Shown here: positions 1-64,000 of the stretch, piece by piece
How positions within the stretch are numbered: position 1 is the stretch's first letter
How the letters are laid out: every line of letters begins with the position of its first letter
Assembly (NCBI RefSeq): GCF_007750855.1
Contig: NZ_CP036291.1
Location: 2,976,001-3,040,000 of the forward strand
Direction of reading: 5' to 3'
DNA from: Pirellulimonas nuda
GTDB lineage: Bacteria; Planctomycetota; Planctomycetia; Pirellulales; Lacipirellulaceae
DNA: 64,000 nt
Notes under the pieces: generated by a model
Seen by the model: the letters and a program-made list of their open reading frames with translations, nothing else
What the model was told of the DNA's origin: nothing
Databases searched by the model: none
Made by a program: the position numbers and the translations under genes

Positions 1-2
1 GG

Positions 3-1247
3 TGCGAGAAGCCGCCCACGACGCATGTGATTACGGACGCCGACGTCGCCAATCTCACGTTCCTGGGGCTGCAGGGCATGATCGACCCGCCCCGGGAAGA
101 GGCGGTCCGCGCGGTGCGTGCGTGCCAGGACGCGGGGATCCACGTGAAGATGATCACCGGCGACCACCCCGCGACAGCCCTGGCCATCGCCAAGATGCTC
201 GGCCTGGACAGGGCCGCGTCCGCCGGAGGGCGGGAGCCTCTCGTGGTGACTAGCCGCGACCTCGAGGCAATAGACGATCATGCGTTGATCGGCATCGCGG
301 ATCGCGTGGCGGTTTTCGCCCGCGCGACGCCAGAGCAAAAGCTCCGGCTGGTCCGGGCGCTGCAAGCCAACGGTCGGGTGGTCGCCATGACGGGCGACGG
401 AGTGAACGACGCGCCGGCGCTCAAGCAGGCGGACATCGGAATCGCGATGGGGAACGGCGGCACCGAGGTCGCTAAGGAGTCCGCCGACATGATCCTCACC
501 GATGACAATTTCGCGACCATCGAGGCCGCTGTCGAAGAAGGCCGCGGCGTTTTCGACAACCTGTCCAAGTTCATCGTTTGGACCCTACCCACCAATATGG
601 GCGAAGGGCTCGTTATCCTGGCTGCTGTGCTTGCCGGGGTCACGCTCCCGCTGCTCCCGGTACAGATCCTGTGGATCAACATGACCACCGCGGTGTTGTT
701 GGGATTGATGCTGGCGTTCGAGCCCAAGGAGCCGGGGCTGATGCTCCGACCCCCTCGTAACCCGCGAGCGCCGCTGCTCGATGCGCCGTTGGTGCTCCGC
801 ACCTGCATTGTCGGCCTGATCTTGTTGGCCGGGGCCTTCGGATCCTTCCGGTGGGCGCTGGGGCAAGGGCTTGGCGACGCGGCCGCACGCACCGTGGCGG
901 TCAATGTGTTTGTCACCGTCGAGCTGTTCTACCTATTCAACTGTCGGTCACTCACACAATCGATGTTCGCACTGGGAGTCTTCAGCAATCGATGGATCCT
1001 GATTGGGGTTGGAGGGATGGTCGCGTTTCAGTTGGCGTTCACTTATTCGCCGCTAATGAACCATATGCTCCACAGCGCCCCCATCGGGTGGGACGCGTGG
1101 TGGCGCATTCTGCTGACCGGCGCCGCGGCCTACGCGATAGTCGGAGCCGAAAAGTGGCTGCGAAGGTTGTGGACGACGCGCCGGACGCAAGGTCCGCTTC
1201 TTCCGCGCCACGGAACTGATCACGGTGCTGCTCGAGGCGCGGGATGA
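3..1247 (+). CDS. Cation-transporting P-type ATPase, C-terminal part (cut by window start)
   Basis: This is the C-terminal ~414 residues of an E1-E2 cation pump of the inner membrane; the frame is open to the left edge, so the N-terminal transmembrane, actuator and phosphorylation (DKTGT) regions lie outside. Visible are the P-domain 'MITGDHPATA' motif and the hinge 'MTGDGVNDAPALKQADIGIAMG', followed by the hydrophobic M5-M10 block that includes 'LWINMTTAVLLG'. The pattern fits the P2-type Ca/Na/Mg-like pumps (PacL-like), but the transported ion cannot be told from this half. The last ~20 residues (after about base 1186) look unnatural because the frame runs out of phase into an istB remnant, so the native C-terminus was probably replaced. 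Confidence 0.85.
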   Translation, partial: CEKPPTTHVITDADVANLTFLGLQGMIDPPREEAVRAVRACQDAGIHVKMITGDHPATALAIAKMLGLDRAASAGGREPLVVTSRDLEAIDDHALIGIADRVAVFARATPEQKLRLVRALQANGRVVAMTGDGVNDAPALKQADIGIAMGNGGTEVAKESADMILTDDNFATIEAAVEEGRGVFDNLSKFIVWTLPTNMGEGLVILAAVLAGVTLPLLPVQILWINMTTAVLLGLMLAFEPKEPGLMLRPPRNPRAPLLDAPLVLRTCIVGLILLAGAFGSFRWALGQGLGDAAARTVAVNVFVTVELFYLFNCRSLTQSMFALGVFSNRWILIGVGGMVAFQLAFTYSPLMNHMLHSAPIGWDAWWRILLTGAAAYAIVGAEKWLRRLWTTRRTQGPLLPRHGTDHGAARGAG

Positions 1248-1500
1248 TAAGTCCCTGCCGAGGCACTGCTCCCAGTTTGCGAGGCTGGACGTGCCGGTGC
1301 TCGACGAGCTGGGCTAAGTCCCGGCGAGCAAGGCGGGCGCCGAGCAGCGGCAGGGCCTGGTGGCCACGGCCATCGTGCCGTTCAAAAACCGGATCGGAGT
1401 TCAGGGGAGTTAGCGGCTGACCGTCTCGGCGCTGGTCCCGTTGACCCACCGCTGCTAGTTCCTCGAATTCGCCGGCGAGAGCTACCGACGGCAGGACGCA
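1189..1500 (+). pseudogene. istB (IS21 family) remnant
   Basis: Reading in the +1 phase relative to the ATPase, bases 1189-1500 give an IstB-like ATPase fragment: 'VRFFRATELITVLLEAR', 'LDVPVLDELG' (Walker B region), then a stop where IstB has Tyr, 'VPASKAGAE', and after another stop 'LTHRC' and 'FAGESYR', which match the conserved C-terminal IstB blocks in order. At least three in-frame stops and missing stretches show it is dead. It differs in sequence from the IstB of the IS21 element at 46.4 kb, so it is not a copy of that element. Confidence 0.75.
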
Positions 1501-1591
1501 CGTCGCCATGCAGCCGCCCGAACCGGGAAGAGTTAAGCGGATGCCGCGAGCTGCCGGGTGGCGACGGACCTTCACTCTACGGGCGTCCCCC

Positions 1592-2737
1592 TCAGCGGGG
1601 GCTTCGCACCGCGTTGGTGAGTTGGGCGCCGCGTCGGCCGGCTTGGTGCTCCGCGATGTTGGCGAGCGTCGTCTCGGCGATATTCGATAACGCCTCGCGT
1701 GTCAGGAACGCCTGGTGCGACGTGATCACGACGTTGTTGAAGGTCAACAGCCGCGCGAGCACGTCGTCCGAGAGGACCTTTCCAGAGACGTCGTGGAAAA
1801 AGATACCGGCTTCTTCTTCGTAGACGTCTAGCCCGGCGTAGCCGATCTGCCCCGATTTGAGTCCATCGATCAGGGCCCGCGTGTCGACCAGCCCCCCTCG
1901 GCTGGTATTGATCAGCATCACCCCTCGCTTCATGCGGGCGATAGCCGCCGCGTCGATCAGGTAGTGCGTCTCGGGGAAGAGCGGCAGGTGGAGGGTAATG
2001 ATGTCCGACTCGCGCAGCAGCGTGTCCAGCTCGGAGTAGGCAACCCCGTCGCGCGCGGCCAGCTCCTCGCAGGGCTGCGGATCGAATACCAGCACCCGGC
2101 AGCCCAGGCCCAGCAGGATGTCGATCGTGCAGCGACCGATCTTGCCGCCCCCCACCACGCCGACCGTCTTGCCCCGCATGTCGAACCCGGTGAGCCCCTC
2201 GAGCACGAAATAGCCGGCACGGTTCCGCTGGTACGCCAGGTGGAGGTGGCGGTTGAGCATCAGCATCAACGCCACGGTGTGTTCGGCCACGGCGTACGGC
2301 GAGTAGGCGGGCACGCGCACCACGTCCAGCTCGTGCTGCTCGCAGGCGGCAAGGTCGACGTTGTTGAAGCCGGCGCAGCGCAGGGCCACCAACTTTACCC
2401 CCCGCGCGGCCAGGCCGGCGACGACCGCGGCGTCGCAGCGGTCGTTCACAAACAAGCACGCCACCGTGCAACCCTCGGCGGCGTCGACCGTGCTCTCGCC
2501 GAGCGACGCCTCGATCGGGCGGATGGCCAGGCGTCCCTGGTTCTGCTGTTCGAACGACGCAATGTCGTACGACTTGGCGTCGTACATCGCCACCCGCAAC
2601 CGCCCCCGCTCGTCGTAGCCCGCGGGCTTGCCGTCCCGGTCCAGCGCCTGCATGAGCCGCGCGAAGCGGCGTTCGTCCAGCCCGTCCGTCTGCTGGAGCT
2701 GTTCGCGGAAGGTGGTCATGCGTTGTTGGTCGTTCAT
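1592..2737 (-). CDS. ldhA: D-lactate dehydrogenase / 2-hydroxyacid dehydrogenase
   Basis: Cytoplasmic NAD-dependent D-2-hydroxyacid dehydrogenase (381 aa) that reduces pyruvate to D-lactate. It resembles fermentative LdhA over its length: 'LRCAGFNNVDL', 'VRVPAYSPYAVAEH', 'YQRNRAGYFVLEGLTGFDM', Rossmann motif 'GVVGGGKIGR', 'NTSRGGLVD' and the C-terminal 'ITSHQAFLT', carrying the substrate Arg, Glu and His expected for the family. I chose the ATG at 2737 because a GGGGGG Shine-Dalgarno stretch lies just upstream; an in-frame start further upstream would add 46 Arg-rich residues unlike the family. The N-terminus carries ~35 residues before the usual start of the domain. It is monocistronic and reads away from the symporter pair. 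Confidence 0.85.
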   Translation of the reverse strand: MNDQQRMTTFREQLQQTDGLDERRFARLMQALDRDGKPAGYDERGRLRVAMYDAKSYDIASFEQQNQGRLAIRPIEASLGESTVDAAEGCTVACLFVNDRCDAAVVAGLAARGVKLVALRCAGFNNVDLAACEQHELDVVRVPAYSPYAVAEHTVALMLMLNRHLHLAYQRNRAGYFVLEGLTGFDMRGKTVGVVGGGKIGRCTIDILLGLGCRVLVFDPQPCEELAARDGVAYSELDTLLRESDIITLHLPLFPETHYLIDAAAIARMKRGVMLINTSRGGLVDTRALIDGLKSGQIGYAGLDVYEEEAGIFFHDVSGKVLSDDVLARLLTFNNVVITSHQAFLTREALSNIAETTLANIAEHQAGRRGAQLTNAVRSPR

Positions 2738-3326
2738 GGCGCCCCCCATGATAGAAGCCACGCGTGGGCGGCCGCCAGCGGTCGACGCGCAAGCTCGGCT
2801 GTGCATTCCCGTGGACCGCTTCGGGCGCCTTCTGCGCGGCGCGGCCGAACTCGTGCCCCTATTCGGCTCCGCCACGTCGCAGTCCGCAGCGGCCGCGCTT
2901 CAGGGGCCGATCGCGGCGCCGTGTCCGGTCAGTGCTGAGAGATCGTCCCTGGCGTTGATGCCGGCTGAACCGCGCGGCCGGATCGACCGGCCTTCGTGCT
3001 CAGGATTGCTACAACCCCTTGACAGTAAATCGTTTGCAGCACATTTTGGCGAGCAGTATCGGTCGCGGGTTCCGCGTCTTGCGAATCCTGTTCCTCTGCA
3101 AATCGCAGCGGTTTGTTGTTGCAATCGCTCTTGGACGGACCGATGCCGCGTCGCTAGGCTCCGCAGGATCGTGGATCTTGTTGCGGGCCGTAGTGGTTGG
3201 AGTCTGTACGACGACGGTCGCCACCCTTAGCCAACTTTTCTTGACCGCAGGCGCCCGGCCGCGGGGCGTTCGCCGCGACCGGGGCGCTCGCTCACCTTTA
3301 CTCCTGAGTATCCCGGAACGCAACTC
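2738..3326. other. Intergenic region between divergent genes
   Basis: No convincing gene is present. This 589-base spacer must hold the promoters of ldhA (leftward) and of the DUF485/symporter pair (rightward). A TTGACA hexamer at 3019-3024, followed after 17 bases by a weak CATTTT, is the only promoter-like match I noticed for the rightward genes. Confidence 0.4.
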
Positions 3327-3560
3327 ATGCGCGCAAAACTATCGCGGCTCGGCAGCCTGCTGTTCTGGCTTTACACGCTGCTTTATGGCGGCTTCGTGCT
3401 GCTCAACGCGTTCAGCCCCAAAACGATGGAGGCGACCCCATTGGCCGGCGTTAACCTAGCGATCCTGTACGGGTTCGGTTTGATCGTCATCGCCTTTGTA
3501 ATGGCGCTGATCTACGGGTTCTGCGGCGCCCCGTCGCAAACGGCCCAGGAGCAGCAATGA
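3327..3560 (+). CDS. DUF485 small membrane protein, partner of the symporter
   Basis: A 77-residue protein with two transmembrane helices: 'FWLYTLLYGGFVLLNAF' and 'NLAILYGFGLIVIAFVMALIYGF'. This is the layout of the DUF485 family (YjcH-like), small inner-membrane proteins encoded directly before acetate/solute symporters. Its stop overlaps the start of the symporter by four bases (ATGA at 3557-3560), so the two are translationally coupled. Function inferred: accessory or assembly partner of the transporter. Confidence 0.75.
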   Translation: MRAKLSRLGSLLFWLYTLLYGGFVLLNAFSPKTMEATPLAGVNLAILYGFGLIVIAFVMALIYGFCGAPSQTAQEQQ

Positions 3561-5293
3561 TCTACGACCCCTCCTGGTTGGCGATCGCCATCTTCCTGCT
3601 GGTGGTGAGCTTTACCCTCGGGCTCAGCTTCCTGCTGGGACGGGGGGCCAAGTCGTCCGCCGGGTATTTTGCGGCACACGGGCAGATCCCGTGGTTCGTG
3701 AACGGGTTCGCCTTCGCGGGGGACTACCTCTCTGCGGCGTCGTTCCTCGGCATCTGTGGAATGATCGCCTTTTCTGGGTACGACGGGTTCCTCTATTCCA
3801 TCGGGTACCTGGCCGGGTGGATCGTCGCGCTGTTCGTGGTGGCCGAGCCGATGAAGCGGCTCGGGAAGTTTACGTTCGCCGACGCGCTGAACTCGCGCTT
3901 CCATTCGGTGGGCATCAAGCGGGCGGTGGGCGTGAGCACGCTGGCGGTCAGCGTGTTCTACCTGATCCCCCAGATGGTTGGCGCCGGCGCGCTGGTGCAG
4001 CCTCTGCTGGGGCTGCCGCACTGGGCCGGGGTGTTGATCGTTGGAGTCGTGGTGATCTTCATCGTCGTTACCGCCGGCATGGTTTCCACCACCTGGGTGC
4101 AGTTTATCAAGGGGGCGCTGTTGGTCGTGTTCAGCACCGTGCTGACGGTGATGATCCTGCAACGGGGGTTCGAGGCGCAGACGAGCACGCCCGAGCCGCA
4201 GACCATCACCACTACCTCCGACGGCGCCGTGCTGATCAACGGCCTGCCCAAGGGCACGGGGCCGGGAGAGGCCACGCTGCGCCCGGTCGGCACGATCGCT
4301 CGCCTGCCCGACGGGCAGACAAGCACCGGCCCGCTGGGCCCCGTCTCATTCCTACGAACCCTGCAAGAGAGCGAGATCGTGCTGTGGAGCAGCGCTACCA
4401 CGCGTAGCGAAGACGGCTCGACCACCATCACCTACACTCCTAAGCCCACCCCCGGCAGCCAGGTGCTGCGCCCCGGCGAGTCCGCCAAGTTCAAGGGGAT
4501 CCGCAGCGAGAACTGGTACGACAAGCTCAACTTCTTGTCGCTGATGCTGGCGCTGTTCTGCGGCACCGCCTCGCTGCCCCACATCCTCATCCGCTACTAC
4601 ACGGTCAAGGACGAGGCGGCGGCGCGGAAGAGCACCATTGTGGGCATCGGCGCGATCGGGTTCTTCTACGTGCTCACGCTCTACATGGGGCTGGGCGCCA
4701 TGATCAGCGGCGCGCTCGACGTGACCGACAGCAACATGGCCGCCCCGCTGCTGGCCCGCAGCCTGAACGAGCCGCTGTTCGCCATTATCTCTGCGATCGC
4801 GTTCACCACCGTGCTGGGGACGGTCAGCGGGCTGATCTTGGCGTCGGCCGGCGCGGTGGCGCACGACCTGATTGGCAGCATCAAGGGGGTGTCGCTCAGC
4901 GACCGTCAGCAGGTGCGGATCGCCAAGATCGCCTCGGTGATCGTGGGGGCGATCGCCATCGTGCTGGGGATCCTGTTCCAGAAGCTCAACGTGACCGGGC
5001 TGGTGGGGTGGGCGTTTAGCGTCGCCGCATCGGCCAACCTGCCGTCGCTGGTGATGCTGCTATTCTGGCCCCGCACGACCAAGCAGGGGATTATCGCCGC
5101 GGTGATCGTCGGCATGACCAGCTCGCTGGCGTGGATCTTGCTGAGCGCCGACACCTTTTCCAAGGTCTACGGCCTGCCGGCCGAGAGCGCGCTGGCCCCC
5201 TTCAGCGAACCGGCGATCGTGACCGTGCCGCTGGGGTTCGCGACGCTGATCGTCGTCTCCCTGCTGACGGGTCGCAGGCGGACGACCGCTTAG
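3557..5293 (+). CDS. Sodium:solute symporter (ActP-like cation/acetate symporter)
   Basis: A 578-residue integral membrane transporter of the SSS family that couples Na+ (or another cation) entry to uptake of a small carboxylate such as acetate. About 13 hydrophobic segments are visible. The N-terminal 'YFAAHGQIPWFVNGFAFAGD' and 'GYDGFLYSIGYLAGW' and the later 'LPHILIRYYTVKDE' are typical of the ActP/acetate branch. A hydrophilic insertion of ~110 residues (about 205-315), rich in Thr, Pro and Gly, lies between transmembrane blocks; planctomycete relatives with DUF485 partners often carry such loops. Substrate is inferred from the family and the DUF485 neighbour only. Confidence 0.8.
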   Translation: MIYDPSWLAIAIFLLVVSFTLGLSFLLGRGAKSSAGYFAAHGQIPWFVNGFAFAGDYLSAASFLGICGMIAFSGYDGFLYSIGYLAGWIVALFVVAEPMKRLGKFTFADALNSRFHSVGIKRAVGVSTLAVSVFYLIPQMVGAGALVQPLLGLPHWAGVLIVGVVVIFIVVTAGMVSTTWVQFIKGALLVVFSTVLTVMILQRGFEAQTSTPEPQTITTTSDGAVLINGLPKGTGPGEATLRPVGTIARLPDGQTSTGPLGPVSFLRTLQESEIVLWSSATTRSEDGSTTITYTPKPTPGSQVLRPGESAKFKGIRSENWYDKLNFLSLMLALFCGTASLPHILIRYYTVKDEAAARKSTIVGIGAIGFFYVLTLYMGLGAMISGALDVTDSNMAAPLLARSLNEPLFAIISAIAFTTVLGTVSGLILASAGAVAHDLIGSIKGVSLSDRQQVRIAKIASVIVGAIAIVLGILFQKLNVTGLVGWAFSVAASANLPSLVMLLFWPRTTKQGIIAAVIVGMTSSLAWILLSADTFSKVYGLPAESALAPFSEPAIVTVPLGFATLIVVSLLTGRRRTTA

Positions 5294-5306
5294 GCGCCGC
5301 GGCGAA

Positions 5307-5335
5307 GGGCAAGGGGGGCCCGCCCCCCCCTGCCC
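5307..5335. terminator. GC-rich hairpin between convergent genes
   Basis: An imperfect inverted repeat of about 12 bp (GGGCAAGGGGGG against CCCCCCCCTGCCC) lies between the end of the symporter gene and the end of the leftward fucose-isomerase-like gene. Its position suits a bidirectional transcription stop, but there is no U-run on either side. Confidence 0.4.
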
Positions 5336-5347
5336 TGCCCTACCTCG

Positions 5348-6985
5348 TTACGCCAAGGCCGCGCCGCTCTTGTCCGTGCCGCACAGGTGGACCTTCAGGC
5401 CCAGGGCGTCGGCCATGGCGGCCCGCACGGCGAGGGCGTGGTCCGCCGACGCCGCGTCGCCGCCGTAGGCGACCTGGATGTGGTTCGCTTGATGGCGCCC
5501 CATCATCTGGTCCCGCGACACGCCGTAGGTCACCGCGTGCATGATCGGCCACTGCGGCGTGGTGGCGTTCCAGCGACGCTCGGTCTCTTCACGCGGCAGG
5601 TCGATCGCCTTGCCGCGGCCGAGGTCCATGTGGAGTTCGCCGGCTCGCACGTAGATGCGCGACCAGACGATCTCGCCCGCCTTGGCGATCCCCCGCAGCG
5701 TCGATCCCCCGAGCGGGAAGTACATCGCCGGTTGCCGCAGTCCTTCGCTCCCGGCCCAACCCCCGACGTGGTGCTCGGCGGGCGCGGAGCCAGAGATCTC
5801 AAACACCCAGACGTACTCCTGGGTCGTGCCGGACTTGTCGTCGTCTCCCCAACGCAGGTCGTGCAGCGTGTTCTCGATCGGCAGCCCCAGCCGGCCGTGC
5901 ACCCGGTTGATCAACAGCCCGTCCAGCCCTGCGCACTCGTCTACCTCGTTGAAGTGCGGCAGCGGCGCCCCGGCGTACAGCTCGCGCTTGCCGTCGCGGC
6001 TGAAGACGGGGGGGCGTTCGGTGCTGTTGAGCGTCCCCTCGACCAGGTCCGAGGCGGGGAGCAGGTCCTTGAGCCCCTGCTGGTACTGGATGCCGATGAG
6101 GTCGCAGCCGAAGTCGTCCGCCAAGCGGAGGGCCGCCACGTACATCTTGCACTGCAGGCGGACCTGACGCTCGGTCAGGTCGCTCGCCTCGTCGGGCCCG
6201 TAGTGGAACTTGAAGCCGTGTTGGCCGTACCACTGCAGCACGCGGTCGGCCTCTTCGTCGCTGACGCAGGTGGTCTCGTAGTAAAGCGCCGACTGGCTGA
6301 GCCGCTCCTTGAACATGCCGACCCGGTTGAGCAGGTGGTCGGGGATGATCGCGTTGAACATCCCCATGCAGCCTTCGTCGAAGACCCCCATGATCGCCTT
6401 GTCGCGCTGCAGGGTGGTCGCCAGCTCTCCCCCGAGGGCCGCCGCGTCGGGGCTGGCGGATGCCGCGTTGTAGGGGGCGACGTGGCTCAGGTCGTGTTCC
6501 ACGGCGCGGCCCTCCAGCCACCCCTGGAGCCGCGTCCGGAACCATTCGGACCCAAAGTCTTCGTTCCACAAGGTGCTGTAGGGGACGCCCGCCTTGGTGA
6601 GCGAGCCATTGAGGTTGAGCATGCCCACCAGCCCGGGCCACTGGCCCGACCAGTTCGCCACGGTCAGGATGGGGCCCGTGTGGGTGGTGAGCCCGGGGAG
6701 CACGTGGTGGGAGTATTGCCACACGGCCTCGGCAACGATCAGCGGCGTGCCGGCGGGGATGTCGCGGAACGCGTCGAGCCCCTGGCGCTGACTCGCCAAG
6801 AAGCCGTGGCCTGCCTCGGGGCAGAACGCGTGGGCGCGCTTCAGCTTATAACCGAGAGACTTAACCGCCGCGGTCAACTGTTTCTCTAGAGCCTCCTGCG
6901 CGGGCCAGCAGAGCCGGTTGGCAGAGAGGCGGAGGTCGCCGCTGGCGAGCAGGTAGACCGTTTTTGGGTCGGCGGGAGTGGGCAT
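5348..6985 (-). CDS. L-fucose/L-arabinose isomerase-like protein
   Basis: A 545-residue cytoplasmic protein resembling the ketol-isomerase (FucI/AraA) superfamily: an N-terminal Rossmann-like region, a central '[21 protein letters not shown]' block with acidic residues of the kind that bind the metal, and a C-terminal beta-barrel-like part. The family interconverts aldoses and ketoses. I chose the ATG at 6985 ('[18 protein letters not shown]') because the 83 codons upstream are low-complexity Arg-rich sequence overlapping a tandem repeat. The nearby sulfatases and GH95 fucosidase support a role in fucose breakdown. It could instead be a diverged member with another sugar or a non-enzymatic role. 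Confidence 0.6.
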
Positions 6986-7130
6986 GAGGAGTCGGGCCGA
7001 TTGGGGATCGGCCCCCCTAAGAATTGAAGTGGGCACAAATTGGCTGAGCTTCCGAGTCGGCCGGCCGCGGCGCGTGCGCGGCTTGGCTCCCTCAGGACAT
7101 CGATACGCCGCTACACGCGGCCAAAACTCG

Positions 7131-7170
7131 GACGAAAAACCGTGGCCGCCGACAAAAAACCGTGGTCGCC
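7131..7170. repeat. Two tandem 20-bp units
   Basis: Two adjacent 20-bp units beginning GACRAAAAACCGTGG, followed by a partial third (GACAAAA), lie between two leftward genes. No function is evident. Confidence 0.7.
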
Positions 7171-7252
7171 GACAAAATCTCACAATCGTTCGCCGGCACG
7201 CATCGCCGCCAGCGGCGGACGATGCGACCCACAATTGTTTTCCCTATTCGGG

Positions 7253-8869
7253 CTAACGCAAGGGCGCCGCGGCTATGGCCGGCACCTCGAGCTCCGTCTG
7301 CAGCCGCTTGAGCTCTTTCTTCAGGCGTTCTTGATGGCCGGCGTAGGCCGGGTCGTCGTACACGCTGCGTATCTCGTTGGGATCTTCTTGCAGGTCGAAC
7401 AGCTCCCACTGACCAATCGTGTAGAAGTGGATCAGCTTGTACCGCCCGTCGGTCACGCCACAGTGCTGTTCGACCGTGTGGACCGCCGGGGGGCCTTCGT
7501 AGTAGTGATAGTAGAAGGTCTTGCGCCAGTCGTCGGGGGTCTCCCCCTGCAAGAGCGGCGTCAGGGAGCGGCCCTGCATGTCTTTCGGAATCGGCAGGCC
7601 GGCGGCGTCGAGGAACGTCTCGGCCAGGTCGACGTTCGACGCGATCTGCTCGCAGACGCTCCCCGGTTCGACCACGCCGGGCCAACGCACCAGCAGCGGC
7701 GTCCGCAGCGACTGCTCGTACATGAACCGCTTGTCGTACCAGCCGTGCTCGCCCAGGTAGAAGCCCTGGTCGCTGCAGTAGATGACGATCGTGTTCTCAG
7801 CCAGCCCCGACTGGTCGAGGTAGTCGAGCACGCGGCCCACGCTGTCGTCGACCCGGGCGACACAGGCGAGGTAGTTCCTGAGGTAGCGTTGGTAGTTCCA
7901 ACGCGTCTTGGCGTCGCCGACCGGAGGGTCGGCCATGTACGCGGCGTTCTCTTCGCTGTACGCGTCGCTCCAAGCCTGCTGTGTCCCTTCGGGGGTGAGC
8001 TTGAAGAACTTCTTTCCGCGAGGGCTGTCTGGGGTGAACACCATCAGGTCGCTCGCCGGGTTCATATTCTGGCTGATCCGCATGGTCGCGGTCCGCGCGG
8101 CGTCCGAGCGGTTTTGATAGTCGTCGAACAGGGTCTCGGGCTCGGGGATGGTCTTCCCCTTGCCGTCCCCGACGTGCTCCGGCCCCGGCTCCCACGAACG
8201 GTGGGGCGCCTTGTGCTGCATCATCAATACGAAGGGCCGGTCCGACTGGCGGTCGTTCTTCAGCCAAGCAAGCGCCTTGTCGGTGATCACGTCGGTGACG
8301 TAGCCCTGCTCCACGTTCCGGCCGGCGGGGGTGATGAACTCCGGGCTGTAGTAGCGGCCCTGGCCGGGAAGGATGTCCCAGTGGTCAAAGCCGACCGGGT
8401 CGCTCACAAGGTGCCACTTGCCGATCATGGCGGTCTGGTAGCCAGCGCCCTGCATCTGCTTGGCGAAGGTGGGCTGCGAGGCGTCAAACCGGTCGTTGTT
8501 GGTGCGGAAGCCGTTCTTGTGGCTGTACTTGCCGGTAAGGATGCAGGCGCGGCTGGGGCCGCAGATCGAGTTGGTGACGTAGCAGCGGTCGAACCGCATG
8601 CCGCTGTTGGCGATGCGATCGATGTTGGGGGTCTGGTTGATATTCGACCCGTAGGCCCCGACCGCTTGGAAGGCGTGGTCGTCGGAGAAAATGAACACGA
8701 TGTTCGGCGGCGCCGCGGCCGCCCATCCGGCGGAGAGCATGGCCGCGACAACGGCTGCTGCGGCCACGAGCGGCGTGCATCGGAGGCAAGTCGCCAGACG
8801 CCGTAGCGTCAAGGGCATCGCGGGACGGGCGCTAGGGCGCGGGGCGGAGAACGATCGGGAGCAAGCCAT
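7253..8869 (-). CDS. Secreted sulfatase (formylglycine type)
   Basis: A 538-residue type I sulfatase that hydrolyses sulfate esters, probably on glycans outside the cytoplasm. An N-terminal signal sequence ('LVAAAAVVAAMLSAGWAAAA') precedes the metal-binding 'FSDDH' (D63, D64). The formylglycine motif is C103-G-P-S-R, and 'MIGKWHL', 'VIYCSDQGFYLGEHGWYDK' and a C-terminal 'LFDLQEDPNE' complete the family signature. An in-frame ATG at 8818 would give a shorter leader and is equally possible. The same-strand fucose-isomerase-like gene lies 267 bp downstream. Family length (450-550) is normal, so this copy appears intact, unlike the sulfatase at 9.9 kb. Confidence 0.9.
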   Translation of the reverse strand: MACSRSFSAPRPSARPAMPLTLRRLATCLRCTPLVAAAAVVAAMLSAGWAAAAPPNIVFIFSDDHAFQAVGAYGSNINQTPNIDRIANSGMRFDRCYVTNSICGPSRACILTGKYSHKNGFRTNNDRFDASQPTFAKQMQGAGYQTAMIGKWHLVSDPVGFDHWDILPGQGRYYSPEFITPAGRNVEQGYVTDVITDKALAWLKNDRQSDRPFVLMMQHKAPHRSWEPGPEHVGDGKGKTIPEPETLFDDYQNRSDAARTATMRISQNMNPASDLMVFTPDSPRGKKFFKLTPEGTQQAWSDAYSEENAAYMADPPVGDAKTRWNYQRYLRNYLACVARVDDSVGRVLDYLDQSGLAENTIVIYCSDQGFYLGEHGWYDKRFMYEQSLRTPLLVRWPGVVEPGSVCEQIASNVDLAETFLDAAGLPIPKDMQGRSLTPLLQGETPDDWRKTFYYHYYEGPPAVHTVEQHCGVTDGRYKLIHFYTIGQWELFDLQEDPNEIRSVYDDPAYAGHQERLKKELKRLQTELEVPAIAAAPLR

Positions 8870-9284
8870 GGTGTCTTCGTGGCCTCGTGGGTGATGCTGC
8901 GAATGCGCTAGTAGTCTCGCGAACGGCCGGAGGTTCGCGTACGAAAAGAGCCGTCTCGTGACCGCGAACCGTGCGGACTAGGAGAGGCCAAGGCTCGATT
9001 CTACCCCGAGCACCAGTGGTTCGCACGCCCCTGAAGTACGGCAAATGATCGGCCCATCGCGGCACTGCCCAGCGGAAGAACGCGGCGGTTGGCAGCGTTT
9101 GGGAGGCGTCCTTGCTCCGCCAGGGTCCAGACCGGCGAAGGCGTGGCGCCCACGCACCGCAGGTTCGCCGATATCCTCTACGGCGCCGTTCTATTGGCCG
9201 GCCGCCCCTAATCGAAGGCCCGTCTAGCCCAGGTCGCGTCGGACCGCGGCTCAAACTCCCGCAAGGGCGCGTCGACCAAGAAAA
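8870..9284. other. Intergenic region without a recognised gene
   Basis: Upstream region of the leftward sulfatase. I see no coding sequence, RNA or repeat with support here. Confidence 0.5.
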
Positions 9285-9310
9285 AAGGCCACCCCGCGAG
9301 GGGTGGCCTT
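9285..9310 (-). terminator. Rho-independent terminator
   Basis: A perfect 11-bp stem (AAGGCCACCCC / GGGGTGGCCTT) with a GCGA loop, followed on the minus strand by a T-run and placed directly after the leftward PEP-CTERM fragment. Confidence 0.75.
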
Positions 9311-9340
9311 CTTTGGGTTTCTTGCCTTCTGGCAATGGGC

Positions 9341-9660
9341 TTAGCGACGACGCAAGCCAACCAAGCCGAGGGCCGCGAGGCCGAGCAGAGCGATGCTCGT
9401 CGGTTCGGGGACAGCCGTGCCGAGGACGCTAAACCGCATGTCACGAGTGCCGGCGGGAGCGATGACAGTCCCGGTACCGTCGGTGGTATCGCGAAACTGC
9501 AAGCGGCCACCGCCGTTGTTGTTGCCTTCCTGTTGACTGAACTGTCCACCCGTCGTGAAGAACATGAAGCCGAGGTCGTCGTCAGAATTAACGGCCAGCG
9601 GCGTGTCTAGCGTGAACGTTACGAAGTCGCAGACGGCGTCGTTGACGCCGCTGACTACAC
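9341..9660 (-). pseudogene. PEP-CTERM protein, C-terminal remnant
   Basis: The last ~105 codons read as the end of an exported PEP-CTERM protein: a soluble region ('FVTFTLDTPLAVNSDDDLGF'), then 'VPEP', a hydrophobic helix and a terminal 'RRR', the exosortase sorting signal. Upstream of about base 9650 the frame becomes non-protein-like and coincides with a plus-strand fragment of a second PEP-CTERM gene, so the original N-terminal part with signal peptide is gone. The terminator at 9285 belongs to this gene. Probably non-functional. Confidence 0.65.
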
Positions 9661-9781
9661 CTTCTGGCGCGACCGTTTGGGCAGCGCCGCAAGCGTCGGA
9701 CTCTCGGCGGTCCCCGAGCCCAACTCGTTGCTCCTGCTGGTGGGCGGCATCGCCGTGGCCGCGTGGGTGCGGCGGAGGTAG
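9632..9781 (+). pseudogene. Dockerin-like/PEP-CTERM tail, plus-strand remnant
   Basis: Read rightward, bases 9632-9781 encode 'DGVVDAADYTFWRDRLG', a short linker, 'VPEPNSLLLL', a hydrophobic helix and 'RRR' before a stop. This is the characteristic last ~50 residues of planctomycete exported proteins with a dockerin-like motif and PEP-CTERM anchor. A stop (TAG) lies in frame shortly upstream, at about 9608, and no body of the protein precedes it, so only the tail survives. It abuts, head to head, the leftward PEP-CTERM remnant. Confidence 0.7.
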
Positions 9782-9874
9782 CCGGCGGCTGGCAGAGAAC
9801 ACCCGCTAGAAGCCGCCTCGGCAGTGCGCGGCGATGCGACCCACCACAGGCCCTGAAAGGACGACATAGACGCG

Positions 9875-11488
9875 ATGCCCCGAATCCTCATTTCAGTTCG
9901 GCTGTTGGGTCTTGCGATCTTCCTCGCGTGCTCCGCGCCGCTGACGGCGCAAGACCTGCCCAATATCGTCATCATCTACGCCGACGATCTCGGTTACGGA
10001 GACCTGTCCTGCTACAACCCCGAAGCGGCCTACTCGACCCCGCGGCTGGATCAGATGGCCAAAGAAGGCATCCGGTTTACGGACGCCCACAGCCCTTCAA
10101 CCATTTGTTCCCCTTCGCGCTACGGGCTCTACTCGGGCCAGCTCGTTTGCCGAACCGGCCGCGGGACTCAAGCGTTTGAGGGGCCGGGAGGGCCCAGCTA
10201 CATCAAGCCGGGTGAAGTCACGATCGCGGACGTTGTGCGGGCCGAAGGGTACCGAACCGGCGTGTTTGGCAAGTGGCACGTGGGGCTAACTTGGCTGGAC
10301 GAGCACGGCAAAAAGCTTGGGGGGGGCTTCGAGAACTCGCTGCTCATCGACTACGACAAAAGCACGCCCCTGGTCGACGGGCCGAACAAGCGGGGCTTTG
10401 ACGAGTCGTTCATCACGCCGAATTGCCCCACCACGGACCCCCTCTACGTCTACATCAACAACGGCATGGTCTCTTCCCCAGCCAGCCAGAGGCACCACAG
10501 CGACACGCTGCCAAACCCGGGCGGAAAGTGGCGTTGGGACAACGACGAGGGTTGGATGGCGCCCGGCTACCGATTCGTCGATGCGGACTTGTTGTTCCTC
10601 GACAAGACGCTGGACTTCATCGCGTCGCACCGAAAGAACTCCCCCGAGCGGCCGTTCTTCGTGGTGCTCTCCACACAGATTTCTCATGCTCCCGTTCTGC
10701 CGGCGGCAGAGTTCAACGGCAAGACCGATGCCGGCGCTCGCGGCGACTTTGTGTACGAGCTCGACGTGCTGAGCGGGCGGCTGCTCGACGCGATCCATCG
10801 ACTCGGGATCGACGACAACACGCTGATCTTGTTTAGCTCCGACAACGGCCCCGAAACGATGCATACCCATTGGATGCGGGAGGATCATCATCACGACGCC
10901 GCGGGGGGCCTGCGGGGCATGAAGCGCGACGGCTGGGAGGGGGGGCACCGCGTCCCGCTGATCGCCCGCTGGTCGGGCCGGATCCCGGCCGGGCAGGTGT
11001 CGCGACAGTTGGTCAATCAGACCGATATCGTCGCCACCGTGGCGTCGGTGGTCGGGCATGCGCTTCCCGATGAGGTTGCGGTCGATAGCTACGACATGCT
11101 GCCCGCCATGCTGGGCGAGCAGGACGACGCGAGCCCCATCCGGCCCTACATGCTGACGCAGAGTTTTCACGGAGAGTTTCAGCTCCGCCAGGGCGACTGG
11201 AAGTACCTAGACCACACGGGGTCTGGCGGCAACGACTACGACAGGGAGGAGTTTCTTCAGAAGTACTAGCTGCCGGAGAAGGCCAGCGGGGCGACCGGCC
11301 AGCTCTACAACCTGGCGACGGACCCCGGCGAAACCACGAACCTTTTCTTCTCGGAGCCGGAGAAGCGTGCGGAGTTGCAGGCCCTCTTGAAGAGGCTGAC
11401 CGTCAAAGAGGGTGGCCGCACCGCTCCGAGGAACCGCAGGCCGATGGGCTACAAAGGCCCCGCGGGGGCGGGCCCGACCGGCGAGTGA
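9875..11488 (+). pseudogene. Secreted sulfatase with an in-frame stop codon near the C-terminus
   Basis: A type I sulfatase of 537 codons. It starts with a signal peptide ('LLGLAIFLACSAPLTAQ'), then 'YADDLGYGD' metal ligands (D37, D38), formylglycine motif C78-S-P-S-R, 'GVFGKWHVG' and 'LFSSDNGPE'. Codon 465 is TAG (11267-11269). The same frame continues for 72 codons with clear sulfatase C-terminal sequence ('GQLYNLATDPGETTNLF') to TGA at 11486. The catalytic residues precede the stop, so a shortened 464-residue product could fold, but the C-terminal subdomain usually closes the active site. Sequencing error, recent nonsense mutation and readthrough are the alternatives. It neighbours the GH95 gene, convergently. 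Confidence 0.85.
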
Positions 11489-11517
11489 TCCTCGGCCCGG
11501 CGGGAGCGACCCCTGCT

Positions 11518-11533
11518 GGGGGCCGGCGCCCCC
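11518..11533. terminator. Perfect GC hairpin between convergent genes
   Basis: GGGGGC-CGGC-GCCCCC between the sulfatase and GH95 ends. There is no U-run, so terminator function is only positional inference. Confidence 0.3.
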
Positions 11534-11563
11534 GCCCCGGCTGCAAGAACTCGGCGCCCGGTG

Positions 11564-14035
11564 CTACTTGAGCGTGATGCGCACGCTTGCCGGCCGGCCC
11601 CCCGGCAGCGTCAGCGCGCGCCGGTCGGCGGCTTCTCCGGCGCCGACCTTCGCGTCTCCCTCGGTGACCCGGAGCTCGGCGATCTCCGACGGCAGCACCA
11701 GCTCAACGGTTTGCGGCTCGGCCGAACGCAGCGTGGCTTCGACCTGCTTGCCGTCCCAGCGCAGCTGCTCGATCTCGATGGCGCCCCGGCACAGCACCCC
11801 GTCGATCCGGCCTGAGGGCCACGCCGCGGGGAGCGCCGGCAGCAACTCGATGCGTCCCGGCGCGGAGGCCGCCAGCATCTTGATGATGACGGCCGGCATG
11901 CCGCCGCTGATGTCCATGTTGAACAGCGAGCGGTGGTTGTGCATCGAGGCCAGGTTGTTCAGCCAGAAGCGGTTCGCGAGGTGGCTGAGGCAGTGGTAGG
12001 CCAATTCGCCCTCGCCCAGGCTGGTGGCGGCCTGCCCCAGCTGCACCAGCCCGAACGACATAAACCCACGCTGGTTGTTCTTCCAGTGCTCGTCCAGCTT
12101 GTACTCGATGCTCTTCTTGAACGCCGCACGCAGCTCGGGGCTCTGCGCAATCTCGTCGGGCATGCCGTCGAACAGCGGGTAGAGCTGCGACGAATGGCGG
12201 TGGCTGTCGTTGTTCTCGAGCCGGGGCGTCAGCCACTCCTTGATGATGCCCTGCTCGTTGACCTCGTACTTGGGCATCCTGGCGAGCATGTCCTGCCAGA
12301 CGGGGATCTTTTCCTGGTTGCGTCCCAGCTCGCGGGAGGCCGCGATCGTGTTGTGCAGCAGCTCCTTGGCCACCGCGACGTCCATCGTGGCGTTGAAGGA
12401 GGCCTGCGAGTTCGAATTGCTCGGCGTGTTCTCCGGCGACTGCGACGGGGAGAAGACGAGCGTCCCGTCGGGGCCCTCTTCGAGGAAGTCCTCGAAGAAC
12501 AGGGCCGCCTTCTCCATGAACGGCAGGGCGTGGTCCGCCAGGAACTCGCGGTCGCCGGTGTACAAGTAGTAGTCGTAGAAGAAGTGGGCCGCCCAGCCGG
12601 CGCCGCCGACCCACATGCCGCCGGCAAAACTCGCGTTGTACGCGTTGTTCAGGCCGTGGGTGGTGGAACGCGAGGGCAGCACGACGCCGCGGGCCCCGAA
12701 ATGGCGCCTCGCGTTGATCTCCATCCAGGGGACGATCGACTCGATGTACGACGTGTAGGCGAGCATGAGCTCGGGCATGTTGCCCATCAGGTTCGCCGCG
12801 ATGGCGGAGGGGACGTTGCCGTTGTGGGTGAAGTCGCTGGCCCAGCCGGGAACGTAGGTCCCCCCCCAGACCCCTTGCAGGGTTGGCGGCAGCTCGCCGG
12901 TAGAGGAAATGATGTTGTAGCGGGCGGCGTCGAACTCCTTCTCGATCAGCGCCCGATTCGGTTCCTCGTACGTCGAGAGCTCCAGCAGCTCTTCAGTGGT
13001 AAGCCCACGGTCGGCGCCGCCGCCGAGGTCCAGACGCATCCTGCCGAAAAGTTCGCCGTGCCGCTTGGCGTGCTCCTCCAGAAGCCGGTCGTAGTCGGCC
13101 GCAAGCTCGGCTTGCGAGTGGGCCATTTCTTCGAGGAACGACCTGTCGGGGTCGCGCAGCAGGCGGATGTCGACGAGGATCAGCACGCGGTCCGCCCCCG
13201 TCACCTGGAGCGCGCCGCCCTCCTGCGCCTCGGTTGTGCCCCCAGTCGCCACGACGCGGGCGTAGCTCTCCAGCGCGTGGATGCTGCCCGGGTAGGCCTT
13301 GGTGAAGCGATTGCTGTAGGAGAGCCAGGAGTCGCCTGATTTGCTCTGGGGGTCCGAGACGTGCTCCTCGAACACCTCCTGCGAACGCTTGCCGATGTCG
13401 GAGTCGTCGTTGAATTCGTCGCTCGGCTCCCGGGGCGTCATCGCGAGCCGGCAGTCGAGCGCCGACTTGGGCCCCGTGAGCAGGATCACCGCTACGCCGT
13501 CCGCGCGCGAAACAAACATCCGGCGTTCGAACGCGCCGCGGTCGTCCGCCCAGCGAACCGTCGCTACCCCGGTCTGGAAGTCCAGCGAGCGGGCGTAGTC
13601 GCGCGTCTCGCCCGCCGCCTTCGTGCGGATCGTGAGGTCGAGGGCCGGCACGAAGTAGTCCGGGTACATGAATCCGCGCTGCCCCGAGAGATTGAACTGG
13701 AGCTCGCAGGCCTGCCGGTACAGCCCCTGCTCGATTAGTCGCCTGATCTCGAACAAGCGGGCCGACTGATCGACGGGCATCACCGGGGCGCCCATCGGCA
13801 GGAAGAGCCGTTCGTGCGTGAAGATGATCCGTTCTTCCAGCGGGCGGCTCAAGGCGTTGGCGCCGATCGTGCCGTTGCCGCAGATCAGGCCCTCTTCCCA
13901 CGACCTCGCGGGCCGAGAACTGACGAACCCGCGTTCGGGAACCGGCAACGGCTCGGCCGCCGCCGCAGGCCTGGCGTCCATGGTCATCGTTGCGAGCAGG
14001 GTGATCGTAGCGAGCGAGCGGTTGGTTCGTCTCAT
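11564..14035 (-). CDS. GH95 alpha-L-fucosidase (secreted)
   Basis: An 823-residue glycoside hydrolase of family 95 type, inverting enzymes acting mostly on alpha-1,2-linked L-fucose (some members act on galactose). A signal peptide ('LATITLLATMTMDARPAAAAEP') is followed by the N-terminal beta domain ('GLICGNGTIGANALSRPLEERIIFTHERLFLP') and the (alpha/alpha)6 catalytic domain ('LPPTLQGVWGGTYVPGWASDFTHNGN', 'FSPSQSPENTPSNS', 'SHRHSSQLYPLFDG', 'NNLASMHNHRSLFNMDISGGMPA'). It closes with a C-terminal beta domain. I chose the ATG at 14035 because it begins the signal peptide; the 119 codons upstream are not protein-like. Together with the sulfatases and isomerase it suggests degradation of sulfated fucans. 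Confidence 0.8.
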   Translation of the reverse strand: MRRTNRSLATITLLATMTMDARPAAAAEPLPVPERGFVSSRPARSWEEGLICGNGTIGANALSRPLEERIIFTHERLFLPMGAPVMPVDQSARLFEIRRLIEQGLYRQACELQFNLSGQRGFMYPDYFVPALDLTIRTKAAGETRDYARSLDFQTGVATVRWADDRGAFERRMFVSRADGVAVILLTGPKSALDCRLAMTPREPSDEFNDDSDIGKRSQEVFEEHVSDPQSKSGDSWLSYSNRFTKAYPGSIHALESYARVVATGGTTEAQEGGALQVTGADRVLILVDIRLLRDPDRSFLEEMAHSQAELAADYDRLLEEHAKRHGELFGRMRLDLGGGADRGLTTEELLELSTYEEPNRALIEKEFDAARYNIISSTGELPPTLQGVWGGTYVPGWASDFTHNGNVPSAIAANLMGNMPELMLAYTSYIESIVPWMEINARRHFGARGVVLPSRSTTHGLNNAYNASFAGGMWVGGAGWAAHFFYDYYLYTGDREFLADHALPFMEKAALFFEDFLEEGPDGTLVFSPSQSPENTPSNSNSQASFNATMDVAVAKELLHNTIAASRELGRNQEKIPVWQDMLARMPKYEVNEQGIIKEWLTPRLENNDSHRHSSQLYPLFDGMPDEIAQSPELRAAFKKSIEYKLDEHWKNNQRGFMSFGLVQLGQAATSLGEGELAYHCLSHLANRFWLNNLASMHNHRSLFNMDISGGMPAVIIKMLAASAPGRIELLPALPAAWPSGRIDGVLCRGAIEIEQLRWDGKQVEATLRSAEPQTVELVLPSEIAELRVTEGDAKVGAGEAADRRALTLPGGRPASVRITLK

Positions 14036-14420
14036 CTTCGGTTCCAGTCGGTAAGCCGTAATGGCCGCGTGGGGGAGTCGCTGCCCGATCCGCCCCGCTT
14101 CGTGGGGCGGGACACGGCCGACGATTGGGTTGACGATTGAGTTGTGGTGCGTGGCGCTCCGGAGAGCGCCACGCGAGCCCCGTTGCAACTCAGCACGCCG
14201 CAACTCTGCACGCCGGGGGCAGGTGTTTCCGGGGCGGGTGATCAACCGTCGTAGAACAATGCCGGGAGGCGGGCCGCCACTCTTGTGCTTGGATCCATCA
14301 TAGTCTGTCGAATGGTCGATCTGCGCACAAGTATTTCCCGCCAGCGGCGCTGCGACCGCGCACGCGTGGGCGACCGCCACGTGGGGCCCCACACGCGATC
14401 ATTGTCCCTGCGATGGGTCT
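14036..14420. other. Intergenic region upstream of GH95
   Basis: No gene is seen. It contains two near-identical 15-bp units beginning CAACTC and ending GCACGCCG at about 14187-14216 and ends at the IS200 element. Confidence 0.4.
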
Positions 14421-14980
14421 GAAACCCTCGCCTTCAGGCGAAGCCTTTAGGTTCATATATTGGGTGGATGGAGAACTACCGCACGGGTGCGCATAGCCGC
14501 TATGACATCAAGTATCACTTCGTGTGGGTGACGAAGTACCGGAAGCAGGTCCTTGCGGGTGCAGTAGGCACACGGGTTCGGGACTTGGTGCGTGAGGTCT
14601 GCCGGACCAATGACATCGAGATTCTGCAGGGGTCGGTGTCGCTCGATCACGTGCACGTATTGCTGTCGTGCCCGCCGACACTCTCGCCGAGCAAGATTAT
14701 GCAGTACATCAAGGGGAAGACGTCGCGGAAGCTGATGATGGAGTTCAAGCACATTGAGAGGCGGTTCTGGGGTCGGCATCTGTGGGCGCGGGGCTACTTC
14801 GTGGCGACCAGCGGTAACGTGACCGACGAGGCTATTGCGGCGTACATCCGCGGGCAGGACGGCACCGAACCAAGCGATGGTGACGACCGATTCCAAGTTA
14901 CTCCACCATCGTGAGTTGAGGACTTCAGTCCGAATCTCACGGAACGTCCAAACCCACCGGCTTCAGCCGGTGGTAGTTTA
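14421..14980 (+). mobile_element. IS200-type insertion sequence (IS200/IS605 family)
   Basis: A single tnpA gene is flanked by subterminal hairpins: a left one at 14428-14442 (TCGCC-TTCA-GGCGA) and a right one at 14954-14973 (CCACCGGC-TTCA-GCCGGTGG). Both share the TTCA loop. No tnpB is present. Outer limits are estimates because this family makes no target duplication. Confidence 0.75.
14468..14914 (+). CDS. tnpA: IS200/IS605 family transposase TnpA (Y1 HUH type)
   Basis: A 148-residue single-strand DNA transposase. 'HFVWVTKYRKQVL' near the N-terminus, the HUH metal motif in 'DHVHVLLSCPP' (about residues 59-69) and a Tyr in 'AYIRGQ' (about 121) that would be the nucleophile are all in place. 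The length is normal for the family, and with both end hairpins present the element may be active. Y1 enzymes cut and join at the ends through single-stranded intermediates. Confidence 0.9.
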   Translation: MENYRTGAHSRYDIKYHFVWVTKYRKQVLAGAVGTRVRDLVREVCRTNDIEILQGSVSLDHVHVLLSCPPTLSPSKIMQYIKGKTSRKLMMEFKHIERRFWGRHLWARGYFVATSGNVTDEAIAAYIRGQDGTEPSDGDDRFQVTPPS

Positions 14981-14991
14981 GTCCGCTCGCG

Positions 14992-17900
14992 TTAGCTGCC
15001 GGGCAGGCCCTTGGGCGCCGTGGCCGGACGGCTCTCAACGTCCGCGGGCGGGGCGCCAGAACGGCCCGTCAATCGCACGATGACGTAGTAGAACACCGGC
15101 GTCAGGAAGATGCCGAACAGCGTCACGCCCAGCATGCCGGAGAAGACGGCGATGCCGAGCGTGCTGCGCATCTCTGCGCCCGCGCCCACGGCGAGGGCGA
15201 GGGGCACGACGCCGAGGATGAAGGCGAGCGACGTCATGATGATGGGCCGCAGGCGCAGCCGGCACGCCTCGACCGTGGCCTCTTCGGGCGACGCCCCGTG
15301 CGCCGACTTTTCCTTGGCGAACTCCACAATGAGGATCGCGTTCTTGCTCGCCAGTCCGACGAGCACAACGAAGCCGATCTGCACAAAAATATTGATATCC
15401 ATCCCGGCCAGCCACACGCCGATCACCGAGCTGAGCAAACACATCGGCACGACGAGGATCACGGCCAGCGGCAACGTGAGGCTCTCGTACTGAGCCGCCA
15501 GCACAAGAAACACCAACACAACCGCCACGCCGAACACGATGATCGCCGTGTTGCCCGCCAGGATCTGTAGCAGCGTCAACTCGGTCCATTGGAAGTCCAT
15601 GCCCTGCGGCAGGACGGTCCGGCCTACTTGATCGACGGTCGTGATCACCGTGCCGGAGCTCACGCCGGGCAACGACCCGCCATTCACCGAAGCGGCCGTT
15701 TTGCCGTTGTAGCGGAGCACGAGGGCCGGACCGCCGATCTCGCTCACCTGTGCTACGCTGCCTAGCGGCACCATCTCGCCCGCCGAATTGCGCACCTTGA
15801 GCCTCCCGACCTGCTCGGGCGACAGACGGAACTGCGGGTCGCCCTGAAGGTTCACCTGCCACGTGCGTCCGAACTGATTGAAGTCGTTGGTGTAGTAGCC
15901 GCCGAGGTAGAGCTGGAGCGTCAGGAACACCTCGTCGAGGGGGACGCCCATCGACTTGCAGCGGGCGCGGTCGACGTCGACGTACATCTGCGGCGTCTGG
16001 GCCCGGAACGCGCTGAAGAGTCCGACGAGCCCCGGCTGCTCATTGCCCGCCGCGGCGAGCCCGTCGGCCGCCTCCTGCAGCGCGTCGAGACCCAGCCCCG
16101 TGAGGTCACGGACCATCAGCTTGAAGCCCCCCGCGCTGCCCAGGCCGTCAACCGGGGGCGCCCCAAACACCGCGACCGACGCCTCTTGCACGTCGCGGTA
16201 GCAGGCCGCCCGCAGCTTCGAGGCGATCGCGTCGGCGCCCAATTCGGCGCCGTGACGGTGGTGGAACTCGTCGAGGACGACGTACACGGTGCCGTAGTTC
16301 GAGCCGATCGCGTTCTGCACGATCGATTGACCGGCGATGGTGATCGTGTGCGCAATGCCCGGGACGCCCCCTTCAGCTCCGTGCTGATTGTCGCCGTGGT
16401 CGTCCGCGACGTGCGCCGCATCGCCGTGGTCGGCGGTGGTCGGGCTGCCGGCCCCACGGGCGATCTGCTCAACCTGCTTCATGACGGCCTGCGTCCTTTC
16501 CAGCGACGCAGAATCCGGCAACCGCACATCGACCAGCAGGTAGCCCTTATCCTGCGTGGGGATAAAACCGGTTGGCACGCGTGTGAAGCTGAAATAGGTG
16601 AGGTACAGCAGCCCGACGTAAACCATCAGCACGATCAAGCTGACCCGCAGCAAGCCCCGGACGGTCGCCGCGTAGATATTGGCGCTGGCCGTGAATCCGA
16701 AGTTGAAGAGCTTGAAGAACCAACCGAGGCCCAGGTTGAGCAATCGCGACAGCGGGTCCCGCTGCTGGTCCTTGGGCCTGAGCAGCAGCCCGCAGAGCGC
16801 GGGGCTGAGGGTGAGCGAATTGACCGCCGAGAAGAACGTGGAGACGGCGATCGTCAGGGCGAACTGCCGGAAGAACTGGCCCGTGATGCCGCTGATGAAG
16901 GCGCACGGGATGAACACGCACATCAGCACGAGCGAAATGGCGATGATCGGCCCGGTGACTTCGCCCATCGCCTTCTGCGCGGCGGCCTTGGGTGAAAGCC
17001 CCTGTTCGAGATGATGCTCGACCGCCTCGACCACGACGATGGCGTCGTCCACGACGATGCCGATCGCGAGCACCAAGCCGAACAGAGACAGGTTGTTGAG
17101 GCTGAAGCCCATGCCCGCCATCACGGCGAACGTGCCGACGATCGCCACCGGCACGGCGATGAGCGGGATGATCGTGGCCCGCCAGGACTGCAGGAAGGCG
17201 AGCACGACGAGCGCGACAAGGATGATGGCGTCGCGGAGCGCCTTGAAGACCTCGTGGATCGACTCGTCGATAAACGGGGTCGTGTCGTAGACGATGGCGT
17301 AGTCGACGTCGGGCGGGAAGCCGAGTTTGAGCTGTTCCATCCGCGCCCGGATCGCGTCGGCCGTCGCCAGCGCGTTCGACCCCGGCTGCTGGAAGATCCC
17401 CAGGCCCACAGACGGCTGCCCGTCGAGGCTGCACGTCGTGTCCTCGGTCTTGGCGCCGAGCTGGATGCCGCCGAACTCGGCGCCGTTTTCACCCTCCCGC
17501 TTATCGGTCACCAGATCGCGCATGCGCGTGATCTCGCCGTCAGCGCCCGTTTTGACGACAATCTCGCCAAACTCTTCGGGCGACGTCAGCCGGCCGAGCG
17601 TGCTGAGCGTGTACTGGAACGCCTGGCCGGTCGGCACGGGGGGGCGCCCGAGGGAACCCGCGGCCACCTGCACGTTCTGCTCGCGCAGCGCCGCCACAAC
17701 GTCGCTGGCCGACAGGTCGCGGGCCGCCATCCTGTCGGGGTCGATCCAGGCCCGCATGCTGTAGTCGAGCTGGCCGAGGAAGGTGACGTCGCCCACCCCT
17801 TTGATCTGGGCCAGCTCGTCGCGCAGGTTGATCGTCGCGTAGTTGCTCAGGTAGAGCTGGTCGTAGCTCCCCTTGGGGGAGACGAGGTTGACCACCAGCA

Positions 17901-18309
17901 GGATGCTCGGCGACTTCTTCTTGACGCTGACGCCCGTCTGCTTCACCTCACTGGGGAGCGACGGGAGCGCTAGATTGACGCGGTTCTGCACCAGCACCTG
18001 CGCCATGTCCAGATCGGCGCCGACCTCGAAGGTGACCGTCAGGTTGTAGCCGCCGTCGTTGGTGCTCTGCGACGACATGTAGAGCATGTTCTCAACGCCG
18101 ATCACCTGCTGCTCGATCGGCGCGGCGACGGTGTCGGCCACCACTTTGGAGTTCGCGCCAGGGTAATTGCAGCTCACCTGCACCGTCGGCGGCGTGATCT
18201 CGGGGTATTGCGCCACCGGGAGCGTCGTCACGGCGATGGCGCCGGCGAGCGTGACGATCACGGAGATTACCGCCGCGAAGATCGGGCGATCAATGAAGAA
18301 ACTCGCCAT
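14992..18309 (-). CDS. RND multidrug efflux permease (HAE1/AcrB type)
   Basis: A 1,105-residue inner-membrane proton-driven efflux pump subunit. It starts 'MASFFIDRPIFAAVISV' like the hydrophobe/amphiphile exporters, has 12 expected transmembrane segments and two large periplasmic loops, and ends with a canonical 'TPVFYYVIVRL'. The TM4 proton-relay region reads 'GIVVDDAIVVVEAVE', with the conserved Asp pair. At roughly residues 605-650 there is an unusual His/Asp/Gly/Ala-rich insertion ('DHGDAAHVADDHGDNQHG') in the second periplasmic loop. It lies 84 bp after the adaptor gene on the same strand. No outer-membrane factor gene is adjacent. Confidence 0.9.
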   Translation of the reverse strand: MASFFIDRPIFAAVISVIVTLAGAIAVTTLPVAQYPEITPPTVQVSCNYPGANSKVVADTVAAPIEQQVIGVENMLYMSSQSTNDGGYNLTVTFEVGADLDMAQVLVQNRVNLALPSLPSEVKQTGVSVKKKSPSILLVVNLVSPKGSYDQLYLSNYATINLRDELAQIKGVGDVTFLGQLDYSMRAWIDPDRMAARDLSASDVVAALREQNVQVAAGSLGRPPVPTGQAFQYTLSTLGRLTSPEEFGEIVVKTGADGEITRMRDLVTDKREGENGAEFGGIQLGAKTEDTTCSLDGQPSVGLGIFQQPGSNALATADAIRARMEQLKLGFPPDVDYAIVYDTTPFIDESIHEVFKALRDAIILVALVVLAFLQSWRATIIPLIAVPVAIVGTFAVMAGMGFSLNNLSLFGLVLAIGIVVDDAIVVVEAVEHHLEQGLSPKAAAQKAMGEVTGPIIAISLVLMCVFIPCAFISGITGQFFRQFALTIAVSTFFSAVNSLTLSPALCGLLLRPKDQQRDPLSRLLNLGLGWFFKLFNFGFTASANIYAATVRGLLRVSLIVLMVYVGLLYLTYFSFTRVPTGFIPTQDKGYLLVDVRLPDSASLERTQAVMKQVEQIARGAGSPTTADHGDAAHVADDHGDNQHGAEGGVPGIAHTITIAGQSIVQNAIGSNYGTVYVVLDEFHHRHGAELGADAIASKLRAACYRDVQEASVAVFGAPPVDGLGSAGGFKLMVRDLTGLGLDALQEAADGLAAAGNEQPGLVGLFSAFRAQTPQMYVDVDRARCKSMGVPLDEVFLTLQLYLGGYYTNDFNQFGRTWQVNLQGDPQFRLSPEQVGRLKVRNSAGEMVPLGSVAQVSEIGGPALVLRYNGKTAASVNGGSLPGVSSGTVITTVDQVGRTVLPQGMDFQWTELTLLQILAGNTAIIVFGVAVVLVFLVLAAQYESLTLPLAVILVVPMCLLSSVIGVWLAGMDINIFVQIGFVVLVGLASKNAILIVEFAKEKSAHGASPEEATVEACRLRLRPIIMTSLAFILGVVPLALAVGAGAEMRSTLGIAVFSGMLGVTLFGIFLTPVFYYVIVRLTGRSGAPPADVESRPATAPKGLPGS

Positions 18310-18393
18310 GACGTTGACGCCTGTGTAACTGGCTAACTTGGCGCTGAGACGGGTATCCGGGGTCCGGACGATTCCATCCGCTTCGAGACGCGG

Positions 18394-19608
18394 CTAGGAA
18401 CGGGGCGGTGTTGGCGTGGCGGCTTCATTCTCGGCCTCCACCTTCTGCCCAGGCCGGACGCGCTGAAGTCCCTTGACGATCACCCGATCGCCCGCGGCCA
18501 ACCCCGACTTCACGATCCGCAAATCGCCGCGTTGCCCCCCCAGCTCCACGTTGCGCCGCTCGGCCTTTCCGTCCTGTCCTACGACATACACGAACCGGAT
18601 ATTCTGGTCGGTCGCCAGGGCCCGTTCGGGGATCAGCACCGCCCGGTAAGGCTTGCTTACGGGGACGCGGATTCGCACAAAGAGCCCGCTCACCAGACTC
18701 CGGTCTTTGTTCTCGAAAACGCCCCGTAGTCGGGCCGTGCCCGTGCCGGCGCTTACCTCGGCCGAGGCAAAGTCGATCTTGCCGACATGCGGGAAGTCCT
18801 TCTCGTCCGCCAATTGCACGTAACAAGGGACCTCTTGCTCACGCAGGCTGCCGGGCGACTTATCCACATTGCTCCTGTCGCGTTGACGCATGTAGCCCAG
18901 CAGCGAACGTTCATCGACATCGAAGTACACGTACATGGGCTGCTCGGCGACGATCTTGGTGAGCAGCGTTCCGTTGGTCAGTCCCCCCGTGAGCAGATTG
19001 CCGTCGGACACAAGAGCGCGGTCGATGCGGCCGCTCATCGGCGCCTTGATCACGGTGTACTTCAGATCAAGGGCCGTCCGGTTGGCGTCCGCCTTGGCCG
19101 CCACGACGGTCGCCTCTGCCGACTTCATGGCGGCGACGGACTCTTCGTACTCTTCCTGTGAAATGGCGTTTGTCGGCACCAGTTTCTCGTCTCGGGCAAG
19201 CTTCGACTTGGCCAGATCGTAGTTGGCGGTGGTTAAGGCGATGCGAGACAGAGATTGTTCGTGGATTGCCTGATACTCGTCGGGCTCGATCGTGAACAGC
19301 GTCTGCCCTTCCTTGACGTAGTCGCCGTCCTTGAACTCCGTCGACCGCAAGTAGCCATAGACGCGGGCGCGGACCTCGACAATCGCGGACGCTTCTGTCT
19401 TGCCGGTAAAGTCGTCCGAGTCCGTCACCTCTCGCTCAACAACGTCCGCCACAGTCACCCGCGGCACGGGCTGCTCGGCAGCCGGCGGCGCAGGCTTGTC
19501 GCAACCCGGGGCAAGAGCCAGGCACGCGAGCGCTGCGACACAAGCGGCCGGGACGCTGCTGTGCTGAGTCGCGAACCGGAAAGCCGACGTGGTGGACAAC
19601 CCCAGCAT
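18394..19608 (-). CDS. RND efflux periplasmic adaptor (membrane fusion protein)
   Basis: A 404-residue periplasmic adaptor that links the RND permease to an outer-membrane channel. It has an N-terminal hydrophobic export signal ending near 'ALAPGCDKPAPP', which could be a lipoprotein anchor although the lipobox is imperfect. A barrel-sandwich lipoyl half follows ('ARVYGYLRSTEFKDGDYVKEGQ'), then an alpha-hairpin, the second lipoyl half ('VIKAPMSGRIDRALVSDGNL') and the beta-barrel ('ALIPERALATD' type region). I prefer the ATG at 19608; a TTG 11 codons upstream is also open. It is the first gene of the pair. Confidence 0.85.
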   Translation of the reverse strand: MLGLSTTSAFRFATQHSSVPAACVAALACLALAPGCDKPAPPAAEQPVPRVTVADVVEREVTDSDDFTGKTEASAIVEVRARVYGYLRSTEFKDGDYVKEGQTLFTIEPDEYQAIHEQSLSRIALTTANYDLAKSKLARDEKLVPTNAISQEEYEESVAAMKSAEATVVAAKADANRTALDLKYTVIKAPMSGRIDRALVSDGNLLTGGLTNGTLLTKIVAEQPMYVYFDVDERSLLGYMRQRDRSNVDKSPGSLREQEVPCYVQLADEKDFPHVGKIDFASAEVSAGTGTARLRGVFENKDRSLVSGLFVRIRVPVSKPYRAVLIPERALATDQNIRFVYVVGQDGKAERRNVELGGQRGDLRIVKSGLAAGDRVIVKGLQRVRPGQKVEAENEAATPTPPRS

Positions 19609-19825
19609 GGATGTAGGACCTAGAGGGTGGAACCGGAACAATCAAACGTTACGTCATCTCTTCCGGTCAGGACGCGCTAGATGGCGGCGGCGCCCTCGGT
19701 CAGAACCCGGCCCGCGGCGCGAGGACCATCGGATCCGCCACCCCATCGTCCGAGCGGGAGATCTTGCCGCGCCCTGGCGGTCGGCCCGTATTCTGGCGTG
19801 GCGCCATCCTTGAGGCAAGTGTTGT

Positions 19826-20229
19826 CGCGCGGCGTGCTGATTGGCGGCGTAATCTCGATGGTGCGGCGCGTTCATCGTGCGTCGCGACCGCACGTGGCGG
19901 CGCCGGGACGGCCCCCGGGGCGCCCGGTGTTTCTCCGATCGCCGCCGTCACCCGGCCCATGAGACGACGGCCGGGGTCGCGGGTCTTCGTTTCGATCGGG
20001 CGCTGGTGTTCCACGGCGATCCTTTCCGCGGCCAAATCCTCGCGCACTCGATATCGCCCGTCGAACCGATTAGGCTTGTGGTGATCGACCTGTCCGGTGC
20101 TCCCATCGTCGACTTGCGGAGCGCGTACGCGCTCGGAGAACTGGCCGACCCGCTTGCCGCGGCGGGGATTGTTGATTTCGCCGCCGACCCAGTCCACCAA
20201 GGCTCCTCGATTCAACAAGAGAACGACCC
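19826..20229 (+). pseudogene. SulP sulfate/anion permease C-terminal remnant (STAS domain)
   Basis: Two overlapping frames together reconstruct a SulP tail. The first gives a last membrane helix and linker ('GVLIGGVISMVRR', 'RASRPHVAAPGR'). After a frame change near 19925-19935 the second gives the STAS domain ('GLRFDRALVFHGDPFRGQI', 'IRLVVIDLSGAPIVDL', 'ALGELADPLAAAGI'). The order and spacing match SulP proteins, but there is no transmembrane body and the frame is broken, so it is a relic. It runs directly into ppk2 and may have supplied that gene's upstream region. Confidence 0.6.
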
Positions 20230-21024
20230 ATGGGCCACCCCCCCGAGAAGATGAAGCGGAAGCAGTACGAGAGCGAGCTGCGGAAGCTGCAGGGGGAGCT
20301 CTGCAAGCTCCAAGAGTGGGTGAAGCACAAAGGCCTCCGCGTGATCGTCGTCTTCGAGGGGCGCGACGCCGCCGGCAAGGGCGGGACCATCCGCGCCATC
20401 ACCGAGCGGGTCAGCCCGCGGGTGTTCCGGGTGGCGGCGCTGCCGGCGCCTACCGATCGCGAGAAGAGCCAACTGTTCATGCAGCGGTACATGGCGCACT
20501 TCCCGGCGGCCGGCGAGGTCGTGGTTTTCGATCGCAGCTGGTACAACCGCGCGGGCGTGGAGCACGTGATGGGCTTTTGCACGCCCGAGGAGCACCAACG
20601 CTTCCTCGACCGCTGCCCGGAGATCGAGCAGTACATCGTCGATGGCGGCATCCAGTTGATCAAGTTTTGGTTGGAGGTTAGCGACCAAGAGCAGAAACGC
20701 CGCTTTCACGCCCGCATCGACGACCCGTTGCGTCAGTGGAAGCTCAGCCCGATGGACCTGCCGTCGCGCGAACGGTGGTATGAATACTCGAGGGCGCGCG
20801 ACATGATGCTGGAGGCGAGCGACACCGACCACGCGCCGTGGCATATCCTGCGGTCCGACGACAAGCGGCGCGCCCGGCTGAACTGCATCGCGCAGTTGCT
20901 CAAGCTGATTCCGTACGAGAAGGTCCCACGGGACAAGATCAAGCTCCCCAAGCGATCGGAAGAGCACGCGTACGACGACGCGGCGACGCTCGCAAACCGA
21001 ACGTTCGTGCCGGAGGTATACTGA
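20230..21024 (+). CDS. ppk2: Polyphosphate kinase 2
   Basis: A 264-residue cytoplasmic PPK2-family kinase that transfers phosphate between inorganic polyphosphate and nucleoside diphosphates. The Walker A is 'GRDAAGKGG' (about residues 44-52), the Walker B/lid region reads 'VVFDRSWYNRAGVEHVMGF', and 'KFWLEVSDQEQ' and 'SPMDLPSRERWYEYSRARD' complete the single-domain PPK2 signature. Its length fits one-domain enzymes that make ATP or GTP from polyphosphate. It appears complete and monocistronic, converging on the pfkA remnant. Confidence 0.9.
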   Translation: MGHPPEKMKRKQYESELRKLQGELCKLQEWVKHKGLRVIVVFEGRDAAGKGGTIRAITERVSPRVFRVAALPAPTDREKSQLFMQRYMAHFPAAGEVVVFDRSWYNRAGVEHVMGFCTPEEHQRFLDRCPEIEQYIVDGGIQLIKFWLEVSDQEQKRRFHARIDDPLRQWKLSPMDLPSRERWYEYSRARDMMLEASDTDHAPWHILRSDDKRRARLNCIAQLLKLIPYEKVPRDKIKLPKRSEEHAYDDAATLANRTFVPEVY

Positions 21025-21171
21025 CGCCGAACCGTCGGGCCCCGCCGACTACCAGGATCAGTCCGCGGCGCCGAGCTGGGCCCTCACATCACTTGCGTGT
21101 GCACCGGCGCCGTGCGTTCTCGCCGGAGAACTTGCTGTGCGCGCCGCACTCAAGCGGCAGAGCGCGGCTAT

Positions 21172-22083
21172 TCAGTCGCCAAAGCAGATCCCCAACGCCC
21201 GCGCCGTTTGGGCGAGGCTGCCGGTGGGCGGAACGGTCTTGAGCTTGCCGACGGCGTCCTGGATTGGGATGCCCGTTACGTGCGACCCCAGGTAGGCGAC
21301 CATTTGGCCGTACGCTTCGGCGGCCACCAGCTCGACGGCGTGGGCGCCGAACACGGAGCACAACGCCCTATCGAACGGCGTTGGACCGCCGCCGCGCTGC
21401 AGGCGCCCCAGGACGCAGGCGCGGGCTTCCTTGCCGGTGCGGTTTTCGATCTCCTTCGCCACGACGGCGCCCACCCCTCCCAGCCGCGCCTCGCGATTGG
21501 TCGGGGCGTCGGCCGCCGTCACAAAGGCGCCCCCCGCTTCTCGGGCCCCCTCGGCGGCGACGATGATCGTAAACCGCTTCCCCGATGCCTCACGCTCTTT
21601 GATCTTGCCGCAGATGCTTTCGTAGTTGAACGGGATTTCTGGGATGAGGATCACGTCGGCCCCGCCCGCTACCCCGGACAGGATAGAGATCCAGCCGGCG
21701 TAGCGTCCCATGACCTCAAGCACCATCACGCGGGCGTGGCTCTCGGCCGTGGTGTGGAGGCGATCGAGCGCATCGGTTGCGCACGCCACCGCGGAGTCGA
21801 ACCCAAAGGTCCACAGGGTCCCTTCGAGGTCGTTGTCGATCGTCTTGGGGATCCCGATGATCGGGATCCCGTATTCATGAAACTGCTGGGCGATGCTCAG
21901 CGATCCGTCGCCGCCGATCGAGACAAGCGCCGAGAGCCCGAGTTCGGACATGCCGTTCTTGACCCCCTCGAGCAGGTCGGTCGGTAGGCTCCGGGACTCT
22001 CCGTGGCCTACCTTGGCGGTGAACGGACCCCGGTTGGCCGTCCCCAGGATCGTGCGGCCCGCCGAGCAGCGTTGGTCCTTCAA
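21172..22083 (-). pseudogene. pfkA: 6-phosphofructokinase lacking its N-terminus
   Basis: Residues match ATP- or PPi-dependent phosphofructokinase from the 'GGTILGT'-like block onward: 'RTILGTANRGPF', the catalytic 'IGGDGSL', 'GIPKTIDNDLEGT', 'VMGRYAGWI', 'LGRLQRGGGPTPFDR'. The first ~65 residues, with the nucleotide-loop motif (GGDxPGxN), are absent. The frame upstream is open only to base ~22155, where the next leftward gene ends, and its ~25 codons have no PFK resemblance. No good start codon is present (TTG at 22083). I infer a 5' deletion that joined the gene to the end of the Gly-rich operon, making it inactive. Confidence 0.75.
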
Positions 22084-22152
22084 CGGTGCTTCAGCGATTC
22101 GAGCGCTACACGGACGACGAGCAGCCCCGACACGGACCCCCCGTCGCCTCCG

Positions 22153-23856
22153 TCAGGGAGCGGGCTGCGTCGTCGACGCGTCGGTCCCATCGGCCGCTGG
22201 TTCATCGGGCTGCTTGAGCCTGATGAAGAGCCGGCCTTCCTGTTTGTCGGGGCCGAAGTGCACGAGCACCGGGGCCTCGTCGTTCGTCAGGTTGTAGAGC
22301 CCCGTGTCAACCACCAACTGGTCGTTGCCCTCGAGCTTGAGCGACACACGCTGTGTCTCCTTATCCACTGCGCCTTCGACCGGCGTGACCTGCTCGGTCA
22401 GCATGTCCTGATAGTTGCCGCGGATCACCCCATCGCGATTGATGGCCAGCTGCACCACCTTGTCCGTCTGCGTCTGATTCTCGTCGGCAACAATCGCGAA
22501 CACGCCAAGCGGCATCCATTCTTCGTTGGTGGGATCGGCCCCTGATTCGGCGATCTGATCGGCTTGCTGGTAGTACTCCTCAGCGGTCGCCACGGGCTGA
22601 TCGTCCACGTACACCTGCCCGTCCTCGTACGCCACGTTCCCGCCGTAGTCGTAGTACATCGGCTCACCGCTGCAGCCGCAGTAGCCGGAGGCGTAGGGCC
22701 AGGTCGCCATCGCCCATGCGGAGCCCCACACGGCCCACTTACCGGGCCACCAGGCGCCGGGGTACCGCCCGATCCAGCCGGGCGTGAACGCGTTCCAGCG
22801 CGTGAACGCGCCGTTGACCGCGGACCAGCTCCGCCCGCCGACGAACTGCCCGTTTACAAACGAGGCGCCGCGACCGGCCGTGATGGCGTTGCCGCCCGGC
22901 CCCCGTACCCCGCGAATCGAGCCGATCTGACCCGTCCCGCCAGAGCCATAACCGCCGCGTGCGTTCACGGCCGTGTACCCGTTGCGGCCACGGGCCGCGG
23001 TGACGCTGCCTCCGGCGCGGTTGCCGGCCGTATCGGCGTAGCCTCGGCTGACGTTGGCGATCGAACCGCCGCGAGCGCCCTGCGCTCCGGACACGCTGCC
23101 GCCGCGAACCGCAGCGCCGGAATCGCCTGCCACGCCGACTCCGCCCGTCACGCGGCCGGCGGTCGCCCCGCCGGGCGTCTCAACCTTGATTCCCCCTACG
23201 CCGCCGCCAACCGTAGCGCCGCCGACCCCCACGCTGCCGCCGCCTCCGCCAACGGTGATGGTGGTTCCCCGATCCGTGGTAAAGGTTCGCGAACCGCCCG
23301 AGCCTCCGGTCGCAGGGAGTTGCCCAGCGGTTGCGCGACCCGGTGAACTCGATCCTGCAGCCCGCCCGGCGCCGGCAGACGCCCCTCCGGAGATGCCCAA
23401 GAAGCCGTTCAGGTCTCCTTGGCTTGGCCGCGAGAAATTAGACGCTGGCCGCCCGGGCGACGCTCCTGCGCCTACGCCGCTTGTGACGCCTCCCCCCCCG
23501 GGGCGTTGGGCAACGCCGGATCCTACCGACGGACGAGCGCCGGTAGTGGGCCGGGAGACGGTCGCCGGGCGTGAGGCGGGTCGGGCCGAGGACATGGAGG
23601 GCGCCGCCGAAGGCATGCGGCTCATCGACGGGCTGCGATTCACCGGCGCCGGTCTGGAGACCCCGCCGCCAGAATAGCCCCCGCCGCCTGAGAAGCCCCC
23701 GCCGCCTGAAAAGCCCCCGCCGCCCCCAGAGAAACCACCGCCGCCACGGCCGCCGCCGCCGCCGCCACCACCGCGGCCTCCCCGGGCATGGGCCTCGCTG
23801 GCCGTCGCCAACACGGTCAACACCACCATCACTGCGAACGCGGATTTCTGGAACAT
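22153..23856 (-). CDS. Secreted Gly-rich repeat protein
   Basis: A 567-residue exported protein. A signal peptide ('VMVVLTVLATASEAHA') is followed by Gly tracts and repeated 'GGGGFSG' units (residues ~25-70), then a Pro/Ser/Arg-rich part and a long Gly/Ala/Val/Arg low-complexity region. The C-terminal ~140 residues form an ordered domain with 'GNVAYEDGQVYVDDQPVATAEEYYQQA' and 'RLFIRLKQPDEP'. Similar mosaic proteins of unknown function occur in planctomycetes. I chose the ATG at 23856, preceded by a GGGAAAG ribosome-binding site. It starts one base after the stop of the NTF2-like gene, so the two form an operon. Possible roles are cell-envelope or matrix; no enzyme motif is visible. Confidence 0.7.
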   Translation of the reverse strand: MFQKSAFAVMVVLTVLATASEAHARGGRGGGGGGGGRGGGGFSGGGGGFSGGGGFSGGGGYSGGGVSRPAPVNRSPSMSRMPSAAPSMSSARPASRPATVSRPTTGARPSVGSGVAQRPGGGGVTSGVGAGASPGRPASNFSRPSQGDLNGFLGISGGASAGAGRAAGSSSPGRATAGQLPATGGSGGSRTFTTDRGTTITVGGGGGSVGVGGATVGGGVGGIKVETPGGATAGRVTGGVGVAGDSGAAVRGGSVSGAQGARGGSIANVSRGYADTAGNRAGGSVTAARGRNGYTAVNARGGYGSGGTGQIGSIRGVRGPGGNAITAGRGASFVNGQFVGGRSWSAVNGAFTRWNAFTPGWIGRYPGAWWPGKWAVWGSAWAMATWPYASGYCGCSGEPMYYDYGGNVAYEDGQVYVDDQPVATAEEYYQQADQIAESGADPTNEEWMPLGVFAIVADENQTQTDKVVQLAINRDGVIRGNYQDMLTEQVTPVEGAVDKETQRVSLKLEGNDQLVVDTGLYNLTNDEAPVLVHFGPDKQEGRLFIRLKQPDEPAADGTDASTTQPAP

Positions 23857-23857
23857 G

Positions 23858-24802
23858 CTACTTTCCCTCACTTGATAGTTCTTGCAACACTTCCGCCGAC
23901 GCGTCCGTGGATTGCCGGTGGACGGAGATTTCCTGGATGTCGGCCTGCGGCTCGCCATCGATCTGCCGATCAATAGAACTCCACGTGAACGCGCTCTCAT
24001 CAACCGGAGCGTAGATGCTCGTGGCCGACGCGCGCGACCCATCGCTGAGCGTTGACCTCGTCTTCACCATCCACCGCTCCCCGGCGCGCCGCCAGACCCC
24101 TTCTGCGTACCCGCCCTCGGAGTCGAAGACCCACGAGCGGATCTGCCGTGCGACCGGATCCCATCCGACGACCTGCGTCCCTTCCAACTCGACTCGGTCG
24201 GCGACGCTGACGCTGAAGTTGTTGGTCAGGAAGTGTCCGTTCTTGGCCCATTGCCAGCGGGAGCGTGTGGTGGCGTCCTCGGCCTCGTCGGCCCATTCCC
24301 CGACGAGCCACGCGAGCTGATTGAGCTCGTTGGGCTCGGCCGACGCCCCCGGCGCGTCCGTTTCCCGAACGCTATTTAGGAACCACTCGCCGTTCTTCTT
24401 TGCATGGATGGCGGTGTACGTGCTGCCGACCACGCCGCCGTCGGCCGTGACGATCTCGGCGGTCCCGTCTTCGATGGCCACGTCGGGGGTCACCAGACGA
24501 ATCGAATCGATCGTGACCGAGAGCCGGGACGCCTCGCCGGACTCGAACATGCCGGCGAACATCTCGCGGATCGCCGGTCGCCCCTCGACCGGCTGGCCGG
24601 TCTCGCGGTTCAGGTAGACGGCGTCCTCGGCCCAACAGCCCGCGAGCGCCGCGGCGTCATGCCGATTGTAGGCGGCCACGTAGGCGTCCACGCGCTGGCG
24701 TATCGATGCGGCGTCGTCGCTCGATTCGGGGCCTGAGTCGGCGCCCCTTGCGGTGGTGCATGCCACGGCTGTCCAAACGGCCAATAGTGCAACTGCTTTC
24801 AT
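23858..24802 (-). CDS. Secreted NTF2-like (SnoaL/DUF4440) protein
   Basis: A 314-residue protein with a short signal sequence ('LLAVWTAVACTTARGAD'). The NTF2-like domain (about residues 30-150) shows 'VDAYVAAYNRHDAAALAGCWAEDAVYLN' and 'GRPAIREMFAGMF', typical of SgcJ/EcaC- or DUF4440-type proteins. A second domain of ~150 residues ('LNQLAWLVGEWADEAEDATTRSRWQW', 'FVF'-like strands) resembles the lipocalin-like 'LVGEW' domain often fused to it. The substrate is unknown; such folds bind small hydrophobic ligands. It is the first gene of a two-gene unit with the Gly-rich protein. Confidence 0.7.
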   Translation of the reverse strand: MKAVALLAVWTAVACTTARGADSGPESSDDAASIRQRVDAYVAAYNRHDAAALAGCWAEDAVYLNRETGQPVEGRPAIREMFAGMFESGEASRLSVTIDSIRLVTPDVAIEDGTAEIVTADGGVVGSTYTAIHAKKNGEWFLNSVRETDAPGASAEPNELNQLAWLVGEWADEAEDATTRSRWQWAKNGHFLTNNFSVSVADRVELEGTQVVGWDPVARQIRSWVFDSEGGYAEGVWRRAGERWMVKTRSTLSDGSRASATSIYAPVDESAFTWSSIDRQIDGEPQADIQEISVHRQSTDASAEVLQELSSEGK

Positions 24803-26002
24803 GTCGTGCCTCCGTCAGTGATGGGCCTACCTGGAGCGTCGAGGTGCGGCGATGGTCAGATAGTCTACTACGCGCCGGGGACCATGCATCGGCAACCCTG
24901 GGCGCCTAGCCCCCGCGGACGCGTTCTCGATTATATCAAGGGTTGAAGGTACCGGCGCCCGACCGGCGTAGGCGATGTGGATCCATTCTACGAGGGCCTC
25001 GCAGGCCCGTCGAATCCGAGCCCGCGCGGGACAACGGCTGCCCGCAGGCGTCGGTGCAAAGGAGGTCACCGCCGCGTGGCGCCAGCGGCCGCACTCCCAA
25101 TCCCACATCCAACAGCTTCCACACTATCGCAAGCCTGCAAGGCCGTGCTGCTCGATTGTTCCAAGTGTAGCGTGTCGGGCGAGCGACGCATGGACGCGCC
25201 GACCAATTTCGTGGTGATCGTTGAACAGGAGAAAAGTCGCAAGAAAGCCGTCGCCAAGCAGGCCCGGCCAATCCATCCCCATGTCCCAAACGGCGCCTGC
25301 TTAGCTTAGCACGCCGCCTGCGCCGAAGGACTTCGCCCCCTCGCCACCAGTGGTGGAGTATGCGATTGGGCGCACCTAGCTGTCCATTACTGCGAGACGG
25401 GCTACAGGATCGGGTCGAGATTGCGCCCCGGTCCCAAGGGGTTTCTGGAAAGATCGTAGCCCTACTTCTTGCTTAAAAGCGGTTGGGCCGTGACCTCTGC
25501 TCACACGGGGAGCTTGTTGGACGTACTGGCTCCGGTTCCCGATCCGCGTAGGGCTCAAGGAGAACGCCACCAGGGCCCAACTGCGCCCCAGCGGGCGCGT
25601 GGGGGCCCCTGATGGGGCTCTGGGGGCAGGGGTGCGCCGGGCTACCCTCTGCATGAGTGATCGCGGGCGCCAACTGGCCGCTCAACCCGCAATGACGCGG
25701 CTCCCCAATGGACGCCTTCGGCAACCTTGCCCTGATGCACCCGCTGGTGGCCGCAGCTAGTCCTCCCCAGCCTGCTGCGGCGGCAGCTGCCGTTCACGCC
25801 ATGCACGCCTACCGTGCACGCCGCATACGCCGGGTCCTCTAATTAATAGTCTTATCTAATAGTAGTAGGGGGTAAGGTGGCTTCCGGGGGACAGGAAGCG
25901 GCCGGGTGGATAGCGGGAGATAGAAAGCAACAGCGACCAGCCGTTACGATGCCAAACGGCTGGGAAGCAGCCCCCAGAGAATCACGCAAGTCTTAAGGGA
26001 TT
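24803..26002. other. 1.2-kb stretch without a recognised gene
   Basis: ORFs here are short and not protein-like. The stretch contains one copy of the GC-rich repeat (25558-25625) and an AT-rich patch with repeated TAATAGT-like words at 25840-25870, unusual in this GC-rich sequence. I cannot assign a function. Confidence 0.4.
25558..25625. repeat. GC-rich dispersed repeat, copy 1
   Basis: Contains AGGGCCCAACTGCGCC and then GGGCGCGTGGGGGCCCCTG, shared with the copies near 27.4 kb and 32.1 kb. Confidence 0.6.
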
Positions 26003-26806
26003 CTAGCATCGAGCACACGCCATGGCCCGACGCTTGCGGACCGGCAAGAATCCAAGCAGTCCCAATAGGCCAAGTAGCGTGAGCGATCCGGGCTCAGGGG
26101 TCGTGATCACCCGGCGGTCACTGGATGTCCCCACCCATTCCACCAGGGCGCCGCTGGCGTCGGTCAGGTACACGTTGAGGACTGCATCGCTTCCGGCGGT
26201 TGGCGTGAACACAGTGCCCAAGGACGGCGGCAGCCCGTCAAAGGACGCTTCGAACGCAAAATTCTGAGCCGGATCCGTGACCAGGACGATGCCGGCGAGC
26301 GGGCCGCTCAAGAACTCAAAGGCAAAGCTGCTCCCCGTCAGGAACACGTCGCCGGACACGAAGCTGGAGGGCGCACCCGTCGAGAAGCCGGGGTCGGTGG
26401 GGTCCTGCACGACGTTGGTGATGACTCCCGAGTAGTCGGCGCCGGTAAACGGACCGACCGCGCCAAAGCGGTAGTCACCCAACGCGTTGCTGCCTTCGAA
26501 GGCCCACCCCGTGAGTGTCAGGTCGATGGAGTCGCCTACCTGCGTCTCGCGGACGATCCCGGCGCTGGATACGCCAAACAAGTCGTCGAAGAACAGCTCC
26601 TGACCGGTCGGGTTGATCGACGCCGTTGCGAACACCGTGACGTCCTGGATCGCCTTAGCGCCGGGGAACAAGGTCGTGCCGGCTTGGATGGGGTCAGCGT
26701 GCGCCGCACTCCCAAACGGTAACAGGAAAATCAGTGTGCAACTGACAGCCAAAACGAGCCGTCCAATGCGATTGTCGCTGGGGCGTCGGCGTCCAGATTC
26801 TTCCAT
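26003..26806 (-). CDS. PEP-CTERM exported protein of unknown function
   Basis: A 267-residue exported protein. An N-terminal signal ('LVLAVSCTLIFLLPFGSAAHA') is followed by an Asp/Gly/Phe-rich body likely to be a beta-sandwich and a C-terminal sorting signal 'TPEPGSLTLLGLLGLLGFLPVRKRR' type tail (Pro-Glu-Pro, helix, basic residues). The ATG at 26806 has an AAGGA ribosome-binding site nine bases upstream, whereas the earlier ATG at 26827 has none. Proteins with this tail are expected to be processed by exosortase and attached to the envelope or released. Nine residues follow the basic cluster, slightly more than usual. Confidence 0.75.
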   Translation of the reverse strand: MEESGRRRPSDNRIGRLVLAVSCTLIFLLPFGSAAHADPIQAGTTLFPGAKAIQDVTVFATASINPTGQELFFDDLFGVSSAGIVRETQVGDSIDLTLTGWAFEGSNALGDYRFGAVGPFTGADYSGVITNVVQDPTDPGFSTGAPSSFVSGDVFLTGSSFAFEFLSGPLAGIVLVTDPAQNFAFEASFDGLPPSLGTVFTPTAGSDAVLNVYLTDASGALVEWVGTSSDRRVITTPEPGSLTLLGLLGLLGFLPVRKRRAMACARC

Positions 26807-27865
26807 TTCACAAGTTCCTTGGATCATGGTGCTGCTCCGGGTCCGCGAAGACAGAGGAATTCCCGAGCTACGTCGCGCGGATCGTTCGCCGTAGCGGGAA
26901 GAGTGGCTCTTGGGTTTACCGAAGACCCGGCCGACAGACGCGTCAAGCGTGTAGATAGCGCTCCGCACGCAGAGGCGGAGCGGGAGATGGGGAGGCCGAC
27001 GCCGCTGGAGGCGAGTAGCGGGCTGGCAGCGGCGGGCGAGGAACAAGAGGGGCGGTTCACGAGCGCTCTCGAAGCTAAAACTCAAAGGGGGATACGCTCG
27101 CGTCAACTACCCCCAGGCAGCCGCCAACTGCACGGGCTCGGTCGCGTGCTCTCTTGCTCGCACCTGCTTCGACGTTGGGCCGCTCCCGCCCGCTCGCCGT
27201 TCCATCAGACGCCGCAGTGTAGCCCCGGTTCCAGCCGGGTCAATCATCCATTTGATGGCCTCGGGGCGGTCCAGGTCGGCGTCTGATCCGCTGGACGGCG
27301 CCGTTGCGGCCGCCTGCGCTCACAGCGTGCTGGGCGCGCACAGGCGCGTCGGGCCGCCCTAGCGCCTTCCCAGCCGCGCAAGGGTCCGGAGGCGCCGCAA
27401 TGGGCGCGTGGGGGCCTGTGGGCGGCCTCCAGATCTGCCGCCTTCGGCTGGCCAGAGGTTCGCGATGCGGCGACCGACTCTCGCTAGCGCCGGCATGCCA
27501 CCACGCGGGACCGGCTCGAGCGCACCGCTGTTGCGGCCAGCGCCCAGCTTGATTGGTTCATCCCGCGGCTCCTGACGCGGATCTCGCCCTTGGGCGTGGT
27601 GAATGTAGCGCCTTTCATCAGGGGCGGCCTCTCTTGGATTGGATTGTTTGCGGCTACTCGGCATCCAGCGAAGCGACCAAGCCGGTCCCTTCGAGTATAT
27701 TCAGTTCAGAACGTGCAACATGACTCCCCCCGCGGGGTGGGCAACCCCCACGTGGAGTGGCGCATTTCCGATGCCTCAAGCGGCTTGTGGACGTGACAAA
27801 CGAGGCGCCACGTCGCTAGAATCGAGGTCAGACGCGGTCTCCTCTTCTCCCGCGGTGCAATTGCG
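26807..27865. other. 1.06-kb intergenic region between divergent genes
   Basis: No supported gene. It includes the second GC-rich repeat copy (27310-27430) and must hold promoters for the PEP-CTERM gene (leftward) and the DUF1549 gene (rightward). Confidence 0.4.
27310..27430. repeat. GC-rich dispersed repeat, copy 2
   Basis: GCGCTCACAGCGTGCTG, then GGGCCGCCCTAGCGCC, then GGGCGCGTGGGGGCC. The same three blocks occur in the same order and spacing at 31.99-32.11 kb. Confidence 0.65.
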
Positions 27866-30142
27866 ATGCCCATGCTTCGATCGGCTGCCGTTTTCGTGCT
27901 GCTGCCCGCAGCTCTCTTGCGGGGCGCAGACGACGCCAAGCATTGGGCGTTTGAGCCCCTTCGCGACCCTGCGCCGCCGACCACCTCGGGAGACGCTTGG
28001 TCGCGGACGGAAGTCGACCGCTTCCTCCGCGCCCGCCAGCTGGCGGCGGGGCTGACGCCCAACCCCGAGGCCGATCGCCGCACGCTGATCCGCCGCGCAA
28101 CCTACGACCTGCACGGGCTGCCTCCTACGCCCAAAGAGGTCGAGGCGTTCGTCTCCGACCCGGCGACCGACGCCTACGACCGGCTCATCGATCGCTTGCT
28201 CGCTAGCCCGCGATACGGCGAGCGGTGGGGTCGGCACTGGCTCGACCTCGCCCGCTACGGCGACAGCATGGGCTACCGCTACGACGACGACACACCCGGC
28301 GCTTACCACTACCGCGACTTCGTGATCCGCGCCCTCAACGCCGACATGCCCTACGACCGGTTCGTCGGCTGGCAGATCGCCGGCGACGAGCTGGCGCCGG
28401 GCGACCCCGACGCGCTGGCAGCCACGGGCCTGGCCGCGGTTGGCCCCAAGGAACGCATCGAGGGGACCAAGACCAACCGCCTCATCACGCGCTACGACGA
28501 GCTAGACGACATTGTCTCGACCGTCGGCTCGGGGATGCTCGGCCTGACCGTCGGCTGCGCCCGCTGCCACGACCACAAGAACGACCCGGTCACGCAGGCG
28601 GAGTACTACGGCCTGGTTGGCGTCTTCCTGAGCGGCGCGCGGGGCGAAAGAGAGCTGACAGACCGCGACGCAGCAAAGCAGCTCGCCACTTGGCGGACAC
28701 GCAGCGCGGAGCTGGACCACGCGCTGGCCGAGTGGGTGGAAATGAGTGGCCCCGAAGCGGCCCGGCTCGTCGCCGAGCAGCGGAGGTTAATCGAGCAGGA
28801 GTCGCTCGCGCTGCTGGAACAGATTCGGCCGAAGGGGCCGGCAGGCAAGAGTCTGACCGAGGCGCGTCTCCGCCAGATCATGATCAACCGCGGCGACAAG
28901 CTGCTCAGCAAGCAGGCCCAGCGGCGGTATTTGGAGATCGACGCTTTGCTGGGCGGAGGGCGGGCGCTGCTTGTGAGCCTGGCCGGCCCGCTCCGCGACG
29001 CGGCGCCCGTTGCAATGCGTGAGCGGCTCGACGGGCTGCTGGCCGAACACCGGGGGGCGATTGCCGCACAGCCCCCGGCCCCGCCGAAGGCGTTGGTGTA
29101 CGTCGATCAGTCTGCCCAGCCGACCCCGAGCCCGCTGATGGCGCGCGGCAGCATTGAGAACCCCGAGGCGCCGGTCCCGACAAACGCCTTCCTGCACGCC
29201 CTTACCGGCACGCAGTTCGTATCGTTGCAGCGACCCGCCGAGGCGAAGACCACCCACCAGCGTGCCGCCCTCGCGCACTGGATGACCGACGTCGATGCGG
29301 GCGGCGGCGCGTTGCTGGCCCGCGTGATGGCCAACCGGCTGTGGCACCACCATTTCGGTGAGGGACTGGTGCGCACCCCGAGCGACTTCGGCATCGCTGG
29401 CGATATGCCCGCTGCGCCCGAGCTGCTCGACTGGCTCGCCGGCGAGCTGGTCCGACGGCACTGGTCGCTCAAGGCGATGCACCGGCTCATCATGCAGAGC
29501 GCGGTCTACCGCCAGACCGGCCAACAATCGCCCGAGGCCGCCCGATCTGACCCCGAGAACCGCCTCTGGAGCCGCAAGCCCGCGGTGCGGCTGGAGTCCG
29601 AGGCGCTCCGCGACGCCATGCTGCTCATCGTGGGCAAGCTGAACGACGAGATGTACGGCCCCCCCGTCCGGCTGCCGATCCCCAAGGTAATGCAGCTCTC
29701 GATGGTCGCCAAACCCTACCCCAGCACTGCGCCCGAGAGCGTGCAGCTCTACCGCCGCACGGTCTACGCGTTCGTGAAACGGACCGTCCCCAACCCGCTG
29801 ACGCAAACCTTCGACGGCGCCGACCCCAGCGCGAGCTGCGGCTGCCGCATTCAGACCACCGTGGCGCCCCAGGCGCTGTTGCTGATGAACAACGAGTTCG
29901 TCCGCGACTGCGGCGCCCGACTCGCCGAGCGCGTGGTAAACGAAGTGGGCGCAGACCCGACAGCACAGCTCGACCGCGCCTACGAGCTAGCCCTCAACCG
30001 CCCACCGACCGTGGATGAGCGGGCCGAGTGCTTGGCGTTCCTCGAGCAACAGGCCGGTTTGCGGGAGGGAAAGCAGCAGGCGGCGCTGGCAGATATGTGT
30101 CAATTGCTGTTCGCGCTGAACGAGTTTCACTACATCGACTAG
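27866..30142 (+). CDS. DUF1549/DUF1553 (PSCyt2/PSD1) secreted protein
   Basis: A 758-residue planctomycete-specific exported protein. A signal peptide ('AAVFVLLPAALLRGAD') precedes the DUF1549 region ('DRFLRARQLAAGLTPNPEADRRTLIRRATYDLHGLPPTPKEV', 'RYGERWGRHWLDLARYGDSMGY'). A heme-like C-A-R-C-H motif lies near residue 231 ('CARCHDHKNDPV'), and the C-terminal DUF1553 region contains 'VMANRLWHHHFGEGLVRTPSDFG' and 'VAPQALLLMNNEFV'. No N-terminal cytochrome c (PSCyt1) domain precedes it. The biochemical role is unproven; the family is almost always paired with DUF1501, as here, and is often linked to sulfatases and glycan use. Confidence 0.9.
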   Translation: MPMLRSAAVFVLLPAALLRGADDAKHWAFEPLRDPAPPTTSGDAWSRTEVDRFLRARQLAAGLTPNPEADRRTLIRRATYDLHGLPPTPKEVEAFVSDPATDAYDRLIDRLLASPRYGERWGRHWLDLARYGDSMGYRYDDDTPGAYHYRDFVIRALNADMPYDRFVGWQIAGDELAPGDPDALAATGLAAVGPKERIEGTKTNRLITRYDELDDIVSTVGSGMLGLTVGCARCHDHKNDPVTQAEYYGLVGVFLSGARGERELTDRDAAKQLATWRTRSAELDHALAEWVEMSGPEAARLVAEQRRLIEQESLALLEQIRPKGPAGKSLTEARLRQIMINRGDKLLSKQAQRRYLEIDALLGGGRALLVSLAGPLRDAAPVAMRERLDGLLAEHRGAIAAQPPAPPKALVYVDQSAQPTPSPLMARGSIENPEAPVPTNAFLHALTGTQFVSLQRPAEAKTTHQRAALAHWMTDVDAGGGALLARVMANRLWHHHFGEGLVRTPSDFGIAGDMPAAPELLDWLAGELVRRHWSLKAMHRLIMQSAVYRQTGQQSPEAARSDPENRLWSRKPAVRLESEALRDAMLLIVGKLNDEMYGPPVRLPIPKVMQLSMVAKPYPSTAPESVQLYRRTVYAFVKRTVPNPLTQTFDGADPSASCGCRIQTTVAPQALLLMNNEFVRDCGARLAERVVNEVGADPTAQLDRAYELALNRPPTVDERAECLAFLEQQAGLREGKQQAALADMCQLLFALNEFHYID

Positions 30143-30149
30143 GAAGAAA

Positions 30150-30233
30150 ACCCAACCAAAAAGGACGCCAAGAAGCACGAAGGAAAAGGAAGCACCAGTG
30201 CGTCCTCCGTGCGCCGTGGCGTCCTTGGTGGTT
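30150..30233. repeat. Imperfect palindrome between DUF1549 and DUF1501 genes
   Basis: AAGGACGCCA (30161-30170) pairs with TGGCGTCCTT (30217-30226), with partly matching flanks on the inner side (GCACGAAGGA / TCCGTGC). The whole could fold into a long hairpin in the intergenic mRNA or be a dispersed palindromic element. Confidence 0.6.
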
Positions 30234-30262
30234 TGCCTACTCTTCATCCGACGATTTCAATC

Positions 30263-31669
30263 ATGCCCAACCTCTGCAACTCTGGCCAATCTTCGTTCCT
30301 ATCGCGGCGCGACATGCTGCGCGGCGCCGGCATGGGGCTGGGGGCGCTCGCGCTGGCCGACTTGATGGGGGGAGGGGCGTCTGCTTCGACCGTCGCTAAC
30401 CCCGCTCGGGCCAAGCCGACCCGCACCGCTCCCAAGGCGAAGTCGATCATCTGGCTCTTCCAGGAAGGGGGGCCGAGCGCGTTCGACCTGTTCGACCCCA
30501 AGCCCATGCTCACTCGCCGCGCCGGCCAGCAACTGCCGGGGGTCGATCCCTTCTTCGGCAGCCCCGGGCCGCTGATGAAGTCGCCCTACAAGTTCGCGCA
30601 GTACGGAGAATCGGGGGCGTGGGTCTCCGACGTGATGCCGGAGATCACGGCTTGCGTCGATGACATTGCGTTTATTAAGAGCATGCACTGTGAGTCGAAC
30701 AGCCACGCCCCGGCGATGTACCAGATGAACACCGGGTACGCCCGTCCCGGGTTCCCGAGCGCGGGCGCCTGGGTCACCTACGGGCTGGGCTCGGAGAACA
30801 CAGACCTGCCCGGCTTTGTGGTGCTACCCAAGCAAGTTGGCTCGAAGGGGGGCGCGCTGAACTGGGGCGCCGGGTTCCTCCCCAGCGCGTTCCAGGGGAC
30901 TACCTTCCGTGGCGGGGGCCAACCAATCCTTAACCTCCGCCGCCCCGCCGATCTTTCCGACGCTCAGCAACGCGCCCAACTCGACCTGGCGCTGCGGCTC
31001 AACCAGCAGCACCTGGAAGCCCACCCGGCGGAGCGCGACCTCGAGGCCCGCATCGCCAGCTTCGAGCTGGCGTACCGTATGCAGTTCGAGGCGGCCCGCG
31101 CCGTTGATCTGAGCGAGGAGACCACGGCCACCAAGCAGATGTACGGTATGGAAGAAGAACCGACCCGCGACTACGGCCAGAAGCTGCTGCTGGCCCGCCG
31201 GCTGGTGGAGCGTGGCGTGCGGTTCGTGCAGGCCTACCCTGCGGACCACTGGGACGCCCACGACAATCTCAGAAAGAACCACGACGAGCTGGCGCGGATG
31301 ACGGACAAGCCGGTCGCGGCGCTGCTGAAGGACCTCAAGCAGCGAGGCCTACTCGAAACAACGCTGGTGGTTTGGGGGGGAGAGTTCGGCCGGCTGCCCG
31401 TTTCTCAAAAAGGGGTCGGTCGCGACCACAACCCGTACGGATTCCTGGTCTGGATGGCCGGCGGCGGCGTCCTTGGGGGGACCAGCGTGGGGGAGACCGA
31501 CGACTTCGGCTACCACGTCGCCCAGCACCCCGTCAGCGTCCCCGACCTGCACGCCACGGTCTTGCACCTGATGGGGATCCAGCACGAACGCCTGACCTAC
31601 CACCACAGCGGACGCAATTTCCGCCTGACCGACGTGTCAGGCGAGGTCATCACGCCGATCCTGGCGTAG
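30263..31669 (+). CDS. DUF1501 protein with Tat signal
   Basis: A 468-residue exported protein. The N-terminus carries a twin-arginine signal ('SRRDMLRGAGMGLGALALADLM') and the body matches DUF1501, a family with an alkaline-phosphatase/sulfatase-like fold: 'IWLFQEGGPSAFDLFDPKP', 'SNSHAPAMYQMNTGYARPGFPSAGAWVTYGLGS', 'VWGGEFGRLPVSQ', 'GRDHNPYGFLVWMAGGG'. I chose the ATG at 30263 because it puts the Tat motif near the start. It follows the DUF1549 gene by 120 bp on the same strand and probably acts with it. Substrate unknown. Confidence 0.9.
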   Translation: MPNLCNSGQSSFLSRRDMLRGAGMGLGALALADLMGGGASASTVANPARAKPTRTAPKAKSIIWLFQEGGPSAFDLFDPKPMLTRRAGQQLPGVDPFFGSPGPLMKSPYKFAQYGESGAWVSDVMPEITACVDDIAFIKSMHCESNSHAPAMYQMNTGYARPGFPSAGAWVTYGLGSENTDLPGFVVLPKQVGSKGGALNWGAGFLPSAFQGTTFRGGGQPILNLRRPADLSDAQQRAQLDLALRLNQQHLEAHPAERDLEARIASFELAYRMQFEAARAVDLSEETTATKQMYGMEEEPTRDYGQKLLLARRLVERGVRFVQAYPADHWDAHDNLRKNHDELARMTDKPVAALLKDLKQRGLLETTLVVWGGEFGRLPVSQKGVGRDHNPYGFLVWMAGGGVLGGTSVGETDDFGYHVAQHPVSVPDLHATVLHLMGIQHERLTYHHSGRNFRLTDVSGEVITPILA

Positions 31670-32211
31670 TGGCCGCCGGGCGGGGCAAGAACGCATAGAG
31701 CAGCAACAGAAGCGTCAGCGTGATGGCTCGCGTCATCCGAGTTGTCGCGGGAAGTGGTTCGATGAGCCGAGGGAGTGGTCGCCTCTGCGACAGACGCTCC
31801 GAGGGCCCCGGTAGTTACCTCGCTGCCTAAGAATCCAGGACAGGGAGTTGAGCAGTAGAGACATCATGCTGGGCTCCAGCCGATGCGGTCGGCGGGGGCC
31901 CTGACGGGCGGGGCCTGCCGGTCGCGGTGAGTGGACCTGGGCTGCGAAGAGCTGCTCGATGACACCAGGATCTTGTGGGCGCCGCTTCGGTCACCTGCGC
32001 CCACAGCGCGCTGCGCGCCCCCAGGCGCGTTGGGCCGCCCTAGCGCCCTCCCCGCCCCGCTAGGGCCCAGGTGCGCCACAGCGGGCGCGTGGGGGGCCCC
32101 TGGCGAGTGCCTGGGGAGGCCCGTCTCTCCGTCGACGCCAAGCCGCTGGCTAGTTAGCGCCCCAAACGCCGGCAGTTGCCCCGAAGAGGCGCACATCCCG
32201 GGCGTGCCGGC
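31670..32211. other. Intergenic region with third GC-rich repeat
   Basis: No gene recognised. It lies between the ends of the rightward DUF1501 and leftward MDR genes. Confidence 0.4.
31985..32112. repeat. GC-rich dispersed repeat, copy 3
   Basis: The longest copy: GCGCCCACAGCGCGCTG, GGGCCGCCCTAGCGCCC, CTAGGGCCCAGGTGCGCC and GGGCGCGTGGGGGGCCCC in order. Confidence 0.65.
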
Positions 32212-33264
32212 TCATCCCCAATCCACGCTCGATCCATTGGGCGTGATCAGCACCTTCCCATCCGTCATATTCTGGACGTAGTGCTCGAGCCCCTCGACGG
32301 CGCCATCGAGTCCTACGCGGCGCTGGACCTGGGTGCCAATCCGCCCCTCGATGATTAGCTTCTGCACCCGCCCCGCGGCACGGAGGATCCCCAGGGCGCC
32401 CTGCTGCTTCAGCCAGGCCCCCAGGAAGAAACCCCGCAGCTGCTTGTCCTCGAAGATCAGCCCCAGCGGGTCCACGCCCCCGCACGCCGTCTCGGAGAGC
32501 CCGCCGTAGACGTAGGCCGTCGCTCCACGCGGCATGGCGTTGAGCACTATGCCCGTTAGGTCCCCCGCTACGGCTTCGAACGCAGCAGTTGCCTTGAGCC
32601 GGGCGCATAGGGACGTCAGCTGCGCTACGAAGTCCGGGCCCGACGAATTGAGTACGTGCTCGGCGCCCTCCTTTCGGAGCAGCTCTACCTGGGCGTCGCG
32701 GCGGACCACCGAGATCAGCGGATACCCCGCCTCTTTTGCCAAGCGGACGATCATCCTCCCTACCTGGCTCGCCCCGGCGGTCTGCACCGCCGCGGCGTGG
32801 CCCTCCTTGCGTGCCGTAGCGAGCAGCCCGACCGCGGTCAGCGGGTTGATGATCAGCGTGGCGCCCTGCTCCAGGGTGAGCCCCTGCTTGAGGGGAATGC
32901 ACTCCGCGGCGTTGGCGACCATATACTGGGCCCAGGCGCCGTCACGGTCGTCCTGGTTGCCGCACGCCACACGCTTGCCTTGCAGCCACCAAGCAAGCAG
33001 CCCCCCGCCGCTGGCGACCACGGTCCCGGAACCCTCCCAGCCGGGCACGGTTGGCAGCGTCTTGCTGGTCCCGTACTTGCCCTGCAAGAAGAGCAGGTCC
33101 GACGGGTTGCAGGGGGAGGCGTCCATCTTCACCAGCACTTGGCCGTGGGCCGGCTTGGAGGTGGCTCGCTGGACCACCTTTAGCGAGCGGACCGCTTCGA
33201 GCACATCCTCGTGGTGGGCTTCCAGCAGGAGGGCCTGCATCTGAGTGGGGATCGGGTGGCTCAT
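32212..33264 (-). CDS. MDR-family quinone/enoyl reductase-like oxidoreductase
   Basis: A 350-residue NAD(P)H-dependent medium-chain reductase. It has a GroES-like N-terminal half ('MDASPCNPSDLLFLQGKYG', 'VPGWEGSGTVVASGGG') and a Rossmann half ('LIINPLTAVGLL', 'VQTAGASQVGRMIVRLAKEAGYPLISVVRR'). The catalytic zinc ligands of alcohol dehydrogenases are absent, which places it with quinone oxidoreductase/2-enoyl reductase-like members. It is monocistronic and close to the left border of the repeat-rich island. Substrate unknown. Confidence 0.8.
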   Translation of the reverse strand: MSHPIPTQMQALLLEAHHEDVLEAVRSLKVVQRATSKPAHGQVLVKMDASPCNPSDLLFLQGKYGTSKTLPTVPGWEGSGTVVASGGGLLAWWLQGKRVACGNQDDRDGAWAQYMVANAAECIPLKQGLTLEQGATLIINPLTAVGLLATARKEGHAAAVQTAGASQVGRMIVRLAKEAGYPLISVVRRDAQVELLRKEGAEHVLNSSGPDFVAQLTSLCARLKATAAFEAVAGDLTGIVLNAMPRGATAYVYGGLSETACGGVDPLGLIFEDKQLRGFFLGAWLKQQGALGILRAAGRVQKLIIEGRIGTQVQRRVGLDGAVEGLEHYVQNMTDGKVLITPNGSSVDWG

Positions 33265-33847
33265 GTGCTGCCTCGGGTTGCTCAGGTTGGCGCCGCCCCT
33301 CGTTGAGGCCGATAGGATGACTGGGCTTGGCTGTGCATACCCTACCAGAAGGGTGACCCCACGGACCGAACAGCACAGTACCTGTCCCGCAGCGCGTCAG
33401 GCCGCGGGCCGCTGTCCACGAATGCTGTGCCTAGGACGCGCAGGAAGTAGGGCCGACCGTATGCTCCCACCCAGACCACGACCGCCCGCCTCAGGCTAGC
33501 GGAGGGGGGCCATGGAACGTGCGTCGTTGCGTCGCATCGCTCCACACGCGAGCCAGCGGCACGGCTCTGGCAGGTTGGGCCCTTTGCAGCCGGTCGACGC
33601 TATGCGTCTGTGGGCTGGATTGGGCCCCTTGGGCCCGGGGGTCGCTGCCTCTGCCAGACCTGCGGCGCTGAGCAGCCCCGGGCGAGCGTGGGCAACCGCC
33701 ATCGCCTTGAGCCCATCCTTGGGCGAGACGAGCGGTCGGTGCGGCGATGAATGGCCCCCGCCGTCCCCTCCTCGGTGCGTCGGCGCAACTACGGAGGTCT
33801 CCAGCACCGCTGCGGCTTATGGTCGGAAGCACCCCCCAACCGGATGG
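33265..33847. other. Intergenic stretch at the island border
   Basis: No supported gene. The sequence contains long GC-rich words (GGGCCCCTTGGGCCC at about 33622) and leads into the first partial copy of the island repeat. Confidence 0.4.
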
Positions 33848-34056
33848 TCCGACTCCGGCCACCTGACGGGAGCCGGAACTGAGGGAGGTGATGTCCACCG
33901 CTGCGACTTGGCTGAGCCTCCACGCCGTTTCTGCATAAGCAGCGGCCCGGTCGGATCGTCAGGCGGGAAAGCTTGCGGACGACTGGCGTTACGGCGACAA
34001 TGAGCGTGCCTGCTTATTGGGTTAGGCAGAATTGTTTCTGTACATTTATTGTTATG
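33848..34056 (+). repeat. Island repeat, copy 1 (3' half)
   Basis: Shares GAGGGAGGTGATGTCCACCG, GGTCGGATCGTCAGGCGG, GTTACGGCGACAATGAGCGT and GGGTTAGGC with the copies at 57.6 and 59.7 kb, and ends with the same TTTCTGTACATTTATTGTT-like tail 24 bases before a small gene. Confidence 0.8.
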
Positions 34057-34079
34057 CATCTAAGCCAGAGATTACACCA

Positions 34080-34385
34080 ATGGCAAAATGGCAATACATG
34101 ACGCTGATCTACGGCGCTAACTCCATCAAGCACGGCCGTCGCTGGGCGATCGTTGCCACCGACGCAACATCTGAATGCAAACAGGTTGGCCAAGCCGAAA
34201 AAGGGCGCTTTTTTGGCCAGATCTGGCAGGCGATGAGACTACTCGAAACGGCGATTGAAGAACTAGACGCCGGTGGCTGGGAACTTGTATCAACGTCCTT
34301 CTCAGGCACATTTGGCTTTTACGGTACGGCAGTTTTGCGCCGACCAAGAACGGAAGTCGCGACGAACGCTAAGTCGCAGGGATGA
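34080..34385 (+). CDS. Small cassette protein, DUF4177-like
   Basis: 101 residues, starting at the ATG in 'ACCAATGGCAAAATGG'. The sequence 'KWQYMTLIYGAN', 'LLETAIEELDAGGWELVSTSFSG' resembles DUF4177, short proteins with a beta-strand plus 'GWELV' motif and no known activity. It follows a repeat copy ending in GTTAGGC (34021-34027) and precedes an attC-like site, so it has the layout of an integron gene cassette. GC content is lower than the chromosomal genes to the left, consistent with transfer. Confidence 0.55.
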   Translation: MAKWQYMTLIYGANSIKHGRRWAIVATDATSECKQVGQAEKGRFFGQIWQAMRLLETAIEELDAGGWELVSTSFSGTFGFYGTAVLRRPRTEVATNAKSQG

Positions 34386-34559
34386 TTTCGTAATCGTGGA
34401 CGGCCCAAAGAAGCTTGACTGCGAAATGCCCCTCGCCCTATGTATGGCCTTGCGTTTGTCGCCTGTTGCTTTTGGCTATCCCGAACTGTTGTGGCGTCGA
34501 TCGACCTATGTACAATCCGATACCGCAACGCGGATCCCGCATCGGCACACGAAGAAAAT

Positions 34560-34689
34560 GCATAACAAATCGGTGAACCGGAGTTGGCTCGTCTTTCGGT
34601 TTTTCAACGTCGTTTCCTTCGTTTAAAATCTCCGGTGTGCCAACATTGACTCCGTTGGTCCACCAACCCGGTTTCCTCAGACGTTAGAC
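34560..34689 (+). other. attC-like site 1
   Basis: It begins CATAACAAATCGG and ends TCAGACGTTAGACC. ATAAC (34562-34566) and GTTAG (34683-34687) stand in the positions of the complementary outer core boxes; inner segments CGGTGAACCGG and CCCGGTTTCC can pair in part. Confidence 0.5.
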
Positions 34690-34693
34690 CACC

Positions 34694-34993
34694 TTGGCAA
34701 AGAGCTACTTACAAGACGACTTTCTTCGGGTTTTTGCGGCAGGCCACAAAGTCGCCGCCAAGCGTCTCTTGAGAAGACTCGCTGAAGCAGGACTGCCATC
34801 GGAGATTCAAAGTCAGGCCGAAGCGATCGTCCACGACGAACTTCGAGGACTTTATCACGGTAGTCTCGTCGTCTTCGATGGTGGCAGTAGTTTGGCCGAC
34901 GAAGGATTGATCAAGATCGTGGACGATGAGGGAGTACCCTTCATCAGCTACTTGCACGAAATCTGTTTACCAGCCTACGACGAAGTGGTCTAA
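34694..34993 (+). CDS. Small cassette protein, unknown function
   Basis: 99 residues from a TTG start five bases after the GTTAG core of the preceding attC-like site. The central part 'HDELRGLYHGSLVVFDGGSSLADEGLIKIVDDEGVPF' is a regular soluble alpha/beta pattern, recalling short hypothetical proteins seen in planctomycete cassettes. No signal peptide or membrane segment. The stop codon TAA lies within the next attC-like site, the usual tight packing of cassettes. Confidence 0.55.
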   Translation: MAKSYLQDDFLRVFAAGHKVAAKRLLRRLAEAGLPSEIQSQAEAIVHDELRGLYHGSLVVFDGGSSLADEGLIKIVDDEGVPFISYLHEICLPAYDEVV

Positions 34994-35096
34994 CCACCGG
35001 CTGCAGTTGACCGGCTGCGCCCGCGATATGATGTTGTTGTCGGTTTGGAGCCTGCTCTCCGCGGGCGGCCGGCAGCTGAGCCTTTTACGTTAGCCA
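34988..35096 (+). other. attC-like site 2
   Basis: TCTAAC...ACGTTAGCC outer boxes enclose CTGCAGTTGACCGGC and GCCGGCAGCTGAGCC, which pair imperfectly as attC arms do. The site at 60.6 kb is nearly the same sequence. Confidence 0.65.
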
Positions 35097-35329
35097 ATCA
35101 GACATTTGAGTGCCGCCGAACTAGCAATCCTGAATCGCGTAAACGCCGACAACTGGGCGGCGTTGTACCGTTGCCGGTGGTCACAACCCGATGCCCAGGA
35201 ACTGGTTCCGCAGTTGCAAAAGTTGCTCGAAAGCGAGGACCCTCTGATAACGAACGAGTGTCCTGCCTCAGTCGGAACTGGACATCCTCTGCGTAGTGGT
35301 TAGCGTAACACTAACCGCAGGAGGATTCT

Positions 35330-35665
35330 ATGAAAGGGGTGACAACGGGTTCAGGCAAGCGAGAGCGGCGTCACTTCACCGGCGCCCAGAAGGGGGCGAT
35401 CGTCAAGGCGCACTTGGTAGACGGGGTGGCGATCTCGGAGCTTTGCGACAAGCACGGCATCCAGCCGACGCAGTTCTACCTCTGGCAGAAGCAGCTGTTC
35501 GAGAACTGTGGCGTGGCGTTCGAGCGTAAGGCCAAGCCGGGCCGCAAGTCGCCCGAGCAGCAGAAGATCGAGCAGCTGCGGGCCAAGCTAATCGACAAGA
35601 ACGAGGTGATCGCGGAGCTGATGGAGGAGAACGTCAAGGCAAAAAAAGCCAATGGGGAACTCTGA
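35330..35665 (+). CDS. IS3-family OrfA
   Basis: 111 residues. The N-terminal helix-turn-helix ('HFTGAQKGAIVKAHLVDGVAISELCDKHGIQPTQFYLWQKQLF') binds the terminal repeats, and a C-terminal Leu-zipper-like coiled coil ('IEQLRAKLIDKNEVIAELMEENV') serves oligomerisation. An AGGAGG ribosome-binding site precedes the ATG. The end of the gene overlaps the -1 frameshift signal that yields the OrfAB transposase. Confidence 0.9.
   Translation: MKGVTTGSGKRERRHFTGAQKGAIVKAHLVDGVAISELCDKHGIQPTQFYLWQKQLFENCGVAFERKAKPGRKSPEQQKIEQLRAKLIDKNEVIAELMEENVKAKKANGEL
35641..35648 (+). promoter_or_regulatory. Slippery A7G frameshift site
   Basis: AAAAAAAG spans the in-frame AAA AAA codons of OrfA. A one-base backward slip continues in the orfB frame as 'KKSQWGTLTGKW' without a stop. 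This is the classical programmed -1 frameshift of IS3 elements. Confidence 0.85.
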
Positions 35666-35700
35666 CAGGGAAGTGGGTTCCCCACGACACACGCGACGAG

Positions 35701-36636
35701 GTGGTCGATTACGTCCGGAAGTGGAGCACGCGCACCGAGCTCCCCGCGACGAAGTTGGTCCGCTGGATCGGGCTGGGCACGAGCAAGTTCTACGACTGGA
35801 GGCAGCGTTACGGCAAGGCGAACGAGCACAACGCGCTCGTGCCGCGCGACCACTGGCTCCAGGCGTGGGAGAAGGACGCGATCCTGGCCTTCCACGCCGA
35901 GCACCCGCTGGAAGGGTACCGCCGCTTGACCTACCTGATGATGGACCAAGACGTGGTGGCGGTGAGCCCGGCGACGGTCTACCGCGTGCTCAAGGCGCAC
36001 GGCTGCTTCGAACGGTGGAACCGGCCCGCGAGCGGCAAGGGGACGGGATTCCAGCAGCCTTTAGCGCCCCACGAGCACTGGCACTGCGACATCAGCTACG
36101 TGAACATCTGCGGGACGTTCTACTACCTGATCAGCGTGCTCGACGGCGCCAGCCGCTTCCTGGTGCATTGGGAGCTGCGGGAGAGCATGACCGAGGCCGA
36201 CGTCGAGCTCACGCTGCTGCGTGCCAGAGAGGCGTTCCCCGCGGCGAAGCCGCGGGTCATCACCGACAACGGGCCGCAGTTCGTCGCCAAGGACTTCAAG
36301 GAGTTCATCCGCATCAGCGGCATGACGCACGTGAGAACCTCGCCGTACTATCCTCAGAGTAACGGGAAGATCGAGCGTTGGCACGGGACTCTCAAGCAGG
36401 ACTGCATCCGGCCGAACGTTCCGCTGTCGCTGGAAGAAGCCCGCGAGCTTGTTGGGCGCTTCGTCGATGAGTACAACGGCGAACGGCTGCACAGCGCCTT
36501 GGGCTACGTCACGCCGGCCGACCAGCTGGCGGGCCGCGCCAAAGCGATCTTCGCCGAGCGCGACCGCAAGCTCGAAGCGGCGCGCGAACGTCGCGCCCGC
36601 AGCCGACAGGCGCAGCGGAAAGAGTCCGCCGCATGA
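35701..36636 (+). CDS. IS3-family OrfB (DDE integrase domain)
   Basis: About 311 residues from a GTG, although the functional product is probably the OrfAB fusion made by -1 frameshifting at 35641. The rve-type DDE domain shows the three acidic residues in 'HCDISYVN', 'VITDNGPQF' and 'GKIERWHGTLK', and the C-terminus has 'YNGERLHSALGYVTPAD'. It reads complete with no stops. Confidence 0.9.
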   Translation: MVDYVRKWSTRTELPATKLVRWIGLGTSKFYDWRQRYGKANEHNALVPRDHWLQAWEKDAILAFHAEHPLEGYRRLTYLMMDQDVVAVSPATVYRVLKAHGCFERWNRPASGKGTGFQQPLAPHEHWHCDISYVNICGTFYYLISVLDGASRFLVHWELRESMTEADVELTLLRAREAFPAAKPRVITDNGPQFVAKDFKEFIRISGMTHVRTSPYYPQSNGKIERWHGTLKQDCIRPNVPLSLEEARELVGRFVDEYNGERLHSALGYVTPADQLAGRAKAIFAERDRKLEAARERRARSRQAQRKESAA

Positions 36637-37230
36637 AGAAAGAACAGGAGGAGAGGCTAGCCGGGAGGTCCAGGAGGATGGCAATGAATGCCTCCTGGTC
36701 TGCGTGAACGCAAAGAAAAATGCCGGCGCTAGCCGCCCGTCAATCTTACTTCTATCGCTAACACGTTACGCTCGGGATTCCAGTTCACGGTGAACCAGGA
36801 CACGAGGCCTTGCGTGCCCTGTTGCGCATCGGAACGCCGGCTGTATCCGCTGCTCCTGAAGTCGCAATGCTTACTCGTTCTCAGAACCCGATGACAAAAC
36901 ATTTGGCTGTGCTGACGCTTGGGCCAATTGCACATAACGTCCCATCCCTCTGCGTTGAACCACTCGCATTGGCGTTGGTTGACCCGTTGTGTTGTCGAGA
37001 CGCAATGCGATCGCTCGCCTTCATTGGGCCGAAGGCAATCGGTGCGATCGACCGGGTACTCCACAAATTCAGCGACTCGGACGCGAAGATCCGAAAGGCG
37101 GCGGTAGTGACGGCAACCGCAATTGATGCCACAAATCCGGCCGTGGCCGAGTTGATCGACAACGCATTCTCGGACAGAAGTAAAATCGTTCGCGACGCTG
37201 CAGCCAAGCTTAAACAGAAGGTAAATATTG

Positions 37231-37320
37231 GCTAACAAGCCGTTGCACACGGAGCCGCGGACCGCGCGGGTTCTGAATTCAATGTCGTTCGCCGCGGCCC
37301 GGTGAACGGTAACGTTAGGC
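37231..37320 (+). other. attC-like site 3
   Basis: GCTAACAAGCCGTTGCACAC at the left and CGGTGAACGGTAACGTTAGG at the right: complementary outer boxes (CTAAC/GTTAG) and arms (CCGTTGCAC against GTGAACGG) with one extrahelical base, over 90 bp. The site at 60.2 kb is its homologue. Confidence 0.7.
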
Positions 37321-37335
37321 GTTGCTCGCACCACG

Positions 37336-37838
37336 ATGTTTTCTGAGCCAGTCCATTATTCCCGCACCGACTGCCCGACCGGATGGAAGATCCGAGACTG
37401 GGAGACCGCCAACAAGCTGTTGAGCTATTTCGAGCCGGAGCGTCGTCCCTTCGCCATTTTTACGCCGGGTGCCATGCCCACGCTTGCGTGGGCATGCGAC
37501 TCACCAGAGGCGAACCACTACCGAGCCACACATGCCCACGCAAGCGTGGAGCATGGCACCCGGCCCCTATGTCGTTTGATTCCAACAAGTCGGGGCCTTG
37601 GCCCGATCCGCCAATCCCTGACCAGGATGAAGAAGGCTTCATGCGGCCACCGTGGGCCAAATACCCTAACCTTCGGAAAGAATCTGCTGGTTGGCGCATG
37701 GGGCAAGGCGAGGCATATCGTGATGGCTTTGATACTTGGTGGTCACGTCAACCAAGGAACGTGCGGCTGGCTCTCCGATCAAAGTATCCAGAACCAGAAG
37801 AATGGGCAGGCTATTGGCGGTCACAGTCCGGGGCCTAA
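37336..37838 (+). pseudogene. Cassette ORF interrupted by a 95-bp palindromic element
   Basis: The ATG at 37336 opens a frame ('FSEPVHYSRTDCPTGWKIRDWETANK'). Removing exactly 37467-37561 joins it in frame to the downstream segment beginning at 37569 ('SFDSNKSGPWPDPPIPDQDEEGF', 'YPEPEEWAGYWRS') and gives 135 residues ending just inside the next attC-like site. The second part alone (89 residues from ATG 37569) may still be made. Function unknown; it is charged and Trp-rich, with no membrane segment. Confidence 0.5.
37467..37561. repeat. 95-bp REP-like palindromic element
   Basis: GGGTGCCATGCCCACGCTTG at the left and the complementary CAAGCGTGGAGCATGGCACCC at the right form an outer inverted repeat. 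Each arm itself contains a smaller palindrome (GCCCACGCTTGCGTGGGC). It sits inside a cassette ORF without shifting the codons on either side. Confidence 0.8.
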
Positions 37839-37940
37839 CAATTCGTTCAAGCCGAGCCCGCTTCGCGGCCTCGTGCAAGTTCTTGCAAGTTTCACTTGCC
37901 CAATGCCGCAAAGCGGCCGCGCTTAACTCAGGCGTTCGGC
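37833..37940 (+). other. attC-like site 4 (near-canonical)
   Basis: It begins GCCTAACAATTCGTTCAAGC and ends CTTAACTCAGGCGTTCGGC. These are the textbook boxes of proteobacterial-type attC sites, with one change (GTTCGGC instead of GTTAGGC) in the right core. It follows the last ORF of the first cassette cluster. Confidence 0.75.
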
Positions 37941-38035
37941 GGCTTGGTCGAGTGCCCTCAGATCACCCGACGCTCCTGAGGCCCCCTGCGGTAGCCCACG
38001 GCTGTCGGACAGCGGCGGGGGCTATCGTCAAACTC

Positions 38036-38255
38036 GCCGAGGTGCAGCTCTCCTCCGTCGGGAGCCCAGCTGGCCAGCTGGCCGAGGGCGCATCAGTCAG
38101 CACGGCCAAGATCGATGCCGACCTGCGGGCGGTGTCAGCCGCGTCGGGACACCGCTGCGAGTTGCTGCTGGACAGTACGCGCGTCGGCTGGTTCATCTCC
38201 GGTAACTTGGCCGGAACCTAACCTGAACGAAGCGATGTCCACCTCGACGGCTTAG
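38036..38255 (+). repeat. Island repeat, copy 2 (5' half)
   Basis: Has GAGGTGCAGCTCTCCTCCGT, GCCGACCTGCGGGCGGTGTC and CCTGAACGAAGCGATGTCCA, the same order as at 57.3-57.5 kb. It directly follows the last attC-like site of the first cluster. Confidence 0.8.
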
Positions 38256-38563
38256 ACGAGTCTCCAGACTGCCAAAGACGATGCAACCGCATGCACTTGC
38301 TGTGGATTGCGTTTGTAATCAGTCTGGTTCATCGCTGCTCAATTCGGGAGTACGGCCGTCTCCCAGCAAGCCCGCCTCGTCGAACAATTGTTCCCTATCT
38401 TCAAGCAGACCCGCGCCAAGGATCTGCTTCGCGGGTCGGACGACGATCTGACGGAGCGTCTCGGAAGTGTCTTTCCGGCCCATCGGCTGATTGCTGGCCG
38501 CGCACACGAGACAAGGGGATCGAGAAGGCTCGGAGTAGTCGGCTCTCTCACCGCGGGTCGATC

Positions 38564-41500
38564 TCATCGTCTCCAAGGCAACAGGCCACCGCTGATTGTT
38601 TTGTTGCAGGCAGAACATCGGCGATTCGCTACGGGCGACGGCCCCCCCTTCCAGCTCGCGCCGCAAACCGCGATCAGCGCCGCCAGCACGATCGCGGCTG
38701 GCTCGGGAGTCGAAATCGGCGCCGCCTGTCCAAGTTGGATAGACTCCCCGAAATGGATCCGCCAAACGTCGTAGTCCGATTGCCCGAACCGGACGCCAAG
38801 CCCGTCGCGCCAAACGGTGTAGTCGGCCGCATCAACGGCGCCATCCGAGTTGTAGTCTCCGGCCAGGCCGATCGCCACGCCGTCGTTCAGGGCGATTACG
38901 CCGACGCCGTCGTCGGTTACATCGATCGAGTACTCAAAGCCGGGCGCGAGACCCTCGATCTGGACCGTGCTCGGGTTCCAGCCGACCAAGGCCGCTGGGT
39001 TAGTGCGGAGCAGGGAGAACACATCGTCGGTCTGAGGGGCGAAGCCGTTGATAAACCTAAGGATTACATCCCCCCCAAGGTCGACGTCTCCCAGGAAGAC
39101 GACCTGATCGTGCTGGACGCCGGGGGTCAGGCCCCCGATCTCCAGTTCCAGCGAGCCCGTCACCGACTGCGTGTAGTTGGCGTCAATCGTGATGATCCCG
39201 GGCGATTGCCCCGGGGTCCCCTTGCCGTCGTTGCGAAAGTTGTTCGCGATGATCGTTCCGCTACCGCCCCACGCGCTGCCGGAGCGAATGATCACGTCGC
39301 CCAGCACGTTCACAGTTGATCCAGAGTCGAGTTGAAGAAACCCGGAGCCTTGCTCCGTGCCGTCCGGACTCGCTCCACCGAGCTCCAGCCGCCCCCCGAC
39401 GTTCTCGTTGCCAACCGTCCAGGTCGCACCGCTGCTGACCGTGGCGACGCCGGACGAACCGGCGCCGATCACCGTGGGCCCGGTAGTCGTCTGGCCGGAA
39501 ACAACGAGCGTGCCGGTGGGGGCGCCGAAACCCCCGGCAACCCGGACGCCAGCCCCGAGGTCGCTCATGTTATCGAGCAGGGCTTGGCCGCCAAAAACAT
39601 CTAGCGAGCCGACCATTCCGAACTCGCGCACGCCCGAGACCGAGAGGACTCCCCCCGCGGTGATTTTTGCATTCTGCGCTAAGAAGTGAGACTGCTCTCC
39701 GGATAGGTTGAGCCTCCCCCCGGAGTCGACGAGGACGAGGGTCAGATTGTTGTCGAAACGGGTGTAGTCTCCAAACTCGGCGAGCCCAGATACGCTCATC
39801 ACATCGAATCCACCCCCTCCGTTCATCTCAACCGTCGTGGTGGCGCCCGGCGACCCCAGCACCGTGAGCACGCCGCCTTCATTAACATCCAGGCCGGCGT
39901 GGGGTTCAGGGCGGATCCGCATCGTTGCGCCACCCGTCACGCGCATCTTCGCGCCCCCCCCGACCGCGACCGACTCGGCGGACCACAGGGTCTCCGCGCC
40001 ATCGATGTTGATCTGAGAGGCAACTGTTGCTTGGAAGGCGCCCATCGTAGCCGAGGCGCCCCCGGACACCGTCACGTCGATCGTCCCCTGACCCTCTAGA
40101 ATCGAGAAGTCCTTCATGACAACCAGCTGCGCCTTGTCCTGAACCGCTAATGTCGCGCTCTGGCCCGCCCCGATCTTGAGGTCGCCGGTGATCTCCCACT
40201 TGGCGCCCTCAGAGAAGAGGCGAACGTAACCGTCCGCGCCGCTCGTCTCGGAAATGACGGCGTCGCCGCCGGTCGTCAGCGTGGAATTCTGGCTGACGAA
40301 GAGCGCTCCCGAGCCGCTCCCCCCCACCTTCATGTTGCCGCCGTGGGTCGCCGCAGTAAGCTGGCCACTAGCGTTACCCCGGACGTTGAGGACGCCCTCG
40401 CTGCCGGCCATCGCGCCGATGACGATGTCGGTCGACGACGAACCCACAAACCGTCCCCCAAAGACGACGTCCAGTCGTCCTTGCCCCCCCCCTCCGATCG
40501 TGAGGTCTCCACCAAGCGTCCAGAGGGTAGGAGCCGGGGTGGGAACCTCGCCGTCGATTGTCGCTTCGCCGCTGCTGCCGCTGTCACGAGCGATCACCGC
40601 GTCTCCTCCGGTCGTAACCGTTCCGCCGTACGCGATGTTAAACTCGCCCTTTTGGGATGTCTCCGCGCCGACGGTGAGGTCTTCGCCAATCTCCCACCGC
40701 GAACCGGGGTCCACGATACTAATCGTGCCGTGAAGCTCCATCGGGCCGGGCGCTGAGGAACTAACGACGCCGCGCCCCTGTGTCACCAGCCGGCCGCCCT
40801 CTTTCACGGTGACCTCGCCTGTCCCAACGTTTCCGATGCGGAGATCATCCGCGGCGACGTTCGCGCGTTCTCCCACGATCTCGAGCAGACCATCACCCCC
40901 CTGACCCTGGCCGAGGTTCAGGGCGCCAGCGACCTGGAGATGGCCCGCTTGCTCGACCCGCACGTGCGCCTTGGAGTTCAGGCCGAAGCTTGCGTCGCCC
41001 CCGATCTCCCATCGGGCGGGGTCGCCCGTCGATGAAACCATCACTTCCGCCCCAATGCCGACACTCTGCCCGACGACGACATCGCCATTATTGGCGAGAA
41101 GGGCGCCGTCTTCCACGAAGAGAAGCCCCTTGGACCCGCCGCCAACGACAAACGCGCCGGTCGTTTCGGCCGAGGAGCCGGCGCCGTGGACCTTGAGCTC
41201 TCCTTGCGCTTCTGCCGTCTCGCCTTGGCCGATCATCACCGCTTGGATCGTGAGTTGCGCGCCGTTGACGACCTCCAGGCGACCGACGCCCTCTCCGGCC
41301 AGGATCAGGTCACTGCTCGAGATGAGGGCCGACTCGGCGCCGTCCAGCACGATCACCCCGTTGGAAGACTCGTGCAGGCCGATCTCAATCGGCGACTGCG
41401 TTTCAATACGGCCTCCCTCGGCGATCATCAATGTTCCTTCGCCCTCCTGGCCCACGACGAGGTCATCGCTCAAGATCCAGCGCGAGTCCTGTCCCTCAAT

Positions 41501-42961
41501 AGTGACGACGCCACTGCCGGTAGCGTTGGCCCCCAGCATGACCGCGCCGAGAGACGTGATGGTCGCCCCCTGGCTGAGGTTCAGCTCTCCCCGGCCCTCG
41601 CCTCCGATCTGTAGCGAACCGCTCTGGCCCAGGTCCAGTTTGGCCGTCGGGCCGATCAGGTTGAGCACGCCGCGGGCGTTTTCGCTGAAGCCAAGCACTC
41701 CCACGCTATTGACCTTCAGGGTCCCCCCGTCGCGGATAAACGCGTAGCCCGTATCGTACTCGCCGATGACCAGGTTGCCCGTCTCCCACTCGCCCCCCTG
41801 CTCGACGTTGATTGTGCCGGTCGATCCGGCGACACGTGCGAGGTACGCGTCGCCGCTGAGGACCTTCCCCATCGAGTCGATGGAGACCAGCCCCTCGTCG
41901 TGGACCCCCACGGCGACCTCGCGGGCCCGCAGCTCCGCCCCCTGCCGAACGAATACTTCCCCCCGATTGCGCTCGCCAACGTTGACATAGGCGTTGTTCG
42001 CCGCGACCAGCGTGTTCTCCTCGATCGTCACCCGCGCGACGCCCGCTTGCGCGGTGGGAGCAACATCGACGCCGACGAGCAAGAACTGATCGATATTGAC
42101 CAGCGAGTCGTTCCCCCACACCACGTTGGCCAAACCGGCGCCAAGGACCGAGTTAGCGGAAGCAACCTGCACGCCGAGCGTTTCGATCCGGCCGTTGTCG
42201 AACAAGATATCCGTCGGCACGAATGCGTTGATCCGGAGCTGACCCGCATAAATCGCCGACCCCTCGCGGAAGTTCATCACTGGCGTCTCTGGCAGCGGGT
42301 CAAGAAGCGACGCCGTGCCGGTCAGGCTAACCTCGTCGGCAAACAGCTCCGTGACGTTGTTGAAGTCGATCCGGTCGGTGGCGGTGACCTCAATGATCGG
42401 AGCATCGAGGCCGGTCCCCTCAAAGACCATCGGCAGGTAGTCGTGCTGAAACCCCTCGATGCCGATGATGTCTTCTTGATTGGAGAGGTACATCTGGCTC
42501 GTCGAGCTGACAAAGCCGCCGTTGAAGGTCGAGTGGGATAAGAACCCCACTTCATTCATGTTCTCAAAGGTCGACATCGCAACCGAGCGCATCCCCGGTA
42601 CGCCGAAGAACAAGGGATTAAGCCCGAAATAGAGGTCGTCACCCGGTTCGGGGAGGTGGTAGGTGAAGATCGCCTCTCCCGTCTCGGGGTCGATGACCTC
42701 GATATCGACGCGGCCGCGCCAATTCTCGGCCACGCCGGCCGAGCCGCTCCCGGTGGTCGTGCCTGGGACGGCGGAACTAAACTCTCCCACAAAAATCATG
42801 CTGGCCTGTTCGGCGATCGTGGACTGGCCCAGTACAAGATGAGCAGCAATCAGAAGCAAGCATCGAGACAAGCTCTGCGGACGTTCCAGCAGCCGACAGC
42901 CCAAGCACGGGGCTTGGTGGGCGTAGCGAGACCACGCCTCGCGCATTCTTTGGGTCCCCAT
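38564..42961 (-). CDS. Giant repeat adhesin-like protein with dockerin-like motif and PEP-CTERM tail
   Basis: 1,465 residues, start ATG with GAGGAT nine bases upstream. A signal-like region lies at ~30-55. The body from about 300 to 1015 is a run of repeating units of ~60 residues built on 'VVGxxGxGxLxVxxGGxxxxxG', with 'SRWxIxxDLxVG' strands, the pattern of autotransporter-passenger beta-helices (PATR-like). Near 1365-1410 there is a dockerin-like 'GDYNSDGAVDAADYTVWRDG', and near 1420 a PEP-CTERM signal 'TPEPAAIVLAALIAV'. After this helix 25 extra residues follow instead of a short basic end, so the natural stop may have been lost. There is no beta-barrel autotransporter domain. Likely secreted, surface-attached beta-solenoid. 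Confidence 0.8.
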   Translation of the reverse strand: MGTQRMREAWSRYAHQAPCLGCRLLERPQSLSRCLLLIAAHLVLGQSTIAEQASMIFVGEFSSAVPGTTTGSGSAGVAENWRGRVDIEVIDPETGEAIFTYHLPEPGDDLYFGLNPLFFGVPGMRSVAMSTFENMNEVGFLSHSTFNGGFVSSTSQMYLSNQEDIIGIEGFQHDYLPMVFEGTGLDAPIIEVTATDRIDFNNVTELFADEVSLTGTASLLDPLPETPVMNFREGSAIYAGQLRINAFVPTDILFDNGRIETLGVQVASANSVLGAGLANVVWGNDSLVNIDQFLLVGVDVAPTAQAGVARVTIEENTLVAANNAYVNVGERNRGEVFVRQGAELRAREVAVGVHDEGLVSIDSMGKVLSGDAYLARVAGSTGTINVEQGGEWETGNLVIGEYDTGYAFIRDGGTLKVNSVGVLGFSENARGVLNLIGPTAKLDLGQSGSLQIGGEGRGELNLSQGATITSLGAVMLGANATGSGVVTIEGQDSRWILSDDLVVGQEGEGTLMIAEGGRIETQSPIEIGLHESSNGVIVLDGAESALISSSDLILAGEGVGRLEVVNGAQLTIQAVMIGQGETAEAQGELKVHGAGSSAETTGAFVVGGGSKGLLFVEDGALLANNGDVVVGQSVGIGAEVMVSSTGDPARWEIGGDASFGLNSKAHVRVEQAGHLQVAGALNLGQGQGGDGLLEIVGERANVAADDLRIGNVGTGEVTVKEGGRLVTQGRGVVSSSAPGPMELHGTISIVDPGSRWEIGEDLTVGAETSQKGEFNIAYGGTVTTGGDAVIARDSGSSGEATIDGEVPTPAPTLWTLGGDLTIGGGGQGRLDVVFGGRFVGSSSTDIVIGAMAGSEGVLNVRGNASGQLTAATHGGNMKVGGSGSGALFVSQNSTLTTGGDAVISETSGADGYVRLFSEGAKWEITGDLKIGAGQSATLAVQDKAQLVVMKDFSILEGQGTIDVTVSGGASATMGAFQATVASQINIDGAETLWSAESVAVGGGAKMRVTGGATMRIRPEPHAGLDVNEGGVLTVLGSPGATTTVEMNGGGGFDVMSVSGLAEFGDYTRFDNNLTLVLVDSGGRLNLSGEQSHFLAQNAKITAGGVLSVSGVREFGMVGSLDVFGGQALLDNMSDLGAGVRVAGGFGAPTGTLVVSGQTTTGPTVIGAGSSGVATVSSGATWTVGNENVGGRLELGGASPDGTEQGSGFLQLDSGSTVNVLGDVIIRSGSAWGGSGTIIANNFRNDGKGTPGQSPGIITIDANYTQSVTGSLELEIGGLTPGVQHDQVVFLGDVDLGGDVILRFINGFAPQTDDVFSLLRTNPAALVGWNPSTVQIEGLAPGFEYSIDVTDDGVGVIALNDGVAIGLAGDYNSDGAVDAADYTVWRDGLGVRFGQSDYDVWRIHFGESIQLGQAAPISTPEPAAIVLAALIAVCGASWKGGPSPVANRRCSACNKTISGGLLPWRR

Positions 42962-43380
42962 CGCAATATCCTCAGCTCATACAAGTGGACGGGCAACAGA
43001 CGTGGTCCATGCCGCTGCGATCTTCCGGAGTATGCGGCTTGCCGCCGCGGGCTGCAAGCGTTTCTTGGCGGAGAACCCGGCCTTCGATCGGCAGGCGACT
43101 GGTCATGTTGCTGCGGAGGAGCGCGTTGAGTCTCCGGATGGTGAACCGCTAGGCTTTTTTCACGTCCGAGAGCATGGGTGCTAGAACGACAGGTCGGCAA
43201 TCCCCGTTGAAGTATGGCCTTGGCCGATAGGTGCTAATTGTAGCCGCCATCGGTCAACGGGCCGATTCGATCAGCGGACCTTGGCCAACCGCCCTCGGCG
43301 TGAAACACCGACCGCAGTCTGTTTCATCTTCAACATCAGGTTGCCGTCGGTTGGATCAGTCGATTCCGACTACGCTCCGG
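42962..43380. other. Upstream region of the giant repeat gene
   Basis: No supported gene. It must contain the promoter of the 1,465-residue protein and leads into a repeat copy. Confidence 0.4.
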
Positions 43381-43610
43381 CGCAACCTGCAGAGGTGCAG
43401 CTCTCCTCCGTTGGGCTGCCGATTGGCCAACTGACCAAGGGTGCCTCATCCGGCTCGGTTGGGCGGCATGGCCAACTCGCATCGGTGTCCCAACTCGGCC
43501 AGGACCTCCGCAGGTAGATCGACGCGCCCAGCCGGCGGCGCTCGACCATCTCCGGCGATTTGGCCGCGACCGTATCCGAACGAAGTGATGTCCACCGACT
43601 GCAGTTTCGA
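43381..43610 (+). repeat. Island repeat, copy 3
   Basis: GAGGTGCAGCTCTCCTCCGT, GTGTCCCAACTCGGCCAGGA and GAACGAAGTGATGTCCACCG. The middle part belongs to the variant also present at 46.0 and 50.6 kb. Confidence 0.75.
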
Positions 43611-43781
43611 GGCAACGCTTCGATGCCCAGGAGGGTCACTCATTTATACTTGGCGGCGGCTCGGGAAGTTTCAGCCTTGGCTGTCGGGCTGCGGGTTCCT
43701 GTCACGGCCTCCTCAGTCAAACGGTACAATGTACCTTCGCCAGAATGAGCATGCGGGACCCAGGTGAGCACGTGCTATACC

Positions 43782-44370
43782 TTAAACGGCTGAAAGCTGA
43801 GCCTCGGTGAAGTCTTGGAACTTGGGTGTAAGCAAGGAGAGGAGTTGGTTTTGATGCTTGGTTTCAAGTTCACCCACGGTAGTGGTGACCGACTCGGCGA
43901 AGGCCTCGAAGTCCGGGAGGGTGCGTGCGTTGAGCGCGAGTTTCTTGACGAGCTTCCACACCCTCTCGATGAGGTTCAGGTTGGGCGAGTAGGGGGGCAG
44001 GAACAGCAGCTCAACGCCGAGCTGCCCGGCCAGCGCACGAACCGCCTTGGCCCGGTGGTACGACGCGTTGTCCAGCACGAGCGTGACCGGCTTGCGGCTG
44101 CGCCGCTTGATCGCCCGCAGCAGCTCGATGACCTGCTCGGCGCCGATCGAGCCGCGGTTGATGACCGTGACCATGCGACCCGTGCCGTAGCTGACCGCGC
44201 CGAGCACGTTCAGCCTCTGACGGCCGGAGCCGGTGGGGACGAACCGCCGCACCGCGCTCCACACGTAGCCGAGGAACGCCCCGTAGACGAAGTGCGATGC
44301 ATCGACGAAGTAGACGTGACGCTCGCCGGCGTCGGCTTCCTTCAGGCGGGGCAGCAGCTCGCTTTTTTGA
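43782..44370 (-). CDS. IS630 transposase, DDE half (expressed by frameshift)
   Basis: The catalytic half begins in the frame entered at the A6 run (44363-44368) and contains 'VYFVDASHFVYGAFLGYVW' (first Asp), 'VTLVLDNASYHRAK' (second Asp) and 'LPPYSPNLNLIERVWK' (Glu), the DDE triad of IS630/Tc1 enzymes. It has no convincing start of its own, so it is probably made as a fusion with the N-terminal half by -1 slippage. Complete to the stop. Confidence 0.8.
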
Positions 44371-44821
44371 AAGCGGCCTGCGCCGCCGGGTCCGCCTTCG
44401 CGGGGAGCGAGCCGGTCTTGAGCCGCTTGAAGCCGACCCGCTTGAGGTACTCGCCCACCTGCGTCTGGCATCGTCGCACGCCGGTAAGCTGCTCGATCGC
44501 GCCCGCCGCTTCGGCGATGGTGTGGGGTGGGTGCTCGTTGAGGTGGTCGCAGATCGCGTCGGTGTACGGGTCGAGCTCGCAGGCCTTGCCTCCCGAGTCC
44601 CACCGCGTGAGTCCATCGACGCCACCCGCCTCGAAGTCCCGCAGCCAACTACGCAGTGTGTTGGGGCAGCAGCCGACCACGTCGCAGATGTCCCGCACCA
44701 AGAATCCCTTGGCCTTGAGCAGCACCCCCTCGAGCTTCCGCTGCACCCGAGGGTGCGGGTGGTGGAAACGCTCGTACGCAAGCCGCTCAATGTCTTCCTC
44801 GGTGAACCTGACCGCGCCCAT
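44342..44821 (-). CDS. IS630 transposase, N-terminal DNA-binding half
   Basis: 159 residues from an ATG preceded by AGGAGG. The paired helix-turn-helix part shows 'RVQRKLEGVLLKAKGFLVRDICDVVGCCPNTLRSWLRDFEAGG' and 'AAGAIEQLTGVRRCQTQVGEYLKRVGFKRLK'. The frame ends shortly after an A6 run, where a -1 shift would continue into the catalytic half; IS630 elements commonly use such a shift. Alternatively the break is a recent frameshift mutation. Confidence 0.8.
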   Translation of the reverse strand: MGAVRFTEEDIERLAYERFHHPHPRVQRKLEGVLLKAKGFLVRDICDVVGCCPNTLRSWLRDFEAGGVDGLTRWDSGGKACELDPYTDAICDHLNEHPPHTIAEAAGAIEQLTGVRRCQTQVGEYLKRVGFKRLKTGSLPAKADPAAQAAFKKASCCPA

Positions 44822-44983
44822 CCCGTCGCCTCCTGCGGTGAGAAATGCCTCCGAACAGCCGCAGCTTACCGTCAACCGGGAAGAAGACTCAACTCCGAAA
44901 CGGGATGGGTATATCTCCCGTCTTCTGCTCGAATGTTTCGATTGCTTTGGCTGTAGGCTCAATACGATAGCAGAGGTAGACCG

Positions 44984-45850
44984 TTGATTGTTTCCTCAGG
45001 TTCATCCGGTGCTGGTGAGAAGCGTTGGTATCAGAAAGCCCCTACGCGTGGTGCGGAAATTATCACGAAGCGTTTTGCAGACATCGCACCAAATACGAAC
45101 CTGCGTTTTGATTCAGGGTTCGGGCAACCTAGTGCACCACGGGTGTTGCGGCCGTCCAAGCTGGATTCAGAGTTCATCGATTTCACGCTTCTCTTCGACG
45201 TAACTAGCTGGGAGTTCCTTGCTGACGCCACGACATCGGCGCAATCGCAGATACTTGGAGCAATTGTTGCACTAGCGGCCATTACTTCAGAAGAGATATC
45301 CGCACTAAAGCAACGCTGCAAAAAGCTGGATATTCCCCTTGTTTCAGTGGGCATTGACGACGCCCCGACGCCGGAACCATTGGCTGATTTCCATCCCGAT
45401 GCTCATCAGCACCTACCGCAAGACATCTTTTGGGATTCGAGCAACGACTACGGCCCCGTTGGAAACGACACAGGTGCAGATGTGCTTGGTTTGTATCGAG
45501 CCTGGCTAGTCAACCATGACGCCAATACGCGTGCCAGTTTTTTTCACGACCTGTTAGCCCAGTGGCAGCTTGACGTAGTCCAGGACATTACAGCAGAAGA
45601 GCTTGAAGTAAGGCTGCGGGATTCAGAATACGAGCTGTTGACTTGGGATGATGCAATCATTGGTTGGGCGGTTTCTCAGATTGCCTGTGACGGGTCAATT
45701 GACTCTGAGGTTCGCCGTCTTGCAGAAGTCGCAGTCGCACGTCAATCAGATAGCACAGTTGTCGAATATCGCGGCTGGACTTCTTCCGCTGACCGCGTTG
45801 CGGCACTGAAGGTGGTGTCAGAAGCGGTCCGACTCGCTCCCCATGCGTAG
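44984..45850 (+). CDS. Hypothetical protein next to IS630
   Basis: Up to 288 residues from a TTG only ~70 bp beyond the IS630 end; the true start could be further in, and an N-terminal part may have been lost to the insertion. It is soluble, acidic and rather AT-rich for this window, suggesting foreign origin. Readable stretches include 'LLFDVTSWEFLADATTSAQ', 'SEEISALKQRCKKLDIPLVSVGIDD' and 'LTWDDAIIGWAVSQIACDG'. I do not recognise the family. A repeat copy follows within 85 bp. Confidence 0.55.
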   Translation: MIVSSGSSGAGEKRWYQKAPTRGAEIITKRFADIAPNTNLRFDSGFGQPSAPRVLRPSKLDSEFIDFTLLFDVTSWEFLADATTSAQSQILGAIVALAAITSEEISALKQRCKKLDIPLVSVGIDDAPTPEPLADFHPDAHQHLPQDIFWDSSNDYGPVGNDTGADVLGLYRAWLVNHDANTRASFFHDLLAQWQLDVVQDITAEELEVRLRDSEYELLTWDDAIIGWAVSQIACDGSIDSEVRRLAEVAVARQSDSTVVEYRGWTSSADRVAALKVVSEAVRLAPHA

Positions 45851-45932
45851 CAGCTCCGTAGAGGCTACCACCCGGTATTATCGATTCGGGCAACTGACAA
45901 AGAAGGCGTCGTCCTGAGCACCCTTAAACTCG

Positions 45933-46135
45933 CGGCGGTGCAGCTCACTTCCCTCGGGAGCCAACTGACCAAGAGTGCCTCGTCCGTAGCGGTTGGCCGG
46001 CTCCGCCAACTCGCAGAGGTGTCCCAACTCGGCCAAGACCGCCGCAGATATCTCGAGGTACCGAGCCGCCGAAGCTGGTCCATCTTCTGAAGCCTGCTCG
46101 GAGCCGAATCGGAAGGAAGCGATGTCCATCGCTGC
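45933..46135 (+). repeat. Island repeat, copy 4
   Basis: GCGGTGCAGCTCACTTCCCT, GTTGGCCGGCTCCGCCAACT, GTGTCCCAACTCGGCCAAGA and GGAAGCGATGTCCATCGCTG. Closest to the copy at 50.6 kb. Confidence 0.75.
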
Positions 46136-46432
46136 GGATTGCGGGAGGATTCTCGCCACTGTGTCGGACGATGAAGCCGACGCGTCGAAGCAAAATGGAA
46201 TTCTCGGCCCACAGTGAGCCGCCGCCGGTAAAACAAATTTGCGGTCATCACCACTTACGGCTACATTCTGAACGGCCGCGGTAGCCTGCGTCTCCGCGTT
46301 ACACTGTCGCTTTGTCCCAGCCACTGCTTGGAGGTCTCCAAATGGCCACACCTGCGTCCAAGTGTCATTGGGCGCTTCAAACAGAGCCACTAATGGGCGC
46401 TTCAAACGAGGCCAGTTGGTTGAGAGACCTGG

Positions 46433-47275
46433 TTAGTTCGTAGCTTCTTTGTTCTCTTCGTCGCCCGACCCGGTGGGCGCTTTGGTCTGTTTTGGCCCGG
46501 TTTGGAGTTTTTCGGAGCCGGTGGGCGCTTTGGCCCTGTTTGACTCCTCGGCGCGGCGGCTCAGTCGGTAGCTCTTGCCGGTGATGGTGAGGATTTCGGC
46601 GTGGTGTAGGAACCGATCGAGGATCGCTGTGGCGGTCGGGACATCCCCCAGCAGCTTGCCCCAATCCTCGAGTGGTCGATTCGTCGTCATCATGGTGCTG
46701 CGCGTTTCGTGGCGCCGCATCACGATCTCGAACAAGAACTCGCCACTCCGCTTGGGGAGCTGCTTCATGCCGAAGTCGTCGATGATCAACAGGTCCGGCT
46801 TGAGGTAGCGATTCATGACCCTCTGGTGGCCCTCCATCGCTTCGTCGTGCAAGAAGTCGCGGACCACGTCGAAGATGCTGCGGTACAGAACCACGTAACC
46901 GAGCTTGATGAGCTGATAGCCGATGGCTTGGATGAGATGGCTCTTGCCGGTTCCGGGAGGTCCGCACAACAACACGTCGCGATGATCGTTCAGGAACCGA
47001 CCGGTCGATAGGTCGTAAACGACGTTCCTCTTGATCGACGTATTAAAACTCCAATCGAAATCCGTCAAGACCTTCAGCTCCCTGAAAGAGGCGGCCTTCA
47101 CGCGGCGGGCGATCTGTCGTTGGCCGCGGATAAGCATCTCGTCTTGCAAGATCAGCTCCAAGAACTCGACATGCGTCAGGCCGTTGCCGCTGGCTTCTTG
47201 AAGCCGGAGTTCTAGCGTCTCGGCGAGGCCCGACAGACGCAGTCTTCTCAACGTCGTGGAGAGCGTTTCGTTCAT
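46433..47275 (-). CDS. istB: IS21 helper ATPase IstB
   Basis: 280 residues. AAA+ motifs: Walker A 'GPPGTGKSHL', Walker B 'LLIIDDFGM', sensor 'STMMTTNRPLEDW', and C-terminal 'ILDRFLHHAEILTITGKSYRL'. It assists the IstA transposase in target choice and strand transfer. Its start overlaps the istA stop by four bases. After the normal end there is a ~35-residue tail with repeated 'KAPTGS', encoded by copies of the end-repeat motif. Confidence 0.9.
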   Translation of the reverse strand: MNETLSTTLRRLRLSGLAETLELRLQEASGNGLTHVEFLELILQDEMLIRGQRQIARRVKAASFRELKVLTDFDWSFNTSIKRNVVYDLSTGRFLNDHRDVLLCGPPGTGKSHLIQAIGYQLIKLGYVVLYRSIFDVVRDFLHDEAMEGHQRVMNRYLKPDLLIIDDFGMKQLPKRSGEFLFEIVMRRHETRSTMMTTNRPLEDWGKLLGDVPTATAILDRFLHHAEILTITGKSYRLSRRAEESNRAKAPTGSEKLQTGPKQTKAPTGSGDEENKEATN

Positions 47276-48459
47276 GAGCGGTAAGCCTCCGTTCTAAAGT
47301 CAACACGGACGACGTCGCCGTAGTCCGACAAGTTACGGATGATGGGGTGCTGATCAAGGAACTCGAACGTTCCCTGCTTGGACGCCGAATGCTCGATCAG
47401 CTTGCGGATCGTTGGTAAGCGATAAGATTGAAACGAATGGGCCGTTTCGCACGCTTGTTCGATCACCTGGGCGGGGTGCTTCCGCGACAGATTCAAGAGC
47501 CCCTGCAGCACCCGGACCGCTTCGACACCGCGTGTGGCTACCAAGCCGTGCGACCAATCCTTGGTGTTTTCGCCGATAAAACTGGCCTTTTTCAGCAGCC
47601 ACTCGGCGCCCCGTTCGACGGGGCTGATCTTCTCCGAGGCGATGTGCTCGGGCAGGGTGCTGAACCTGCCTGGCGACTGCGTGGCGTGCGTGCAGAGGAC
47701 CTCCATCTGGTCATTGAGAACGCGGACCAAGTGGGAATCCCACCGCACCCATAGCGTGCGTCCCAAGTACTCTGGCGGCACGCTGTAGTACGACTTGGCG
47801 ACCGCGATGTGCCCGTCGCGACTGACAATGCGTTGACCTTCCTGGAAGCAAGGGAAGCGCTCGCGCGGCAACGCCCCCAGCGTGGGGCGTTCCACCTCAC
47901 GGAAGTGCTTCAGCACTTGCTGCTGCGTCGTGCCGTGAATCCGCGTGTCGGCAACCGTGGTTTCCCAGTGCAGCAGGTGGTCGTTCTGCTCACGCAGGCT
48001 GCTGAACGTAAGTCCCTTCAGCGCGTTCTCCTGGACATAGGCCACCCCTCGTTCGACCTTGCCCTTGTGACGCGGCATGCGTGGCTTGGTCGGTAAGAGC
48101 GCGGCGCCGTAGTGCTCGCAGAAGCTGCGTAGCTTCGGATTGAGATCGGGGTCGTACCAATCGGCCTTCAGCACGGCCGCTTTGAGATTGTCAGGGACCA
48201 GCGTCTTGGGCACGCCGCCAAAATGCCAAAACGCATGCTCCAAACAATGAATCAGATCGTCGGTAGTCTGCCGATAGACGACCTCGCTATACGCCTTGCG
48301 CGAATGGCTCAGCACGACTCGCAAGACATGCGTCCGACGGCGACTGCCGTCCGCCGCGACGATCGGCGCCCCGGCGCCAAAGTCGATCTGGGCTTCTTGG
48401 CCAGGGGCGACTTCCATCCGCCGAAACGGCAGCGGCGTGTTCTGGCTGAGCTTGGCTAC

Positions 48460-49716
48460 CACGGCGATTGCGCCAAGCTAGGCAATATGCGACCCTCTAG
48501 GCAAGCCGGCGTTTGGAATGGCAGCAGGTGTTGCCTGGCGGCCGGCGGGACCTGGAGGGATGGGCATGGGCGCCAAGGCGAGCGTGCGGATTGCGGAGCA
48601 TTTCGAGGGCCTCACCGACCCGCGTCGGCGTGAGGTGACCTACCCGCTGGTGAACATCGTGGCGATGGCGTTGTGCGCGGTGCTGAGCGGGGCGGACGAC
48701 TTCGTGGCGATCGCCGACTGGTCGCGGGAGAAGAAGGATTGGCTGGCGAGATTCTTGGACATGAGCAGTGGGGTCCCCTCGCACGACCGCTTCAACGCGG
48801 TCTTCGCGGCGATCAAGCCGGCGGAGTTCGAGAAGTGCCTGCTGAGCTTCATCACGGCGTTGCACGAGGTGACCGAAGGGCAGGTGATCGCGATCGACGG
48901 CAAGACCTTACGGAGGAGCTTCGACGCGGCGAGCAGCAAGGCGCCGATCCACATGGTCAGCGCGTGGGCGTCGGCCAATCACATCGCGCTGGGGCAGGTG
49001 GTCACCGACGCGAAGAGCAACGAGATCACGGCCATTCCCAAGCTGCTGGATATCCTAGAAATCCAGGGGTGTTTGGTGACGATCGATGCGATGGGCTGCC
49101 AGCGGGAGATCGCCGAGCAGATCGTCGTGGGAGGGGGGGACTACGTGCTGGCGGTCAAGGGGAACCAGCCCAATCTGCACACAGCGATCAAGGGCTTCTT
49201 CGCCGCCCACCTCGAAGACGATTGCAGCGGCATCGATTGCCGCCGCTCCGAGTCGCACGAGAAGGGGCACGGCCGGCAGGACGATCGCTACTACTACTTA
49301 GCGAAGCTTCCGGACGGGTTCGACGAGGGGAGCAAGTGGCGCGGGCTCAAGGCGATCAGCCTGGCGTGCCGCATCACGACCCACGCCGACGGAACACAGA
49401 CGCACGACACCCGCTACTACATCGCCAGCCGCTACCTCAGCGGCCAAAAGTTCGCCGACGCGGTCCGTGGCCACTGGGCGATCGAGAACGCGTTGCACTG
49501 GCAACTAGACGTCACCTTCGGCGAAGACCAATGCCGCATCCGCAAAGGCCACGCCGACGCCAACTTCAGCCTGCTGCGCAGGACAGCGCTGAGCCTGCTC
49601 AAGAACAACACCTCACGCAAGCTGGGCGTCAAGAACAAACGCCTCGCGGCCGCATGGAGCGACCAGTATCGGCTGGAAGTCCTGTGCGGGAGGTGAGTTA
49701 TGGTGCGATCGCCCTG
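48460..49716 (+). mobile_element. ISAs1-family element nested in istA
   Basis: 1,257 bp. The left end starts CACGGCGATTGCGCCA, and the right read inward starts CAGGGCGATCGCACCA. GCTTGGCTAC flanks it on both sides (48450-48459 and 49717-49726), a 10-bp target duplication within the range known for this family. Confidence 0.9.
48566..49696 (+). CDS. ISAs1-family transposase
   Basis: About 376 residues from the ATG after GGAGGG (an ATG two codons earlier is also possible). The DDE_Tnp_1-associated N-terminus is 'FEGLTDPRRREVTYPLVNIVAMALCAVLSGADDF', followed by the catalytic region 'IAIDGKTLRRS', 'LVTIDAMGCQ' and 'GHWAIENALHWQLDVTFGEDQCRIRKG'. It reads complete and is probably functional, so it may be the most recent insertion here. 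Confidence 0.92.
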   Translation: MGAKASVRIAEHFEGLTDPRRREVTYPLVNIVAMALCAVLSGADDFVAIADWSREKKDWLARFLDMSSGVPSHDRFNAVFAAIKPAEFEKCLLSFITALHEVTEGQVIAIDGKTLRRSFDAASSKAPIHMVSAWASANHIALGQVVTDAKSNEITAIPKLLDILEIQGCLVTIDAMGCQREIAEQIVVGGGDYVLAVKGNQPNLHTAIKGFFAAHLEDDCSGIDCRRSESHEKGHGRQDDRYYYLAKLPDGFDEGSKWRGLKAISLACRITTHADGTQTHDTRYYIASRYLSGQKFADAVRGHWAIENALHWQLDVTFGEDQCRIRKGHADANFSLLRRTALSLLKNNTSRKLGVKNKRLAAAWSDQYRLEVLCGR

Positions 49717-50513
49717 GCTTGGCTACGAACCGGCGTACGCTGTGGTACTTGCCGGTAAATCCGTGCTCGGCGACTAGGTCTTGGAAGATCCGCTGGGCCG
49801 CTAAGCCTTGCTCAAGCTTGGCAAGCACCAAGCCGCGGAACGGGTCGCACAGACTCCGCGACCCGGGGGGCGCTTTGGCCCTGTTTGGGGGGGCTTCGGC
49901 AGCCTCCGACCCGGGAGGCGCTTTGGCACTGTTTGAACCCTCCGGCCCGTCGCTCTGGAGCGTCGGCCCGGAGCCCGCCAGCAACTGACGTGCAACGGCG
50001 CCACGACTAATCCCCAGCTCCCGAGCGATCCGCCGCTGCGACCAGCCTTGCAACTGTAACGTCCTAATGGACAACACTTTAGCCACCTTCAATCGGTTCG
50101 CCATGCGATCAGTTCCATTGCTCAGACGAAAGCAATGCAGCCTACGCGGCAAACCGCCTTAGTGGCCCTGTTTCAAGCGCCTGTCGCTGGTACTGTTTGA
50201 GCGCCCCGTGACATCCAAGGCAGCTATTTCCGTTGCAATCGCTTGCGTTGTTGTAGGACTGGCATTTTTTACCTGGAATAGCTCTGTGGCCCAGCAAGCA
50301 GACATTGGCAAAACGAGAACCCAACCGAATATGCTTTGGAGGGGCGTGTCGTCAAACGCCCGCCTGGAAGTATGCCGGACGAGGGTCCCTGGCGGCTGGT
50401 TCGTGTTTGTGACTAAGAATTCAACGAGAGTGACAGAACCGAGTCCGCAGCCGGGTTCGGGAGCATTCTTCTACCCCGACCCTGAACACAAATGGAATGG
50501 TACGAGCCAATAG

Positions 50514-51105
50514 GGGTAGAGGTGCCCCGCGGCGGCGTGAAACGCCGCAGCACTTTCTGGCCCTCCTCGAACTCGCCGCGGTGCAGCTCAACTTCCCTCG
50601 CGAGCCTGAATGGCCAACTGGCCGAGCGTGCATTATCTGCGGCGGTTGGCCGGCTCCGCCAACTTGCGGCGGTGTCCCAGCTCGGCCAAGATCTCCGTGG
50701 CTGCAAGCCGTTCGCCGCGGCGGTTTGGGCCATGAGCGTGCGGATCAGGTTTGTAGGCGCGGGCGTGAGCCCAGATCTCCTTGTGAAGCCAAGCACTCCA
50801 TCCCCAACTCGGGCAGCCGCTAGAAGACGCCAGCAGCCCGCCGATCAGTCTCAGCAACCAAACCCAACCCGCCTTTTGACTTGCAACCAGTAGCCTCCCA
50901 GCTCACCCTGCTACTCGTAAAGAATTCAAGGTGGTGCACGAATCAGTTCTGGTACAGTCCGCAATCGACTTGTGGACCGAGGGCTTCGCTGGTAAGCATG
51001 AGGCCCAGATCATTGGACCAAAGGACATTGCCACGGCCCTGGTTCTAGCGTCGAGGCTAGGCTCGCGAATGGATCGCCCCCCCGTGCTGCCGAGCGGATT
51101 CGAAT
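50514..51105. other. Intergenic region with a partial island repeat
   Basis: Bases 50565-50710 are repeat copy 5. The rest up to the flavoprotein gene has an open GTG-started frame (from 50931) that runs far into the next gene in another phase; I do not count it as a gene. Confidence 0.45.
50565..50710 (+). repeat. Island repeat, copy 5 (partial)
   Basis: GCGGTGCAGCTCAACTTCCC, GTTGGCCGGCTCCGCCAACT and GTGTCCCAGCTCGGCCAAGA, then sequence unlike the other copies. Confidence 0.7.
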
Positions 51106-52758
51106 ATGTTGCAACGATCATCCGATCAAATCGCGTTCCCGACGCTCGACGATCAACAGATTGCGCAGGTAGCGGAGCTGGCGGAGCTTACTCACTTCAA
51201 GGACGGGGAGGAGCTGATCGCACATGCTCAGAAGGACTATCCCTTCTATGTGATCCGCACCGGCCGGGTGCTGATCGTTGAGCGAGACGACGGTCAGGAC
51301 AGGCCGATCGCGACGCACTGCGCCCGGGCGTTCGTGGGCGACGTCGACATGCTGACGGGCCGATCGTCGATGTTCGTGGCGCTGGCGGACGGGCCGGTCG
51401 ATGCGTACCGGCTATGCGCCATCGGACTTCGCCGCTTGTTGCGCGACCGTCCGACGATCGGCGAGGTGCTGCTGGAGGCCTTCCAGATGCGGCGGCAGAT
51501 GCTGGCGGACCTGCCGTTTGTCGGCGTACGCGTCGTGGGACGCGCCAAACAGGCCCAGACCACACGTCTGCTCGAGTTCCTATACAAGAACCACGTTCCG
51601 AACACGTACTTCGACGCCGACGACGCACCTGGGATGGGCGAGCTGGTCAGGCTGGCCGCGCAGACGCTGCCGCTGCCGGTGGTCCGCTGCAACGGCCACA
51701 CGGTGGGCGACCCTTCGCTTCCAAGGCTGGCCGAGTGCATCGGCATCAACCGCAATGTGGACCAACAGAGGTTCGACCTTGTGATCGTAGGCTCCGGGCC
51801 GGCCGGGCTGGCCGCAGCCGTATACGCCTCCTCCGAGGGGGTTAGCACACTTGTTATCGATAGTGTCGGCCCAGGGGGACAGGCCGGGAGCAGCTCGAAG
51901 ATCGAGAACTTCATGGGGTTCCCGTCCGGCCTCAGCGGAAGCGAGTTGGCCGGCCGAGGCTACCTGCAGGCGCTCAAATTTGGGACGCAGTTCATCGCCC
52001 CGATCACGGTCTCGGCGATCGAGCCTCAGCCTTCTGGCGAGCACCACCTGACGCTCTGCTCCGGCCAGACGGCGCGGGCGCGTTGCGTGCTGGTCGCCAG
52101 CGGCGTCTCCTACCGCCAGCTCGACCTGGCGGGCTGTCGCGAGTTCGAGGGGGCGGGCGTCTACTACGCAGCCACCTCCGTGGAGTCGCGCGCGTGCGAG
52201 GGGGACGTGGCGGTGGTGGTCGGCGGCGGCAACTCCGCCGGTCAGGCGGCCATGTTCCTCGCGGCGCACGCCCGAGAAGTCAAAGTGCTGATCCGCGGCA
52301 ACGACCTGCGGGCGAAGATGTCTTCCTACTTGGCGGAGCGGGTGCTCCAGCACCCTAACATCCGCGTGATCCTTAACGCTGAGGTCGCGGCGGTTGAAGG
52401 CGACGTGTGCGTCCGTTCGATCCAGCTCCGCGACCGCACGAACGGTGCGACTAGCCGAGCAGACTGCGCGGGGCTCTTCATCTTTGTCGGCGCCAAGCCG
52501 CACACTGAGTGGCTTCCACGCGACGTGCTGCTAGATGAAAACGGCTTTGTCGTGACGGGATCGGCGTTTTTTGGTCAGGACGCATCGCTGCGCTCTCGCT
52601 GGCCGTTGGAGAGACCCCCGTGTGATCTTGAAACCACGGTTCCGGGAATCCTCGCGGCGGGTGACGTTCGCAGCGGCGCCCTCAAGCGCTGTGGATTTGC
52701 GGTGGGCGAGGGCTCGTTGGCTGTGGCGTGCGTGCACCGCTTACTCAGCCTAGCCTGA
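51106..52758 (+). CDS. Cyclic-nucleotide-domain/thioredoxin-reductase-like flavoprotein
   Basis: 550 residues in three parts. A cNMP-binding-like sensor (~10-130: 'FKDGEELIAHAQKDYPFYVIRTGRVLIV', 'FVGDVDMLTGRSS') comes first. A short thioredoxin-fold-like region (~145-215) follows, and then a two-dinucleotide-fold flavoprotein. The FAD motif is 'VIVGSGPAGLAAAVYASSEG' near 228, then 'GPGGQAGSSSKIENFMGFPSGLSG'. The NADP/NAD motif is 'VVVGGGNSAGQAAMFLA'. The redox CxxC of true thioredoxin reductases is absent. The family probably reduces an unknown partner under ligand control. It is followed after 7 bp by the DACNV gene, so the two are likely co-transcribed. Confidence 0.85.
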   Translation: MLQRSSDQIAFPTLDDQQIAQVAELAELTHFKDGEELIAHAQKDYPFYVIRTGRVLIVERDDGQDRPIATHCARAFVGDVDMLTGRSSMFVALADGPVDAYRLCAIGLRRLLRDRPTIGEVLLEAFQMRRQMLADLPFVGVRVVGRAKQAQTTRLLEFLYKNHVPNTYFDADDAPGMGELVRLAAQTLPLPVVRCNGHTVGDPSLPRLAECIGINRNVDQQRFDLVIVGSGPAGLAAAVYASSEGVSTLVIDSVGPGGQAGSSSKIENFMGFPSGLSGSELAGRGYLQALKFGTQFIAPITVSAIEPQPSGEHHLTLCSGQTARARCVLVASGVSYRQLDLAGCREFEGAGVYYAATSVESRACEGDVAVVVGGGNSAGQAAMFLAAHAREVKVLIRGNDLRAKMSSYLAERVLQHPNIRVILNAEVAAVEGDVCVRSIQLRDRTNGATSRADCAGLFIFVGAKPHTEWLPRDVLLDENGFVVTGSAFFGQDASLRSRWPLERPPCDLETTVPGILAAGDVRSGALKRCGFAVGEGSLAVACVHRLLSLA

Positions 52759-52765
52759 CGCCGCC

Positions 52766-54064
52766 ATGGAAGAGCAGAAACGCCTCAACCCGACTGGCTA
52801 CGCCTACCCCGCACACCTCGCCGCGGCGCTGCGTCGGGGCTGGGCGGACCGCGCCCTCGACCCTGCGCTGCTGCCGTGCTCCGACTCGGTCGAGCTGTTG
52901 ATCGACACCATGTACCAAGCAAGCTTGCTGCGAGAAGAATCACAAGGGGTGCAGTGCCGGATTATCGCCGCGGGCCCGAGCACGTTTGACTCCGCCCTGC
53001 GGGACGGCGCCAGCAGCCTACAGGTGTTGCGCTTCAACGAGCCGTTTGACTTCACCCCCCACCAGCTCAGGAAACTCGCGGGCGCCTCCGGATACTACCG
53101 GTCGCTGCTGGCGGTGGACTGCGACTCGGGGGGCCCTCCGCTCATCTGGGGGATGGTTATCACCGGCACTGATTGGGTCAACCGAGTCATCACGGACAAG
53201 GCGGACGATGACCCGCTGCCGCAGCGCCTGGTGGTCCACTGCATCGGCCCGGGCCACCTGCTAGCAGCGGCCGGAGACATCCGCGTGGTGGAATCGTCGG
53301 GCGGCAAGCTGCTTACCGAGGGCTTTGATCCGTTCCGCTCTCAGTGGCTGCCGGGCCGCTTCGGCGCCATGCGGGCGAATATGATCCAGCAGCTCGAAGG
53401 CCAGCAGCCTTCGGGCGGTTCGACGACTCGGCTGTGCGATTCGTTCGTGCGCGACGTGGCCCAGCGCGTGGTGCGAAGGGCTCTCCGCTTGGTGCGGACG
53501 CGCGGGCACGGCGGAATGCTCATCTACCTGGCCGACGCGGACGTCCAGCGGGCCGAGCTCGGTCGCTGGCTGCGTTTCCGGGTTCGGTTCGCGGACGACG
53601 ACTCGACCCTCCGGTTTGTTCGCCTGATGAAGCGGCTGATGGAGCGGGCACTGCAGCTCGGGGTCGAGCTCGGCTTGGCGGAGGTGACCTACGAAGACTT
53701 CCGCCAGATGCGCGACGTGCGGCTCGACGAACTCAAGGGAGCGATCATCGAACTCGGCCATGTGTTCGCGGACATGATGAGCGTCGACGGGGCCCTGGTG
53801 CTCGATCGAGGCTTCCGCTTGATCGGGTTCGGCGCCGAGATCTTAGGAGACTCTCACGTGGACACTGTGTTCCGCGCCCTCGACCTCGAAGCGACGCGCA
53901 GCGTTCCGGAGCGGGCCGACATGTCGGGCACGCGTCACCGCTCGGCCTACCGCCTGGTGCGCGGGCTGCCTGAGACCATCGCGGTGGTGGTTTCCCAAGA
54001 CGGCGACGTCCGGTTCATCGCCCAGACCGACCCCGGGATCACCTGCTGGCACTACCTGCCATAG
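52766..54064 (+). CDS. DACNV-type (diadenylate-cyclase-related) sensor protein
   Basis: 432 cytoplasmic residues. The C-terminal ~110 residues resemble the nucleotide-binding domain related to DisA/DAC enzymes: 'MMSVDGALVLDRGFRLIGFGAEI' near 335-357 (the DGA position) and 'SGTRHRSAYRLVRG' near 386-399 (the RHR position), then 'AVVVSQDGDVRFI'. The N-terminal ~320 residues include 'RLVVHCIGPGHLLAAAG' and 'HGGMLIYLADAD' and match what I recall of DACNV-containing proteins. Whether it makes or only senses a dinucleotide is not decided by sequence. Coupled to the upstream flavoprotein gene (7 bp). Confidence 0.65.
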   Translation: MEEQKRLNPTGYAYPAHLAAALRRGWADRALDPALLPCSDSVELLIDTMYQASLLREESQGVQCRIIAAGPSTFDSALRDGASSLQVLRFNEPFDFTPHQLRKLAGASGYYRSLLAVDCDSGGPPLIWGMVITGTDWVNRVITDKADDDPLPQRLVVHCIGPGHLLAAAGDIRVVESSGGKLLTEGFDPFRSQWLPGRFGAMRANMIQQLEGQQPSGGSTTRLCDSFVRDVAQRVVRRALRLVRTRGHGGMLIYLADADVQRAELGRWLRFRVRFADDDSTLRFVRLMKRLMERALQLGVELGLAEVTYEDFRQMRDVRLDELKGAIIELGHVFADMMSVDGALVLDRGFRLIGFGAEILGDSHVDTVFRALDLEATRSVPERADMSGTRHRSAYRLVRGLPETIAVVVSQDGDVRFIAQTDPGITCWHYLP

Positions 54065-54538
54065 CCGGAGTGCAGCGCGATAGCACAATACTGCATCCGC
54101 CGAGCCCGTTTACCCCCGCGGGCCCCGGACTCTCTGTACGGTTCGACGAATGGGCGTCGCGCCCGGCGCTTTAGACGCCTTGCGCCGTCCATGGTACGCG
54201 GCGCATCAAATAAAAGTTGACGGAAGCCGTCTTTGCCGAATGCAGCTGCTCAGCCTCGCGTCGAAGCACTATTCTAATCCACATGGTTGGCAACGCCCTC
54301 CGGGGACTCTCGCGGCGGCGTTCGGCTGCTGCACCTAACGGGAAGTCGATTTTCTCGCCGAGACGCTCGCCTCGCCTGCAACATTGGGATTCTACGAACG
54401 GGCGGCGCTTGGCCCACCACTGGCGGACTTTGTCTCAGCGCGACTTGCTAAGGTGCAGATTTCCTCGGATCCTAATCAGGTATCCATTCTGCGATCGGAG
54501 AGCTGCACGTCGGCTGGTTCAGTGGAGTCTGAGTTTCG
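54065..54538. other. Intergenic region
   Basis: No supported gene. A short AAGGTGCAGATTTCCTC-like stretch near 54450 vaguely recalls the island repeat. It lies between convergent genes. Confidence 0.35.
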
Positions 54539-55702
54539 CTATCGTGATCGCCGCTTCACCGCGTAGCCGTAAGGAATTGGCCATGCGGGTTCACCGCCGA
54601 GTTCCTGCGCGGCCTTGATCGCCCAGTAGGGTTCACGGAGCATTTCGCGGGCCAGCAGTACCAGGTCGGCATCGCCGCTGGTGATGATTTCGTTGGCGTC
54701 CTTGGCCTGGGTGATCAGCCCCACAGCGCCGGTCTTGATCGAGGCCTCGTGGCGAATCTGGCGGGAGAATGGCACCTGGTAGCCCTTGCCCACCGCGATG
54801 CTGGCCTTGGGCACCAGCGCGCCGCTGGAGACGTCGATCAGATCTACGCCCAGTGCTTTCAGTTCCCGCGAGAGCACCACCGACTGCTCGACGTCCCATC
54901 CGCCGTCGGTCCAGTCTGTGGCCGAGATGCGAACGAACACCGGCAGTTCGTCGGGCGTCAGCCGGCGGATGCGATCGGCAACCTCTAGCGTGAGCCGCAT
55001 GCGGTTCTCGAGACTGCCGCCGTACCGGTCGGTCCGCTGGTTCGCCAGTGGTGAGAGGAACTCGTGCAGCAAGTAACCGTGCGCGGCGTGAATTTCGATC
55101 ACGCGAAACCCCGCTTCGAGCGCGCGGCGCGTCGCGGCCTCGAACGCGGCCGTCACTTCCTCAATGCCAGACTTCTCGAGTGGCGTCGGTGCGGGGTCGC
55201 CTTCGTTGAATGGCAGCGGACTCGGGGCCACCGCTTCCCATCCACCCTGGTCGGCGTTCAGCACAGCACCACCCCGCCACGGCACGTCGCAACTCGCCTT
55301 GCGGCCAGCGTGCGCCAATTGGATTCCGGCCACGGAGCCTTGCGAATGAATGAACTCGGCGATGCGTGCCAGCGGTGCGATGTGCTGGTCGCCCCAAATG
55401 CCTAGATCGCCCGGTGATATCCGGCCCTGGGGCGTGATGGCCGTTGCTTCGGCGATCACTAGCGCCGCGCCGCCTGAGGCGCGACTGCCGAGATGCACCA
55501 AGTGCCAGTCGCTGGCCAATCCGTCTTCGGCAACGTACTGGCACATGGGCGAAACGACGATGCGATTACGAAAGGTTACGCCGCGGATGCTGAGCGGCGT
55601 CAAGAGATCGATCTCCGGCACTTCGCGATCGTGGTCGGTTCCTGCCAGACAACCTTGGCCCGATGGCGACTTACCAGCTCGGCTCGAATCGCGTTCCGAC
55701 AT
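54539..55702 (-). CDS. Old Yellow Enzyme-family NADH:flavin oxidoreductase (YqjM-like)
   Basis: 387 residues; an FMN-dependent ene-reductase that reduces activated C=C bonds of enals, enones and similar electrophiles. TIM-barrel landmarks: 'NRIVVSPMCQYVAEDG' with the FMN-modulating Cys of the YqjM class, 'GIQLAHAGRKAS', 'VIEIHAAHGYLLHEFLSPLANQRTDRYGGSLENR', 'VFVRISATDW' and 'LVLLAREMLREPYW'. I chose the ATG at 55702; the domain proper begins ~30 residues later, and longer upstream extensions are not family-like. It is divergent from the alcohol dehydrogenase gene, with a 208-bp shared promoter region. Confidence 0.9.
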   Translation of the reverse strand: MSERDSSRAGKSPSGQGCLAGTDHDREVPEIDLLTPLSIRGVTFRNRIVVSPMCQYVAEDGLASDWHLVHLGSRASGGAALVIAEATAITPQGRISPGDLGIWGDQHIAPLARIAEFIHSQGSVAGIQLAHAGRKASCDVPWRGGAVLNADQGGWEAVAPSPLPFNEGDPAPTPLEKSGIEEVTAAFEAATRRALEAGFRVIEIHAAHGYLLHEFLSPLANQRTDRYGGSLENRMRLTLEVADRIRRLTPDELPVFVRISATDWTDGGWDVEQSVVLSRELKALGVDLIDVSSGALVPKASIAVGKGYQVPFSRQIRHEASIKTGAVGLITQAKDANEIITSGDADLVLLAREMLREPYWAIKAAQELGGEPAWPIPYGYAVKRRSR

Positions 55703-55910
55703 GCTTTCTGATCCCGGTGGAGACCTGCGGAAGCATGCAACGAGCGTTGTATGCAGGCCGCAACCCTTGGCCAAAGTATTGGAATCCCGGCATCGCGCTC
55801 CGTCAACAACGACGTGCACGAATTCGTATTGCCCCCGCATTGCTTCCTTGCCCAGCAGCCATATACTTCGGACCGCCAGCAGACCCCCGCTCCCCGTCAG
55901 GAAAGAGCCG

Positions 55911-56915
55911 ATGTTCAAAGCCTATGCCGCCAGTTCCTCCGAAAGCGGTTTCGAAGTTATCGAGTTCGATCCCGGCCCGTTGGGCGCCGACGAAGTGGAA
56001 GTGGCCGTCGAGTATTGCGGTCTCTGCCACAGCGACTTGAGCATGAAGCGCAACGAGTGGAACATGACTGAGTACCCGTTCGTCGGCGGGCACGAAGTGG
56101 CAGGCCGCATCGAGCAGTTGGGCAGCGACGTTCAAGGCCTGGAAGTTGGCCAGCGCGTCGGCATCGGTTGGACGTCAGCCAGTTGCCTGCGGTGCGACCA
56201 GTGCCAAAGCGGCTATCAGAATCGCTGCCCAACTGCCGAAGGAACTATCGTCGGTCGACACGGCGGCTTCGCCGATCGTGTGCGCGCCCAGGCCGCGTGG
56301 ACGATTCCCATACCCGAAGGAGTCGATTCCGTAGATTGTGGCCCGCTGTTCTGTGGGGGCCTGACGGTATTCAATCCGTTCGTCGAGAACAGCATCCTGC
56401 CTACCGCACGCGTAGCGGTGATCGGCATCGGCGGCCTGGGTCACATGGCGCTGCAGTTCGCCAATGCGTGGGGCTGCGACGTCACCGTGTTCAGCACCTC
56501 GCCCGACAAGGAGGAAGAAGCTCGCCAGATGGGCGCCCATCAATTTCTGAGCACCCGCGACCCGCAGGCCCTGGAGTCGGTGGTCGGCAAGTTCGATATG
56601 GTGCTCGACACTGTGGATGCCTCACTGGACTGGGACGCTTACCTCGCGACGCTACGCCCCGGCGGAAAACTGCACATGGTGGGCGCCGCCGAGAAAGTTG
56701 AGGCGACGGTGTTTCCGATGATCATGGGGCAAAAATCGATCGGTGCTTCGCCCACGGGTAGTATCACGCGTGCTAAAGAGATGCTTGAGTTCTGCGCTCG
56801 CCACCAGATCAAGCCGATGGTGGAGAACTTCGCGATGAGCGACATCAACACGGCCTTCCAGCGGCTAATCGATGGCAAGGCCCGCTACCGCATTGTGCTG
56901 AAGGCGGACTGGTAG
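55911..56915 (+). CDS. Zinc-dependent alcohol dehydrogenase (YahK/cinnamyl-type)
   Basis: 334 residues, ATG with AGGAAAG eight bases upstream. Catalytic zinc site in 'EYCGLCHSDL' (C36) and 'GGHEVAG' (H61, E62). Structural zinc cysteines in 'CLRCDQCQSGYQNRC' (C92, C95, C98, C106). Nucleotide-binding 'VAVIGIGGLGHMALQFANAWG'. These mark an NADP(H)-preferring aldehyde reductase of the YahK/CAD group. The divergent partner is an ene-reductase; together they could detoxify unsaturated aldehydes to saturated alcohols. Confidence 0.9.
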   Translation: MFKAYAASSSESGFEVIEFDPGPLGADEVEVAVEYCGLCHSDLSMKRNEWNMTEYPFVGGHEVAGRIEQLGSDVQGLEVGQRVGIGWTSASCLRCDQCQSGYQNRCPTAEGTIVGRHGGFADRVRAQAAWTIPIPEGVDSVDCGPLFCGGLTVFNPFVENSILPTARVAVIGIGGLGHMALQFANAWGCDVTVFSTSPDKEEEARQMGAHQFLSTRDPQALESVVGKFDMVLDTVDASLDWDAYLATLRPGGKLHMVGAAEKVEATVFPMIMGQKSIGASPTGSITRAKEMLEFCARHQIKPMVENFAMSDINTAFQRLIDGKARYRIVLKADW

Positions 56916-57309
56916 TGCAGCGGTTCCGCTCGCCGCGAAGCTTCGGGTAACCCTAATCGCCGCTGAAGGACGGTAAACATAGTCCCAAAGCAAGCGAAGC
57001 GGAGTTCCGCCGGTAGCGCCCTCGCCGCGTCGTGTTCTCAAGTCCAGGCGTCGAAAGGGACGCACAGTAAATTGCTGAGGGGATGTACACTGCGGCGAGT
57101 GGGCCGTGTCTGATACCACTCGCTATTCGACAAGGTTTCTGAGCGTACGCATCGCTGACGCAGAAATCTTCTGGATACGACCCTCGCACTTGGTAAGCCA
57201 GCGAAACTGAGCAGAAGTCGACCCAAGTCTCTCCGATCTGGCCCAGCTGAAGTTGCCGCAAGGCTCCGAACCTGCCGAAGCGGGAAACGTCTCAGCACGT
57301 TCGGCGAGG
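56916..57309. other. Intergenic region before the second cassette cluster
   Basis: No supported gene. It ends at a full-length copy of the island repeat. Confidence 0.4.
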
Positions 57310-57690
57310 TACAAACCCGCGGAGGTGCAGCTCTCCTCCGTCGGATCGCGGACTGCCCAGCTGACCGAGGGCGCATCAGCCAGCACGACCAGGGTCGATG
57401 CCGACCTGCGGGCGGTGTCAGCCGGGTCGGGACACCGCTGCGAGTTGGCGCCGGGCAGCCAGCGTGCGTCGGCTGGTCCATCTCGGGCAACTTGGCCGGT
57501 GCCGGATCTGAGGGAAGAGATGTCCACCGCCGCGGATTGGCCAAGTGCCCAAGCTAATTCTGCATAAGCGGCGGCCCAGTCGGATCGTCAGTCGGCAAAG
57601 CTTGCGGGCGACCGGAGTTACGGCGACAATCGGGGCGTCTACTTATGAGGTTAGGCAAAATCGTTTCTGTAAATTTGTTGTTCTGCAATA
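57310..57690 (+). repeat. Island repeat, copy 6 (full length)
   Basis: Both halves are present: GAGGTGCAGCTCTCCTCCGT ... GCCGACCTGCGGGCGGTGTC ... AGATGTCCACCG ... CAGTCGGATCGTCAGTCGGC ... GAGGTTAGGC ... TTTCTGTAAATTTGTTGTT. It ends 17 bp before a small gene. Confidence 0.85.
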
Positions 57691-57706
57691 AGATTCTCGG
57701 CTGCCA

Positions 57707-57964
57707 ATGAACGCTTACGAAGTGCTTCGGGACATCCACCCAATCGGAAGCCGACTCGTTGGCATAGTGACTGGCCGCACCGAAATCGAAATGACTCACG
57801 GTTTCCCGGGTGGGCACGTTACGCTCGATACATCCTCTGAGTTCCGAGCCATTCTCTTGTATGACCACCTCACTGACGATCATTCGCGATTCGACCCTGA
57901 ACTGATTCCAAACCTCGGATCTCAGATCGCAACTGTAGTGGACCCCGGAAACTGGACCACCTGA
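57707..57964 (+). CDS. Small cassette protein, 3' end replaced by IS3
   Basis: The ATG at 57707 opens 85 codons ('NAYEVLRDIHPIGSRLVGIVTGRTEIEMTHGFPGGHV', 'FRAILLYDHLTDDHSRFDPEL'). Only the first ~75 are native, since the IS3 end begins at 57934 and supplies the last codons and stop. It is soluble, without signal peptide, family unknown. A GTTAGGC core lies at 57650-57656 in the repeat upstream, as for the other cassette-like ORFs. Probably inactivated. Confidence 0.5.
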   Translation: MNAYEVLRDIHPIGSRLVGIVTGRTEIEMTHGFPGGHVTLDTSSEFRAILLYDHLTDDHSRFDPELIPNLGSQIATVVDPGNWTT

Positions 57965-59168
57965 TAGGATGCGATCCGGCGTCGGCCGGGTTGCGGATCA
58001 GGAGGCTTGAGGATGGGCAGGAAGCGGCGGGAGTTTTCTTCGTCGTTCAGGGCGAAGGTTGCGTTGGCGGCGGCGAATGGGGACGCGACGCTCGCGGAGC
58101 TTGCGAGCAAGCACGGGGTCTACCCGAACCAGATCTCGGCGTGGAAGAAGCAGCTGCTCGAAGGGGGCGAGCGGTCTGTTCGAGGACGGGCGGAAGCGGA
58201 AGGTGACAGACGAGTCGGCGGACGCCGCGGCGCCAGTGCGAGCTGTTAGGGCTGCCAGGGTCGAGCTGCTACTACCAGCCGCTTGGCGAGAGTAAGGCGA
58301 ACCTGGCGTTGATGCGACAGATCGACGAGCTGTACACGCGATGGCCGTTCTATGGCAGCCGGCGGCTGGCCGACGAGCTCGGGGTGAACCGCAAGCGTCT
58401 GCAGCGGCTGATGGGGCTGATGGGAATCGAGGCGGTCTACCCGAAGCGATCGACGACGCGGCGTGCCGCGGGACACCAGGTCTACCCGTACCTGCTGAGG
58501 AACGTGGAGGTCGGGGTCGATTAGGTGTGGAGCAGCGACATCACGTACGTGCCGCTGGCGGGTGGTTTTGCTGTACTTGGCTGCGGTGATGGACTGGTTC
58601 AGCCGGAAGGTGCTCAGTTGGGGGCTGTCGAACACGTTGGACGGGTTGTTCTGCTGCGAGGCGCTCGACGCGGCGCTCGCGGGAGCGGCCGGAGGTGTTC
58701 AACACGGAACAGGGCTGCCAGTTGACGTCGCGGGCATTCACGCAGCGGCTGGAAGTGTGTGGGGTGGAGATCAGCATGGACGGCAAGGGGCGGGCGCTCG
58801 ACAACGTGTTCATCGAGAGGCTGTGGCGGAGCGTCAAGTACGAGGAGATGAACCTGAAGAGCTACGCGAGCGTCGCGGAGGCCCAACGCGGCCTATCGTG
58901 CTACTTCGAGGTCTACAACAACCGAAGGCGACATCAGTCACTGAAACGCCGTACGCCGAGTGAGGTCTGCGAAGAAGGGCTCAAGACGGCGCCCCCAAGC
59001 GGGCGAACTTCTCAGAGCTAGCCGGAATTATTGGGGAGCACGCAATCAGTGGCCCCTGCCGTCGCAGGGTCCGCGGCCGTGCGTGACCTTCGGAGGGTCC
59101 CACGGGCCGCCAAGGCGGCTAACTACTAAACCACCCTTCGGGTGGTCCAGTGGATGGGGTCCACTACA
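57934..59168 (+). mobile_element. Decayed IS3-family element with preserved ends
   Basis: The left end TGTAGTGGACCCCGGAAACT and the right end read inward TGTAGTGGACCCCATCCACT, both continuing GGACCACC, are well-kept inverted repeats over 1,235 bp. The coding part is riddled with frameshifts. No clear target duplication is visible (flanks CAAC and GCTG). Confidence 0.85.
58007..59021 (+). pseudogene. IS3-family transposase, frameshifted
   Basis: Pieces in order over several frames: OrfA helix-turn-helix ('GDATLAELASKHGVYPNQISAWKKQLLEG'), then 'KRKVTDESADAA', OrfB N-terminus ('LMRQIDELYTRWPFYGSRRLADELG'), a stop after 'VEVGVD' where the family has 'QVWSSDITYVPL', the first DDE region, 'AAVMDWFSRKVLSWGLSN', and a last long piece with 'GVEISMDGKGRALDNVFIERLWRSVKYEE'. 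At least three frame changes and one nonsense codon show it is dead. The second acidic block lies at a frame break. Confidence 0.85.
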
Positions 59169-59397
59169 GCTGGACAACCGGCTACCCGCTACGAGTCCGA
59201 ATGACTTTCGTAGCTACAACCATTAACCCGCAGTCCAAGGCGCGCTGCCGATAGCCGGTGCCAGACCTTGTACATTAGGCGGCTTGGTCGAGTGCCCTTA
59301 CATCGCCTCATCGCTTCTGAGGCACCCACACCCCCGCATATCTGGTTAATCTTAGAGTCGCTGATGTTGAACAAGCCTCCCGCTCTGAGGCCATCCT

Positions 59398-59775
59398 CGA
59401 ACTCGCGCAGGTGCAGCTCACCTCTTTTGGGGTTGCGGACTGGCCAACGGACCGAGGGCGCTGCAGACAGTACGACCAGGGTCGATGTCGACCTGCGGGC
59501 GGTGTGTGCCGGGTCAGGACACCGCCGCGAGTTGATGCTGGCCAGCACGCGCGTCGACTGGTCCATCTCCGACAGGTTGGCTGGAGCCAAATCTGAACGA
59601 AGTGACGGCCACCTCAGCGACTTCGCCGAACCTCCAAGCCGTTTCTGCATCAGCAGCGGACCGGTCGGATCGTCAGGCGGCGAAGCTTGCGAACGACTGT
59701 GGTTACGGCGACAATGAGCGTGGCTGCAAATTGGGTTAGGCGGAATCGCTTCTGTACATTTTTTGTTCTGTCGCA
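59398..59775 (+). repeat. Island repeat, copy 7 (full length)
   Basis: CAGGTGCAGCTCACCTCTTT ... GTCGACCTGCGGGCGGTGTG ... GAACGAAGTGACGGCCACCT ... CCGGTCGGATCGTCAGGCGG ... GTTACGGCGACAATGAGCGT ... GGGTTAGGC ... TTCTGTACATTTTTTGTTC. It ends 22 bp before a small membrane-protein gene. Confidence 0.85.
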
Positions 59776-59796
59776 AGGCCCGGATGCGGGAACATC

Positions 59797-60057
59797 ATGA
59801 ATAATTCAAGCAGAAACTCGTTCTTTCGTCGGCCACAGTGGTTCATTCCAACTACGTGGGCTGACGTGGTGCAACGAACCGGCATTCGGATTGGTTTCTG
59901 CGCCCTTCCGTACCTTGTGATCGCTTATGGGTTGGCTGCGTACAACGACGATCGCTTGCTACACTCGTGGGCATTCTGGTGGTGCGTAATTATCATTCCC
60001 GGTGCAGGATTATTCCTCGACTTATGGCGGCTCCAGAAAATGCAACGATCCATATGA
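59797..60057 (+). CDS. Small two-helix membrane protein (cassette)
   Basis: 86 residues with a hydrophilic N-terminus and two membrane helices: 'IGFCALPYLVIAYGLAAY' and 'AFWWCVIIIPGAGLFLDLW'. The family is not recognised. It lies between a full-length island repeat whose GTTAGGC core is at 59735-59741 and an attC-like site at 60.2 kb, thus in cassette layout. The intervening 130 bp downstream hold no gene but a perfect hairpin. Confidence 0.55.
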   Translation: MNNSSRNSFFRRPQWFIPTTWADVVQRTGIRIGFCALPYLVIAYGLAAYNDDRLLHSWAFWWCVIIIPGAGLFLDLWRLQKMQRSI

Positions 60058-60148
60058 GAGACCCCGCAACGGAGAATTCAACTGTCAAAGTCGATGTCCA
60101 ACTGGCCGGCCAAAGCATCCTGGTAGCAACGGAGGACCAGAACCAAAC

Positions 60149-60178
60149 GCGAATGAATGTCGCCAGACATTCATTCGC
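60149..60178. repeat. Perfect 13-bp inverted repeat
   Basis: GCGAATGAATGTC-GCCA-GACATTCATTCGC. It could act as a terminator-like hairpin (no U-run) or be a relic of a recombination site, since AACCAAACGC precedes it. Confidence 0.8.
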
Positions 60179-60190
60179 ACTCCATTTTGC

Positions 60191-60284
60191 GACAGAACCA
60201 TCGGTTGCAACGGAGCGTCGGTTGCCGGCGATTCCGTCTGCTTGCAAGTCGTTCGCCGCCGCCCGCTGAACCGTAGCGTTAGGC
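60191..60284 (+). other. attC-like site 5
   Basis: CATCGGTTGCAACGGAGC at the left and CGCTGAACCGTAGCGTTAGG at the right: arms CGGTTGCA and TGAACCG pair with one extra base, and the right core is GTTAGGC. It matches the site at 37.2 kb block for block, though its left core (AGAAC) is degenerate. Confidence 0.65.
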
Positions 60285-60291
60285 CCTCGCC

Positions 60292-60606
60292 ATGCCAACA
60301 TTCGGTCGAGACGGAGAACTGTACACGATCAGCTACATCACCGGACCGCGGCATGTATGGCTCGACGTTCAATTCGCCGATGAGCACGTAACCGATCCCG
60401 AGATCGTCAAGCGACCACCGCTCGGTGCGTGCAATCACGGTGGCCTTAGCCCATGTCAGATCGTCGAGGCGGTCGTTGCCGGCGCGGAGGGCTCCGGCAA
60501 GTTCCCCAAGAGGATTGAGTTCAGAGAAAACGACTCTCCCGATTATGTTCTGTATGCTCACTGCAGCCGATTGCTGGCTAGACACGCTGCAACCGACGGG
60601 GCCTAA
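60292..60606 (+). CDS. Small cassette protein, unknown function
   Basis: 104 residues from an ATG eight bases after a GTTAGGC core. Compact soluble pattern: 'YTISYITGPRHVWLDVQFADE', 'CQIVEAVVAGAEGSGKFPKRIEF', 'YVLYAHCSRLLARHA'. The stop TAA overlaps the left core (GCCTAAC) of the following attC-like site, the tight arrangement seen in integron cassettes. No known family recognised. Confidence 0.6.
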   Translation: MPTFGRDGELYTISYITGPRHVWLDVQFADEHVTDPEIVKRPPLGACNHGGLSPCQIVEAVVAGAEGSGKFPKRIEFRENDSPDYVLYAHCSRLLARHAATDGA

Positions 60607-60710
60607 CTACCGGCTGCAGTTGACCGGCGACGCCCGCGAGTAGAATGTTGTGGTCGGTTGAAAGCCCACTCTCGCTGGCGGCCGGCAACTGAGCCTTTTA
60701 CGGTTGGACG
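60601..60710 (+). other. attC-like site 6
   Basis: GCCTAACTACCGGCTGCAGT at the left, GCCGGCAACTGAGCC and then GTTGGAC at the right. CAGTTGACCGGC pairs with GCCGGCAACTG. The right core has changed from GTTAGGC. A close homologue of site 2. Confidence 0.65.
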
Positions 60711-61089
60711 GCCTGCGCAAGTGCCTTCAGACCGCGGCCGACGCTGCCGCGGTCCCGGCACCGCAGCAGATCTGGTCGTCCATCAAGTTGCTGAAGTCGG
60801 GCAGACACCGGCGGATCCCCCTCCGGCGCAACTTGCGGCGGTGCAGCTCACTCATGCAGGTCGATATGGGTCCAGTTTTGCAGCGTATGGGTCGGTCTCT
60901 GGAGGTTCGTCCGTCTGCCAAGTCGCCCACTTGGCCGTCCCCCCAACGATCCTGGCATCATCGGTGCAGCTAGCGTGGGCTGCCTGACCTTATCACCGAG
61001 CGACAGGAGGTCCCGCAGGACGCCAATCACGGCTGTCGGCAGGCGGAGCCAGGGACGGAGGCAGACGCCGACGGCCTGGAGCCGCTTCC
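60711..61089. other. Region between cassette cluster and recombinase
   Basis: No gene. CTTGCGGCGGTGCAGCTCAC near 60831 is a fragment of the island repeat. Confidence 0.4.
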
Positions 61090-62115
61090 ATGTCAGTCAG
61101 CTTTGAGAACGTCGCCGTCAAGTACCTACACGCTAAGCCGCTCTCTTGCGGCACCCGCAAGGAGTATCGGCGGACCGTCGCCAAATGGCTCGCCTGGGGT
61201 CGAGGCCCCGCTATCGATCGGATCGGCCGATCTGACCTGCGGGACTTTCTGGACTGGGTTTACGAGAAGGCGGCCTCTGATGGCGGATCGAACGCGCGAC
61301 GCGCAGCGAACTAGGCTCGTGAGAACTTGCGGGCCATCCTGTCGTGGGCCTGGGAGCAGGACTTCCTCAGAATGCTGCCACGCTTCCTGCTGCCCAAAGC
61401 GCAACGCGACGTCGCCGGGCGCCTTTACCTGACCAGGTCCGACCTGAACGCGTTCTACTTCGCGACGTACGCGCTGGAGCGACCGCGCGGGTGGAAGCAG
61501 TCGCCGACGGTCGGCCACTACTGGCGGGCGGCCCTGGTGGTGTTCTTCAACTACGGCGTAGACACCGGAACGGTCTCCCAATCCGCCTGTTTCCATGAGC
61601 AGGTCCTGTGGCGCCACGTCTCGTGGCGGCCCGAGCCCCCGAGCGGACAGGGCGGGGATTCCCGCTACGGCTGGCTGTACTACCGCCGGGTGAAGACCAA
61701 GAAGCAGTTCTATCGCCCGATGAACCGCGTCGTGCAGACGCACCTCAAGAGCCTTTGCCCCGACCAGGCTGTGTTCGGTTGCGGCAGCTCGCGTCCCAAC
61801 GAGCAGTTCCAGCGGCTCTGCAGCTTGGCCGACGTCCAGCCGAAGCAGGACATCGAGACGGGTGAGGAAAAGCCATGGGTCTTGAAGGACCTTCGGAAGA
61901 CCTGCGCTACGTACTACGACGAGCACATGCCGGAATCGTCGATCGAGATCCTCGGCCACTCTGTAGGCGGTGTGACCTACCGGCGCTACGCCCATCGTGA
62001 CCCGCTCGCCTTCAAGGCGATCATGTCGCTATCACAGCCGACGGCGTTCGCCGCGCTGTCGCAAGGGCTCGATGGTGAGTGCCCCTGCTGCCGACGGAGG
62101 TTCCCTCAAGCGTAG
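61090..62115 (+). pseudogene. Tyrosine recombinase/integrase with one premature stop
   Basis: 341 codons. The N-terminal core-binding domain reads 'YLHAKPLSCGTRKEYRRTVAKWLAWGRGPAIDRI', then 'NARRAAN', TAG at 61312-61314, and in the same frame 'ARENLRAILSWAWEQDFL'. The catalytic domain has 'VLKDLRKTCATYYDEHMPESSIEILGHSVGGVTYRRYAHRD', carrying the second Arg, the LGHS His and a Tyr in the expected order, with Lys in place of the usual first His of the HxxR box. A single base change (AAG to TAG) would explain the stop. It is not an integron integrase by these motifs (I see no IntI-specific insert). It lies next to the second cassette cluster. Confidence 0.85.
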
Positions 62116-62224
62116 ATGCTTGCCAAGGCGGCGCCTCCCAGGTCACCCGAGGAGGCGTCGCCAACGCGGAGCGACCTCTGAGGATGAGCCCGGACGCCAA
62201 CGCGCTAAGACTGAGACAAGTTCG

Positions 62225-62285
62225 GCAAGTGCCCGGAGCCGAACCTGAACGAAGTGATGTCTACCTCAGCGACTGAGCCGAACGT
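62225..62285 (+). repeat. Island repeat fragment
   Basis: GAACCTGAACGAAGTGATGT followed by CTACCTCAGCGACTGAGCCG matches the end of the 5' half of the repeat and lies just past the recombinase, the last trace of it in the window. Confidence 0.6.
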
Positions 62286-62353
62286 CCGGGGGGCCGCGGA
62301 GGATGCACCCGACGCGGGTACGCTACCACTGATCTTACGTCAGATAGCCTGAC

Positions 62354-62550
62354 GTGGCGCAGCTGCTTGCGTTAATCGTTAAGCTGTACGCGGTCGAGCG
62401 GGAGGCGAAGGACGCATCGTTCGACGAGCGGCTCACGTTACGACAAGAGCGGAGCGTGCCGCTGCTGATGCAGATCGAGGCATGGCTCAACCAAGAGGAC
62501 GACATGGCCCTCCCACGCTCCCCGATGGCCGGGGCGATCAGCAATCGAGT
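62354..62550 (+). pseudogene. IS66 transposase C-terminal fragment
   Basis: 'LLALIVKLYAVEREAKDASFDERLTLRQERSVPLL' and 'IEAWLNQEDDMALPRSPMAGAISN' match the conserved block in the C-terminal part of IS66 TnpC. Both sides are missing; the right end is fused to an IS3 orfA relic on the other strand. Confidence 0.7.
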
Positions 62551-62653
62551 TGGCGGCATGTCCGTCGGGCAGCATCTGCACCGCTTCTTCCTTGAACTCC
62601 TTGGTGAACGTACGGCGGGCCGGCTTCGCTGGCTTCTGCTTCTGACCAGGCAT
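62545..62653 (-). pseudogene. IS3-family orfA N-terminal fragment
   Basis: 'KPARRTFTKEFKEEAVQML' with 'DGHAANSIAD' is the start of an IS3 OrfA helix-turn-helix. It ends abruptly at the junction with the IS66 piece. A different lineage from both IS3 elements above. Confidence 0.65.
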
Positions 62654-62757
62654 CAAGGGAATGCTGAGGGTGGGCCCATCTTGAGGAATTCACCTGTCCG
62701 TGGAATCCGCACCACCTCAACCTGAGGGGGTGCAGAGTCGACGGACAGGCGGGGAGC

Positions 62758-63081
62758 TTAGAACGGTGGGCGAATGGACCGCCGCGAGTCAATGACCGGC
62801 CAACGCTCTAGCAGATAGTCACGCAACACGCCCGCCCAACTCTGCTGCAGCAGCCCTCGACGCTGTGGCGCAAGGTGCTCCCATGCGTATGTCAGGGGCC
62901 CACTCGCGTAGTCGCGCAGGGTTCGAGATGGGCGAACTTGCGTCCGGCTCTCCGCGCGTAAGGTCAAGTGGCGGCTTCCTTCCGCTGCGTCGAGACTCGA
63001 CAGTTCCTCTGGGGGGTCGTCGAACGTGAGCTTGCCCGGTCCGTCCGCCCCGTCACGGGCAAACTCGCTTCGTGAGATCAA
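62758..63081 (-). CDS. Hypothetical protein or transposase-related fragment
   Basis: 107 residues from a TTG start, with a protein-like pattern in 'RPSRTLRDYASGPLTYAWEHLAPQRRGLLQQSWAGVLRDYLLERWPV'. I do not recognise a family. Its position among transposase fragments makes a mobile-element origin possible. Low confidence that it is expressed. Confidence 0.35.
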   Translation of the reverse strand: MISRSEFARDGADGPGKLTFDDPPEELSSLDAAEGSRHLTLRAESRTQVRPSRTLRDYASGPLTYAWEHLAPQRRGLLQQSWAGVLRDYLLERWPVIDSRRSIRPPF

Positions 63082-63634
63082 GATCCGTCGTGGCGGTCAT
63101 GGGCCGTCAACCGGGCGTCCGCTTCCTTCTTCTTTCTTCCAATGGACTCTCCCGCAAAGGGCTCGTCGCCCGCGAGCGGCGATGGGCGCCAGAGCACGAT
63201 GCATCGGAGCGAGGCGGCGCCGGCGCCAGCGGCCGGTCGTCGCGTCGGCAGCCGGAACCGCACCAGCGAAGGTCATTGCCCTTCGCGCGGGCTGCTCGAT
63301 TCGCCCTCAGGCACTCGCCCCAAAGGAGGCCTGGCGAAGCGAGGGCGCCTTACTGGGGGTAACGTCGCGGCCGCGGCTCGTCCGCGGTAGGTCGTGAGGA
63401 CGAACGGGAGCGTCCCAGGCCGCCGCTGAGGGCTACCTCTGAACGTGTCAACCATACGGTTTCGGATGGATCAATGTTGCTACGATAAGGGCGTCCGGTG
63501 AAGCGGAGTTCGGCTCTGCGGGGACGCAACCGAACGAGCAGTAGCCGGATCGATGGTGCGCCGAAGCGCGCAGGCCCGCGGACGGCTGGTCTGCTCGGGG
63601 GCCGCTTTACTGCAGCCCGCTTCGGACACCAGAG
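63082..63634. other. Intergenic region near the right edge
   Basis: Only short Arg/Ser/Ala-rich frames occur. I see no gene, RNA or repeat with support. Confidence 0.35.
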
Positions 63635-64000
63635 CTATCCCTCAGCAAATCCCGGGGTCTGGGGCATAGCCCCAGCAGCTGCGCCTGGATTGTCGGCGTC
63701 TGCTGATACGTAAAAAAATGGGCAGCGGGGCCGCCCGGCAGGGCGGCCCATGGGCTCGGCTGCTTCGGGCTGGGTCGCCGACGGTCTTGACGCTAGTTCG
63801 TAGAGATCGCCAACGAACGACGTCAGCTTCCGCTGCTCGAGCATCCGCTGCTCGCCCTTTGGCAACTCCTCCGGCGAAGCGACCTTCGGCAGGCCCGCGC
63901 CCGCGTAGACGGCGGCTAGCCCCGCGCGGGCTTGTGCTGTGGGCCCCGCTTGCCGCTTCCCCGACCGCGGAGTCTTGCCCCCCGCAGCGCGGTCGAGCGC
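63635..64000 (-). CDS. Partial hypothetical protein cut by the right edge
   Basis: A leftward frame stays open from the edge to 63635 (121 codons). It is Ala/Gly/Pro/Arg-rich, with 'KVASPEELPKGEQRMLEQRKLTSFVGDLYELA' as the only protein-like stretch. The hairpin and T-run at 63712-63749 fall inside its last third, which argues that the real end, if it is a gene, may differ. Function unknown. Confidence 0.3.
   Translation of the reverse strand, partial: ALDRAAGGKTPRSGKRQAGPTAQARAGLAAVYAGAGLPKVASPEELPKGEQRMLEQRKLTSFVGDLYELASRPSATQPEAAEPMGRPAGRPRCPFFYVSADADNPGAAAGAMPQTPGFAEG
63712..63749 (-). terminator. Possible terminator hairpin
   Basis: GGGCCGCCC-GGCA-GGGCGGCCC forms a perfect 9-bp stem (63728-63749). 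On the minus strand it is followed nine bases later by a T7 run. The spacing is longer than ideal. Confidence 0.35.

Follow-up and report, generated by a model that had tools for sequence, protein, structure and literature searches.

Introduction

In Pycsar, a cyclase gene is combined with a gene for a protein carrying a CNB domain, and glmM is located in the cdaA operon. Control of a diadenylate cyclase (DAC) by an enzyme has been described for the latter proteins, as GlmM acts on CdaA by contact (PMC8573169). The list of DAC classes in PMC10167629 consists of five, CdaA, DisA, CdaS, CdaM, and CdaZ, and the type of protein studied here is absent from that list. We analyzed a window of 64,000 nucleotides from the planctomycete Pirellulimonas nuda (contig NZ_CP036291.1, positions 2,976,001 to 3,040,000), in which a sequence-only reading had proposed a two-gene unit, with a spacing of 7 bp, of a flavoprotein lacking CxxC and a DACNV protein. 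That reading knew of no experimental description of such a pair, and the listings and passages from our literature searches likewise contained no experimental account of a flavoprotein/DACNV-DAC pair.

Results

The flavoprotein and DACNV genes form a clade-restricted, facultative pair

Both open reading frames were found on the same strand and with the proposed spacing (Table 1); gene 1 encodes the flavoprotein, and gene 2 encodes the DACNV/DAC-like protein.

Table 1. Features of the gene pair, in positions of the window and residues of the respective protein
Feature	Residues	Position	Strand	Evidence
Gene 1, flavoprotein, 550 aa (CNB-like + thioredoxin-like + thioredoxin-reductase-like FAD/NAD(P) core)		51106..52758	+	
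CNB-fold domain	29-113	51190..51444	+	Pfam cNMP_binding, 28.6 bits
Putative thioredoxin-like linker domain, no CxxC	~140-215	51523..51750	+	Model secondary structure; best Foldseek matches AhpF
Pyr_redox_2 core	223-536	51772..52713	+	Pfam, 101.6 bits
YAATS, at the thioredoxin reductase CxxC place	354-358	52165..52179	+	
Intergenic gap, 7 bp, gene 1 to gene 2		52759..52765	no strand	
Gene 2, DACNV/DAC-like, 432 aa		52766..54064	+	
DACNV, probable sensor domain	34-131	52865..53158	+	Pfam, 91.4 bits
Predicted DAC-fold domain	~225-432	53438..54061	+	Structural match, Z 12.6 to 4yxm
DGA motif	341-343	53786..53794	+	Alignment
GTRHRSA motif (RHR, 390-392)	388-394	53927..53947	+	Alignment
SQDG, at the place of the CdaA SEET metal/ATP motif	410-413	53993..54004	+	Alignment

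Among 20 close cyclase loci (at least ~47% identity), a flavoprotein gene is adjacent and on the same strand in 11, and adjacency of the two genes therefore exceeds chance. The remaining nine loci comprise six genomes without the flavoprotein, two with the flavoprotein elsewhere, and one with a broken cyclase ~7 kb away. The flavoprotein gene comes first in the window and at one other locus (L076), and the cyclase gene comes first in the other nine pairs; the gap between the paired genes ranges from 7 bp to ~0.34 kb. At more distant cyclase loci with wide flanks, the pair was found in none of 29. With respect to the doubt raised at the outset, that the two genes might rarely be neighbors elsewhere, the pairing is repeated among the close loci, in two orders, and adjacency was seen within this one cyclase clade only. 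A scan of genome contigs gave four loci, with L097 as the single new one. In a draw of 397 genomes from the class, the flavoprotein was present in 8/11 genomes with an intact close cyclase and in 55/386 others (Fisher p 3e-5, with genomes counted as independent despite kinship); the flavoprotein was mostly found alone, 55 of its 63 genomes having no intact close cyclase. Collectively, these results indicate that DACNV and flavoprotein genes form a real, clade-restricted, and facultative pair.

The history of the association was followed on trees of both proteins. On the cyclase tree (23 rows), the paired state needs six changes, and as few were obtained in 66 of 500 shuffles; within the cyclase clade, the paired state is not clearly clustered. 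On the flavoprotein tree, the paired label also needs six changes, a number reached by 41/500 shuffles. A single clade of paired flavoproteins was rejected (AU p 8e-66 for 11 pair rows plus 13 others; AU p 2e-39 for 9 plus 13), the 13 comparison rows representing 13 of the 20 stretches retrieved, and co-inheritance of the 11 pairs was not rejected by the cyclase tree (AU p 0.19). We considered an independent, repeated association of both genes and dropped it because an ancient pair followed by many cyclase losses also fits non-monophyletic flavoproteins and because co-inheritance stands unrejected.

A phage search gave no match, and no match in viral contigs was confirmed. Among plasmids, only two Hymenobacter records match (31-35% identical), both named ‘putative sensor domain DACNV-containing protein’, and no flavoprotein is among the features listed nearby in their incomplete tables. 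The c-di-AMP riboswitch RF00379 was not found in the organism's own genome by a search in which the control was detected in just 2/14.

Gene 2 is predicted to contain a DAC fold with key catalytic residues conserved

The score of gene 2 for DACNV (PF21751) is well above the cut-off of 27, and that for DAC (PF02457; residues 356-419, 20.4 bits) is below the cut-off of 27. The DGA and RHR signatures, which the sequence-only reading had ascribed to the DACNV protein, are indeed present in gene 2; however, they sit in its C-terminal DAC-like domain, whereas DACNV is the N-terminal domain. That reading had also made its proposal depend on the C-terminal domain taking the DisA_N/DAC fold, and in a predicted structure (mean pLDDT 86) the domain does model on DisA/CdaA. 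The best match was Thermotoga maritima DisA (4yxm; 136 residues, rmsd 2.8); VIA-align placed 40 DAC entries at Z 9.9-12.6, with the first unrelated entry at Z 4.3, and the structural matches of the domain start between residues 185 and 227. The 50 rows shown by Foldseek were, without exception, chains of DisA, CdaA, DacA, or the DacM/CdaM type, or else 2FB5 of Bacillus cereus. A profile search of PDB sequences returned two designed repeat proteins on top, which we took as chance, followed by 15 DAC-type chains (E 0.0055-0.097). A likeness of the N-terminal part to fructose-bisphosphatases in PDB, in rows at Z ~4 obtained with the full model, was set aside as too weak.

We then compared the putative active site across 31 aligned cyclase rows. 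In the DGA motif, D and G are present in all 31 rows, and the third position is A in 19, S in 8, C in 3, and F in 1; in GTRHRSA, the G, the first R, and the H are invariant, and the second R is found in 26/31. At the SEET position, SQDG keeps the Ser and has Gln and Asp for the two Glu (31/31 rows for S and D, 29/31 for Q). In general, Asp can bind a metal in place of Glu. D341, G342, G388, R390, H391, S410, and D412 are unchanged in every row, and the invariance of D341, R390, H391, S410, and D412 is as expected for a working site. In Leptospira CdaA, the counterparts of the Asp and of the first Arg are reported as essential, with a contribution from the Ser (PMC12974146); in a mycobacterial DisA-type enzyme, replacement of RHR abolishes activity and replacement of the DGA Gly does not (PMC3328451). 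Taken together, the conserved residues and the predicted fold suggest that gene 2 probably encodes a competent cyclase.

Gene 1 encodes a flavoprotein without the thioredoxin reductase CxxC

The two-domain FAD/NAD(P) core of gene 1 matches AhpF and thioredoxin reductases in Foldseek (E down to 4.8e-30); the protein misses the NCBIfam equivalog threshold for thioredoxin reductase (TIGR01292; 211.9 vs 343.45 bits), and YAAT occupies the place of CxxC, a motif found nowhere in the window protein, as had been proposed. The name and boundaries of the thioredoxin-like linker domain are those that we infer from the model. C506 and C542 are present in 22/22 rows of aligned planctomycete flavoproteins and C529 in 20/22, and C195 and C211 are likewise found in 22/22.

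The gathering cut-off of cNMP_binding (PF00027, 27.5) is barely passed by gene 1. Its phosphate-binding cassette, GDVDMLTGRSS, is without the Arg of the canonical motif, as given in PMC2246266. In the 22 aligned flavoproteins, the window included, the position equivalent to Arg209 holds A (12 rows), S (7), T (2), or I (1), and the cassette Glu is replaced by Asp; both changes are equally found in flavoproteins that have a cyclase neighbor and in those that have none. The absence of the cassette Arg from every row weakens the idea that the enzyme is gated by a cyclic mononucleotide, and the case for a ‘cyclic-nucleotide sensor’ in gene 1 is weak.

Discussion

Possible functions of the pair

We tentatively favor, at somewhat less than an even chance, a co-expressed redox/nucleotide signaling unit with an active cyclase, into which the flavoprotein would feed redox or NAD(P)H input, likeliest by contact. 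The two genes would be co-transcribed, the gene 2 protein would make c-di-AMP or a similar dinucleotide, and its DACNV domain would sense some signal. By analogy with GlmM and CdaA, the flavoprotein may alter dimerization through contact with either the cyclase or the DACNV domain of the latter; a back-action of the dinucleotide on the CNB-like domain would be possible, if less likely. Supposing that the cyclase is competent, flavoprotein-to-cyclase control would be quite possible, shared regulation without direct coupling possible, and nucleotide-to-flavoprotein gating unlikely, and the first is slightly favored over the last.

In the reverse direction, which was the main idea of the sequence-only reading, a cyclic dinucleotide from the cyclase would bind the CNB-like domain and thereby act as the on/off switch of an NAD(P)H-dependent reductase, in a Pycsar-like logic with a DAC enzyme. 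We regard it as improbable: gene 1 has a CNB fold, its residues 18-79 weakly match PycTIR in PADLOC (E 0.0023), and haem and chlorophenols are among the alternative ligands known for CNB domains (PMC2246266), but the cassette changes described above occur regardless of a cyclase neighbor, five plasmid-borne relatives likewise have another residue at the Arg position, and this cyclase is missing from most flavoprotein genomes. It is also rather unlikely that the two proteins merely share a regulon, being expressed together in redox or electrophile stress and acting separately. Each gene also occurs alone, the pair in the window is followed by genes for an Old Yellow Enzyme family protein and a zinc alcohol dehydrogenase, and HxlR regulators, MsrA, FMN reductases, SDRs, and a nitroreductase lie near some pairs or lone flavoproteins; this redox neighborhood is suggestive, but the 20 neighbor proteins scanned were picked by eye, without an enrichment control, and the flanks of other pairs carry LacI, DUF1269, or DNA-alkylation-repair genes. 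Least probable, in our view, is a DAC-like domain that has no cyclase activity and reports nucleotide state to the flavoprotein as a nucleotide-binding sensor. The SQDG replacement, the Pfam DAC score, and ~70 extra residues relative to Staphylococcus aureus DacA over the matched range would agree with such a domain, whereas the five residues invariant in 31/31 rows argue against it.

Comparison with known systems

Gene 1 shares its architecture with flavoproteins recorded as CNB-domain thioredoxin-disulfide reductase-like, of which the listed rows are 37-41% identical and 125 plasmid records were obtained at E 1e-60. Like gene 1, the five plasmid-borne relatives that were aligned have no CxxC at that site; none has C506, C542, or C529, and C195 and C211 are missing from four and kept in that of Microvirga. 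On two actinobacterial plasmids, clpB, trxA, and a gene for a UBP zinc finger precede the CNB-flavoprotein gene. If the favored signaling unit is real, this common family without the thioredoxin reductase cysteines would gain a partner and hence a testable function.

In outline, a cyclase gene beside a gene for a CNB-domain protein, the pair resembles Pycsar; however, gene 2 is predicted to have another cyclase fold than PycC-type cyclases, that of DACs, and PADLOC gave no match for it at E 0.01. The likeness to GlmM/CdaA, proposed by analogy, would lie in an enzyme protein that controls a DAC enzyme by contact, but GlmM is a phosphoglucosamine mutase, whereas gene 1 encodes a flavoprotein.

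Gene 2 is a member of the DACNV proteins. Among the loci examined, its more distant relatives lie beside unrelated genes, and a single clade was seen next to the flavoprotein gene. With DisA/CdaA/DacM-type DACs (PF02457) it shares the predicted fold, DGA, GXRHRXA, and the Ser of SEET, and the residue before DGA in its family (V, I, A, or T, not His) agrees with DisA-type enzymes (PMC12974146). It differs from them in its sub-threshold Pfam score, in SQDG, and in the fusion of the DAC domain behind DACNV, and from S. aureus DacA in the longer matched range (225-432 vs 110-247). The presence of the pair in several planctomycetes hints at a link between redox state and nucleotide signaling, and a literature search on that phylum showed no c-di-AMP study among the 20 of 30 matches listed. 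DACNV proteins may, with a likelihood that we place somewhat under even, be a further DAC class with one planctomycete clade coupled to a CNB/thioredoxin-reductase-like flavoprotein; cellular redox state would then set the dinucleotide level, or the dinucleotide would set reductase activity. If true, this would directly link redox chemistry to dinucleotide signaling in planctomycetes and extend the five DAC classes of PMC10167629 by one.

Two adjacent genes encode a flavoprotein and a putative DACNV cyclase

The sequence-only reading had described two ORFs, the first encoding a flavoprotein devoid of CxxC, and our analysis agreed with it in coordinates and spacing, both ORFs lying on the plus strand (table); the CxxC site of thioredoxin reductase is YAAT in the flavoprotein. 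This protein matched Pfam cNMP_binding (28.6 bits, cut-off 27.5) and Pyr_redox_2 (101.6 bits) and scored 211.9 bits against the thioredoxin reductase equivalog, below its cut-off of 343.45. The structures nearest to its predicted model (mean pLDDT 86) are AhpF and thioredoxin reductases.

Features of the window and of compared loci
Feature	Locus	Position	Strand	Remark
Flavoprotein gene	window	51106-52758	+	550 aa ORF
DACNV/DAC-like gene	window	52766-54064	+	432 aa ORF, 7 bp after flavoprotein gene
Old Yellow Enzyme family gene	window	54539-55918	-	after gene pair
Zinc alcohol dehydrogenase	window	within 55350-56915	+	after gene pair
IS21-type istB/istA genes	window	46433-50152	-	
DDE transposase gene	window	48518-49696	+	between main istA part and HTH-containing upstream part
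Dispersed ~340-bp repeat	window	57343-57685, 59430-59770		
Partial copies of this repeat	window	near 33841, 38070, 43528, 46074		
Related 85-nt stretch	window	45960, 50613		
Probably IS3-like element	window	57930-59172		imperfect 35-nt inverted repeats, 83% complementary
Integrase-core ORF	window	58695-59021		between these inverted repeats
Second DAC-family ORF	L024, own genome	1018-2016		
DACNV gene	L081, planctomycete	5187-6062		no flavoprotein gene
DACNV gene	L151, Hymenobacter plasmid	6996-7775		no flavoprotein gene

The second protein had been read as a DACNV protein with DGA and RHR motifs. Domain and motifs are indeed present, but DACNV is N-terminal (residues 34-131, 91.4 bits), whereas the motifs lie in the C-terminal domain, where Pfam DAC matched residues 356-419 at 20.4 bits, below the cut-off of 27. 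A model predicted from a 31-row alignment (mean pLDDT 86) gave DAC-type chains as the 50 Foldseek matches listed; VIA-align superposed it on T. maritima DisA with Z 12.6 (136 residues, rmsd 2.8) and returned 40 DAC entries at Z of at least 9.9, the next row having Z 4.3. The C-terminal domain is thus predicted to have the DAC fold, as had been proposed. D341, G342, G388, R390, H391, S410, and D412 are invariant in all 31 cyclase rows, that of the window included; RHR keeps its second Arg in 26, and the place of SEET is taken by SQD with invariant S and D. Leptospira CdaA is described as depending on the Asp and first Arg for activity, with a contribution from the Ser, and His is said to precede DGA in CdaA-type but not DisA-type enzymes (PMC12974146); V, I, A, or T stands there in all 31 rows. 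Fold and motifs together suggest that the protein is a competent cyclase. Elsewhere, the same genome has one DAC match above the cut-off, on contig C1 near 6603225; this ORF has DGA, with ARHWA and SSSSG versus GTRHRSA and SQDG.

The CNB-like domain lacks the cassette arginine

A key Arg marks the canonical CNB phosphate-binding cassette (PMC2246266). It was found in none of 22 aligned flavoproteins, with or without a cyclase neighbor, its position being occupied by A (12), S (7), T (2), or I (1); the cassette Glu is Asp in all 22, an Arg two residues before the Arg position is kept in 21, and His71 is invariant. Because this Arg is missing, the domain is unlikely to be a canonical cAMP/cGMP sensor, and the cyclic-nucleotide-like sensor of the sequence-only reading is not upheld in that sense; binding of some other ligand is possible. 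Five plasmid-borne relatives from other phyla likewise have neither the cassette Arg nor CxxC at its site; C506, C529, and C542 occur in none of them, and C195 and C211 are missing in four and found in Microvirga. Between one Streptomyces and one Rhodococcus plasmid (L153 and L154), the order clpB, trxA, a UBP-type zinc finger gene, and a CNB-thioredoxin-reductase-like gene is shared.

Pairing is frequent among close cyclase loci

We compared 20 close loci, with cyclases about 47% or more identical to that of the window: 12 from a 397-genome class draw, one (L097) from a scan of genome contigs, and seven from a 396-genome order draw. In G581 and G794 the cyclase is fragmented, the pieces having identities of 42-61% and of 48 and 57%, respectively. 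The flavoprotein directly adjoins the cyclase on the same strand in 11 of these 20 loci (window, L026, L027, L028, L076, L079, L080, L082, L097, L171, and L176). None of 29 more distant loci (L029-L045, L083-L090, and L092-L095; L088 is a truncated 46% relative) had a flavoprotein in the stretch examined, which had wide flanks, several contigs being short. Nor was one seen at L021, L070, and L072-L075, six further distant loci whose flanks did not exceed 1.5 kb; these counts leave out 13 other class-draw genomes with weak cyclase matches. The flavoprotein comes first in the window and L076 and second in the other nine pairs, with gaps of 7 bp to about 0.34 kb and identities to the window proteins of 47-61% and 48-68%; adjacency thus spans much divergence and at least one change of gene order.

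In six close-cyclase genomes we found no such flavoprotein: the matches in G512, G580, and G619 were only 31-32%, to part of the reductase core, and G893, G932, and G972 gave none at E 1e-30. In G938 and G946 the flavoprotein lies away from the cyclase, and in G581 the contig with the broken cyclase also carries a piece of a flavoprotein gene, about 7 kb from it. The flavoprotein is the more widespread partner: with three candidates scored per genome, 63 of the 397 class-draw genomes had it at E 1e-60, eight of these having an intact close cyclase; it occurred in 8/11 intact-close-cyclase genomes versus 55/386 others (Fisher p 3e-5, uncorrected for kinship). A family search of 170 genomes yielded no new close cyclase locus. 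At both L081 and L151, the DACNV gene is preceded on its own strand by an SDR oxidoreductase gene.

The pairs may reflect repeated association of the two genes or an ancient pair followed by losses. The paired flavoproteins are rejected as a single clade (AU p 8e-66); in G657 and G794, of one genus code, the gene orders are opposite and the flavoproteins belong to two separate lineages. However, for the cyclases of the 11 pairs, a tree that groups the same four loci is not rejected (AU p 0.19), and the paired state, needing six changes on the cyclase tree (as low in 66 of 500 shuffles), is not clearly clustered. Both histories therefore stand.

Surroundings of the genes

Among 20 neighboring proteins picked by eye, a redox theme is a lead rather than a result. 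Pair neighbors include MsrA, alcohol dehydrogenase, SDR, and HxlR (L097), cupin and FMN reductase (L080), and glyoxalase (L079), and L091 has HxlR; near lone flavoproteins are nitroreductase (L130), SDR with FMN reductase (L134), or HxlR with alcohol dehydrogenase (L140). Among the other pairs, those with unrelated flanks are L026 (LacI), L028 (DNA alkylation repair), and L076 (DUF1269). In the window, the IS21-type genes and the DDE transposase, which we take to be ISAs1-like, have an arrangement that looks like insertion of one element within the other. The ~340-bp repeat has 42 matches in its own genome, many partial, and its partial or related copies flank the gene pair on both sides.

Proposed function and comparison with known systems

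We favor a model in which the two genes, presumably co-transcribed, act as one unit, and the flavoprotein would make the DACNV cyclase responsive to redox or NAD(P)H state, possibly by contact, in analogy with the inhibition of CdaA by GlmM, which acts through contact (PMC8573169). Close rivals are the opposite direction, in which a nucleotide gates the flavoprotein, and co-regulation alone.

We found no paper on DACNV in the open-licence literature, nor, among the papers listed there on DAC families and contexts and on CNB-domain thioredoxin reductases, a description of the pair; DACNV is not among the five DAC classes given in the account in PMC10167629. What is new is the pairing, the domains being already known and named in Pfam. 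Bact_Pyrredox, a family listed in PMC2246266, combines CNB and pyridine nucleotide-disulphide oxidoreductase domains, but it is not the same form as the flavoprotein here because it is described as having tandem CNB domains and keeping the Arg.
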